This document shows, piece by piece, positions 1-64,000 of a stretch of DNA of 64,000 nt. Below the pieces are notes generated by a model that saw only the letters and a program-made list of their open reading frames with translations, ran no database searches and had not been told where the DNA came from. Both the position numbers and the translations under genes were made by a program. Numbering within the stretch: position 1 is the first letter of the stretch; each line of letters begins with the position of its first letter. Origin of the DNA: Megaleporinus macrocephalus (Eukaryota; Chordata; Actinopteri; Characiformes; Anostomidae); the NCBI GenBank assembly GCA_021613375.1, contig CM038703.1, positions 18,412,694 through 18,476,693 on the forward strand, written 5' to 3'.

Positions 1-8
1 AAACCTAC

Positions 9-93
9 CGTGGTATTCTGGGATCGTGCCAAGTGCTCACACCAGTTTGTGTGTGTAGAAAATAGACCTGGCCCTGTACGGTGGTTCTCTGCT
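9..93 (-). CDS. smurf1: SMURF1 coding exon 8, WW1 domain
   Basis: An 85-base exon, acceptor ctctacag and donor gtaggt. It encodes EQRTTVQGQVYFLHTQTGVS and TWHDPRIP. Only the second WW tryptophan is present; the first position is Tyr (LPEGYE), as in the family. The next exon is beyond the window. Confidence 0.95.
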
Positions 94-3000
94 CTGTAGA
101 GGAAGAGTAAAGGTAGCAGGCTGTTAAGACAGCAGTTCATAGCTGGGTCAGTTCTCGTTCTAACAGAGGTCATGCCTTGTGCCCAGACTGAGGCTTAATT
201 ACAGCTGCTGTGTTCGCTGATCACAGCACAAGGGTCATGCTGCCACAGCAGAGGGGTCAGCAGTTACCCTCCAGAGAATCTTAATAATGTCTGTATGGTC
301 AATACAACGCAAGCAGAGCAGCAGGGTTAGCATGTCTGGCTCATCTCTTTACACCTCTCTGCACTACAGCTGCCCATCAAAGCTCTCTGTGGCACATGGC
401 GCTGGGGCCAGTTTAATTACACAGGGAGAAGACAAAAGAACAGTAAACTTCTCAGAGGTAAGCAGCACAGACTCTATTTACCATAGCCTTCAGGCAGGTC
501 GGGTGACTGGTGCCCGTGCGGCCGGTTCTGTGGGGTGTGCGCATGACTTCTAGACTCCTGGTTTCTGATTCGTTGTGCTTGGAGCCTCTGCTCCTGATTG
601 GGTGACTCCAACGCACGACAGCTGCCTCCGCCAGCAGCCCCCGTGGGGTCTGTGTAGGGCAGAGGCTCCTCCATGAAACAGCTGAGAGGCCGCCCTGGTC
701 CGGAGTCCTCAAACACCGGTCTGGGAAGAGCACATAAGCAGCATAATTTAAAACACACACCAGAAACCTTGACTTCCATTACTGTACCTACATCAGTATA
801 TGATCTGTGAGTGAAGATAAATTTAATCTTGCCAGCAGGTGGCAGTGCTGATCATGGAGTGTAGATATCAGAGGGGGGAAAAAGGACTGCTCTGCAGCAG
901 AGCTCCCACTCACCCTTCATTTTCTAAAAGTCCTCTACAGTCTACCACAGGCCCACCACTGCCAATCCTGTCTCTGGTCTGGAGGCTCACTGAAAACGAA
1001 CATTGTAGAGAATTCACAGTTAGCAATTTATGAGTTTATTCTGTTTCAGAATGCAAGACGCTATTCTCCAAGACAGTTCCATGTTTTGTTGCTACGTACC
1101 AACTATCTGCCCTCGCACAGCATCGCTGTCGGAGGCGTTTAGCTTGCATAAGTCCAAACGCTGGTCTGTTGAGATGATAGTCATCCAAAAAAGGTCAGAT
1201 CTCAAAACACAAGTTAATTAGAAAGACTAATGGTTCACATTTTTTCATCGTGGCCTTTTTATGGCACTACCAAGTTTGAGTAGTGTGAAGAACACTCACA
1301 GCCTGTATCTTTGAGTCTGCTGATGGCATTAGACAGGAGTCGCACACAGCCCAGAAAGCCAGCCCCCTGCTTTTTATGGATCTTCTTATGGTTCCATACA
1401 CTAATAGTGATGGAATCAGTCTTCCCGATATATCTGAGAGAGAGAGGAGAATTGCAAAAAATTTTTTAATTGCATTTAAATCACATTTGCTTTTTGCGAT
1501 AATTTGTGCCCAAATACATTTTGTCCCATTTTAAAAGCAGTACATTTTCTTTTAGTTATGTGAGTGGTTGTAATTAAATGTTCTGCGATTGCATCTCTCT
1601 CAAATCAGTTCTTATATTTATTACAGTGGAACTTTCCATTTTCCTGTTTAAATGATTGCTTTTGCTGCTTGTTGATTTATCGATAGGTCTCATGCAAGTA
1701 CTGCTTTTTAAAGCCATTCAAAAGTTGTATTTTAACAACAGGGCAGTAATCATGGTAAGCACTGGAACTGGCTTCAGATAGTTTGCAGGGTCAGCCTATA
1801 AAAACGTGTTAATGTGATACATTAGTAAAGTTTTACTTTGACAGCCTTAATAATGTTGCAACAGCTGAATGTGATCATAATAGTTACAGTGTCATAAACA
1901 GTATAGATGGGGGAAAAAAAATACTGTACATCCATATTTCAAACTTAAGCCAAGAATATGCTTACAAGTCATAATGCTGGTTCCATTTGGGGTCCAGTGT
2001 GCTCTTGACGGTGTCTGTGGAATGGCACTGACCCGAGCCATCAACCACGACTTTGGCAAAAGGGTCAGGCAACCCTGTAAGAGAAACCAGTTTTGCAGAA
2101 CGATTAAAAGAGAGAACAAAAAAAAACAACAACAAAAAAAAAACGCTGCTATCTATTGCAGTGAAGCAAGGCAAAATGGGGAACGCCCTCACGTCCTTTT
2201 TCAAAAGTCACTGTGTGAAAATTCACTGGGGACATTACACACCAGTTTATGGTTCGGATTTACAGCTTGATTCATGAACTGCACTCACTCATAAGGCCAT
2301 CCTCATGCCCTGAAGACATAGCAAGAGAGGTCAAGTGCTCAAGAGCTCTCCAATTAATACAGATGTGCAGTGAGAATAACAAAAGCGGCATAAATTATGA
2401 ACAGGAAAAATAAATATTCAGCTTGCTTCTTAGGGAATAACGCTGAGCTGAACTCTACACAGAACTCTTAAGATTTGTCACTGCTTTAGTCACGCTTTGT
2501 CAATCTCTTTTACACATACTCCATCATTGATTAGCTGATGTCATGCCAGAGCTCAGTGTAATGACTGAAAAACCAGCCCTATGGATGTGGGCTGAATATG
2601 ACGCACTCACACTTCAGTCATTAGCATAATATGTGGGCCATGAATGGTGGAGGGCAGTGGGACAGACAGTCATGTCTGTCACTCACAGCAGCCCTCTTAC
2701 TCTGTGTAGCCCTGACTGATTTCAGTACAGTTTCAGGCCCAGTGTTGCGTGCCCAAATATCTGTGGGTGGAATGTGATTTAGAGCTAGTGAAAGAGAAGG
2801 TGAATTCCCCAGCTGATGGGAATAAAAGCAGCCAACGGTGGGTGGCTTTGAAAGCTTCTCATCATCATTCTGGAGTTTTCTGGGATAATAAACGCGATGC
2901 AGTCAGAAAAGCCTGCGCGCAATAGGTTCTTTTGGGCTGAAGCGCAAAAACCTTTAGTTGCGCTTTGTCTCTGAGCATCTGAAAGGAAAACAAACATCTA

Positions 3001-6000
3001 CAAAGCTCGGGCAAACATTAGTCCGTGCGGAACAGACTCAATGAAATAAGAAAAGAAAGCATGACGAGTACTTACGGAAGAAGTCTTTCTTTGCTAAGTT
3101 CTTGGCACATAATACTGAAAGAAAAACAGAAAGGCATTCATCAGTGAATTAACAAACACTCACTGCTCTAGTCACAACATGTCTGAAAACCAAAAACACT
3201 ACTGTGTATATAAATATTAAAACAAAAATCATGACCCATACTATGGTTGTGTTCAAACACAACAATATATCATGGATACGCTTGAGGCGATATGCGTATA
3301 GATATATAGTAATAGTTTACTTGTTTATTATTATTCATGTGGAAAGCAACACTGGACTTCAGTGTTCATAAGATTACTCATTAGTTTGTCTACTGTTATG
3401 TGCACGAATAAGGTGTGTATCATTCCTTAAAGGGGAATTCCAAGGATATCTGCATTGTTCAATCTTTTGACTTAATTTTTTAAAACACATGTAAAGTGGA
3501 ACGATACCACTATCTTTTTATAGGCTCAGGTTTGCCACTCTTTTATAATAATCAACATTACATATAAAACCTAAGCAGTTTGGTTCCCTTTTGCCACCAC
3601 TGTAAAGTGACCAGGGTCAGTAAGTTCCTCTACAATTAACCCCATCACATTAAACCACTATGAGTGGGTTACAATTCAGTGAGTGAATTATGCAGAAATA
3701 AAAAAAAGGGATAGATTTAGTTTTCTAATTAACTGTTAAGTCCTGTATAGTTCTTGTTGGTTGTGTAGTTGACTGTGTGTGTTTCACTTTTAGTTTGGCG
3801 TTGTAGTTACAGGTTTCTAGCCTGTTCTAATAAGCACTTAGCATTTTGGGGTTGTGCTTGTAAAGCTGCTTCATGTTGCAGTGCTATTAAAACCTAAACA
3901 GAGGATTAAACTATACTGTATGTGATCTGTTACACATGTTGGTGAACAGACTTTCTTACAAACATTTATGTCTGCTGTACACATGGTGTGTTCAGTCACT
4001 GGATTGCAGTGTGACGTCTGTCAGGCGTTATATAGCCTATCGTAGTTGCTGACAATTACTAGCCCTAGTCTAAACAACAGATTTTCATGGTTTAGATATA
4101 TAACCGTTGTTCAGGGTGTGTGTGTGTGTGCAGGCATTTAGGGAGCGTGTCCAGACAAGCTGCTTTCCTCAGACTGTTGAAAGAAATCAGTATATTTACC
4201 CATAAGCCCATGGGAGTGACCTCAGGGCTGTCCCAGCACTGCAACTGAACAGAATGAACAGCCACCATAGCCTCTGAGGTGTTTTCCTCCCACATCTCTC
4301 TCTAAATATCTTAACACTTAAGCTATCAGCCTTTCCTGTTTTTTTACCTAGCCAGTGCATAAGCGATGTAAAAACAAAACGCACTGAGTATTTGTGCTTT
4401 TAGATAATTTAAATTCACTGTATTGAATAGTCTGTATGCCAGTGCAGACCAGAAAGGAGACTTGTGCCAGCCTGTGATGGGTACAATCACAAGAGGGATC
4501 AGGTGTGGTCAGCACAGCGATACTCTACTTATCAAAAATACACAATGTACATTAAGAAATAAAAGAACACATTAGAGAGAAATTATCAGAGTTTCCCTTA
4601 TGCCAACTAATTATAAAGATTAAATGAGTCACATTATGATTACTTTCAGTGTTTCCTGGTAACCTTTTCAACAGCAGAACAACTGTGTGAAGTTCTTGTG
4701 GCACAAAAAACAAGCGATATATTTAGTCAAGTCGTGACACTATTGGTCAGTGTCTATATAAGTTCTGAAGATAATTCTGTTGTTTAACGCAATTAGAATA
4801 AACATGATACAAAGGGCGTTTGATAATTACAATATTAATCAGTTACATGACACTTGATGAATGCTAATAACAGTAATCACAGGTTTTTTTATTATTATTA
4901 TTACCATTACAGCATTTCACATGCGGCACTACTGGTTCTATTTTGTCTCTTCCCATTATAAAATCAAAACATTGTGCTGCATATCACAGGCGTTGCCATC
5001 GACTGCCAACAACAATGACACTTAAAGCTTTGTGTTGTCTAGCTAATGAGCACATGATTATAACGCTAACAAAATGGACACCACATTCTTCTAACAATGT
5101 GTAACAAACATTGTTCTACCATTTCCTATCCATCTACAGTGCTTCAAAAATCAGATAAAGAACTGAGTTAGACTACAATACAGAGTCATGGGTAATTGGA
5201 GAGAGGGTATAGCGCCTTATAATCCTGGAAAGTTTGAAGTCAGTTACTCATATTTATGCTCTACATTTCTCTGGCTATCTGGACTCCTGCAGCAGACGAG
5301 CATCCCTGCAATGTCCAGCTGCAAACCCTTTGCTGTAGCTTTATTTGCTACGTCATCAGCAATTAGATGACAGCGATTAGATTTTCTTGACGTAACTGTG
5401 GGTTTGAAATCATCTGAAGTCAAACAAACTTTACACTATCATCATAAATAAATGTTTGAATATCATGATAATATTTGGCCATATAGTCCACCTGTACCTC
5501 CTGGCTCACAGCAGCAGAAAAAGAAAGAAGGGGAGAGAAAAAAAAAACAAAAACAAAAAAAAACACACACCAGATAGAAGCTTTTCAAAACTGACAACTT
5601 TTATTTTCTAAAAAGGGCCATTATAAGACACTCTTTTTAAGCTGCTTCCACACCTAAAGTTAGTTTTGGTGCAGACCTATAAAATTTAGTTTGCTGTTTA
5701 TTTTTCCTTTTTTCAAGTTTTTGTAAACTTAGGTGAGCACTAAATAAATTAATCAAAAACTGTGTTTCTTGTTCCGCTTCCAGATGAACCCTAGTTCAGC
5801 TCACTTTTGTGTCTGTCTCGCCCAAAAAAGGAAATCAGCATCAGAGCTGTTTTTTTTTTTACTACTTCTAGCAAAACAGCAACAATCGTGTGCAAAATCT
5901 AGTTTTAAATGTTCATATTGGTTTTGTAGCACAAACTGTTCCTAATACCAGAAGACGAGCAACAAAATACGAACAAAAGGGAAGTTATGCCTTTACATTT

Positions 6001-9000
6001 AGCACATAGGTCACCATGTCATCTACTCGATTGACTACATTCAGCCAACCAACTAATAATAAGGAAGGAGGCATTAAGTAAGGTTTATTCATGCTTTGGT
6101 TGTATTCTCACATAAAGTGTTTTTGTTTAAATGGTGAAAGTGACAAAACTTGTATCCCTGCAAAATTACCAAAAAATAATCTAGGCAAATAAATAACCAG
6201 TCACATATAATTTAGTGCACTTTAGCCATTGCATTGTGTGAAACCAACACATTTATTTTACAACCTAACAAATAAAAATGCACCACTTAACACTAAAATT
6301 CTTTTTAGTTTGTTGCAAGGTAAACACGATTGTGAAAGTTAACATGATAAATAATTGCAGTTTAAATACACAGGTGATTACATAATAATTACTAATGTCT
6401 ATATTGCTAGTAATAAATGAAAAAAATGGCCAATCAGAAAGAGCACATGTGCATGACTGAGTGTCATAGGACAGTGAGGAATCGTCTGTATTTCTCATTG
6501 TACCGTGACAATGCTGACTATGAGGAAATGCTCCACTGCACAGAGGAGGCCTCGTCATTGTGTGGGTGGACAAACACACATCAGCAGTGTCCTCTCTGTG
6601 AAGGACCTTCTTCAGACTCCAGCTAGCTTCACAAATTTATGGATGCCGGATAAGCTCACAAAACAGGCACTGCCCAACATGCCCGTTCACAAACATCTCA
6701 GCAAACTTAGCCAGTAAGACGTTTACACAAGACGCAACTAATTACTTATGATACTTTCCCACAAATGATCTTTATTACTGTCTTCATTAGTTGAAGCCAC
6801 AGTTATGTACGGTGGGGAGTTTGTGGCCCCTCTACATATTCATTGTTCTGAAAAAAAAAAAAAAAAAGACAATGCATATGCCTAGTAAGATGCCAGGTGA
6901 GTGCGAGACAGCTGGATTAACAAACAATATTTCATGTTGCTGACAAATAATGTGTCTGGATCTGTACCAGGCTGTATAATCTTATCTGCAGGTGACTGGT
7001 GTGTCTGCAGGGTTTCATTCCAGCCAAGCGGCAGCCCACCTGATTCCACTTGTTTAATCTGTCTTGGTCTTCAAATGGCTGTTCAGGTGTGCTGCTGTCT
7101 GACTGGAACAAAAACCTGAAGCCACAGCAGCCCTCTGCGGGTAAGATTAGACATCCCTGCACTTTACGGTAGTTTCAGTTACATCATGATTATTTATCGC
7201 TGTTAAATTTAGGACATCTGCTGAAACAAGAATTAACGGCTATGATATCCTGTTGTGCAATTTCTTGCGGCTAAAAGTGAGGTTAAACGAGATGAAACAA
7301 CTTCTATGCAATACTAGGGACACGTAAACGCTACAAGATTAGTGTTGGCAAAACTGTTTTGTTTTTTGTTTTTTTAAATAATAAAGAACAACCAATCACA
7401 AGTTGGTGTGTTTGTGCCAGGACATTTGTCTGCACTGGATTACATGGATATATATGATATAAAGGCATAAAACATAATCCCTGTGAATTTATGACCACAG
7501 AGTGGTCAAAGAACACAGACTTTATAGGCTGAATAACGGGAATAATAATTAAAAAAGGTGCAGCTCTATATGGCACAACCAAATAAGGTCACTAAACTGG
7601 AATTATTGACCTAGAAAAACAGTGTTATGAATAAACGGATTCTGATGATCAAGCAAACAAAGAAAATGCTCAATTTACCCCAATTTTCTAGGTGTAACCG
7701 AACTTTAGAATTTTGTTCTGTAGCCAAGTGAAAAGATAAGACTGGAATTCAATTTCCATAATTAATGAATCGGCCAATTATGGTTTGGACTAATCAGTCA
7801 AAAAATGCTTCCTTACTGTTTTGTAAAGAAGTAACATAAAAAACAAACAAACAAACAAACAAAAAACAATTGCCTATATTCTAAATCATGTTGACATATT
7901 CAACATGCATACTCATGAAAATCTGTGTAAAACATGCAAAACAATAAAAAAAAAACACTATTATTAACTAATTACAACAAATTAGTATATATGACTCAAA
8001 CCTATGCAAATGACAAAACATAACACCACACTTCGGGTGGGAAGGAAAAAAAAATAGACCAGACCAAGCAGTACCACATTTTAAAATTACCATTACAAAA
8101 TTATGAATCTAATTACTTCTATTCAACATTTTACAGACTGTGCTACACTAAATACAATTACACATGATGCTCTCTTTCTAATCAAACATGCAAGGGGAAA
8201 GTGATTTTAATTTACTGTCAGTAAAGAAAATTGTCCTTTTGCCCAGTTCTAGTTCCATCTTAGAACACCCGTAAACAAAATAATGAAATCAACTGTGTAA
8301 TGTCTTGTTAACATGTTAAAGACATAAATATATAAAAATAAATAAAAATCAATAAAATGGAGTGGATATGGAGCTAATGTGTAAGTGAGCGAGGAGAAGG
8401 AATGAACTGTCGCTTCTTTTTACTCACATCCTCTGGAGCAGAAATACAATGCAACACAACTGCTTATCGGTCTTTGAACAGTGTAGTATAAAACATCCCA
8501 TAAGATAAAAGGAGCCATAAAATAAAAAGTGGATGATGACAGCAGCAAGTCATATCCCTCATGTCTGAGCCCTGTGCTTATATTAAAGTCTCCTTTGCTA
8601 GCTTGCGTGGATGGGGAAGAAAAATGCACTGAAAAAGCATTGGCTAACCTCGTCCTCTGTGAGGGGCTCTACCCTGTTTGACATTACAGCCGTATAGAAC
8701 TTTGAAGGGAGAAAGTGCTATCTGTGATTCAAATGAGGAGCAAGACCGTGTTAGGAAGCTGCGCTGCTGCTGAATGTTAATCATGCAACAACAGCAGCTG
8801 CTAATTGAAAGGTCCATGTACAGCCTTGGCCTTGGGTCCAATTTATGACCCAATAGTGAGCGCTTTCAGGGTGGGGGTGGGCAAGGAGCTTTGCTGAAAT
8901 GCCACAGCAGGATTTCTGTGGAAATGGAGGGTGGAGAGTGCAGCTGACACAGAAGATGCTGCAGCAAGCTTGACACCATACACCTTCACCTCCCCCACCT

Positions 9001-9089
9001 TTTACAGCCCTCACTGTAGGGAACACCTCATTAGACCTGAGCTTCATCACAGCATGCGTGGGAGCGAGCACCAGGGGAGGGGGGGCAAC

Positions 9090-9124
<35 letters not shown>

Positions 9125-10944
9125 GAGAGCGCGAGAGAGCGAGAGATACTACATTCCATCTTTCTTGTGGCCACTAGGCAGTCCATCAACACCCAATAAT
9201 GGTTACTGAGGCAACCAGTGGATAACTGGAAGAGCCACACTGCATATGTAATGAGTCCATGATCAAAGTCCACTCGTACGATTAAGCCCTGTCTCTGCCC
9301 TCCAGTTAAGCAGCCAGGGAGAAATATTTATATAATTTATAAAAAAAAAAAAACATATACCTGCTATTTCAAAGACTAGAGCAGAAAAGTCACCCCTGGC
9401 TCCCATTCTCGGCTTACCACATCTGTAGCCATGGAAACAAAGGCAGCAGAAACTTTGCAGCAAGAGAGGGGTTTTATCAAACAGTCAGAGCTGTCGGATC
9501 TCTAGAGTCGATGCCAGTAAGGTTGATGCCAAAGGTCAGAATCAAAACATCAATAAGAATATTGCCATAAGGGGTGCCTTCTTCACATGCTTCTCATTTC
9601 TCCAACACTTTCTCTATAATCTGAAACTTATTTCATAGATTCTATAAGAAGCAGCTAATACGACCTTGATTTAAAAAAAAAAAAAAAAAAGTCCAGCATA
9701 ATCTAGGGCTGCCCAAAGGCATCAAATGTTAAAAATTGCCAATTACGCTACCACTGTGTTACTAAAGCTTGGAGCTCTGGACGACACTTGAGATACATTT
9801 CGAATGTTGTTCATAGGGCAGTAAAATCAACTCTTTGATTCTTGGTAACTTCTGAAAATAGAGCTGATGCAATCTCTGGCTTAACACAAAAATGCTTCAA
9901 CAAATCTTGTTAATACATCTTTAACATGACATCTGATTGGCTCCTACCAACATACAGAACAAGCAAAGAAAACTGCAAATATGTGGCTTCAGTACAAATC
10001 AGTACTCCAAAGTCTGGCTATATATTCCAAAACCACATAAACACAGTGCCAAAAACCTTAGTATCGAACAGAAATTTGGATTACATACCTTATATTTCAA
10101 ACCTTTAGAGTTAATAACATATTTATTATACACTAAGAGAACAGGACATTTAAGCGACACTGTGCTACTGTGCCTCCAAAAATAATAGTTGCTCTGTAAT
10201 GCTAATCCAGATGGAACCAAGCCCAATGTTCATGCACATGAAAACCTTAAATACTGAATCTCAGCATCAACCCACAACTCTCACCAGTGCAACCATAGAA
10301 CACCATAGGGCACACCTAATGAAACAACTCATTAGTAATTAGTATTAGTAATTCATCACTTATTAATTACTTCAACTACAGCAAATTTGAATGAATCACA
10401 TTGCATCACAGAGTTGGCTAATTAAACACGATATATGATGACACATATCTCTGCAATAGCAGTATGTATAGGCAAAGCTGAAATGATAGTGTTTGAATCT
10501 TTTTACTTCAAGCACTTCTTTTTCTTGCTAATTCATGTAGATCAAATCTCAATCTCTACATTTTATAAATGTGTGTATGGTTGTCAGTATCAGCACTGAC
10601 TGATACAAAAACCATTAGATTTTTTTAATGTAATCAAATTCTTATTTAAGTATATTATTTAAGAAACTTTTCACATGACGCAAAGCTTTAGTTGGGCCAA
10701 GTTCTGTGGAGGTGGGTGGGGGGTGTTATGGGGGAGAACAAGCCTACAAACAGGGACCCATAAGATATTGTCCAGTACCCCTCTAACATCTGGCAGCATT
10801 CCTCCAAGCGAGTTTTTAGGGCAGGCGGAAAAGTCTGCAGCTGGGACTTTAAACAGAGCTCTTCTTGTTGCTTCACTCCTGTCTTTTTGGTAAGCGAATG
10901 GCAAAGCAAACATGGACAACATGTTCTGAGTTAGTGCCGCCCAA

Positions 10945-10982
<38 letters not shown>

Positions 10983-13900
10983 TCCATGTACATGTGAGAA
11001 AAGTAGAGTATTATTTGGTCATCATGTGTCTAAAGGCTTGAAGGGCTGTCCAAACATTCTTCCCCATCTGCTTTCATTAAGCCTTTCTAAGAGGAGGCCA
11101 AACAGTCTGCTGTGGTGTTATCAGGCACGGGAGATCAGACTTAACCATTTCATTACGCTGGATTAGCCTGAAGAGAGCAGTTCTCAAAAACAGCAGTTCA
11201 GCCTCAGCTGGAAGTGTGGCCACTCGTGTGCTTTTGCACCCATCGACCACCTCACTGTACCTTACAGCCTTTTGCTCTAAATTTAGCCTGCTGATCTTTA
11301 TTGTGAGTCGTTACGTGGTGTCTGGGCAGCCATGCTGCTGCAAGCAGACGCTGAGGAAGGTTTGGCGGAGACTTCCATTTCAGTCAGGGGTCATGTTCCC
11401 TAACTTTGTCAAACAACTCAATTTGCCCTAGGGAAACAGGAAGGGCTTAGTGACAGCTTAGTTCCCGGGTCCTTAACGTGGTCTATGATTTTTGCAGGCC
11501 CCACTGCAACACAATCTGATTTCAGTAAAGAGACCTCCTGCTTAACATTTTTAAAACACTCCAAAAAGTGTTATCAAAAGTATGTTATGATGGAATGTCA
11601 AAGACATCATCTATTATTTTGCACTTGTTTGCACATAATATTTTCCAGTTACATAATTTATGAACAGGCAGCCAATCATAAAAACATTAAACACAGACAC
11701 ACCCCATGCAAAAAAACACATTCAGAAGTCAATAAAAACTGATATTGAACAGAAGAAAAACAAGCATTAATTTTGATAAAGCTATCAATCACTGGAGCCA
11801 GATTTCTTCTAGATCAGTAAGTAAATAGATGCAAACATCTAAGAAGGAATGTGCATTTCCTTGTTTCTTACAATAGGGCTGGACAGCACAACTTTCTAGT
11901 GATATATTGCCCCATATTTGTTTAAAGTGTGAATTTGATGTACTTGCATCATCTCACAAACAGTTCCTGTAAGCATGCCATAAACAATAGTATCGTACAT
12001 GCAAGGAATATGTGCCTGATCCACATAAGTGACTATATCTTAAGTAGTTGACTAATGAGAGGGTGTAAGCAATCAAAGAGAAAGTAACACTCTTGTGATA
12101 AAAACCACGGCAAAAGATCTAGGATATGCACTAGAGATGTAAATTTGAAGGTAAGCATTTCATACGATAAATGGGTTTTCTTCCACACGACTGCTGGAAA
12201 AAAAAAGCATTTCTACACATGGATAAGTCAAAACTCCTTAACCTCTCTGCTTTTTCAATATGAGCAGAGCAGCAGTTAGAACAGCAGCACCTTTGAGTCT
12301 ATCTGTGCAGAGGGATTAGAGATAAGGCAGGTCTTCTGGCTAGGCAGAGAGAGTAATCCCCCCCCCTCCCCCCTCTCGTGTTGGCTTCTGCAACCTTATC
12401 AGTTCACTGTTGCTGTACATGAATGACAAGGCCAAACGGAGCAATGGCCAGTGATTGGGGAGAGCAGCCTTCTTAACTGGGCCTCATCGGCTCTGCTCCT
12501 CTGCTATCTCTGTCAGAACCAGAGACGTTCTCTCACTCATGCGCCCCAGTCCCTCAAATACGGCCCAGGTTTGAGTTACAGCAGCAGGAAGGCTGTGCGG
12601 ATATGAGACGTGCCGGATCCCACACAGTCATCTTAAGTCCCAGCAAACGCAGGGGCTGAAACACAAGCCGCTAGGCCCCCCAGCACCAATGAAATATCCA
12701 TGAGCTTTTGCGGGGTTATCTTCTGCCCTCTTCCCTCATTTCTTACTCCATCTCTCTCAAAAATCCTTGAGAGGAGCCATGCAGATTACACTAAAGGGAG
12801 CCATTTTGTAAGGTCGCCAAAGCGGCACAGGCGCTGCGGGCTTTTTAAAAATACATTCCCATCCAGCAGCGCGCAAATGAGCGTTGTCAGTCGGGAGGCT
12901 ATTTAAGAGCACCGCACATCCATGCGTGCATGACTGGACATGACATTTCCTCAGGCTGAGAAACAGTGGGTCAGTCGGCCCAGTGCGCGCGCACTGCAAG
13001 CGTCCCCCGGAAGAGCTGTGGCCAGACAGACTTCCCCAGCACTGAGTCACCGGGCTGGGCTCTAGTAGTAAACCACAAAAGAAAAGGGGAAACCTGAGAC
13101 ACACCTTGAGGGTGAACAGACGGTGGAAGAGAACAGCCCAATGCAGAACGACTACAGCAGCAGGCCGTGAGCACATGCCATTGAAATGCGTTTAGTCAGA
13201 CAGCGTCAGTGGAGAAGGACATTCTGAGTCCAGCGCGCTGCACATTAATCACAGGGCTGAGCTCCACACGCACATGCCGCAGTATTACAGCAGCCGGAGG
13301 CTGAACACATACACGAATGCCTGTTTGTTCTTGTAACTGTCTGGCTGACTTGCATTCGCTGATGTTATAAGGCTTACCAAACTATGTTTCGTATCTGAAC
13401 ATGTCCAAACAACATTCCCTAAAATGGCCTTTAGTAAGGCTGCCTCGGATTGGCCGCTTTGAGTAAGCCAATTCGTTTCAGAATGCCGACAACAAACAAG
13501 AGGGGGGCCTGCAGGAATTAACACAATCTAAAGTAGAAGGGGGGGCGGTGGGGGTCAGCCGTATCTGTTGTTCAACTAAAATGCACCCTTCAGCTGAGTG
13601 TGTTCATGACAATATGGCAATGCCACTTATTACACTGTGTAGTGCTCAACGCAGACGACCCAGATGAAGATCTGCTCTGGGCAGTGATGACAGCGGATAA
13701 GAGAGTACTGACAGAGAGAGAGAGGGGAAAGGGGGAGAAAAAAAAAAAAAAAGAGATCAAACTGGCCTAGTTTTCTGTCTGAAACAAAAGTAAGTTGGGA
13801 GATCTGAGTGAGGGCAAAATCCCAGCACACAGCTTTTCTTGTTTACGACAGCGGGGGAGGAATGAGGCCTAATGCGCTGTGTGTGTCCTAATGAGGGAGG

Positions 13901-16900
13901 GGGTGGTCTGGGGAGGAGGGTGGCTGACCTCTGGGCGCTGGGCAGTAACCTAAATCCAGATGAGGTGTGCGGGGTGGGAGCCAGTCAGGCTGCTGAGAGA
14001 GGCTGAAATCTCCGCATGAGCACTTTATCCTGTCTGGAGGCCCCACAGTGCTGTAGCCAGCGCAGCACAACAACAACATAGTAGTTTCTGCAACTTACTG
14101 TGTAGATCAGCTTGATCTCAGAGGGCATCTTTCAGAATGCTTTACAAAAAAGTCAACACAAAAGTGGTCAAACAAGCTGGCTGCACTTTTCTCATTTGGT
14201 TGCTGTCTATAACACAAACAGAACATTACACACGCCTGCAGGGGACAGAACCAGACTCACATCTGGTGGTTTATTTAAGATGACTGTAGGATTGCCTCAC
14301 GATAAAGATGTTACAATTCCAAAGCGAGGCGATTTCAGCCAGTACATTGTACGTCAGTAATAACACTCGTATCCAGACATCAGCTGATGCTGGCAGAGAA
14401 CGGTAATGCAGAGAGCGAGACAAACAGATTTCAGCAGCTTCTGTATGCTGTTCTCAGCCCTGCTCTCAATAGTGCACAACAGAGACACCAATCTAGTGGA
14501 GAGTAGCCGTCCAGCACCCTGACAATAGTACAATATGCTTACACCCAACAGCACTATAAGTACACTAGAACAAGGGTTTGCACTTTTATTTTAGACTGAA
14601 AAAAACAGCTGCATCAAGAACCTTGCATAGCCTGATTGTCGTGTGTTTGTGTGTTTATATTATGATAGTAACAATTAATAAATTTGATTACTACGCTCTT
14701 AAAAAATAATTAATTGCAAATTTCCTGAATCAGCAGTAATTACCTGATGACAATTTGAATGATAAAAATGCACAACAGCGTAACAAACCAATCCAAAGTA
14801 TAAAGGAATCTGTTAACAGATCGGGCAAAAATTATATTGAGCAAGACACAATTTAATCCATTATATCTTGTTTTATTGCATTGTACTTATGTTACTGGGG
14901 ACCTGGTATTATCCACAACCTGCACACTTCAGGTTCGTTTTCAGAAGTTAACAAAGTGATATAAACAAAGTGCGGCCAGTTGAAAGTTAAATAAATAAAT
15001 GTAATAAAGCAACAAATATTGCGCACATATACATTTTACTATAGTATTAATTAGATGGCTGTATTACCAATTCTTTCTGCCACAAAGTTTATTTTATAGG
15101 GCTTCCCAGTTCACCATCTCCCCCCACCCATTCATACTGCCAGTCCCCCTCCTCCTGTACCCCCTGTTGTCCAAATTCAAAGAAGCATCTATTTACACAG
15201 GCTGGGTAACAGCCTAGGCCTGATCAATAGTGTCAGTTTACAGAGCGTGGTGCAGCAGACAGTCACTGAGGACTGCATAATTAACAGCAACCCAACGACC
15301 CACCCCCAGCTGGACTAAACATCACACAGAGGAATGTCAGAGGGGCCGCATGCTCAAAATGCCTACACAGCCATGAACATGAACACACTCTAGGACCTGA
15401 CCTATCTGTGTGTGTGGGATGGGGCAAGTGACTGAATGAGCAAAAGAGAGCGGGAAAGAGAAAACCATGTTGCATGTGATGTTGGAGCGCTGACAGGGTT
15501 TGGAGTAGACTTGTGCTTTGCTTTCTACTGAATAAGCAGGATTCCCTAGCTATACAATCTTCCATGCTAAAACAGCCTCATAGGCACTGTAAGCCTATTT
15601 TCTACTGCTACTTATCCAGTTGCTGTGTTCCTTCCTGGAGCTCTGCCATTGCCATTTCACAACTTTTCACAGTGAGCTTAATTTCAGTCTGAATCAAACC
15701 CCAATAAAGCTACATATACACACATGCAGTGACAAAGGGTCACAACTACCTACTCCTTGACATTGGAATATAGAACCAAATATTTAAAAAAATAATAAGT
15801 TACATCTAAGAAGGGATGGTCAGCATAATGTTAGCCTAACCAACTAAAATAAAACCAATTCAGAAAACAGACCAATCTTACTAATGTTAATTTAATGATA
15901 CAGCATTCAGCACTCAAAGTCCACTATCAAACCAACCAACCAACCTTGCAATGCGGCATGGAAACAGCTCTGAAGGGCTATTTTCCACTGCTACCCCAAT
16001 CATCCCTTGTGGGATATTTCAAAATCAAAGGTTTTATACATTATTCATAACATCTACTATGAAAACCTTGCATGGCTTCGTGAAAAACATTTTACAGGTC
16101 AACCTGGGAAATTATTTAAGACCATTTGTGGCCAAAATGTTTACTGTTCCAACGCAGTCAGGGTGAGTCAGACTGCCGAGTGGTAGAAGTCTGTTTTGAG
16201 ACACCTCAGACAGCACTGAAGGAGAGATTTTTAAAAACGTTTCAAACACTGCATTAAATAAACTTGAGATGAAACGGCCTCCTAGAAGACAGGGGTACTC
16301 AAGAGGGCAAATGGACAACAAAATCGGGTCCTGGCAATCAATTGCACTCTTTAGTCATGGGCTGTGCTCAAGACAGGTGGCTGATGATAAGGTGATTAAG
16401 CTATTGCAGGCAAATTCCTCTTGCAAAACTGGGAAAAAACTGAAGGCACCGATCAGATATTACAGATATTGCTCTATGATTGCCCTGCAAACGTTTCAAC
16501 AACAGTCCAACCCCATCCACTTTTTAAAAAGAAAGATAGTGTGCAGAATGTGATAATTATTAACATATACACAGACAACATGTGGATGCCACATGGTCAG
16601 CCATCCTTTCTTCCTTCTCTTGTCATGCATAGGACTATATTTAGTAGGCCACAATAAACAAGTATGAAATGTCAACATTCGTTTTAATTTAAGAATGCCT
16701 CGATCTGATTAACTGTGCTAGTTCATAAGAAAGAAAAGAACCAGACTGTAATGTCATGTTTTGTCACAACTCACTGACAATGTGACTGATAGTAGTTATC
16801 CAAATGATTCTACATACCCAATATAACATCTGAAAGCATACTGTTTGTAACTGCCATGTGTCATTTTTCAAAGAGTTGAAAAACAGTTTCAAACTGTTGT

Positions 16901-19900
16901 GGCGGCTTTATAGGTCTAGGTCACAGACGCCAGCATCTGGCTAGCACATTAAGGTAAACACAGCTGTTTAGCAGTGACAAGCATGCCACAATGCTTTATC
17001 CCTCCCAAGTTTGAGTGATTAAGAGCTTACTGTACTTCCTTGTTCTGTGTGTTTTAGCTGGGGAGGAAGGAGAGGGAGAGGGGGGAAGAGAGAGAGAAAA
17101 GAGAGAATATTTAAGAATTTAAAACTGTTTTGCTAACCATGGCTTTACATTCCACAGAGCTGCATCCAGGCCATCTTGTACATTAACTCAACAATAACTG
17201 TGAAACCGCCCCATTAATTCTCTTATCCCCAAGGCTGAAAGCCATTCCAGAGTGCAACAGAAAACCAAATGCCTTTACAAAGAAATAACAGCAATAAAGT
17301 GCTGTAGAAACAACACTTCACAATATTGACCTCTTGGATCATCAAAATGCTGTCAAGGCTGTTTGCAACAGGAATGAAATAGAAAGAGTTTTCGCAAAAG
17401 GAGGGAGTCTGAATAGAATGAGGGATTTTTTTTTCCAGGATTTCCTTTTTAATGAAATTACTCACAGCTGCCTCGGGCTCAGGGCCACATGTTTTTGCAG
17501 AAAAGGCTGTGGCCACCAACTCCATTGGAATTAACTTAGGTGTTCTTTCTTGTACGAGGTTTACTGACTTATACATGTTTTCTCAGAATTTCAGGAAACC
17601 TCTCACAGACGAATTATGTTCACCACGTGACTGGCAGTAAAAAGACACAAACACAACATAATAATCTGACACTTCCTGTTGCTGGGAAAACCAAGCTGAC
17701 ATAAAGACAGCAGGGAAAAAGAGAACTATAAAATCCAATTCACAGTCCAAGGAATTCAGGCAATTCAGCCAGGATTCCAAATGCAAGGGGAAACGTGTTT
17801 TTTTTCTTTCTTCACCTATCCAAAATACCGCTGCACTTGAAGGCACTGCCTTTTTCCCATCCTACTCAGCAACAGCAAAATTTAAAGCCCAAACCATATA
17901 AAAAAAAACAGACACTCTTTTTCAGCGAGAGACAGAAATACAGAAAACACTACAACTCAGTATTTCACACATCATCTCTTCTGAAGGAATGTCTTTCTTT
18001 GACCACTCATTGATGAGAGAAGTAGAACAATGCATTCCTAATTTCCCAGGCTAAAGTTAGGTGAGGGGGAGGTAGAAGACAAAAGTGCAAAAGGTGTTAA
18101 CCGTCAACACTGTGGGACGGTGTAAAGCCATAACATGGACAAACAACTACCAGGTACTGGCCTCTTAAGATACACTGATACACTATACGTTTGCCATTAA
18201 AAGGGGTGAAAATTATTATTATGAACATTAACAGGGAAAAACAAACTCTTTCACAAAACTGAAATGGTTTTAAATTTAAAGAATGCTTCAACTTTTTAAC
18301 AAACAATTGCTCCCTTAGCCCAGATTTACCAAAACAAGTTTTGCAAAGGAGGCATCAACCAAAAAGACACAAATCTCCATCTTTTTCAGCTACAGTAGTC
18401 TCAAAGCCTTTAGTTAACAATAAACATACTTTGACTCCAAACATGCCTTGACCACCTGACTACATGGTGTTGAACTATTCCTTTAAAATACATAATCAGA
18501 CCCCAACAAAACTAAATACTAAGACAAGACCATCTCCTTCAAACCTGCATGCAGGCTGCTACTGTTAGCGATGAAACAAAGCACTTTTGTACTCGGCATG
18601 CACTGTGAGTACAATGGTCTTCATGTTGGACAACAAAATAATTCTACTTCAAAACAGGGGTCACGTGTTCATTAAAATTTAAGCACCCAAGACTTCAAAG
18701 CAATAGAGGAAAAAAGGCAACAACTTAAGAATTTTCCTTACAAATAAAACCAAAATGACACTGAATGATAATAATTAAGTTTTAAAACAAAGTTTATAAA
18801 GCTTGGTCATACCATTAAGCCTATAAACCATTAGTCAAATCACTAAACTTGTTTAATACCTTGCACTTGTAAAAACATAGAAATGTCACGTTTTGTGGAA
18901 AAAGATGAAACCTAATACTAAAATACAAGACCCTCATCTGTCCTTGAGAAAGCAGTTACAACTAATCTAGAGAACAGAGGCCACAGCTTTCACTTATCTC
19001 AATCTGGCAATAAAGCCATCATGTCCCTACTGTACCTTACACTGGATTAATGAAGACTTAAAATAAAATAATAAATAAAAATAAATGGTGTTCTACTACT
19101 TCCATCATTTAGGAACAAAAAAGTTTGGCTGAATGTTAGCATTTTGTTTATATAAGCTCTAACACCTTTAACTTTGAGCAACTTTAACAGAAAAGCTATC
19201 ATAATATTATTTAACATTTACACTTACATTGATATTACTACAGAGCTTCACTGGCTAACTCTAAGGCTAAGCAGGAGCTGGTCATCTAAGTAGCAATATC
19301 TTCCTAGCATACTGTCAAGTTAATCTATAGTCATCACAGCAACCAAGTAGGTTGCCAGTGCAGTAAACTATAGACTCGTTCACCTTTAGCATTTAAATAC
19401 AAGCAGTAACGTTACTCCAGTCTGAGGGATCACCCTACCAGCTAGCCAGCTTAGCTAACAAACAAGCGAAGGCTAAAACATCATTCTTCAAAACATGAGG
19501 GCAATTTCACAACATCAGACCACAGTAACTCACACGGCTAACCGAATTCTTCACATATACCTGCAAAGTCTATACGTGCTGAATAAAATGACTTTTGTAA
19601 CGTTACTTATCGAGCGAGTGTTAGCCCACTGAATAGCTAGGCTAGCACTAGCGGATACATAACTGTCTCAGCCGGACTCAGCCTGCCTGCTAGCCCGCAT
19701 TAGCGGCTAGCTAAGCGTGTTAGGGCTCCTCATCCTAAGAGCCAAGAAGCCCTTCCCTAGCAACACATCTATTAAAATTAAGCCCCCTGCATAAACCAAC
19801 AAGCGCCATAAAGGGGTGTCACAGACACAGTGTTGCTCGTGATATTCCAGGGCGGGTTAGCGTTAAGTTTTTACCTGTCAGTCTGATTTTAATGCTTGAC

Positions 19901-19929
19901 CCGTTCCTCCGAGTCCCGGGATTCGACAT
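9..19929 (-). CDS. smurf1: SMURF1, E3 ubiquitin ligase, 5' part (8 coding exons, gene runs off the left edge)
   Basis: HECT-family E3 ligase that ubiquitinates Smad proteins, RhoA and other targets in BMP/TGF-beta signalling and cell polarity. The C2 domain binds membranes and WW domains bind PPxY motifs. The exons join as 19875-19929, 3076-3114, 1966-2074, 1300-1433, 1100-1165, 914-989, 482-720 and 9-93; every junction has an AG acceptor, a GT donor and matching phase, giving 803 coding bases. The protein starts MSNPGTRRNGSSIKIRLT, has a C2 domain at about residues 13-140, and reaches WW1 (YFLHTQTGVSTWHDP). SMURF1 rather than SMURF2 is chosen because of the GTRRNGSSIK start and because no extra WW domain follows the LLENEG segment. 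The second WW and the HECT domain lie outside the window. No lesion is seen. Confidence 0.97.
482..720 (-). CDS. smurf1: SMURF1 coding exon 7, linker between C2 and WW1
   Basis: A 239-base exon, acceptor ctcttcccag and donor gtaaat. It encodes VFEDSGPGRPLSCFMEEP and, further on, QNRPHGHQSPDLPEGY at its end. It is low in predicted fold and rich in Pro, Ser and Arg, and it begins the WW1 domain (LPEGY). Confidence 0.96.
914..989 (-). CDS. smurf1: SMURF1 coding exon 6, end of C2 and linker
   Basis: A 76-base exon, acceptor ttttcag and donor gtgagt. It encodes SLQTRDRIGSGGPVVDCRGL and LENEG. The following exon continues straight into the SMURF1 linker; SMURF2 would have an additional WW domain here. 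Confidence 0.95.
1100..1165 (-). CDS. smurf1: SMURF1 coding exon 5, C2 domain end
   Basis: A 66-base exon, acceptor tcaacag and donor gtacgt. It encodes QRLDLCKLNASDSDAVRGQI and V, the last strands of the C2 domain. Confidence 0.95.
1300..1433 (-). CDS. smurf1: SMURF1 coding exon 4, C2 domain
   Basis: A 134-base exon with acceptor ctctcag and donor gtgagt. It encodes YIGKTDSITISVWNHKKIHK and then KQGAGFLGCVRLLSNAISRL before KDTG. It contains the ISVWNHKK and GFLGCVRL strands of the C2 fold. Confidence 0.97.
1966..2074 (-). CDS. smurf1: SMURF1 coding exon 3, C2 domain calcium/lipid loop region
   Basis: A 109-base exon after acceptor tctcttacag with donor gtaagc. It encodes LPDPFAKVVVDGSGQCHSTD followed by TVKSTLDPKWNQHYD. 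This is the most conserved stretch of the SMURF C2 domain, including the LPDPFAK and LDPKWNQ motifs. Confidence 0.97.
3076..3114 (-). CDS. smurf1: SMURF1 coding exon 2, C2 domain
   Basis: A 39-base exon after acceptor tttctttcag. It encodes (V)LCAKNLAKKDFF and the first base of Arg, then donor gtaagt. This is the first beta strand region of the C2 domain. It is too short to stand out as an open frame. Confidence 0.95.
9091..9145. repeat. (GA)n microsatellite
   Basis: Nearly pure GA dinucleotide run with GCGA interruptions, in SMURF1 intron 1. Open frames across it are artefacts of the repeat. Confidence 0.95.
10949..10980. repeat. (CA)n microsatellite
   Basis: About 16 CA units in SMURF1 intron 1. 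Confidence 0.95.
19875..19929 (-). CDS. smurf1: SMURF1 coding exon 1 (start codon)
   Basis: The ATG is the reverse complement of CAT at 19927-19929. It encodes 18 residues ending in IKIRLT plus one base of a Val codon, then donor gtaaaa. The start is fixed by identity to the SMURF1 N-terminus as I recall it. A plus-strand open frame over the same bases is its antisense shadow. Confidence 0.96.
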
Positions 19930-20250
19930 CACTCCTCCAAATATCGAACCAACTTTCTCTCAGGAGAGTCCCCAGGCGCTAACCCAAAGCGAAGCTCGAC
20001 GTTTAAAACCCGCACTCCAGGAACGCCAGGTTTGTACGGGCGTTTCCAAACGGAAAAATTATATTATTTCCGTCTAGCAAATCCCACCGTCGGCTCCAGA
20101 TTTAACTACATACGCTAACATTTTCGAGCTCGACGGCGTCCTGACGTCACGCATGTACGTGCGCGCTCACAAGAAGCGCGTGTCGGTGGTGCTCTAAGCC
20201 CTCTTAATAGGGTGACGACTGTGGAGGTTACACAGAGCGAGTTACATGTA
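19930..20250 (-). promoter_or_regulatory. SMURF1 5' UTR and CpG-rich promoter-like region
   Basis: CpG and GC content rise sharply here compared with the AT-rich surroundings (for example 20,125-20,190). A perfect CRE palindrome TGACGTCA lies at 20142-20149, about 215 bases upstream of the ATG, followed by a GTGCGCGC patch that resembles part of an NRF1 site. The transcription start is not visible. The assignment rests on position and composition. Confidence 0.6.
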
Positions 20251-20544
20251 GGAGGGCATAGTGTTATTACATCTCCCAGTTAATATTTTGTTGCCGTTGT
20301 ATTTTAGAACGAGCACACTCGTAAGTATTAGCTGGCGTCCAGTTATGTTTTATTTCATTTACTTTTTTTTGTTTAGATGTAATTCTGAAGTAATTCCACG
20401 TAATAATATAATCAAGGTCAGTCTGTAATCTGATAAACTAAACCGACCAAAGCTATTTCCACTCTGTCCAGTTGGGCTGTGTATTGGTATTGGAATCTGG
20501 AGATACATAGCAGGATACAGGAGTTCCGAGTGTCCCTGCAAACA

Positions 20545-20850
20545 CAGTTACGTTGTCAACACCGCTGAAATGTGATTCCTCGGAAAGTTGTGAGAACGTT
20601 ATCTAACGATGTTGTAAAAACGTAGTGGTAACGTTGTCAGTATGTTGTCACAACATCCTAGAATCCTTTATACGTTCCATTATAACTGCTTCAAACTTGT
20701 GAAGTTGTCAACCTGTAGTGTTAATAACATAAACAACGTTATTTAATAGTGACTTTGTGACAATGTTGTTCAGAAAAAGTAAAAAGCACCACCTTTCAAC
20801 ACTGTTGTAGCAACGTTGTAAGAAAGTAGATAACGTTGTGACAACGTTAT
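20545..20850. repeat. AACGTT/ACAACGTTGT-rich repeat patch
   Basis: The motif AACGTT or near variants (ACAACGTT, AACGTTGT, TATGTTGTCACAACAT) occur about ten times in 300 bases, including the inverted pair AACGTTGTGACAACGTT at 20832-20848. It looks like part of a palindrome-rich transposon or satellite. The family is not identified. Confidence 0.5.
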
Positions 20851-20934
20851 GTTGGGGTGTTGTAGAGTCTAAATACTGTAATTTAATGTACTTTTAGAAA
20901 AAACAGCATAGAAAATATAGTATAACATAGTATA

Positions 20935-21060
20935 ACACACTATCCACATGAAAAATGCTATAGAAAGAGTATAAAACACCTCCCAAATGAAAAAATAGTA
21001 TAAAAATGGTACAAAACACACCATCCACATGAAAAATAGTAAAAGTAATAGTAAAAACAG
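20935..21060. repeat. Degenerate short tandem repeat, about 40-bp unit, three copies
   Basis: Three diverged copies of a unit with the core CCACATGAAAAATAGTA followed by TATAAAACAC, starting near 20936, 20977 and 21017. It is AT-rich and non-coding. Confidence 0.6.
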
Positions 21061-21467
21061 TATAAATAATATAAACCATCATATACATAGTTTGCTAATG
21101 TTAATAAAAACTGACTGTTAATAAGCTGTTAATAAAGAATAATACTGCCATACTTGTACTGATGTGTACTGATATTTTCTCACAGTGCTGCTGTCCATTT
21201 TGCAGCACTGGACAAATAACAAATTGCAGAAGGATTTGGCAAATTAGTGCAAGTAGGAAAAATAGCTTGACAAGAAGTGGCAGTTATAACTATAAGATAC
21301 AAATACAAATCTGCAATTCATTTAGGGTTCAAAGGAAAATGTACCATTTTGTTCCAAACATTGGTGAACAGTCCAAGAGTGTAAGTGTAGGCTGGCGAGC
21401 AGAGCATGGGTTTTTTAAAGGAAAATGAAACAGATTTTTCAACATTTCTGCATAATTCAGTTGTTGA

Positions 21468-21700
21468 GATGCAAACAAAGTCATTCAGAGTGGCTTAATG
21501 TGAAACAGTGCGTCATAGAAAGTCAGAATTGTTCACACTGCTGGTGATGGGAACCAGACATACAAATCATTTAATACCCCTAAAAGCTGCTTCACATTAA
21601 ATGGTTACCAAAATGTTGCCTGATGCCTAAGAAAGGGCTCTGAGATTATTGTGAAGAGCTTTTTATCTAAAACATATTTCTAAAATCCGTTTAGGACGGA
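21468..21700 (+). repeat. Dispersed repeat family A, copy 1
   Basis: It shares an ordered set of words with 26,590-26,850 and 41,262-41,545: GCAAACAAAGTCATTCAGAG, then TTGTTCACA..GGTGATG, then GCCTGATG.CT. Non-coding, family not named. Confidence 0.65.
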
Positions 21701-23544
21701 AAAGTTCATACAGGGTGTCCAAAGAAAAAAACAGTCGCGAAACTGCATTAGGATAATGGCTATATTTTTGTTGACCCCCCTGGTTCCTGTCACCCACACT
21801 AAATTTCTCAAAGTTAATCATTTTACATCATATCACTCTAAAAACAAACATACATCTCAACAATTAAATGATGCAGAATATTTGAAAAATGATGGAATTC
21901 CACTTTGGGCAAAACAAATGGGCAAAAATACCATTCATACAATTAGTTGTTTTAACATTCCAGGGACACAGAAAATGCCATTCAACAGTGTTAAAGGTTT
22001 ATTGGATGTATGGTATTGGATATGAGGTTAAATATTGTGGGTTCTTATAATGATTCATGCGTTGGCAGTACTACAGTCCAGTGAGGCCTGGAAACATTCA
22101 GTGCCATTTCACTGCACACTAGCATAACAGTGTGTGTCTGCAAAATGCTTAAACATTCACAGGGACAGGATTAGTGAGCCATGCAATGCCAGTTCATCTG
22201 TAAGCTTTTAGAAACCGCTGTGATCGTAAGATTTGGATTAACAAATTGATTGCAACATTCAACCACATAATGGAACTAAACAGCAAAACAGAAGCAACAG
22301 TCATAGACTAAATGTTATCAGTTTGTTTGACTCATACAATAACTTGTGAGCATAAATTACTTTGTTTAGTCTATAAATGGTAAACAGTTCAGTAGTCCAG
22401 TCTTATTTCTCCTTGGCCCAGGGGTAAATAGCACAGACACAACAAGAGTAGCAGGAGTTCTTGCAAATGTATTGTTCCCATTAAGTTATCTTCTGTTTAA
22501 TGAAGTGTTAAAGGCACAATCAGACTTTCTAAAGCTGCTTTTGGTCACATCAGAATTACTGCATGAATCCACGGATTCCTCAAGATAGCAGCTTTTTAAT
22601 GCTTCATTTGGCAAGTTCCTCATCATGAGCCACAACAGGAGGGCCTACTGCAAACTGAAATACTAAAAACTAGCCGCCTCGTTTACAGCCTTATAGTGTT
22701 GTTTTTCTCATCATGTATTGCTTGTTCTTGCATTCATGGATTTCTTTTTGTAGAAAAAAAAGCTCTTGCTGTTTTACAATATTGCAGGGCCACAGCTGCT
22801 GATTTTATGGTTTTATTAAGAAATATGTACCTCGCTCTTTGTAATTAAACTTTAGTGAGGTGCTCAGTCAGTTTTTAAGGAGCATTTGACATGGCTGCTG
22901 TGGATAGCCACATGTATTCTACTCAAAAATATAAAAAAACTTCAGAAATGGTGCTTCTGTTAACTGGTTTTAATTAATGGAAATCACGACATAGCTCAAC
23001 TCTGCCACCTACTGGAAGTGAAACGTGAATGACTTATAGTGGACACACTTAATGAATGATTGAATGAAGGCTAGTTTCAGAAGGGGAATGTGGGTTCAGT
23101 GTTTTAGTATTAACACAAAAAGAGGGGTATGTTAAACGCATTCCAAACTGTACATGAACAGGTGTGCATAACTCCTAAGTTCTATCACTTTTTGTAGGTG
23201 GGGTATGCTCACAGTTGTTAGAATAAGTATTGTGGGTTCATGCAGTTTTTTTATTCTCACCATAGCTTAGAATAAATAACACAATTACTTAGGTATATGT
23301 AGACACACTGGTTTTGGAACTATCGATGTGTTTTCTATAGTGATATTCAGTGTTAATGGGAACAGTAAAATAAGTGCAATTCAATGATTTGTAAGAACAC
23401 AAACGTGTGCACAGATGGGAAATGTGGTTTTGGTGTTAGCACAAACAGATAAAAATGTTAAATGTCACCCAAACTGTAAATGAAAATGTGTACATCACTC
23501 TCTGGGGTTGTACTGTTGTGTATATTGTTGCTATCCACAGAAAA

Positions 23545-23665
23545 ACATGTTGATTTTCAATTTTCCACATCATTTGAACCCAACACTGCTCTTTATATCC
23601 TGTGAAAGTTTCATGATGACTAGACCAATAGAAATGTTCTAAATCACTTGGAATAAAACCTATTT
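23545..23665 (-). repeat. Dispersed repeat family B, copy 1 (inverted)
   Basis: Its reverse complement matches 52,440-52,545 and 53,165-53,250, with the shared core CATTTCTATTGGTC followed by ACTTTCACAGGATATAAAGA. No coding potential. Confidence 0.65.
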
Positions 23666-26428
23666 GACTTAACTTATGTTGAAAGTAAATAAGGTTTTTG
23701 GCCTTTGCTGTAAAGTTACTAATTTGGTAATACATTTTTTAGCAATGATATGTAAGTCTTTACTGGCTACCATAGTTTAAAAAACTAATTAAGGAAATAA
23801 AACGTTCCAATGCTCCCACACCCTACTCTTTACACTCCTAGCAGGGGGTATTCCATGCTGCTGTGTTCCACACCTCCAAAGTTCAGTCTTAGAAGTATTA
23901 ATTAATGCTTAGAAGCATTTTCTGCTTCTCATGTTCCTAATAATCCCAAATACATTGTTTGATTTGCAAATACTAATGGTTTTGTCCAGGCCTGGACTAC
24001 ATCTGACAGACCAGGATATTTCCCAGAGGCCTGGCCCATCAGCTGGCTCAGAGAGTCAGGCCAGATATAAAGATGAAGTAAAATATAGATTCACAAAGCG
24101 CTTTCAACTTTTCAGTGCTTTAACTATTGCCCTCCTCGCCTTTCAACCCATCTATCACACCTTTTTTAAAAGACTGTACGTAAACACTGAGGTGCTGTAG
24201 AACCAACAAGCCAGCTTAGCTATTTCAATAACTTAGCCAACAGTGTCGCTGGTTGTGCTCACTACTTTGGCAAAATGGAATACGCTGAAAATAACTAATT
24301 ACACAATGAAACAGCTGGTCAATCAGTAAAAACATTTCACCTCAGCATTAAGTTGACATATTGCTAGCTAGCAACTGCTACAGGTTAGGGATAGGCTAAT
24401 AGAGTTCTGGTTAAGGTTTGGAAAAGACTGGAAATAGATAGCCTATATAATGACCCCACAAATCACAGAAACCCAATGGTGTAGGTAAGGTTCATGCCAC
24501 ATTGTGGGGACCAAAACCTGTTCATACACTTACACTGTGGGGACATTTCTTCCTTCTGACCCCACGGTTATGTGTGACCAACTTGTAAAATAATCATCCA
24601 CCCGTTTTTGTCTGTTTCTCAGGAACAGCTTCTTGACAGCTGCACATCCTTTCAGACCCATAGCATTGAGGTGTCTTCTCATGGTGAAAGTATGGACATA
24701 AACACCTGTGGAGTGGAGTGGAGCTTGATTTTCTTCTTTCTCTTAAAGAGGAAAGTTTTAAGTACAGTTTATCAGATTTCCGTTCTTTGGCTTTGACTTT
24801 CTTCGTGCGAGTGGATTATCTCATATCTAATCTCCTCAGAAATATCCTCAGAGTGAGCAGCTTGCACTGAATGGCCGTTTGATTGTAAATAAATAAATCA
24901 CAGTCTCTGACTTTTCAACAAAACTGTAGATCTTCAAGATGTTCACCATAAAATGAGCAACAAGTTCAACTGAAACCATGTCCTCAACCTTGGATTCACA
25001 TTCTTTGTTGCGAAAGAACTGCGGAATGAAAAGCCACCATATTATCTTACATGGAAAATTCCAGCAGGAAGGCTATTCCCTGGTGATAATCCATTAATGA
25101 TATACAGAGGCTTAAGCTCCATCAGTGGCTGCCTCTAATTATTTGCGGTGTATATTCATTTCACTCAGCACTTGCCAAGTGGCAGCTGTAAAATTATCCT
25201 GGGCTTTGTCCTAGTGGAGTTGAGCCTCTATCCGTATACACATATTAAGAAGTCAAATATAACCTCACCGCAGACCTCTGCCAAATGTGGATGCTTAAAT
25301 GATGCGTGAACTTCAAGAGTATCTGCGGTGTAGCCGAGGAACGGCATGTGTGTTCACAGCTTGGGGAACCACGCTTAATGACCACCTCTTATGTCCACAC
25401 ATGCTTGGAGGAGAGTGTTTAGCTGCATTTTGCTGGAGTGTTCGGGATTAACACAACACGCTTACATTACAGGCTAGAAATTAAGGGCAAATATTTCTGT
25501 CATGTTCTGTTTCACAAGGCAGCTGTGGTGCAACTACAGTGTCACCACCTTCTGACTAGTGAACAATTGCTTTTGACTTCATTAAAAGTACATGTTCCTT
25601 AAGAATGATTATAGATGCATTATTACCGTAAGGCAGATTAGTAAACACTCAAGAACAGATCTGTTATTACATCATTACTGTGATCACCTAGATGTCCTTT
25701 GCATCTTACTATTATAATAAATACATAAAACAAACAAACAAACATCCAGGCATAATCATTTCTACATTGTAGCTTTGTTTATGACTAGAGCGGTGTATAA
25801 CCAAGTCCCTGGTAATAAGACACATCATGATACAGGGGTTACGATTCAATAAATCATGATATATTGTGATTTATAAAACAATTAATTTTAGGATTACTGT
25901 AATATCGAGGAGTCTAATGGTTGAAGATAGATTACAACACGGTTATCTAGCAGTCAGGGAATTAAACACAACACAAAAAACCACAAAACAACCACCTCCA
26001 ATCTTTGCATGTAAACTATTAATTAAAAATCAATACAGTGTTTTCAGGAATGAAGAAGAATTTCTGTTTTAATAAACACTGTTCAGTTGGTTATTAATAT
26101 ATCTCGTCTCTAAGGAAAGGATATTTTCTTGTTTCTTGCATTCCCTAAAAGGTCAGGGTGTGGATTCCCCTAAATCAAACCAATCAACTGATTTTCCCCT
26201 GACAGGACAGTTCCAGCCTACGAGTAATGACTTTCTTATCTTGACCAAATCCGGATGCCCACTGCTCACATATATAACAGCTTGTCCAAAGCTGGCATCC
26301 ACATCAGCAAGGGCTCCCTTACTGTATTGTGCTCTGGTAAGTAAACATTCAGCATTTACCATTGAATTTTTAGGGTCTCGTCTTACTGTTAGCATTTACT
26401 TGATTTTAAAGTCATTTTTAGATTTTAA

Positions 26429-26538
<110 letters not shown>

Positions 26539-26589
26539 ATACATATATTTTAGATATTTTTAGCTAGATATATGTGCTAAGCGTTTAGT

Positions 26590-26850
26590 AAAGACATTCA
26601 AAGCAGTTTATTATCAAATGTACCACTTCAGAGAAACATGCCGAGTCAAGATGGTTCACAGTGGTGATAATAGGAAGCAGATGTTTAAAGGGTTGAATGC
26701 CTCTGAAAGCTCCATCATAGAAAGTTATTAGACAAAATGGTAATGAGTACGCTGCCTGATGTCTGAGGCATTGTTATACAATAGTTTAGTGAGAAAACGT
26801 TGTGTTATTCCATCTGTTTTATTCCATTAATGGTGGAGGGGTACATGCTA
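26590..26850 (+). repeat. Dispersed repeat family A, copy 2
   Basis: It shares GTTCACAGTGGTG, CTGAAAGC, CCTGATGTCTGAGGCATTGTTATA and GAGGGGTACATGC with the copy at 41,262-41,545, in the same order (longer words given in part). Confidence 0.65.
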
Positions 26851-27645
26851 GGCACTATATAAAATAATTAATGAGATGTTGTTTTTTGACAGGTTTTAGA
26901 AGTTTTTGGCCCAAACGTGTCCATAGCCACTTTGTTCAAACAGAGAATGTATCCCAGCTAGCCTAAGAATACACAGAGTCCAAACTACCCTTCATCCCAA
27001 ACACCACCAGAACAAAAGCCAGTGCTGAAACCTAGAAAGAAAGATACAGAATTAAACACAACTTAAGTGCAATACATTAAAATAAGCACTTAGATTACTG
27101 TTAGTGCTTCAGGAAGATTGGTCTTGTTTAGATAGCCAGTAGAATTTTGTTCCACCACCTGGGTGCTAGGACAGAGAAGAGTCTTGATACTTGTTTTCCA
27201 TGCACCTTGAATGATGGCAGCTCAAGTCAAGCTGTACTTTAAGCTCTTAAAGCACTAAAGCTACTGATCAAGTTTTTACCATTGCCATAAGTTAGACATA
27301 GCTTGGTCCATTATTAGCTTTGTAGGTGAGCCAGTCCACACCTTTCAAACAGGTATATGCAGATTCATACACACAGTAGTTATGCTAGAGCAGAGGAAAC
27401 AATAAAATATGCTGTCTGGGTTACTCCACCCTAAATGATTCAACAGTTTAACTACCTGCAACTACCTGCAAGACTCACAATGTTGACTTCATTAAACTTC
27501 TATTAGATGTTAATCTGTTTAAGCTTTTAGTTAAGTAAAACTCATTAAATCATTATAATCATGTTTACACTGCAGTACAAGGATCTTTTTAAAGTGGGCA
27601 TTTCCTCTGATGTAGACTGGAATCCCTCTTCTGTGACTGGCTGGT

Positions 27646-27873
27646 TTGTGTGCTGAGGAACTGAACCACCATACCTACAAAGGTGAGTGTGGGGATAATG
27701 TGGACCCCATGCCTTTCCTGGCTCCCTCAGAAAAGGAGAGGCTGGAGGCCATGAACAAGTCCTATGACATCAAGAAGTCCTGCTGGGTGAGGGACGAGAA
27801 GAAAGGCTTCATTGCAGGAGAGCTCCAGTCTGAGGACGTTGACAAAGTCACTGTGAAGACGGTCAAAAACACA
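27646..27873 (+). pseudogene. myh16: MYH16 remnant exon: N-terminal SH3-like domain
   Basis: Encodes GECGDNVDPMPFLAPSEKER, LEAMNKSYDIKKSCWVRDEK and GFIAGELQSEDVDKVTVKTV, the myosin N-terminal domain. The frame opens only with TTG at 27646, and the first in-frame ATG (27709-27711) lies inside the conserved block, so the start codon appears lost or in an unseen exon. The next expected stretch (QTVTVKKDD to NPPKF and beyond) was not found. Confidence 0.85.
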
Positions 27874-28662
27874 GTTTGTTCAATGCAGGCTTGTTAAAAG
27901 TTTTTAAACATCATCCCAATCAATCTCTATCCCATTAGGGCATACTCTTTCATAGATCATGACAAATGTTTACAGATCAGAGCCTAGTATTAACCTCAAT
28001 TTACCACACCTTCTCTTAATAGATTCAGGTAGGAACTAAACTCTGCATGGAAGTAGCTCTCCAGGACTAGGGTTAAACAGCAAAAGAAAAATGCAGTATT
28101 TTAGGATATATCTGTAAAAATATATCATTTTCTGAACAATTTACTGCACAATTTCTATTGATCTGCTGAATTAAACATTCAGAACATAAACAGAAATGAT
28201 GTGTTCAAATGTATGGGGGATGTATTAACTAAACCAAAATGTGATTTGACCAAGCATACAATTATATATGAAACCTATAGTTGCAAAAAACTGAATTAAT
28301 TGTTTTTGTGACATCCAATACATTACACACATATCTGCCTATTCAGACTGTGAGGGGAGCTCCACCCCTTTATGTTGAAGTTACAAGGAATATTTCAGCA
28401 TGGACGTCTTTTTTAAACAGTAAAGGGCCACCAATCAGATCTGAACTTACTTACATTATTCAGTCATAAATACACAAAACAGCTAATTCTAAGCAAGAAA
28501 GAGAGGTTGGGAAATAGTGATATTAAAAAATGAAATATGACTGCTGTTGGTACCTAAACCACAAGTGGGCATCAAAAAAATATTGTTTCTGTATAGCATC
28601 AAAAGGGGTCCTGCTATCAAGAAAGTGGATCAAAAAACCTTTGATTTCTCTTGTGTTTGCAG

Positions 28663-29634
28663 ACCTACTCTGGGCTTTTCTGTGTGACTGTCATCCCCTA
28701 TAAATGGCTTCTAATATATGGCTCAAAAGTGGCTCAGAAGGAAAGAAATGCAATGAAGTTTCTCCTCATCTTTTCTCCATCTCTGGCAATGCATACCATG
28801 ATATGATGTTGGGTAAGTGATAACTTGGCAAAGTGGTGTTTGAAACATTTCAACATATGTACTTCCTCTAGAAAATATGCTGAAAGTTAATTTGTGCTCA
28901 TGGTTTTTAATTTTAGAGCATGAGAACCAGTCAATGCTGATTACGTAAGTTTTCACTTTGACAGTTTCTGTTGGTTCATTTAGTAAAATATGGAAATTGC
29001 TTAAATATTAAAAATATACTGCTCTAATACCTTTTTGTAACATCATTGTTCCTAGTGGAGAATACGGTGCTGGCAAGGCTGAGAACACCATAAAGGTCAT
29101 CCAGTATTTTGCCAATGTGGGTACCACTGGAGGAAAGCAGCCTCCAGATTCCAAGGCAAGCAAATGTGTTGGATCCTCTCGTGTGGAACATGATACTACA
29201 TTGGTTCCAAAATCTCATCAGTCCAAAGTTCATGTCCTTGCCCGCGTTCAGTAATAGAGATTAGTCTTGATAATGAAGATGTGCTTACACAGTCTAACAA
29301 AGTAAGTAAGTAATCTTTGTGCTTGATTTAAAATAATATATAGTAACAACTTGGACAGTAAAATAGCAGCCATAGGTTTTACTCCTGAATAACTTGCATA
29401 TTGGTTTCAGGGAAAATTTATCCGAATCCATTTCGGGCCAACAGCTAAACTGGCTGGTGCCGACATTGAGAGCTGTAAGTGTTGAAATGTACTCTGCATT
29501 TTAGACTGTTCCGCTAACATAGTTGTAATATTTGATATGCTTTTGCCTAAAGATCTACTGGAGAAGTCTCGTGTGATCTCTCAGCAACCAGTTCAACGCA
29601 GCTATCACATCTTCTACCAGCTTCTGTCAGGAAA
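28663..29634 (+). pseudogene. myh16: MYH16 remnant exons 2-6: P-loop and upper motor
   Basis: Exons at 28663-28812 (TYSGLFCVTVIPYKWLLIYG, then a frame break near 28740-28765 before PHLFSISGNAYHDMML), 28917-28944 (HENQSMLIT), 29056-29155 (P-loop exon), 29411-29474 (GKFIRIHFGPTAKLAGADIE) and 29553-29634 (LLEKSRVISQQPVQRSYHIF). The P-loop reads GEYGAGKA where the family has GESGAGKT, so two nucleotide-binding residues are changed. The exon that should carry NNNSSRF of switch I is absent between 29155 and 29411. The P-loop exon ends in a GC donor (AAG|gcaagc). Confidence 0.88.
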
Positions 29635-30528
29635 GTAACCAGAGCTGCTCGTTAAACATCGCAAACTTTTATCAGAAACAAAACCATTAACATGATGATG
29701 AACAATTTGTAATTTATGGGCCTATAACAATTCCTGTGGTGTTTGTTACAAATCAAACTCACTGTAACTGAAACGAAACAGGGAGTGTGTTTATATGCAC
29801 TTATTAATCCAGTAACTGCAGAAAATCAAAATTTGTCAGTAGTCTGTTTACCTAGTTCACATGCACTTGGGTAATCAGATAAAGAGAAGCAGCAAAATGC
29901 TTGCTTGTTTTGTACGTACACAGATTAAGAAATTACACAGAGAAAGAAATCAGAGTAAGGGTATTCATGCACTGGTATGTATGTAGCTGATAAATAAGCT
30001 AAGTATCTGCTTGCTGGCGCTTACTCAGATCTAAGAAACTGGAGTGTGCCATTTACATGACTACTTGAATAATCAGGTAACTGCAGAAATCTTATTATGA
30101 TCCAGTTATTAAGTGACTTAATGATATTAAAGTTCGAAGGTGGTTACACATATATTAAGTGAGCCCAACAGAATTTACTGGCATTTATGATTTATGTAGC
30201 ATTTTTAGTTTCAAATCCTGTTTTTCACAGATCATTACATATCTTCCCCCTTAAAATGTTCTCGACTGGCCAATTGTATTACAATTGTATTACAATTGCT
30301 TGACCTGATAATTTGAGTCTATTAAGTCTTTTTCTTATTTTCTTTGAGGGGTTTCTTTTCATTCCTATTTAATTCAGTTATAATAAATGCTTTCAGGCTG
30401 ACAGTCTTTAACTACATAGTGATTGTTTCATTTCAAATCAAGAGTCAAAATAATAAAAACACACCAGTTACTTATGAAGTGTACATTACAATCTTACAGA
30501 TTTTTTACCTTTTCTTGGTTCCATACAG

Positions 30529-32549
30529 ATGCTCTCCTATGCTTGGATCTGTCAGGGAGTCACTGTGGTGGATAACATGGATGATGGTGAAGAACTTATG
30601 CTAACTGATGTAAGCCAAATTCTATCATTAGCAATATTTAAACAACTATATTGTCCAGTGTTATAAGAAGTGAAAACATTATTTTGGGTTTTTCTTTGGT
30701 TTAAAGGTGGCATTCAATGTTCTTGGTTTTACTGCTAAGGAGAAAATTAACATTTACAAACTAACTGGGGGCATCATGCACTTCGGTAATATGAAGTTCA
30801 AGCAAAAACCGAGAGAGGAGCAGGCTGATGTTGACACAACTGAGGGTGAGCAGACATCATCCACAAACTTGAATGAGCTAGCAGAATGTTGCTTATAAGG
30901 ATATTAGCTCTCGTAATAATTACTTGCAATAAACCATTAAAACCTAAGCTTATTAATTAGTAAGGGTGGGCATAGTATCCAGCGTAGTATCACAATAATT
31001 TGCCTGGCAATATTGTATCATTACACAGATTTTTATTATATCAATCAATCAATCAATCAATCAACCTTCATTTTATCTCAGAAATACATTGACGGGTGAC
31101 CGAGCATTTACATTTTAAGGGATTGAAAGCAAAACAAACAAAAATAATAATAATAAACAAAATACAATTTTTAAATAAACATTTAATATAGAAGCATAAA
31201 ATATAATGTATTTTTTAATGGAATAAAAGAATATAAAATAAACACAAAATACATAAAAATAAACAAATAAGATAAAATTTTAAATCCTAATAGAAAGATA
31301 AACTCATTTAAAACAATCACAGGCTTTCTGACGGTGACTAGAAACTAAAAGTTTAAAATGGTTCAGTGATCCCAGTGAGCTGAGCTTTAGAGTTTAGAGT
31401 TTCAGCTCGCTGGTGCACTGTAGCTAAAAGCAGATTTTCCCAGTTCACTAAAAACTCTCGGTACCTGACAGGTGATCCAGCCACTAGAGTGAGTCTGATA
31501 ATTATTGTTATTTATTGAAATCAAGGAAGAGATGTAAGCTGGCAAATGGCCAGAGAGTGATTTATAGAAGTATAGATATAAATGTAAAGCATGTTTTTTG
31601 TAACAGTGTTGGTCAGTCTCTCTGTGTGACAGTCCCATTTAACCATGATTGAAGTGAGATAAACAGACTGAAAGCTTTATGACATTAGATAAAATTGATT
31701 GTTGACATAATTTTGTTGAAGATGATGTTAAAAAAGGGTGATAGATTGTGATGTATTTAGCAAATGTTATTACAGTATTTAGCATATGTGCAAAAGCCAT
31801 AGACCAGCCTTCATAAATAATTTATTTTTCAGACAAAATGGTCAAGTACAAGTTCAGGAGGGTTGCATTCAGTTTTTCAAAACATCTGCAGAGATATTTT
31901 TCCACGCCTTTAAAGTTCTCATGATCCTGGTAATCTCAAACAAAACACAGTACTATAGGTATGAGGGTGGATCCATAAATGAGTCATTAGGGTTTAAGGG
32001 AATATCCTCTTATAATTCACTTGTTTTTTTAGTGGCTGACAAAGTCGCCCACTTCATGGGGATTAACTCCGGGGATCTGCAAAAGGGGATCACCAGGCCT
32101 TGTGTTAAAGTTGGCAATGAGTTTGTGACCAAAGGTCGGAACCAGGCCCAGTGTGTCTACTCCATCGGTGCTCTAGCTAAAGCCATCTACGACAGAATGT
32201 TTAAGGGGATGGTGAACAGGATCAATAAAACACTGGACACCAAGCTGCAGCGCCAGTTTTTCATTGGAGATCTAGATATTGCGGGCTTTGAAATCTTTGA
32301 GGTAATGGTATGGTAATGTTAATGGTTTGTATGATCAGGTCTTCTGTCTCAGATTGGCCCCAAATTAATATGGGAGTTATTTTCTGCCACTTCTTCCACA
32401 GTTTAACAGGTCAACTTCACAAACTGCAACAGTTTTTCAACCACCACATGTTCGTCCTGGAACAAGAGGAATACAAGAAAGAGGGAATAGACTGGGTTTT
32501 TATAGATTTCGGGCTTGACCTGCAGGCCTGTATTGAGCTGCTAGAAAAG
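30529..32549 (+). pseudogene. myh16: MYH16 remnant exons 7-10: switch II and relay helix
   Basis: Exons at 30529-30609 (QGVTVVDNMDDGEELMLTD), 30707-30845 ([40 protein letters not shown]), 32033-32301 ([20 protein letters not shown] to [14 protein letters not shown]) and 32402-32549. Switch II DIAGFE is kept. The 269-base exon equals the sum of two usual family exons (119 and 150), as if an intron were absent. The last exon is 148 bases where 57 codons (171) are expected: the FNS..EQLCIN..NEK part is collapsed, and the frame is restored only at [20 protein letters not shown]. Confidence 0.88.
30961..31065 (+). mobile_element. MITE-like left end followed by (ATCA)n
   Basis: AAGGGTGGGCATAGTATC at 30961 resembles the terminus of the MITE at 36348, but no matching right end was found. 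A (TCAA)n run occupies 31043-31064. Located in a MYH16 intron. Confidence 0.4.
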
Positions 32550-32663
32550 GTTAGCTAATGTTCACTGAATCAAATTTCATTCTGTGAGCAATCTGTGCCA
32601 AAAATAACTTGCATCCTCAGTTTCCAGCATTTCCTCACTTCCTGATTTGCTTCTGTATTCCAG

Positions 32664-34723
32664 CCAATGAGTATCTTTTCCATCCTGAAGGAGCATTGTG
32701 TGTTCCCCAAGGCCACAGATGCCACTTTCAAAACTTTCCTGTATGACAGCCATCTGGGCAAGTCTGCTAACTTCCTTAAACCGAAAGGTGGGAAAAAAAG
32801 TCCAGAGGTTCACTTCGAGCTGATTCACTATGCTGGCACTGTGAGTCTTCTTAAACATGCATACATTTTCAATGTATCTAATGACCTTGTTGTTCAGTTT
32901 GAGATTTAATGTGTTCTGTCAAATCCAAATATTCAGGTTGGATACAGCATTGCATGCTGGTTACAGAAGAATAAGGACCCTCTGAACGAAACAGTGGTTG
33001 ACTTGTACCAGAAGTCTGCCATGTCTATCTTGGCTCACCTCTTCAAAGAAGAGGAAGCCCCTGCAGGAACCAAGAACCAGAAAAAGGGCTCGTCTTTCCG
33101 GACTGTATCTGCTTTCTACAGGGTAGTAGGATCTGCACTGATGATGATGACGATAGGTTCTCATTTTCAACATTTTAAACTAGGATTATTTGTTCTGCTC
33201 CTTGACTCTTGTTCGGTTACGTCTCATTTAATAGGAGCAGCTGAACAAACTCATGAGCACCCTGCGCAGCATGGCACCCCACTTTGTCCGCTGCATCGTA
33301 CCCAACGAATTCAAACAATCTGGTAAACATGGAACAGAAAGGATGGCTTGCTTTTGCTTAGAACATTACAGCACCAGTGTATAATTTGCTCCCACATGAA
33401 AGCGTCATTCCTGTGTTTTGGAACGCTTATGTAAGTCATTACGTTTGACCAGGTGTTTGTGATGCAAATTTAATCCTGCACCAGCTGGCCTGTAACGGAG
33501 TCCTGGAGGGAATCTGCATTTGCAGGAAAGGCTTTCCCAACAGACTGCAGTATCCTGAGTAAGCAAGGTATTCCTCTCCTACATAGTGTCTTACAGTGAC
33601 GTAATTACTGACCTTCAAGACCTCCCATATGTTCAATATACAGCCACGCTACCAATCCAAAGTTGGGAATCACTGTTTTCAGTAATATCAAACGATTTTG
33701 TCATAGCTGCATTTGTACAACAGTCAACAGTTTTTTCCAATGATGCAATCTGATTAGTTGTTTTAACAATATCTGTATATCTTTTCACTGAGCGCCAGTA
33801 ACCATGCAGGCAGAAGTAAGATAATAACATATAAAATTTCTGATAATAATATTTGACCGGAAGCCCTATTTGGTCAGGCTCTGAAGAGTGTGACAGCAGG
33901 TGTACATCCAATTTCCAAAATCCAACTGTCATTACACCTAAGTAAGTCTTTCAGTTGGCAGCTGTGACGGTTAGCCCTAATCGCAGTGCTGGTATTGAAT
34001 CACTGTTATGAATTCTTTCTTGTCTAGGCTCTAGAAAGCTGGCTCTTCTACAATCTTTTTTATTGTTCTATGGAACAGGGTAAATCTAGACTCATAAGAC
34101 TACATGACTGAAAATGGCCAATCTTTATGCTCCTTAGCGAATTGAAGATTTCTTTAAGAACAGTTTTATGGCCACCCAGCTGTTTAGTTGAAATCCTTTG
34201 AGTTCTCATTGCACTGTGACTGTGGAAATGCTTTTACTTTTAAAGATACTCGTGATTTTTTTCCAATTCCATGCATTTCAGCTTCTCCTTAGTTGTTTGC
34301 TTGATGCAGGCCAGTAAATTGACCCCTTTGAATCACATAAACATCTTTTCCATGACCAAAGGATATATCATGCAACATGGTTGTCTAAGACAATGAGTAG
34401 TCACTCACTGTACTCAGATGTTGTGCTGATTCTAAAAATACAAGGTACAGGAATAGGAATCGCGACACCATGTCATTTATCATTATCCATATTCTTGCCT
34501 TGAAATATAAAATGAAACATCTGGCCACACTGTCATACTATACCAGTAATTATTAATCTGATTCCAAACTTTTGAATGGTATACTATTAACTTGTTCTGC
34601 ATGTACTATATCCTGAAACCCAATGTGATTCCAAAGGGATTTGTGGACAACAAAAAGGCCTCTGAGTTGATTTTGGGCTCAACTGGGCTGGACCTTATGG
34701 AGTACAGGGTTGGACACACCAAG
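32664..34723 (+). pseudogene. myh16: MYH16 remnant exons 11-15: lower motor, loop 2, SH helices
   Basis: Exons at 32664-32840 ([20 protein letters not shown] to HYAGT), 32937-33122 (DPLNETVVDLYQKSAM; loop 2 GTKNQKKGSS), 33235-33322 ([16 protein letters not shown], actin interface), 33453-33558 ([20 protein letters not shown]; the family has IRICRKG, so R to C) and 34604-34723 (KPNVIPKGFVDNKKASELIL to EYRVGHTK). The last exon has no AG acceptor and lacks the FKQR codons; a Tc1-like element ends about 20 bases upstream. Confidence 0.88.
33641..34586 (-). mobile_element. Tc1-like DNA transposon, internally deleted
   Basis: Terminal inverted repeats: 33649-33672 matches the reverse complement of 34559-34582 at 20 of 24 bases (core CCAAAGTT.GGAATCA). 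The left end is flanked by TA. The reverse strand carries degraded Tc1 transposase-like words (for example the segment around AAGGAGCATAAAGATTGG and AGTCTAGATTTACCCTGTTCC). No long frame survives. It lies in the intron before MYH16 remnant exon 15, and its right end abuts that exon. Confidence 0.75.
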
Positions 34724-34806
34724 GTATGGTCACTGGACCAGAATGTCACATGTTTCAGTTCCTGACTGCAGATTGTCATGAAGTATGTCATGAATACACT
34801 TATTAG

Positions 34807-35242
34807 CTGTTCTTCCGTGCTGGAGTCCTGGCTAAGCTTGAGGACATGCGAGATGAACGGCTGGCTAAAATCATGACTATGCTGCAGGTCCTCCTAAGGG
34901 GCACACTCATGAGAGTCGAGATCAAGAAGATGCTTGAGAGAAGGTCAGTCTGTGCTTTTCTCTATAAGTGTTTCCTCTCTTCTTCACACTTAATTCAAGC
35001 ACTGTCATATTTCTCCCCCTGGTGCGGTGGATAGGGCTGCCCATTGCACTGGGCAAATGTGCTTACTGACCCTAGTGTGTGTCTGTTTCACTGCATAGAT
35101 GGATTCAATGTGGATGTAAAATTAATCAGTGTGTCTAAATTTAAAAAATAAAAATTTCAGAATTGCTCTCATTGCAATCCAGCGAAACATGAGGAAGTTC
35201 CTTCAGCTGTGGTTCTGGGGTTGGTGGAAGCTCTACACAAAG
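34807..35242 (+). pseudogene. myh16: MYH16 remnant exons 16-17: converter, IQ/neck, head-rod junction
   Basis: Exons 34807-34943 (137 bases; [40 protein letters not shown]) and 35161-35242 (82 bases; [27 protein letters not shown]). Both are open and in frame. The light-chain-binding IQ core is altered ([10 protein letters not shown] in place of the usual QARCRGFLMR). Confidence 0.9.
35019..35137 (+). mobile_element. SINE-like fragment
   Basis: The words GGTGCGGTGGATAGGGCTGC, GGGCAAATGTGCTTACTGAC and TGTGTGTCTGTTTCACTGCA in this order are typical of a common fish short retroposon. It lies in the short intron between remnant exons 16 and 17. Confidence 0.5.
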
Positions 35243-36347
35243 GTGAGTCACAGTTATTCATTAAGGACAGAGTTTTTTGCTTCTTTCTTATTTTCTCATT
35301 TGTTTTATGCCCTTTTTAGGTTAAGCCATTGCTCCACGTAGCTCGTCAGAAGCATGAGCTAAAAGCCCAGGAGAAAGAGTTACGAGTTGCACTTGAAAAA
35401 ACAGTGGAAATGACGAAAAGATCAAAGAGCTTGATGAAAAACTAGTCACTCTCTCCAAAGAAAAGAGTGACTTGGCTTTAGCCCTAGCAGCTGTAAGTCC
35501 AAGGGTATAATCATGACATATTAAAATACATGTGGAGAGAGAATGCAGCTAAAACGGAGTTTGTTGGCACTTTTTTCCACTCATAGGAACAAGACAGCAT
35601 AGCAGATGCGGAGGAACGCTGTAACCAGCTGATGAAACAGAAGACGAACATGGAAGAGCAGATTCAGGATATGAAGGAGAGGCTGGAGGAGGAGGAGGGT
35701 GCAGCTACAGCATTAAGTGCTCAGAAGCACAAGTTGGAAGGAGAGCTGGTGGACCTGAAGAGAGACCTTGAAGGCTTGGAATCTACTCTGGCAAAGTCAG
35801 AGAAGGAAAAACAGGTGAAAAGCAAGGTTGAATTTTCCCGCAGAGAAGGCAGAGAAGGCCTAACAAATTCTGCAAAATAATAAATAAATCCCAGTGGAAA
35901 ATTCTTCCATTAGGCTTTCTTTTCTTCATAGTATCTAGACAGACACAACCAATCCAAGCAGCTAAACTAACACATCAGTTTAACCACTAACATTATTTAG
36001 AACTTACTGACAGTGGAATAAACCTATTACATTTGGTTTTCAGTGGGTGGGACCAATTTTACAAGGAGAAAAAATCACTCTAGGCCTTTAATACACTACT
36101 GATTTTTTGTATAGAGATGATAGCCTGACCAGATGTTAAAAATTGAAAGCTGCAGTAGCAGTTCAACAAGTGAGCTCCCTACTGAAAGAGTCACTGCAAA
36201 ATACTACAGAAAGTATATGTTACTATGGCTCTTCAAAAGTTCAAGTGCATAATTTAATGGCTTATATAAATTTAAAATGTCTGCATTTGCAAACATTTCG
36301 AATTCTAGAGTAGGGTGGGGGTAGCAGAAACAAGCATTATCATAGAG

Positions 36348-36602
36348 TAGGGGTGGGCAATATGTGTTTATGTGTTATGCTTTTTTGAGCATATTGTAAA
36401 TACTTTAAGAACACTGAATAACTAAATGACTACATGTTTCATTACAAAGTGAGCATAATTAGTTGACTGTAGTTGAGATTCATTATCGGTACTAGTAATT
36501 TTGTGGCACAACAAGTTCTATTTTGTCTTAAAACTTATTAAATCTCAGAAAAATAAAAAAGTGTATTGTGATATAATATTTTTGATATATTGCACACCTC
36601 TA
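36348..36602. mobile_element. hAT-type MITE with perfect 8-bp target duplication
   Basis: A 255-base AT-rich element with inverted ends TAGGGGTGGGCAATAT and (reverse complement) TAGAGGTGTGCAATAT. It is flanked by identical octamers TCATAGAG at 36340-36347 and 36603-36610. No coding capacity. Inserted in the intron between remnant exons 19 and 20. Confidence 0.85.
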
Positions 36603-36683
36603 TCATAGAGGTGTTTTTTCATTCTTCTTTGACCAAGATTTGACAACTGCAGTCCAAACTGAAGGTCTATTTCAAGTTTAGAA

Positions 36684-37554
36684 CAGAGGTCACTAATGGG
36701 CGGACCGTAGTCCAGGTCCGGACTCAGACGTTGTCCAATGCGGACCCAAATCAATAAACGATTGAAAAGGATTTAATGTTGACAGTGTTTATTTTAAGTA
36801 ATGTAACTTTTTCTTGTCTTTACGGTATACGGACTTTGCGGTGCAGTAAAATCACGTGCGTTGTATGATCACCAAAGGCGCTCCTCAACCAATCAGATCT
36901 GAGTGGGAGAATAAAGCGAGTCAGAGAGTAAAGCAAGTCGGAGAAGAAAGCGAGTCAGAGAGTAAAGCAAGTCGGAGATTAAAGCGAGTCAGAGAGTAAA
37001 GCAAGTCGGAGAGTAAAGTGAGTTGGAGAGTAAAACGAGTTGGAGATTAAAGCGAGTCAGAAAAAGAAAAAAAAAGAAAAAAGAAAAGTCGACTTTGAAA
37101 ACAAACTTTTCAACCAGGAGTGGAGAGACATAGATGTTCAGTCTTCCCACAGGCAGCTTCAAACCAGCAGGTCAAGATGTGAAACTGAGTTAACAAGAAG
37201 ATGCACGTTTTATTTACTTTTCCTGTAAATCAGCTTTTTATGATACCCGTTTATTTAAAAGCATTCTGTTTTTTTATGTAGCCCTTGTTTTTTCTGAAGT
37301 AAGTAAACATTTTTTTTAAGTTTTATAAATCGTTCATTCAGTTCAGCATTTAAACAGTAAATATTGATGAAATATATTGAACAGTATGTGTAATTTGTTT
37401 TGTCTTTCAGTTGCTGATGACATAAAATGCTGATAGTAGGCTACTTCAGTATACAGGATATGGCACTGAATCATAACACAGAAATTATGAAGGTCCGGAC
37501 CTTGGCCTGAGGAAATTTCCTCTAACTGGACTGATTTATAATTAAATACCCCTG
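36684..37554 (+). mobile_element. hAT transposon remnant, 871 bp, with BED-type N-terminal peptide
   Basis: Ends CAGAGGTCACTAAT and (reverse complement) CAGGGGTATTTAAT fit the hAT CAG.GGT terminus. Flanking octamers GTTTAGAA (36676-36683) and GTTTAGGG (37555-37562) match at six of eight positions. Near 37080-37130 it encodes KRKVDFENKLFNQEW, the usual start of a hAT transposase before its BED finger; the rest of the transposase is deleted. A 17-base minisatellite precedes this peptide. Confidence 0.8.
36908..37060. repeat. 17-bp minisatellite, nine units, inside the hAT element
   Basis: Nine 17-base units with consensus AGAGTAAAGCRAGTCRG. Units alternate CGAGTCAG and CAAGTCGG over the first six, giving a 34-base higher-order period. 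Confidence 0.9.
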
Positions 37555-39317
37555 GTTTAGGGTTTAAGAAGGTTTAAGTATAATAATCACTGGATAGTAA
37601 CTGTATTTAAGTTCTTTTCTTGCCTCCTGGAAACCTTTAAAAAAGGTGTCTAATTCGGATATAACAGAATACCCAGAAATATATATATATATATTCCCCT
37701 GTGGCACTCCAGAGCCTGGACACCAAAGTGCGTACTCTTGACAACAGAGCTTGATCAGAGGGATGACATCATTGCCAAGTCCCATAAGGAAAGGAAGGCT
37801 TTGGAAGAACTGCAACAGGTTAGGCCCTGCCGCACAGTTTATTTGTTCCCCCTGTCTTCCACAACCATTGCCAAATTGATACGTTTCAATCCACATTTCT
37901 ATCCCCAGAAAACTCTGGACGACCTTCAGGCAGAGGAGGATAAAGTAAACCATCTCACCAAAACCAACAGCAAGCTCACCACTCAAGTGCATGAGGTAAG
38001 TTTAAAAAACAACACAAAAAAACAAGACATAAAACCTCAAAGAGACACTGTAATATTAAAAATCCCATTTTCTTCAGTTGGAAGACAGCTCGGAACAGGA
38101 GAAGAAATCTGAGGAGAGGTGGAGAAAGCCAAACACAAAGCAGAGGCTGACTTGAAGATGACCATCGATAATCTCAGCGAGATGGAGAGCGCTAAAATGG
38201 ATCTGGAGGAAGTTGTCAAAAAGTACGCACAATAGGGGTCTGTACATTCTGCAGGGTCTCATTTTGCAACCCTTAGCATTCGTTTTTTTACTGCACATTT
38301 TAATTTCAGGAGGGACATAGAAATTAACCATTTGAACACAAAACTGGAGGATGAACAATTCCTCAGCTCCACTCTGCACAGGAAGCTCAAAGAGCACCAG
38401 GTTTTTTTTCCCAATAATCTCTCGCTTTGATTTCAGTCTTCTCTTTCTAACATAGACGATTATGTCACGAAAACAAATGACTGCTATTCCCTTGCAATTC
38501 CGCTTACATATTTTCCTGTCACGCAGGCCCGTATTGAGGAGCCTGAGGAGGAACTGGAGGCGGAGAGGGCAATAAGAGTGAAGGTATATGACTCAGTTCA
38601 TTTTACTGCAGTGCTTTTTCCAAACGCTTTGTTTTCTAGTCATTAGTTCAACTGTGTCTTTTTTCGAGGGTTGAAAAGCAGCGAGCAGATCTGTCCCGGG
38701 ATCTAGAGGACCTCAGCGACAGACTGGAGGAGGCAAGAGGTGCCACTGTTGCGCAGGCAAGCCAGTTTAATTGAAACTCTTTCTATATGTTTAAACTCTC
38801 ATCACACTTAGAATGCTGAACTAACTTTGTACAACAGAGCAGATAACATTTTCTCTTAGAACATAGTCCAGAAAAGTGCTGTGCTGTTACGGTTCTAATG
38901 GACCAATGGACATTGCATGGAACAAAATCTCGTTACATAACTGTCTATTATTATGACTTAGTACACTCAGTTTAAATCTTTTCTCATACTGTATTCACCC
39001 TCTATCTGAAAGCCTCTGTTGAAGCTCCTGTGTGCTCTCCTGATGAGGTCTGTTTGGTCTGGTGGTTTCTGCGGCCTATACTTTGGACTTTAAAACTTTG
39101 TAGAACATTTACACGCACAAAAAGTGACAGAGCATAACAGGTCACGTTTCAGTCCGCTCCTGTAAAGTTTCTGTTTTAAAGGTACTAGTTTCTCTTTTAA
39201 CAGCGATAAAGTCTAATATGAGTTTCAGTAGCCTACATGTAGACAGTCCCCACATTAAACATTAGTCTAGCTGCTCTGTAGCTGACCTACTGTTAAATGT
39301 AGATAAGCGTTTCTATA

Positions 39318-39628
39318 TCCGTCCATTCATTATATTACACTTTATCCCGCTAGTCGGGGTCACGGGGGGCTGGAGCCAATCCCAGCGTCATCAGGCAAAG
39401 GCAGGGTATGCCAAGTGTAGATCACTAGTCCATCGAATGGCCAACACACACCTACAGGCAATTTAGATTGACTGATCAGCCTAACATGCATGTGTTTGGA
39501 CTGTAGAAGGAACCCACAGTATACGTAGGAAACCCACTCAAGCACAGGGAGAACGACCTGCTCTCGGAATCGAACTGGGATCGTCTTACTGTGAGGCGAT
39601 AGTACTAACCGCTACACCACGGTCCACC
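39318..39628 (-). mobile_element. tRNA-derived SINE, full-length-like
   Basis: On the minus strand it starts with a tRNA-like head (GGTGTAGCGGTTAGTACTAT and later GATTCCGAGAGC), continues with the widespread fish body (CATGCATGTTAGGCTGATCA, then GGGATTGGCTCCAGCC), and ends in an ATGGA-type tail near 39320-39335. It sits in the intron between remnant exons 25 and 26. Confidence 0.8.
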
Positions 39629-41261
39629 TCATTTTTATATCTATGCTGTTTGTCCATGTCTACCTACTGCGCTCTCTGTCCTGAAAGCAGTGGTCTACAG
39701 CCTGACTATGAAAACGTTATTATGTATGTTTGTGTTTTTTGCGTAGTTTAGTCCAGCATGCAAAGTTAAAACAGAAAACATGACTCTTTCCCATGATTAC
39801 AGTGGAGCATAGCAACATTTTACTAGCCCCAACAAATTGGCTCTAGTAAAGCCCCTGGATAGCAGAATGGCTAATGTTATGGCCTTGTGTGTTGGTGGCT
39901 GTGGTTAAGATCCTTGTTTAGTCAGTGAATCTAATATTCAAATGTCCATTCATTCATGGCTCTTTCTCTTCTTGAGCCCCAAAATGTCTGTATATATGCC
40001 CGGTAAGTGGTCATACATGACTATTCCAAACACTTTTCCAATGTATGTTTCCACATAAGAAGACTGAGCAGAATAAAAAACGTGAAGCTGAGCTCCTGAA
40101 GCTCCACAGAGAGCTGGAAGAGGTGGCTCTGTCTGAGGCCACCGTCTCTGCCCTGAGGAATAACATTCAGATGCCCTGGACGAGTTGGCTGAACAAGTAG
40201 AAAATCTACAGAGAGTCTGCATCAAGCTGGAGAAAGACAAGCAGGTCATGAAGGCGGAGATTGATGATCTGAATGCCACGGTGGAGTCAGTGCAGAAATT
40301 CAAGGTGAGAGATAATCACCAGCAATGTAATTAGCCAGGCAGTAATTTCTCAGTGCTTACCCCTACAATGATTACCTTTTATCATGACACAGTATTACTT
40401 ACTTCTTGTAGCTCAGTGCACCATCATTTAAATCAAATGCTGAGGTCCACGTCTGTAAGTTAGAGGACGGCCTGGCGGAGGCTAATTCCAGGCTGGCAGA
40501 GATGGACAGTCTCAGACTGAGCTCAATGCTTTCAAAATCCGTCTGTCAGGTAGAGACAGCACATCCCCTCCCAGAGCTAAAATTACTAGCATTACTCATG
40601 CTATGAATAAATCATATGAATGAGACGTCTCTATGATCTTCTCGCAGCCGAGAACAGTGATCTCAGCCGTGAACTCGAGGAGGCACAAAGCAAGTTCAAC
40701 CAGATCACCCAGATCAAGGCTTCACTGACCACCCAGAACGATGAGCTGGAAAGACAGGTGGATGAAGAGTCGAAGGTGAATATAATCCTTAGGATTGTGC
40801 ACATGGTTCTTTATGCAAAACTCAGGAACAACATTGAACAATGAAATAAAAACATGCAGAAGACCAGAACATAATGAATGTAACACAATACTTTTATCCT
40901 TCACTGAAATAGTCTTTCTTATGTATATATTCCATATTTGTCCTGGTGTAAAAGTACTAAACAAGTTCTTTTAGGGAGGTCTCTTTGACGGTTTGGGAGT
41001 CTTAACTGTGTTTCTTCTGTAATTACAATAGAATAAGAGAAATAACAGTAGACAAATAGACAAGTGATACTTCTGGCCCAGATGATAGTTACAAAATCAA
41101 AACTGAGGCTCTCAGAAATAGAGAAATGTTTGACTTCCTGTCCTCAGTTCACTTCAGTTGCAGAGTGAGATGTGATGAGTGTTTCTTGGTGAATCTGAGC
41201 TTTAGTAAGATATCTACTAAAACCCAGGAGGAGACATAAGATTAAGATAAAATGCAAACAA

Positions 41262-41545
41262 AGTCATTCAGAGTGGTTTGGTGAGATATAGTCTATTCTA
41301 GCGAACCCTCCTTAATCACAATTGTTCACAGTGGTGGTGAGAGTAACCAGATGTCAGAAGAGTTTAATGTTTCTGAAAGCACTTCCACAAAAAGTTGTTA
41401 CACAAAAAACTTCAATATACTGCTTGATGTATGAGACATTGTTATATAGTTTTGTGATAAACCTTTGGCCAAAAATGTTTTATTAATCTATGTATATTAA
41501 TCCATTCATGGCTGAGGGGTACATGCAGGGTGTTATGAGGCAACA
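41262..41545 (+). repeat. Dispersed repeat family A, copy 3
   Basis: Contains GCAAACAAAGTCATTCAGAG at its left end (as in 21,470) and GAGGGGTACATGCAGG at its right end (as in 26,836). It lies in the 2-kb intron between remnant exons 28 and 29. Confidence 0.7.
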
Positions 41546-43237
41546 TAGTCCCCAAAGAAGACTTAGGACTATTTTACCATCATTTCATATAAAAAATTAG
41601 AAGATGTGTAGGTTTACTGGTGGGTTTGGATAGTAGATAAACTGGCTATATTTGTGTTGTAGACATGGTGAGCCCTGGTCTTTATCACCACCACTGTAAA
41701 GTAATCTATAACATTCTGTAACATTCTCTCTGTAACATTCTCTGTAACTAATCTTTCTGATTGACTTTTTAGTTTACATCACAGCAACAGAACTATAGAA
41801 ACTGTAAAAAAAACCCTGTTGATTTCCAATTCATGCCAAATCTAATTTGTCTTTAGTGTCAGATCACATTGTTCACTATAAGAAACTACAGAGATATTAA
41901 GGTTTCATTGCAACAGCATTTTGTGTATCATTTTTTGATAATAACAGAAGTGTTTTTATTCTTTATGTGTAAATGGTATACTTTATCTAATCTTGCTCCC
42001 CAGAGATTCATGAATTACAATCTGCGGTGCATACAATTAGATTAAATGAACACATCGACATTAGACACCATGGACACTCCAAATTTTATAGCTTTTTATT
42101 TTCCAAATTAGTGATTTTATCAATATAATTACTTGTGTATTTTTTGGTATTCTAAACAAAAACATGTGCACATATAGCCATGATGGTTTAATGTGTGGTA
42201 ATGTAATGGTTTATTCACATTTTATGGATTGCGGTTCACATATTTACTCTCACAAAATACGTACCACTCAAAAATACTTTTTACCAAAACTACTTCAGAT
42301 TTCTGTTAATTGTGCCTTTTTGAACAAGAAAAATAATCTTTTCATAACTATTTAATAATTTATGTAGTAAATGGTTAACCTTCCTATTATGTTATAGGTC
42401 AATTTGACCGGTCTCCACTTTGAACTGTCTAAAATATTGTTTGGAATCACTAAAGAAAATGTTTATTAAATAGCTGTTAAAATTGTAAATATACAAGATG
42501 TTCTCATAATTTATATTTCTAAATCTTCAGTTCAGTTTATAAGAATTTAAATTAATTTTTATTGCTTTGACTCGTTTTTTAACATAATAGGAGGGTTAAG
42601 CACATCCACAAGCAAGTACCTTTTGTACATACACACAACTCAGAATACAGACAGAATATATTTACTTTTATTCAAGTAATTTTTAATCACTGTCATTTCT
42701 GCTTTACCTCGATAAATACTTACTTAAACTACTGTACCTTCTCTAGCCCTGTAGAAAATGAACCTAGCCTTAACCACATTCAGGCTTGGAGTGCAGCTGT
42801 GATAGGACTGGCTAATGCTCAACATAACCTGGACCTGATAAAAGAGCAGCTGGAGGAGGAGCGGGAGGGCAAGACGGAAATGCAGCATCTCATTTCCAAA
42901 CTAAATTCCGAGGTGACTCCCTGAAGGACCAAGTATGAGACAGATGCCATCCACAAAACTGAGGAGCTGGAGAAGACCAGGGGAGCAGATTAATGCTTTA
43001 AGTATGATTTAGGTAACACAAACCCCAAGTGCTGTTTGCAGGTCTTACTATGTAATTAAAATACTATGATATTAAAAAGAGAGGATCCCCCCATAGGCGT
43101 AAGCTGACCGCCCGGCTTCAGGAGGCAGAAGAAGCAGCAGAAGCAGCCCAGGCTCGAGCAGCCAGCCTTAAGAAGATCAAGCAAAGGCTTCAGGGAGAAG
43201 TGGAGGATCTGACTATCGACCTGGAGAAGGTTAAGAG

Positions 43238-43282
43238 CCACCCCTACTACTACTACTATTACAACTACTACTACTAGTACTA
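43238..43282. repeat. (TAC)n microsatellite
   Basis: An imperfect TAC trinucleotide run just after remnant exon 30. Confidence 0.85.
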
Positions 43283-43709
43283 CTAATAACTCATGGAGCG
43301 TTCACTTGTTATTTGTTATTTGTATTCCATAGTCTAGTAAATAGTTTCCCAACAACAATGTATACATTTTCGATGGCTCTCTTTCCATCGTCCCATTTTT
43401 TTAAAGGTGTTAACTGAGAACGTGGGCTTTCTCTCTTCATTGTAGTCTAATGCTGCTGCTGCTGCCCTTGACAAGAAGCAGCGCACCTTCAACAGGATGA
43501 TTGCCGAGTGGAACCAGAAGCACGAGGAGCTGCAGCTTGAGCTGGAGAATTCCCAGAAGGAATGTCGCTCCTACATGACGGAGGTATACAAACTCAAGAC
43601 GGCCTATGAGGAATCACTTGACTACCTGGAAACTGTCAAGACAACAAAACCCTTTCTGATAAGATGACATGCTAATAAGACAAGATCATGTTTAAACCTC
43701 TAACTATCG

Positions 43710-44135
43710 TTAAAATATATATTTTTAAATATTTTATAAAGACTACTTAAAGACTGCTGTGCTCAATGTTTATTATATTATATGTGGGGTCTAGTAGAAT
43801 GGATATACATGCTACACCATACCCAAAACATCTGTACATCTGTATTGACCCTCTGTTAGAACTCCTGTGTCTTTAAGCCCTGAGAGGACATCACCTTGTA
43901 ACAGAGGAAAAGGCTGAAAAACAATTTGTTTTAAGGCAGCTGACATAAGTCGTTAAAATATATATTTTTTAATATTTTCTAAAGACTAATTAAAGACTGA
44001 TGTGCTCAGTGTTTATTATATTATTTGTGGGGTCTACTAGAATGAATACACATGCTACACCATACCCAAAATATCTGTACATCTGTAACAGAAGAAAAGG
44101 CTGGAAATCAAGATGTTTTAGGCAGCTGACAAAAG
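43710..44135 (+). repeat. Two-copy tandem duplication, about 245-bp unit
   Basis: 43,710-43,950 and 43,955-44,135 share TTAAAATATATATTTT, AAAGACTG.TGTGCTCA, GTGGGGTCTA, GCTACACCATACCCAAAA and AGGCAGCTGAC in the same order. The second copy lacks about 60 bases in its middle. It lies in the intron between remnant exons 31 and 32. Confidence 0.8.
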
Positions 44136-44253
44136 TAGTTACTGTTGGAGAGAGTTTCTCCTTGTTGCCTGTACTTTAGCCTTTATAACTTTGTTTACAT
44201 GTTCACAAGCATAAAAAGCTACAAAACACACTAAAGAAGATGAAAATGGAAAA

Positions 44254-44263
44254 ATAATAATAA

Positions 44264-44303
<40 letters not shown>

Positions 44304-44333
44304 ATAAAATAATAATAAAATAAAATAATAATA
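44254..44333. repeat. (AAT)n microsatellite
   Basis: About 80 bases of AAT/AAAT repeats in a MYH16 intron. Confidence 0.9.
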
Positions 44334-45348
44334 AAAGCGCTGCTAGAGAGAGAGTATGTGCAGTGAGCATGTTGTAACATGAAAATTATTATGCTATTAT
44401 GTGGTTAATAGTGTTTATCGCATCTTTCAATCAACGTTGTCCACAAGTACAAGTTTATGTAAACGTTTAAGTAGCCTGGGTCAAATGAAGATACTGTATT
44501 TTGTTGATTTCCATGTAAAAATTAAGTACATGTCCTTCAGCTTGTGTTTACCTTGCATCTAACTGTACTTCTCTAATACACAGTCCACAGTATGCTTGAA
44601 TAAACGCTCTGACCTCTAGATGAGAGCCGAGATCTCATGGAGCAGCTGGGTGAGGGTGGACAGAGTGTTCACGAGCTGCAGAAAGCTAAGAAGAAGCTGG
44701 AAGTTGAGAGGGATGAGCTGCAGATAGCCCTGGAGGAGGCAGAAGCCTCTCTGGAGGTATAACAGAGGATCTGTTTAACAATGACACCACTGTATATGTA
44801 TTTTTGTTGTCTTAGTACTGAGATGACTAATTCTGCTTTTAAGCCCTTTGGCCTGCTTTGAGTATGTGCAACTGCTCTCTTGTGCCTTTTTTTATGGATG
44901 GTAAGGTGGTCTGAGTGCAGCTGGAGCTGGCTCAGGTCAAGGCCGACATTGATTGCAGGATTTATGAGAAAGAGGAAGAGTTTGAAATCACAAGGTTAGA
45001 ATCCAGACAAGTCACAAACCAAATTGAGTTATTGGCTATAAATTAGGTTTAATTTGTAAGACAGGAGAAAAAAGAGGTTTTCCTCTTGACGCTCTTGGTT
45101 CTTTCCAGAAAAAACCAACAGCAAGCCATGGAGTTACTACAGGCTAGCCTGGAGGCAAAGGCCAAAGGTCATGCCGAGGCTGACCTGAACGAGATGGAGA
45201 TCCAGCTGGACCATGCTAACAAGAACAACTGTGAGCTAGTCAAAGCCCTGAAGAGGCTGCAACACAAGATCAAAGTAAGTCGAACATCTTAAAACTCTAG
45301 ATAAACTCCATCGTTTCCTACAGGTCTCAAGTAATCCTGGGGGAAGTG

Positions 45349-45392
45349 TGAGGGGTGGTATATATATATATATATATATATATATACCACCC

Positions 45393-45396
<4 letters not shown>
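45349..45396. repeat. 48-bp perfect palindrome within a (TA)n tract
   Basis: TGAGGGGTGG at 45349-45358, then fourteen TA units, then CCACCCCTCA at 45387-45396. The full 48 bases are self-complementary. Confidence 0.95.

Positions 45397-45468
<72 letters not shown>
45397..45468. repeat. (TA)n microsatellite
   Basis: TA run continuing from the palindrome to ATCACCCC at 45467-45474, in the intron after remnant exon 34. Confidence 0.95.
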
Positions 45469-45472
<4 letters not shown>

Positions 45473-47549
45473 CCCAAAATATACAAAGTTATACAAATAT
45501 CCAAACTCAGCTCAGTGTACTTCTTACTGCTCTGTGTTAAAGTTGAAAGAAGTACCATTTGCTGCAAGTCACTCTGCACAGCCTGAAAGAGTGATTTAAA
45601 AGAAAAAAGATCCCAAATGCAAAATCAGCAGTATATTAATGAAGATATGATGACAATTCTAGCTAATCCAAATACATCCTCAGGAGACATGCCCTTCACC
45701 AAGTTTAAGTTCTTCTTGAAGGTTGTTTCAACACACGCACAATCATCAGATTCATCCAACACTCATCTGACATTACAGCATGTTCTTTCACACGTTGCTT
45801 GCAAGTACACATTTCCAACAGAGAGGTTTCCAAATCCCTGAAACATACATTGTGTATTTAATTGGATAGTCAAATAAGGAATGCATTTGGAATAAAAGTT
45901 ATGTATCGTCTTATCGTGCAGCAATGATCCAAAGAAATGTTCAAACAAAAGCAGCTGATATTGTGCCTTATGTTACACAAGATGCAGTCCTGTTTATTCA
46001 TAACCGTATAACATAGTTTTAAAATAGTGTTAAAATAGGACGAAGTATCTCTGGGTGTAAGGAAACTGGGGGTAGGTTAGTTTGTGTGTGAGAAACTCAT
46101 AACAAGTTAATAATTGATGATATTTGATTTTTGGATAGACTACAGTATTCAAATGTGTAATAGGCTACATGTAGGTTGCAGGTATTCGAAATAAATATTG
46201 TGAAACATTTTGAAAAGGTAGTATTCAAAAAACACCAGTATTTAAGACACCTTAAGATTTTAGGAGAAAACGTTTGCACAAGGTTTAAGATACAGGGGTT
46301 CCAGGACCTCTATCCCTAGAAATGAACGTATTAAGACGTTAAGCTGTTTTTAAAAGAACCTTGTTTGGTCATTGTAAGGTCATTGTTTAGCCGCTTTACC
46401 CACAATCAGTAAGCTTCTGTCTGGTTTTCTGCAGCACTGCAGTCTGCCTCAAGGTGGTACTGTAGCAAATTGTTTCACCCAGTAGTTTGTTCATTGTCTA
46501 GATGCTGTAACTAAATATAAAGATATTGGAAATATAAACATTTGCCTAGTTCCTTAAAAGTTTAGTGCAAATAATAATTTAATGCTCATTTCTCAAACCA
46601 AGAATGAAACCTGGAATATCAGAGGGAACTAGAGGAACTAGAGGAAACTCAGCACATGATCAAGCTAGAAAAGAGTATTTCCACTAGAAGAAAACCCAAC
46701 ATTTAGTTGTCAGTAAAGCTTCAGTGTCACTATATCATGTGAGCAGCCAGACAATGTTGGAGTACCTGGTCCACATGGGACCCCCAAATACTAAGGGGTA
46801 ATTCTGGACACTGTTTTTACAACCACCTAAATAAAAATCTATAATCTTTAAAACAAAACTCAAACTATTAACTGAACAAACACCTTCCTTGCGAATAGAG
46901 TTCTTTTAGGAGGACACATTTGCAAATGATAAGCCAAGCATCTGCACTTTACTGGATTTGTTGCTACATTACAACATATAAAGTTACATGCATGACACCA
47001 AAATAAACAAATCTTGAAACTAAGCATTTTATATAAATGTGCAACTTTTAAACTGTTAAATTGTTTATACTTTATAGAATTTTCTAATACCTTTCTAACT
47101 AAGCAGATGTTCTTGTATTTTCTCTGACGGGCAGGATATGCAGATGCAGTTGGATGAAGATGCAAGACAGCATGAAGAGCTGAGAGAGCAGTACAGCCTA
47201 CAGGAACGACGGCTCTGCTTTATGCAGACAAAGATGGAGGAGGTGCGCAGCGGGCTGGAAGCCTCAGAGCGCTCCAGGAAACACACTGAGCAAGAGCTGG
47301 TAGATGTTACTGAGCGCCGTAATGAGCTTAATGTGTAGGTAGGCAACACATTTCTACAACAGAACACTGTTCAATACTGAGATGAAAAAAATATATATAA
47401 TAAAAATCATGTAAAAATTACACTATAGTGTATAATAATAACACTTTACTTTTACCTTCAGTCAATAGATCCAGACTTCTGTTTATTTCTTTTGGCCTGT
47501 ATATCATGAAATTTTCACACAATATAAAGAACAATAGACATTATGAAAT

Positions 47550-48517
47550 TCTGTCTAGAACTGATGGACATGCAGAATAAACCCTCATGTTGAATATCCC
47601 AGTAAGGAAATGGAAGTGGAGTGGAGTCCTGCCACCCAGTAATGCCTAGACAAGACCGTTCCTAAAATCCAGCGCCACAACAAGAAGAGGACTTGTCAGG
47701 GAAGCCAAACGAAGGCCAACAATCACTCTGATGATGCTAAAAATCTTAGTGGCTAAAACTGGAGTGAGGTTAAAGAGATCATACTGGCCTACTGGCCATT
47801 ACTGAATAAAAAAATCACAATCAATCTAAACGCATCTCACTGGCGCAGCTACTATGTAGGATACATATTTTGGTCATATGAGACAAAAATTGGGCTAGGA
47901 AATTTTAATTGCAATTGTGGTTTTAGCCATTCATCAAAAAAAAAAACAATTGCAGTAGTGAAGCATGGGGTGGCGGCATTATATTGTGGAAATGCTTTTC
48001 CTTTGCAATGACTGGGCTTCTTGTTGATACTTAAGGATGGACGAATGAAAGGATTGTGCCAAATATAGGAAGTTATATAGGAGTTAGTCTGCTAAAGTGT
48101 GGCTAGACAACAGATGAAGGTTCTGCCAAGTCAAAGTTCAGATCTCAATCCAACCAAGAATCATTTACAGTATTTGAAAATTGCGGTCCACAAGTGTCTT
48201 CCACCAAAACAAACTAGAACAAATCGGCCATCATTTCAAATGCTGTACAGACCTGGTAGGAACTTACAGCTGCTACCGTAGCAAATGTTTGGTTATACCA
48301 ATTATCACTCTGAAGGCTTTAAATACTTATGCAAGCAGCATTTTTCAGTTGTACATTTTTTAAAAAACTGCTAATCAACAATGAATTTTGAACATGACAC
48401 ATTACTTTAGGAGCAGGTGGGTTTGCAATAAATAGTTTGTGGCAATCTATGTGTCATTTGTAATCCAGATGAATCTGATGACTTTCAGCAGGTTAAATAC
48501 CTTTGCAAAGCACTGTA
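47550..48517 (+). mobile_element. Tc1/mariner transposon fossil, 5' truncated
   Basis: Degraded transposase-like segments in order: around 47,660-47,720, the GAGACAAAAATTGGGCTAGG and GAAGCATGGGGTGGCGGCAT words, and SQSSDLNPTKNHLQYLK near 48125-48175, which corresponds to the SPDLNPIEN motif. The right end AAATACCTTTGCAAAGCACT at about 48496-48515, then GTA, is a typical Tc1 terminus. Located between remnant exons 35 and 36. Confidence 0.78.
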
Positions 48518-48985
48518 TACTAGTATTCAGCATGCATGTTCTCTCCCTCAGAACCAAAGTTTAACTGTTATCAAGCGTAAAATGGAACCAGACCTGATAC
48601 GACTGTCCAACGAGCATGAAGAGCTGATCAGCTAGTTCCGTGCTGCTGATGAAAGAGTCAAGAAGGCCGTCACAGATGTTAGTATTAGACTCATCCCCAA
48701 GAACATCTCCAGTCTTTTAAATACTCATGAACCAGATTACATTCGGGATTTTCATCACTTTCCCAGGCAACTCGCATGGTGGAATAATTCAGACAGGAGC
48801 AAGACCATTGCATCCATCTAGAGAAGATTAAGAAAAACAATGAGCTCACGATTAAAGAACTGCCGCTGAAAGTGGAAGAGGCAGAGGAGCTCGCGTTAAA
48901 CGCTGGCAAAAGTACCACCCAAAACCTGGAAGTCAGGGTGAGTCATAACAGGACCTCTCTCTGCCTTCACATATGTTTATATCAT

Positions 48986-49045
<60 letters not shown>
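48986..49045. repeat. (CA)n microsatellite
   Basis: About 30 CA units immediately after the last recognised MYH16 exon. Confidence 0.97.
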
Positions 49046-49049
<4 letters not shown>

Positions 49050-52000
49050 AGAAGTGAAGGTATTGAGAGTGTTGCAAGACCCCCTATGTTTAAAACCTTT
49101 TAGACCTGGCACAACTGCTTCTGTCCCAAACTAGGAACAGACTTGGTTATTCAAATATTCAGATATGCAAATTCATCTTAGAAATAAAAGGCTTGAAAAT
49201 GTATCAAACAAGTGTTACATAAGAACATGATGAACAAGTGAAAGTTTCAGTGAAACAGCAGGACGTGTTCATGGTTATATGCCAATATAAAGTTAATTAA
49301 TTTTCCAGGGATATTCTATCCATTATCTTCTGCTTTATCCTGCATTTTGCATTACCTTAAGTACATCGATATCAGTAAACAGGGCTTTTAAATAAATAGC
49401 AGGACTTTTAGGGTGTTGGTCTGACGTCTTGCGTCACAGGACGCTGGCAAAATGGCAGACGTAGTACGTCCGAGATAGTGTGGATATTAAAACTCGCCTA
49501 CTGAAAATGACTACTAGTCTGCTGCTTGAGCAGTATGTACCGGCTCTAATCTAGTACCTACTGACTAGTAGGTGATTTCAGACACACTCTGTCTTCTCCC
49601 TGTGTTTTTTATTTTCTTGCTCCCGCACCAGACAGCTCTGACCTATCAGAGGAGACAACGTGCTCACGTGGTTTGTTGGGCTGCATTTTGGTGTGTTTAG
49701 ATTTTTGCCTTTGTGAAAACAAACCAAACTGCTCCAAGTTAACAAACTCATTAACTGATCTGGACCAGTGAAAAGAACCACAGGTGTTGTTGTATGTAAA
49801 TTTTGGTGCTGTAAATACTAATTAGTCTGATACAAAAGAGTTTAGGAATTTAGGGTGTTCACCATGTTTTCCCCTCCTTTATAAAAGTTGGATTTGTATT
49901 TAAAAGAGGCGACAACAATATTTGAGGTTGACGCTATGTCAGTTCTATGTACAGGTTTCCATTCTATTACACTTTTAAGAATCACCTCTGTGCTCAGATG
50001 TTTTTGGGAAACCCAGCCTTGCCTGTTGGATGTTTTGGTCTAAACTAAGTAAAATGTCTTTGGTGGTAACTAGTCTGCAGGGATGTAACATTCATTCCAT
50101 GTTTTTTTTCTTCAGAGTGACAGACAACCCATCACTCATTCCCCAGCTGAAGACTTTCTCTGCAGTGGATGGGATTAGTGAGGAACACGAAAGTCTTAAA
50201 ACTAAACTGTAAAAGTCTTAATTACTTAACAATTAAATGTTGTTCTGTGTGTCTGGTGTATTATATTGGTATTACGTCTTATGTGTTGAGTGTAATTGAT
50301 TTAGTCTACAGCTCTTTAGAAATGGCCTTCATTGATGAGGGACGATTGGGGGAAGCTGCACTCTCATATCAACAATGGAGAGTACACCTGTGTTTATCAC
50401 TCTCCTGTCATGAGCTCATGTCTGAGTCTGTCTGCAGTATTAATAAAAGTTTAAGCAAGTATTACCCTGTGTGATACTCAATATTCAGTGCTGACAAACG
50501 ACAAACAGTAAATGACAAATAGACAGATATTTTGTGCTCTGAAATTGGGGTTGTGTGTCCTCCTCTGGCAATACTTAGTGCCTCATTAGGTTGAAGTGGG
50601 TCCTTGTTTGAGTTTGATGTACAGTGTGAACATTGTTAACGCTTTAAAACTAACAATGACCACATGTGGGCGTTAATGCTCCCTTTCAAGGGTTTTGAAT
50701 TTATCAGAAAAAAAGCTAGGAGACACCACATGACAATTAGACGTCTTTAAAGTCAGATTATAAAATCAAGTTCTTATTTTTTTATGTGCCAGAAAGAATC
50801 CAAGTTTATCAGTGGTGATTTCTTCGTAGCTCTAAACAGAACTAAACAGAAAAAGAAAATAACATCATATACCATATACACCATGTGATAATGGCAAAAA
50901 AAAAAATCCAAATATGCCTTAAAATTTGAAAAAGGGCAAACACAATTTCAGCTACCTGTGTTTTTACATGAACATAAACAAATCAGGTGAACAAGTTCTT
51001 CTTTAGAGAAATCTACAGCCTGATTTGCACATGAAAGCAGGATAAGCTTCAATAACAGTCTGTTTGGAATGATGTCACAACCATGAACACATTTATGCAC
51101 GACTACAAATAAAATACTGGCAGATGAAGTTCGAGTTTAGCCTGGCTGATCTTGTTAAAGGGGGCTGGTGAAAGTTTGACAAACTTTGCTTTGTGGTTTA
51201 ATTCTGTCGTTCTACCTGGCCAGATGCTTGTGGTCTGTATGGACAGTGAACTATCCACTTGCCTTGTGGTTATGATTTCCTGTACCCAAAGGAAAATGAT
51301 CCATTTCATTATTATATTTATTTATGAATAAAATGTATTAATTATTTTTATTAATTATTTATTATAATTACAAAGTGATTCAGACCTCTAAAAACTTCAT
51401 TTTAGTTACTGCATAAAATGCTTATAAATACACTGTCTGATGTCTGAGAAATTGTTTTCAGATAGATTTGTGTTCCAGTTTTGACTTACCATTTATTAAA
51501 AATTAACAAGAAATGATGAAATGTTGTTCCTGGCTGTTGGGAGGTAAATGTGCTGTTAAATAGCCTTTCACTAAAACCAGACATCTGATAATACCTTTTT
51601 GAGGTGTTCTGACTCTAAACATACTGCACCTTTATTTGCTGCATCGTTATTTTGCATTGGCATCGACCACTCAGAGAAATCTTGGATGAACCAATCAGAT
51701 AGCAGGACAGATAATTCAACTAACCAATCCGTTTACACTTTAAAGTGTAATTTAGTGTATTTTAAATGAACCTGAACACATATGTGCAGTCATATGCCGC
51801 TGTTAGGTATCACATTGCTGTCATGTTTTCTTATCAAGTGGACACAGATTAGAAAATAGAGTTTGACTTTCTTTTTCGTCCTAAAATGCACCTTTGCACT
51901 AACAAACAAAACAAAACACTGGGATTAACTATGGAGAAACACTGAAACAAACACAGAGACCAAGACTTGACAATAAAAAACCTATAAAAACCTATGGAAA

Positions 52001-52390
52001 GCTATAAATACTAGCAGGCTGCAAACACACGGGGACAATTACTGGGTGAAGTGGGCGGGTTACACACAGGTGAAAACACTAATCCCAAAGCAACTGGGGA
52101 GGGCCAAGTTTGGTCTGGAAGTCTGCCTGCCCCACTGGACTGGACACAGAAACATATTGACAGTAAGGTTACAGGACGGACACTGAGGCTACATATTTCA
52201 ATGCTAAGTAGTATGTACTAATGCGCTCCACAGCCACAGCAACATCGCCAGTCTTTCCTGGTAAACTGTGTCCCTGTGTCCCTGACAATTTGCAATCCAT
52301 GGACATGAAATTTATAGAGTGCTGGACCTGTAGCTTAAATGAGGTGTGTGTTATATCATCGCTGTCCAAAAAAACCAAAGTATCTCCAAA
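49046..52390. other. Non-coding stretch downstream of MYH16, no gene seen
   Basis: Searched for the C-terminal myosin exons and found nothing matching. About 49,400-49,585 has the look of a fish MITE (GCAAAATGGCAGACGTAGTA near its left part and CTACTGACTAGTAGGTGATT near its right). 51,395-51,560 is a weak fourth copy of dispersed family A (ACTGTCTGATGTCTGAGAAA). A short SINE-tail match (ATCCATTATCTTCTGCTTTA) lies near 49,318. Confidence 0.6.
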
Positions 52391-52399
52391 ATAGCAACT

Positions 52400-52560
52400 T
52401 TACAGGAGGGGCAAAAAACATTGCTATCCTTTAATGTAAGTCAATGGGACCAGAATGTTATTTCAAGGGATTTTGTAGCATCTCTATTCGTCTAATCATC
52501 AAAAAACTTTCACAGGACATACAGAGCAGCTCAAGTCATGTCAAAGTATTCTTCTATTGT
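52400..52560 (+). repeat. Dispersed repeat family B, copy 2
   Basis: Shares GCATCTCTATTCGTCTAATC and ACTTTCACAGGACATACAGA with the copies at 53,105-53,265 and (inverted) 23,545-23,665. Confidence 0.65.
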
Positions 52561-52599
52561 ATTCTAAGACTTATATATGTGTACATATTACAATTTCTT

Positions 52600-52716
52600 T
52601 CATGTTGTAAATAATTATTAGAGTGTTTATTCTTCTACATAACCAGCTGCTACTGTAAAAACTGCAATTTCCCCCTGGGATCAATAAAGTATTTCTGATT
52701 TCTGATTCTGAAAGTG
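52600..52716 (+). mobile_element. Retroposon 3' tail fragment
   Basis: CTGCAATTTCCCCCTGGGAT followed by CAATAAAGTATTTCTGATTT is a common 3' end of fish non-LTR retroposons with a short tandem tail. Only the tail is present. Confidence 0.45.
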
Positions 52717-53104
52717 ATATAGAAAAATGAAAACTGGAAAAATTAAAATACATGTTTTTCTTTGGACAGATTACCAAAACACAAAAACTACAGAAACAGA
52801 ATAACAGTTTGTAGATGACCTAAATATTTTGACTCACAAAGCATTTACTGGCCCACATGGCAGATATATGATATTGATAAACATCAACGGTCGGTTTACA
52901 GGACAAAGACGAGGCATTTTTAGGGACAATCTTTTGAACTTTGTTTTCTATGAAGATGGGATGTAGATTGTTTGGCTAAATGATTTTCCTGATTGTTATT
53001 ACTACTTCCTGTCATCTGTTCACTTGTTTAGTGGCTGAGACTATCTGGGTGTCTTGCTTCTGTTAGTTCTTGTAAAGCTTGTGTTACTTGACTCACATAT
53101 TCAA

Positions 53105-53265
53105 CAGAACTTTACGGAGGCCAAACACCTTGTTAACTTTCAATGTAAGTTAATGTAAAGAGGTTTGATTATGAGTGATTTTGGAGCATTTCTATTGGTC
53201 CATTCATTAGGAGACTTTCACAGGATATAAAGAGCAGTTGTCATGTTTAAATGAAAGTGTAAATG
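53105..53265 (+). repeat. Dispersed repeat family B, copy 3
   Basis: Contains GAGCATTTCTATTGGTCCAT and ACTTTCACAGGATATAAAGA, matching the inverted copy at 23.6 kb closely. It appears to interrupt the module shared with 58.6 kb and 63.5 kb. Confidence 0.65.
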
Positions 53266-53585
53266 AAGCAAAATGGACAGACACAATTTATTTGAACCCA
53301 AACAACATGAGAAACAGGCAATGAAACTACAGTGTTTGAGTTGATGGGGTATTTAGTGGTTGACACATTTGATTCCCTTTTTGAGTGTTTTGATGTTTTT
53401 TTCTTTCCCTCCCTCTCTTAGGTTGTTCCTTTATTGTTTCATAAGCTGCTTTTCTTTTTGGCTGCTTTGAGACAAGACTGGTTGTAAAAAGCAGCCTAGA
53501 AGTAAATGTTGATTGATGGAGGTTTAGTGTATGAAGACTGTATATTATATTTTAGCCTAATGCTACCCCACTCTGCTAGCTCCAC

Positions 53586-53650
53586 AGCCCAAGTGGGACT
53601 CGAACCCACAATCTCTGACCTGAGAGGCCAGTGCCTTTAGGCCACCGAGA
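53586..53650 (-). pseudogene. tRNA-Arg-like sequence, copy 1 (degenerate)
   Basis: On the minus strand: TCTCGGTGGCCTAAAGGCAC, an anticodon arm CTGGC-CTCTCAG-GTCAG, and a T-arm GTGGG-TTCGAGT-CCCAC. The D-loop lacks about six bases. The body resembles tRNA-Arg(CCU) as I recall it, but the loop reads CUC. Not expected to be functional. Confidence 0.7.
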
Positions 53651-53698
53651 TTTTGGGAGCACCCATCTAGGTGGGTTTTTCAGCATGCATACATGGGC

Positions 53699-53863
53699 GT
53701 ACATAGCAGTGTGTGCTATTAGCACCCGGGTGTACATAGCAGTGTGTGCTATTTGCACCCGGGTACTTGCAATAGTGTGTGCTATTTGCACCCGGGTGTA
53801 CATAGCAGTGTGTGCTATTTGCACCCAAGTATAGGTAGCAGTGTGTGCTATTTGCAGCCGATT
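53699..53863. repeat. 33-bp minisatellite, five units
   Basis: Five exact-length 33-base units with consensus GTACATAGCAGTGTGTGCTA then TTTGCACCCGGGT. Because 33 is a multiple of three, long repetitive frames appear on both strands; they are not genes. Confidence 0.95.
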
Positions 53864-54639
53864 ATGGTTTAAGCAGAGATTAGTATTGTTCTTTGGTGTT
53901 TTGGTGACAAAACACATGTTTAAACTTTACAAACTATTTTAAGAGGTTGAAGATACTTCTGTTTTGGGGTGGACCTCAAAGATTTGTTTTTTTATTTACT
54001 TTTGTTTTTTCACTTGTGGTCTCTTCTTTGTTTATACTTTACCATGCTTGTTACCAATTTACAATCTAAGAGCAGCGTGTTATACAAAGAAGAGACTCAC
54101 AAGTGAAAAACAAATGTTAATGGCAATGGCAGTAATCACATGCTAAATACTAAATTATAATATACACTGCCAGTGATAAATGATAACACAAAATGCCAAG
54201 GCCATCAATGTTCTTTCGGGAGAGACCCATGTCCACATGAGGTGGCAGTATATAGTGTTAATAAGGTGCAGCAGTGACTCCGACAGGCCTGGCTATTACA
54301 GAATAGCTAAAAAGGGAGAGCCATCGGAGAGTGAAGAATGGCAATGAGGCTCCCTTGAGATGTCAGAGGCCTCCTCCGCTCACACCGCCAGCAGAGGGAC
54401 CACGGACACCAACTTTCTCAGTTAACCATAATTTACTCATGCACCTTCTGATCTAATGGATGAACTAAATTACCAAATGCTTGACTGAACAAAACTAAGG
54501 CTTGGTGACTGCATCCTGAAACACTGACTGGCAGCTTATTCCAGAGCTGAGATTTCATAAGCAAAGACCCTCTAATGTAACGTGTATTCTAGGTACTAAC
54601 AGTAAGCCAGCACCTTATGGATCTACAGTGGACGTGGCT

Positions 54640-55110
54640 GGTTCATAGCGAGAGAGAGAGTTCCACATCAGAAACTGTGGAGAGACGCACATTTTTATGA
54701 GCTTTTATATGTCAGTAGGAGAGTTTTCTGGCTTAATATGGTGAAATCGATCTAGTTTCTGGTTAGGACTCTGGCCGCAGCGTTCTGAACTGACTGAAAC
54801 ATGTTAAGACTTTATGCTGGAACCACTCAGTAAGCGAGGGCAATTACAGTCGACGACCGAAATCTAAGCTCAGTCTAATAGAGGCTTGAACTAGCGTTCT
54901 CTGCGTCCTGTAGGGACCAGAGCCATTTCATACTTTTAGCAAACATTGTGGAGACGGGAGGAAAGCTCTTCTAGTGCTATTATCCATACGTACACGAAAG
55001 GCCAGAAATCAGGAGCGACCTGTGACACCAAGACCTGTTACAGATGTGTGTGGTGCGACTGAGCAGCTATTAAGATTAAGCATTGACAGGTTGTTTCTAG
55101 CAGATCTTGG
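54640..55110 (-). mobile_element. Decayed LINE reverse-transcriptase fragment
   Basis: On the minus strand the segment near 54,754-54,801 encodes FQSVQNAAARVLTRN, the QNAAARVLT motif near the end of the reverse transcriptase in L2/Rex1-like fish LINEs, followed by TLLLTYKS. Upstream peptides around 55,020-55,100 correspond to the region before it. Frames are broken throughout. Confidence 0.7.
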
Positions 55111-55781
55111 TCCAAGAAGAAGTTTTATTTCTATTTTATTTCTATTTTACTTGAACCAGAGCAGTATGATTCAGAACATGAGGGTCCGAACAGTTGGCTT
55201 TTATTGTTATACATCAGCTGTCGGTTTACAGGACAAAGACGAGGCATTTTTAGGGACAATCTTTTGAACTTTGTTTTCTATGAAGATGTGTGCTAAAAGG
55301 ACGGGATGTAGATTGTTTGGCTAAATGATTTTCCTTTAGAAAACTTTAGTCGCGCAAGTAAACACAGCCGCCACGTAACACTGCCCCCTACTGTAGCCCA
55401 GTAAGTACAACACGCAAGGTCTTCAAGCAAGGCTCTGCAGCACATAACTGGTAAAAAAAAATCGCTATGTAAATAATGAAGATTAGGATTACATTTTTTC
55501 TCCAAATGAAAACACAATCTTTCCCCCCATTTTAGAAAAATAAAATAAATACACAAAGTATATACAAAAATTAAGCAAACATTTTACTAACATAAAATGT
55601 GACCACACTTTTGTGGGCTCTCTCCCCGCCTCATTTGGAATTAGTTTTCCTGGTCTCATGAGGCTGTAGGTACCCACCCATCACTAAGCATTCTGCCTAG
55701 CCTCCTGGACAACACCTATCCCATAATATCCAGGCCGGGTCCGTAAAACGAATCGGGGCAAGGTCCTAGATGCACCAATCT

Positions 55782-56076
55782 ACCATTTGCACTTTAATGG
55801 CTGCTGCTCTCTCTACCCTGCACATTTAAGAGCTACACATAACTTTTAAATTTTTATTCTTTTAACTATAAAAATACTTTTATTCTTAAACTTATAATCC
55901 GTTAGACTTTGTCTATATTTGTATGCTAATCTTTTTTATTCTTTTATTTGATTATCTTTATCTATTGGTAGAATGGAGGAGCAGCAAAGTAAAGTAGAAT
56001 TTTTCATTGTGCCAGTGTACGACCGTCTGTTCTGCTGTACCACATGACAGTAAAACTCCTTGGAAATCTTGAATCT
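55782..56076. mobile_element. Insertion present only in tandem copy 1
   Basis: Copy 2 runs directly from GATGCAC.AATCT to GCCAACAA at 60,951-60,968. Copy 1 has 295 extra bases there, flanked by AATCT at 55777-55781 and 56072-56076, a likely 5-base target duplication. The insert is AT-rich, contains GTAAAACTCCTTGGAAATCT near its right end, and has no recognised protein. Confidence 0.75.
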
Positions 56077-57731
56077 GCCAACAATAGTTTTCCCTACTAC
56101 GTTTGATATAGGAATACAGGACTTCCTTTCCAAAAAGATAAAAATGAAAAAAACATAAGCAACGTACCAAAATAAACTCATTCCAATAAGTGACAACATT
56201 TAACATTATTATAACATTTTTTATTTGAACATTTTTGTTCCACACAATATTATCAAACCAGCCATTTCCTATATTGATCAGTAGCATTCTTGGACACAGA
56301 GACATGACACGGTGCATCATTTCTTATGTAAGCAGCCTAAAGAGAAGACACAAAAAAGATACTTAGTGGGTGAACCAGCAATAAATACACAGTCCCTGGT
56401 CACTACAGCTGCGACAGTTTGAATGAACTATAGAAGTTATTTAGATAACTGACCTGGCTCCTAAAATAGCTCCATAGGTCCAAAACTATAATAAATACAG
56501 TCTACTTTCATATAACCTATGTGCAGATTGTACTTAATTAGAATGTATCATAAATGTAACAACTTGGTCCCACATTTTAGATTCACCTTTCTTGTATCTA
56601 GACACATTGTCCATTTCCCATATCAGCTCCACTGACCATATGGTAGCGCTTTGTAGTTCCACAATTACGCACTGTTTGTCAGCTTCTCCGTCTACTTTGT
56701 TATCCTCTTCTTCAATAGTAACACAGTTCATGTGTTTATACTAGTTTAAAACATATTCATAGTGTTTATGTTTCCAGTGTATTGAGTCGCCACATTATAT
56801 TTACTCTCTGACACCCCATGAATGTAAATAAAACTTGTGAACCAGCTAGGATCTTAAGGCCGCAGTGCAACAGCAATTAATGCCCGCTTCTCCCTTTTAT
56901 TAAGCATGTTGTGTGTTTGCAACACACACCACCAGATAAGCATCTTCATAAAAATATTTTTATAAAGATGTCTATGAAATTACTTAATTGAAACTCCAAG
57001 TCAGACTAACTGACTAGAAAGTCCTCCGTTAACCTGGAGCGGCCTATAGCAAAAAAACTAAATTTGTGTGGGCAGTCCACTGGTGCAAACTCTAGGTTGT
57101 TTTGAGTAACAGAGGTGTTCTATAACATTACGCAAATGCATTTATGATTCATAGATTAGATCAAATTTTCAAAGCTGTTTGGTTTTCCAACATACAGCAG
57201 GAGTAGCTGTGCATATTACTAATCGCATGAAAATGTTATTTTAGAGACAATCTTTTGGAACAGGACAAAAAAAGGGAGAACTAAATTGCTTGCTTTATAC
57301 TTACGTTGACAGAAAACTGATGCCTCAACATCACTAGTATCCATAAAGCATCTATGTACACCAGACCGCGCCAGAAACATCAGTTTCTTAAAGCAGAGCT
57401 AAAACAATACTATACTGTCTGTTTCATGTTGTCTCTCTTAACCAGAAAAGTGCAGTAATGATTTTTACCGCAAACGATGAAAAAAAGCATTACGTAAAAA
57501 ACGGTTTTAAAGTGAGGTTCCTGGACATCTTTAATGCCAAAAATGCCAGCTCAAAACCATGCTTCCAATACCATTCCACATTCCAACATGCATATAGTTT
57601 AATCAGATAGAATTACATTTCATTTACTGAACTAAATGTAACTCACCTATTTAAGTTGACGCAACAGGGCTGATCAGGTGGTCAGTCCAGTGATAACAGT
57701 CCGCGCACAGGTCAAATGGGGAATTGACGTC

Positions 57732-58034
57732 TCATAGTTCAGCTGTGTGGCATGATTCTGTAATGGCAGTGTACAGCCCTAAGGTCACAAGCACTGCTGG
57801 ATAACCTGTCATAGTTTTTTTAAGCTGACGATCATTGACTATAAAAACAATTGTATCTAAATAACTTTGCTTGCATTTTTTCATTGAATGTATAACTATT
57901 AAAATTACAGAGAAAGCTCTTCTAGTGATAGTAGCAATATGTTCACCAAGGGCCAGATCAGGATCGATTGTGACACCAATACTTTTTACAGACGTGTCTA
58001 GTGCAACTGAGCAGCTGTTAAGATTAAGTTTCAT
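57732..58034 (-). mobile_element. LINE-derived peptide fragment within the tandem unit
   Basis: Minus-strand frame with LNLNSCSVALDTSVKSIGVT and IDPDLALGEHIATITRRAF, resembling the SSVK.LGV.ID..L....HI..IT..AF segment of fish L2-type LINE proteins. The region is homologous to 54,960-55,090, next to the QNAAARVLT segment. Copy 2 (about 62,640-62,890) is broken by indels. Confidence 0.5.
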
Positions 58035-58440
58035 TTCTATTTTGTTTCTATTTTACTAGAACCAGAGCACCATGTTTCAGAACATGAGGGCCCACATATG
58101 TGATGATTACAAGAAGACGGCTGTGTGGAATAGTTCTCTTTCTGTTAAGATTAGGCATTTTTTTAAGATTAAGTTTCATTTCTATTTTGTTTCTATTTTT
58201 CACTAGAAACCAGAGCACCATGTTTCAGGACACGAGGGCCCACATATGTGATGATTACAAAGAAAGGTCCGGCTGTGTAGAATAGTTTCTGTTAAGATTA
58301 GGCATTTTTTTTAAGAGTAAGTTTCATTTCAAATTTGTTTCTATTTTACTAGAACCAGAGCACCATGTTTCAGGACACGAGAACCCACATATGTGATGAT
58401 ACAAGAAGACGGCTGTGTAGAATAGTTTTTCTTTATTGTT
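58022..58440 (+). repeat. Three-unit sub-repeat, about 145 bp each
   Basis: Units carrying AACCAGAGCACCATGTTTCA and CACATATGTGATGAT start near 58022, 58170 and 58315; the CAGAGCAC word recurs at about 58063, 58211 and 58356. The same triplication exists at 62,915-63,310 with words at about 62955, 63097 and 63237. The older related module at 55,125-55,200 has only one unit. Confidence 0.88.
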
Positions 58441-58963
58441 AAACATCAACTGTCGGTTTTATAGGAATAAAAACAAGGCATTTTTAGGGGACGACCTCTT
58501 TTAACTTTGTTCTCCTTGAAGGTGTGTGCTAAAAGGAAGAGATGTAGATTGTTTGGCTAAATGATTTTCTCGATTGATTGTTAATTACTACTTCCTGTTG
58601 TCTGTTCACTTGTTTGGTGACTGAGCTTATCTGAGTGTCCCTGGTTCTGTTAGTTTGGGTCTGGTATCATGGATACATAGAAACAGGCCAATAGAAGTAC
58701 AGTATTTGAGTTTATGAGGTACTTAGTCTCTGACACATGTGATTCTTTTTTGACTCTTTGATACATGTTTTCTTTCCACCCTTCTCTTTGTTTCATGTAT
58801 TAATTCATAAAAGCGCTTATTCTATAAAGCTGCTTTGAGACAACAGTGTTTGTAAAAAATGACTCTAGCAACAGACTGTTAGCATTCTGATTTATTGCAT
58901 GAACATGAAGATATGAGAGATGTGTTTTTCTAGTCCCTCCCCTGCCCCACTCTGCTAGCTCCA

Positions 58964-59037
58964 CAGCCAGGTGGGACTCGAACCCAGCAATCTCTGGCAT
59001 TAAAGGCCAGTGCCCTTAACCATTAGGCCACCGGGAT
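58964..59037 (-). tRNA. tRNA-Arg-like sequence, copy 2, anticodon loop UUA
   Basis: Cloverleaf elements on the minus strand: D-arm GGCCTAATGGTTAAGG, anticodon arm CTGGC-CTTTAAT-GCCAG (anticodon positions read TTA) and T-arm TTCGAGTCCCAC. One extra base sits before the T-stem (ATTGCTGGG) and the acceptor stem is imperfect. Probably a tRNA pseudogene or SINE head; the body resembles tRNA-Arg(CCU). Confidence 0.6.
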
Positions 59038-59119
59038 TTGGGAGACCCCCACAGAGGTGGGGTTTTAGGCATGCCCCCTCGTCACTAAAAGCGAATAGAG
59101 ACAAGGAGGGCAAACCTAG

Positions 59120-60530
59120 AACCCGCGCCCCACAAGCCCCTAGTCCTCCTCTTAGCTTCAGGGAAGATCGGGATGTGACCACAGTGACGACAGCGCCGGA
59201 CAAACCACTTCCCGTGGCGAACACGAGCTCAGGCCGGGCCCGCGCCGCGCAAAGAGGGGGAAAAAAAGTGCTAAACGCAAAAAAAAGACGCAAGACACCT
59301 AAATCCTAAAAGAGACGACAGCGAACGCGCGGAAAACGACAGGCGAGCACCGCCCTCCTCACACGGAGGCCAGACTCGAACCCGCGCGCCCGACGCGAAA
59401 GGTGGGTTGCCCAGCGCCGTCGCCCCTACGGTCACATGTAACAAGCAGGAACGCGCCCCGTGACGCGCCTTGTGCGCGCACCTATAGTTTATAACCTCGG
59501 CCAGGCGCTGGACACGTGACAACAGAAGTGACGTCAACATCGCGCGTCTCTCCCATACACACTCAAACAGAGTACACACAGACACTGCAATGGTGCTTTA
59601 ATTCAGAGTAGTATATTGTTGATCTCTGTGATTGGTATTAGTGCGAGATGTTACGGGGACCGTGCACGGCACCACCAATGACAGTTATTTTTTTCCTGAA
59701 AACACGACAAAGGCGTCAGCTGTTGCTACCCTCGCAGTTCTCTGCAGCTATATTTATTAAAACATTTTGTAAAGCATGTGCATATGTCACTTTTCTCTGA
59801 AAATTCGCTTAATCTTTTAATTCATCTTTTTTTATACAAAAACAATGATGTTTTCAATACATAAAAAAATAAATAAAATACAAGGACATTTTATATTTTT
59901 AAACATTTCCCTTTCCGTTCTTCCTCTTTTATACATAGAGATATTTTACTTATTTATAACACAATACATCCACTTGCTAAAGGGCTATTTTAATACAAAG
60001 TACTCTTATGAATTGTACCATCTGTACTCAAACACAGCGTGTAAATATGCATAAGCTCAATTCAAACACTGCCGATGCATCCAAAAGCAGTGCTGAACAC
60101 TATATACACACACACAACATTCTGAATTAACTGTAAATGCTGTATAACAACTTATCTAACTGCTAACAAACAACCATTTTGTTACAATTCAGAGAGAGAT
60201 TGTTTGAGGATGGTGTTAATAAAACAACAAAAAAATATGTTAAATATTAAAGGGAGACGCGTGTGGCCTAGGTTTACCAAAAGATATGCGCTGCTAGCTT
60301 TAGCAGTTACCCTCGACAAGGCTTAGTTTTCTAACCTCAAAACAGGAGCTTACATCTCAACATAACGATCATTTTTATCAACTTTATCACATTGCCTTAC
60401 ACTTTGTGTGGGTTTTATGGTTTGTTTTTGTTTTTTTTACATGTTTTTCACGGTACTAACCTGAAAAAAGGACCAAAGGGATCAGACAAGGCGTCAGCTG
60501 TCACTCGCCTCGGAGTTCTCTGCAGCTAAG
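59120..60530. other. Spacer between the two tandem copies, GC-rich then AT-rich
   Basis: About 59,100-59,560 is unusually rich in CpG for this window. Minus-strand GGTTCGAGTCTGGC near 59,375 resembles a tRNA B-box, but the rest does not fold convincingly. GCGTCAGCTGT...TTCTCTGCAGCTA recurs at about 59,713-59,750 and 60,490-60,528. Open frames on both strands across the GC-rich part show no known domain. Confidence 0.6.
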
Positions 60531-62914
60531 AGAAAACTTTAGTCGCGCAAGTAAACACAGCCGCCACGTAACACTGCCCCCTACTGTAGCCGAGTAAGTA
60601 CAAACACGCAAGGTCTTCAAGCAAGGCTCTGCAGCACATAACTGGTATCGCTATGTAAATAATGAAGATAGGATTACATTTTTCTCCAAATTGAAAACAC
60701 AATCTTCACCCCCATTTTAGAAAAATAAAGATAAAATAAACAAAGTAGTATAAAAAATTAAGCAAACATATTACTAACAAAAATGTGACCACACTTTTGT
60801 GGGCTCTCTCCCGCATCCATTTGAATTAGTTTTCCTGTTCTCATGAGGCTGTAGGTACCCACACATCAATAAGCATTCGGCCTAGCCTCTGGACAGCACC
60901 TACCATAATATCCAGGCCGGGTCCGTAAAACGGATCTGGGCAAGGTCCTAGATGCACAATCTGCCAACAATGTTTTTCCCTACTACGTTTGATATATGAA
61001 TACAGGACTTTCCAAATAGATAAAAAAATGAAAAAGCATAAGCACGTACAAAATAAATCATTCATAAGTGACAACATTTAACATTATTATAACATTTTTA
61101 TTTGAACATTTTTGTTCCACACAATATTAACAAACAGCCATTTCCTATATTGATCACGCAGCATTCTTGGACACAGAGACTTGACACGGTGCATCATTTC
61201 TTATGTAAGCAGCCTAAAGAGAAGACACAAAAAAGATACTTAGTGGTGAACCAGCAATAAATACACAGTCCCTGGTCACTACAGCTGGCGACAGTTTGAA
61301 TGAACTATTAGAAGTTATTTAGATAACTGCCTGGCTCCTAAAATATGCTCATAGGTCCAAAACTATAAAAACAGTCTACTTTCATATAACCTATGTGCAG
61401 ATTGTACTGAAATTAGAATGTATCATAATGTAACAACTTGGTCCCACATTAGATTCACCTTCTTGTATCTAGACACATTGTCCATTTCCCATATCAGCTC
61501 CACTGACCATATGGTAGCGCTTTGTAGTTCCACAATTACGCACTGTTTGTCAGCTTCTCCGTCTACTTTGTTATCCTCTTCTTCAATAGTAACGCAGTTC
61601 ATGTGTTTATACTAGTTTAACATATTTCCATAGTTGTTTATGTTTCAGTGTATTGAGATCGCCACATTATATCTCTCTGACACCCCATGAATGTAAATAA
61701 AACTTGTGAACCAGCTAGGATCTTAAGGCCGCAGTGCAACAAGCAATTAATGCCCGCTTCTCCCTTTATTAAAGCCATGTTAGTGTGTTTGCAACACACA
61801 CCACCCAGATAAGCATCTCATAAAAAATATTTTTTATAAAGATGTCTATCATTACTTAATTGAAACTCCAAGTCAGACTAACTGACTAGAAAGTTCTCCC
61901 GTTAACTGGAGCGGCCTAGCAAAAAAACTAAATTTGTGTGGGCAGTCCACTGGTGCAAACTCTAGGATGTTTTGAGTAACAGAGGTGTTCTATAACATTA
62001 CGCAAATGCCATTTATGATTCATAAATTAGATCAAATCTTTCAAAGCTGTTTCTGGTTTTCCAACATACAGCAGGAGTAGCTGTGCAAATTACCCCCCTA
62101 ATCGCATGAAAATGTTATTTTAGAGACAATCTTTTTGAACGAGGACAAAAAAAGGGAGAACTAAATTGCTTGCTTTATACTTACGTTGACAGAAAACTGA
62201 TGCCTCAAACATCGCTAGTATCCATAAAGCATCTATGTACACCAGACCGCGCCAGAAACATCAGTTTCTTAAAGCAGAGCTAAAAACAATACTATACTGT
62301 CTGTTTCATGTTGTCTCTTTAACCAGAAAAAGAGCAGTAATGATTTTACGCAACGATGAAAAAAGCATTACGTAAAAAACGGTTTAAAGTGAGGTTCTGG
62401 ACACCTTTAATGCCAAAATGCCAGCTCAAAACCATGCTTCCAATACCATTCCACATTCCAACATGCATTAGATTAATCAGATGAATTACATTCATTTACT
62501 GAACTAAATGTAACTCACCTATTTAAGTTGACGCAACAGGGCTGATCAGGTGGTCAGTCCAGTGATAACAGTCCGCGCACAGGTCAAATGGGGAATTGAC
62601 GTCTCATAGTTCAGCTGTGTGGCATGATTCTGTAATGGCAGTGTACACGCCCTTAAGGTCACAAGCACTGCTGGATAACCTGTCACAGTTTTTTAAGCTG
62701 ACGATCATTGACTATAAAAACAATTGTATCTAAATAACTTGCTTGCATTTTTCATTGAATGTATAACTATTAAAATTACAGAAAGCTCTTCTAGTGATAG
62801 TAGCAAATATGTTTCACCAAGGGCCAGATCAGGAATCGATTTGTGACACCAAGACTTTTTACAGACGTGTCTAGTGCAACTGAGCAGCTGTTAAGATTAA
62901 GCATTTTTTTTAAA

Positions 62915-63310
62915 GATTAGTTTCATTTCTATTTTGTTTCTATTTTAGTAGAACCAGAGCACCATGTTTCAGGACACGAGGGCCCACATATGTGATGATT
63001 ACAAGAAGACGGCTGTGTGGAATAGTTTCTGTTAAGATTAGGCATTTTTTTAAGATTAAGTTTCATTTCTATTTTGTTTCTATTTTTCACTAGAACCAGA
63101 GCACCATTGTTTCAGGACACGAGGGCCCACATATGTGATGATTACAAGAAGGCGGCTGTGTAGAATAGTTTCTGTTAAGATTAGGCATTTTTTTAAGAGT
63201 AAGTTTCATTTCTAATTTGTTTCTATTTTACTAGAACCAGAGCACCATGTTTCAGGACACGAGAACCCACATATGTGATGATTACAAGAAGAACGGCTGT
63301 GTAGAATAGT
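62915..63310 (+). repeat. Three-unit sub-repeat in tandem copy 2
   Basis: Same roughly 142-base unit as at 58,022-58,440, again three times, with AGAACCAGAGCACCAT in each unit. Confidence 0.88.
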
Positions 63311-63849
63311 TTTTCTTTATTGTTAAACATCAACTGTCGGTTTATAGGAATAAAACAAGGCATGTTTTTAGGGACGACCTTTTTAACTTTGTTCTCCTTG
63401 AAGGTGTGTGCTAAAAGGAAGAGATGTAGATTGTTTGGCTAAATGATTTTCTCGATTGATTGTTATATTACTACTTCCTGTTGTCTGTTCACTTGTTTTG
63501 GTGACTGAGCTTATCTGAGTGTCCTGGTTCTGTTAGTTTGGTCTGGTATCATGGATACTAGAAACAGGCAATAGAAAGTACAGTATTTGAGTTTATGAGG
63601 TACTCTACTCTCTGACACATGTGATTCTTTTTTGACTCTTTTGATACATGTTTTCTTTCCACCCTTCTCTTTGTTTTTCATGTATTAATTCATAAAGCGC
63701 TTATTCTATAAAGCTGCTTTGAGACAACAGTGTTTGTAAAAAATGACTCTAGCAACAGACATGGATAGATTCTGATTTATTGCATGAACATGGAAGATAT
63801 GAGAGATGTGTTTTTCTAGCCCTCCCCTGCCCCACTCTGCTAGCTCCAC

Positions 63850-63920
63850 AGCCCAGGTGGGACTCGAACCCACAATCTCTGGCATTAAAGGCCAGTGCCT
63901 TAACCATTAGCCACCGGGAT
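63850..63920 (-). tRNA. tRNA-Arg-like sequence, copy 3, anticodon loop UUA
   Basis: Minus strand: D-arm region GGCTAATGGTTAAGG, anticodon arm CTGGC-CTTTAAT-GCCAG with anticodon TTA, U33 and A37 present, and T-arm GTGGG-TTCGAGT-CCCAC fully paired. The acceptor stem pairs at six of seven positions, with a mismatch at the second pair. A tRNA predictor might call a UAA suppressor; a pseudogene or SINE head is more likely. Confidence 0.6.
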
Positions 63921-64000
63921 TTGGGGAGAACCCCCACAGAGGTGGGGTTTTAGGCATGCCCCCCTCGTCCACTAAAAGTGAATAAGACAAGAAGGGCACA

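What the first reader, a model, noticed from the sequence alone, without database searches (positions are those of the whole stretch)
27646..48937. MYH16 lost in a fish, next to an intact SMURF1
A complete-length, intron-bearing myosin gene is broken by five stops and many frame breaks, while eight SMURF1 exons in the same window are perfect. The order and orientation (SMURF1 minus, myosin plus, head to head) is as I recall it for human 7q22.1, where MYH16 is also a pseudogene. This suggests a second, independent inactivation of the jaw-muscle myosin, in a teleost, with possible links to feeding mode.
Basis: partly seen in the sequence, partly recalled or inferred. Interest (0 to 1): 0.85.

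Follow-up and report, generated by a model that had tools for sequence, protein, structure and literature searches.

The report
Lost jaw-muscle myosin gene in piauçu
The South American fish piauçu (Megaleporinus macrocephalus) carries a broken, neutrally decaying copy of MYH16, the ancient jaw-muscle motor gene that is also dead in humans and several other mammals, and no working copy was found elsewhere in its genome.

Summary
Confirmed, with a corrected history. Window 27,676-48,940 (+) holds 37 exon remnants of MYH16 (my count). They are 88% identical to intact MYH16 of the related pacu Acnodon over 1,676 alignable residues. They carry five in-frame stops, at least seven frame-breaking indels, broken splice sites, two unrecognisable motor exons and no recognisable last 131 residues. 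A tree puts them inside the MYH16 clade (100/100); placement with the genome's fast/cardiac myosins is rejected (p-AU 4e-57). A genome search with one diagnostic MYH16 exon, 86 of 86 candidates scored, found this copy at 93%; the next by score is 71%. Private substitutions ignore conservation: 67 of 126 at invariant sites, 68.0 expected, against 170 of 648 in 30 intact orthologues. Neighbouring SMURF1 is undamaged. Contig lengths identify Megaleporinus macrocephalus. So this is a unitary MYH16 pseudogene, roughly 8-20 million years old under assumed mutation rates. It is not "the second" loss: MYH16 died repeatedly in mammals. My paper searches listed no fish case. The feeding link is untested; the recorded diet includes seeds and crabs.

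The parts
27676..48940 (+). MYH16 unitary pseudogene: 37 exon remnants spanning residues 5-1813 of the 1944-residue Acnodon MYH16
   Evidence: spliced alignment; trees
27676..27891 (+). first coding exon remnant; no ATG at the expected start (CTGAACCACCATACC stands before TACAAAGGT); an in-frame ATG survives at residue 16
28651..28811 (+). exon TYSGLFCVTV..., frame broken at 28,740 with codons missing
29054..29164 (+). P-loop exon; GESGAGKT reads GEYGAGKA; the following exon (residues about 217-244) is not recognisable
29552..29650 (+). exon with in-frame stop TAA at 29,636-29,638 (Acnodon K294)
32032..32301 (+). best-kept diagnostic exon (93% identical to Acnodon); uninterrupted where the genome's other sarcomeric MYHs have an intron (position 418 of the C6 myosin), the intronless C6 gene excepted
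32402..32549 (+). exon FNSFEQLC...KLQQFF with a net loss of 23 nt (frame broken)
35320..35492 (+). exon with frame break at 35,415
37713..37818 (+). exon with frame break at 37,737
38078..38220 (+). exon with frame break at 38,113
40063..40304 (+). exon with frame break at 40,164
40433..40548 (+). exon with no acceptor AG at 40,432 and frame break at 40,507
42784..42980 (+). exon with stop TGA at 42,922-42,924 (Acnodon W1365); donor at 42,981 reads GG
44891..44994 (+). exon with stop TGA at 44,912-44,914 (Acnodon R1554); no acceptor AG before it
48546..48677 (+). exon with stop TAG at 48,633-48,635 (Acnodon E1741)
48767..48940 (+). last recognisable exon, stop TAA at 48,785-48,787 (Acnodon E1762); residues 1814-1944 not recognised downstream
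11..19929 (-). SMURF1, eight 5' exons (19,876-19,929; 3,077-3,115; 1,968-2,075; 1,301-1,435; 1,101-1,166; 916-990; 483-722; 11-94), no damage found; ten more exons lie left of the window
   Evidence: recalled query

Best explanation
A unitary pseudogene of MYH16, the masticatory (jaw-closing) sarcomeric myosin heavy chain, in Megaleporinus macrocephalus. Shown here: orthology, loss of the reading frame along the whole gene, no second copy found in the assembly, and evolution without protein constraint in both motor and rod. Inferred: the gene died within the anostomid/Megaleporinus lineage after the split from pacus, about 8-20 million years ago for assumed neutral rates of 5e-9 to 2e-9 per site per year; jaw-closing fibres now run on the remaining sarcomeric myosins of the genome; loss was tolerated because MYH16 was no longer needed for jaw force.
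For: Protein search with a 1,113-residue read-through: the first rows are fish myosin-16, Acnodon 80%, Electrophorus and Hoplias 78%. Tree: MYH16 clade 100/100, Acnodon sister 97/91, tip 0.12 against 0.016 (26 of the 31 rows; in the quick 31-row tree the sister branch has 89 and the tips are 0.119 and 0.017). AU test against fast/cardiac placement p 4e-57. Lesions. Own-genome search with Acnodon residues 380-469, 86 of 86 candidates scored: the window at 93% (172.9 bits), next by score 71% (136.1 bits), half-exon matches up to 80% at 77 bits or less. Of 18 fetched own myosin loci plus the C6 gene, none exceeds 67.9% to Acnodon MYH16. Neutrality: 67 of 126 private residues at the 896 invariant of 1661 columns, 68.0 expected; 30 intact orthologues pooled 170 of 648, Fisher p 7e-9; Tajima counts 154 to 16 with Hoplias as outgroup; five stops against 7.3-8.1 expected. 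Five intron positions absent from every covered own sarcomeric MYH locus. SMURF1 beside it as undamaged control.
Against: One assembly of one species. It is built from PacBio long reads with QV 37.5, and other MYH loci of it are not clean: L011 has seven clustered frame breaks, L025 seven and a stop, L009 one stop, L024 two stops, so single indels here could be errors; substituted stops, lost exons and the neutrality test are not explained that way. The window row used for tree and neutrality was built by alignment to Acnodon, with the worst stretches left out, which favours likeness to Acnodon. Some of the 10 non-GT-AG junctions of 42 modelled lie beside lost exons and are alignment artefacts. 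The age rests on assumed rates. No expression data were seen.
Confidence: 0.96

Rival explanations
1. An intact gene broken by assembly or sequencing errors.
For: Long-read assembly with QV 37.5 (PMC11590113 passages); clustered indels in another MYH copy, L011; 4 of 11 own sarcomeric loci show a stop or frame break in the table.
Against: At QV 37.5 about one base error is expected in a 5.8 kb coding sequence. The lesions include five substituted stops, a GG donor, missing exons and 126 private residues spread without regard to conservation. SMURF1 beside it has none, and 7 of 11 own sarcomeric loci show 0 stops and 0 frame breaks.
Confidence: 0.01
2. A decayed duplicate, with a working MYH16 elsewhere in the same genome.
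For: Teleosts have duplicated genomes and tandem MYH arrays; the whole-protein search scored only 24 of 3907 candidates and so cannot exclude it.
Against: The exon search scored 86 of 86 candidates and found one MYH16-like exon, this one. None of the 18 fetched loci is MYH16. The assembly is 96.2% complete by BUSCO, so a copy in a gap is not excluded.
Confidence: 0.02
3. A remnant of a fast-skeletal, cardiac or MYH7B gene that merely sits beside SMURF1.
For: All sarcomeric MYHs are alike; the genome has large arrays of them.
Against: Tree and AU test; distinct intron positions; by the same local alignment 81.8% to Acnodon MYH16 against 51.7% to Colossoma MYH6, 52.1% to own fast L009 and 55.4% to own MYH7B L015.
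Confidence: 0.005
4. The broken gene keeps a reduced role: a truncated protein, a regulatory RNA or an enhancer.
For: One in-frame ATG survives at residue 16; many splice sites are intact. An RNA or enhancer role was not tested.
Against: Neither motor (29 private residues at invariant columns, 29.9 expected) nor rod (38, 37.0 expected) shows residual protein constraint.
Confidence: 0.04

Closest known systems
Human MYH16 pseudogene (7q22.1)
   Same: Same gene dead; beside SMURF1 (human neighbourhood recalled, not from a call).
   Different: Human: a two-base frameshift deletion in exon 18 (PMC6402096 passage). Here: many lesions and lost exons, a separate event in a fish.
MYH16 losses in other mammals (mouse deletion; pangolins, anteaters, three-fingered sloths, armadillos, echidna)
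   Same: Unitary losses, several with many inactivating mutations (PMC6402096 and PMC12906968 passages).
   Different: Several are tied by those authors to reduced chewing; this is an omnivorous ray-finned fish reported to eat seeds and crabs (PMC11590113 passage).
Intact teleost MYH16 (Acnodon, Hoplias, Electrophorus and others)
   Same: Orthologues by tree; 1944 residues in these three.
   Different: Those are full-length and constrained (private-residue ratio 0.00-0.83 in the 30 orthologues compared, window 0.99).

Membership tests
MYH16 (masticatory myosin heavy chain) | Falls in the MYH16 clade, outside the other sarcomeric MYHs | tested here: met
   100/100 clade, (100); p-AU 4e-57 against joining nine own fast/cardiac MYHs
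MYH16 (masticatory myosin heavy chain) | Extra introns relative to other vertebrate sarcomeric MYHs (five in human, per PMC6402096) | tested here: met
   Five positions (834, 1003, 1130, 1159, 1585 in C6-myosin numbering) absent from the 9, 8, 7, 7 and 5 own intron-bearing sarcomeric loci covering them (coverage counted by me). Whether they are the human positions was not tested; 1130 and 1159 have damaged splice sites, so their exact place is unsure
MYH16 (masticatory myosin heavy chain) | Neighbour of SMURF1, head to head | tested here: met
   the human order itself is recalled
MYH16 (masticatory myosin heavy chain) | ARPC1A on the other side (recalled neighbour, not a defining feature) | tested here: inconclusive
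   no tblastn hit for a recalled ARPC1A in the window plus 10 kb on each side; genome-wide searches for it did not complete
MYH16 (masticatory myosin heavy chain) | Expression in jaw-closing muscle | not testable with these tools
   no RNA data
Unitary pseudogene | Disabled along its length | tested here: met
Unitary pseudogene | No functional counterpart in the genome | tested here: met
   86 of 86 candidates for one diagnostic exon; within the limits of one assembly
Unitary pseudogene | Intact orthologue in relatives | tested here: met
   full-length proteins
Unitary pseudogene | Neutral evolution | tested here: met

The most novel reading that the evidence does not exclude
A natural knockout of the jaw-closing myosin in a seed- and crab-eating fish, arising within the anostomid lineage and one of several teleost losses (read by eye, no cypriniform MYH16 stands among the 120 rows of either MYH16 listing, although cypriniforms are in the database), which would mean that MYH16 loss does not track bite weakness outside mammals and that teleost jaw muscle swaps its motor freely.
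Probability: 0.4. Interest if true: 0.6.

Novelty: new member of a known kind. Interest (0 to 1): 0.42.

Why it matters
MYH16 loss in humans is a famous, disputed case of a gene death linked to jaw and skull form, and several mammal losses have been read as signs of weaker chewing. A lineage-specific loss in a fish with full-length, constrained orthologues in close relatives gives an independent test outside mammals: compare jaw-muscle myosins, bite force and diet across anostomids and pacus.

Tried and rejected
Fast-skeletal origin, duplicate with a working copy, and assembly error were each tested and rejected (103; 44, 47, 52). Using the protein listings as a census of teleost losses was rejected: they show 90% clusters under one name and 120 rows only, and a pupfish 'myosin-16-like' is in print (PMC5450241 passage) although, reading by eye, I saw no cyprinodontiform name in the MYH16 listings. 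A carp 'MYH16' in print is 90% identical to a myosin-11-like protein in that paper's own table (PMC5910588 passage), so I did not count it. Of eight open frames of 100 codons or more downstream of the pseudogene, six were scanned and gave no Pfam match. The whole-protein genome search was too thinly scored to decide on a second copy; outside the window its highest identity was 87%, in one conserved 61-residue exon on C4. dN/dS and a proper date were not possible: I had only proteins of relatives, no coding DNA. Whether the extra introns lie where human MYH16 has them could not be tested.
Full report
Where it is. Two contig lengths of the window's genome (C1 73,843,892; C13 45,034,219) equal the maximum scaffold and the scaffold N50 of the Megaleporinus macrocephalus assembly in Table 1 of PMC11590113 (passages read). 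The totals differ slightly (1,281,940,832 bases in 100 contigs here; 1,282,030,339 in 101 scaffolds there). The genome is therefore that of the piaucu (Characiformes, Anostomidae), a PacBio/Hi-C assembly with QV 37.5 and 96.2% complete BUSCOs.

The observation. Aligning the genome's own intronless C6 myosin and then Acnodon MYH16 (P0001) with a spliced, frameshift-tolerant script of my own gives 37 exon remnants (my count) on the + strand from 27,676 to 48,940. Leaving out unreliable stretches, 1,676 residues align at 88.3% identity to Acnodon. Five in-frame stops and at least seven clear frame breaks are present. Ten of 42 modelled introns lack GT-AG ends, some of them artefacts beside lost exons; the GG donor at 42,981 and the missing acceptors before 40,433 and 44,891 are clear. 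Two motor exons (residues about 77-114 and 217-244) and residues 1814-1944 are not recognisable. No ATG stands where the start should be. SMURF1 on the other strand aligns over its whole length in 18 exons, with no stop or frame break and 17 of 17 GT-AG introns (recalled query; about 26 residues without a good match). Among the genome's other sarcomeric MYH loci, 7 of 11 fetched ones show no stop and no frame break; L009 has one stop, L024 two, L011 seven frame breaks and L025 seven and a stop (L011 and L025 looked at).

What it is. A protein search with 1,113 residues of the read-through returns fish myosin-16 first, with Acnodon, Electrophorus and Hoplias on top. In a 26-row maximum-likelihood tree (31 rows less five) the remnants fall in the MYH16 clade (100/100), sister to Acnodon (97/91), with a tip of 0.12 against 0.016. 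The 31-row quick tree agrees, with 89 for the sister branch. Holding the remnants together with nine own fast/cardiac MYHs costs 348 log-likelihood units (p-AU 4e-57). The intron table adds independent support: positions 834, 1003, 1130, 1159 and 1585 are split in the window and in none of the 9, 8, 7, 7 and 5 own intron-bearing sarcomeric loci that cover them (834 is also split in the non-sarcomeric locus L018); 584 is shared, among sarcomeric loci, only with L015 (MYH7B by its mir-499); and the window lacks the intron at 418 that those loci have. Human MYH16 is reported to have five extra introns (PMC6402096 passage); equality of positions was not tested.

Is there another copy? The Acnodon MYH16 stretch 380-469 was searched against the whole own genome with 86 of 86 candidates scored: 72 matches, one at 93% over the full exon (this window, 172.9 bits), the next by score 71% (the C6 gene, 136.1 bits); half-exon matches reach 80% at 77 bits or less. 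A whole-protein search shows nothing else like MYH16 but scored only 24 of 3907 candidates and so is weak. Of 18 fetched own myosin loci plus C6, the highest identity to Acnodon MYH16 is 67.9%.

Is it neutral? Against 30 full-length MYH16 proteins (picked by me from the 135 then held), 896 of 1661 compared columns are invariant. The window has 126 residues seen in no other row, 67 of them at invariant columns (68.0 expected by chance). The intact proteins taken one at a time have ratios of 0.00-0.83 and pooled 170 of 648. Motor (29 against 29.9) and rod (38 against 37.0) both sit at expectation. Tajima counts, window against Acnodon, are 154 to 16, 146 to 24 and 150 to 22 with Hoplias, Electrophorus and Hemibagrus as outgroups. 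Five stops stand against 7.3-8.1 expected for the neutral missense changes. The excess of 138 changes (154 less 16) over 1661 codons gives 8.1-20.2 million years for neutral rates of 5e-9 to 2e-9, which are assumed and not sourced.

What is known. MYH16 is described as the oldest vertebrate sarcomeric myosin, expressed in jaw-closing muscle including that of shark, a pseudogene in human and lost repeatedly in mammals (passages of PMC6402096, PMC12906968 and PMC11050549). In fishes, a rockfish MYH16 is highest at gastrula (PMC8228858 passages), and a pupfish myosin-16-like gene is in a table of genes that may contribute to jaw differences (PMC5450241 passage). Searches for 'MYH16' with 'teleost' (5 papers), with 'pseudogene' and 'fish' (15), with 'zebrafish' (16), with 'Characiformes' (0), 'masticatory myosin' with 'fish' (12) and 'myosin-16' with 'teleost' (3) listed no report of a fish MYH16 pseudogene. 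I read the listings and passages of eight of these papers, not whole papers.

A lead, not a result. Read by eye, the two MYH16 listings (120 rows each) show no cypriniform MYH16; the cypriniform seen, Danionella, matches at 59-60%, the level of other MYHs. Cypriniforms (Danionella, Sinocyclocheilus, Cyprinus) are in the MYH6/MYH7 listing.

Limits. One assembly, no reads, no RNA, no DNA of relatives. The feeding link is speculation; [quoted passage not shown]

Noticed in passing
window 56072-64000 and on to the end of L027 (C2:18,486,693): Tandem array of ~4.88 kb units, about 94-96% alike, each with a tRNA-like element on the - strand (58,964; 63,849; 68,709; 73,579 in window numbering); a more diverged tRNA-Glu-like copy lies at 53,585. 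It starts about 7 kb beyond the last pseudogene exon.
   Followed up: partly
G000:C6:34160532-34166279 (-), L001/L029: An intact, intronless full-length myosin heavy chain reading frame, 97% identical to Colossoma myosin-6: an MYH6 in a single exon.
   Followed up: partly
L025 (C25:22579000-22588999) and L011 (C25:22529000-22538999, locus 8050-8735): Fast-type MYH copies in the C25 array: L025 with a stop, several frame breaks and deletions (likely pseudogene); L011 with clustered single-base indels (pseudogene or assembly error).
   Followed up: partly
G000:C13:37.42-37.60 Mb: The large fast-MYH array lies on C13. The genome paper places the ZW system on its chromosome 13; whether C13 is that chromosome was not checked.
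   Followed up: no
L024 (C13:38571000-38580999): A second MYH7B-like gene, 71% to the mir-499-bearing MYH7B at L015; my model of it has two stops that were not looked into.
   Followed up: no
window 26433-26548 and 45359-45469: Long TA dinucleotide runs (54-58 copies), one between SMURF1 and the pseudogene and one inside a pseudogene intron.
   Followed up: no
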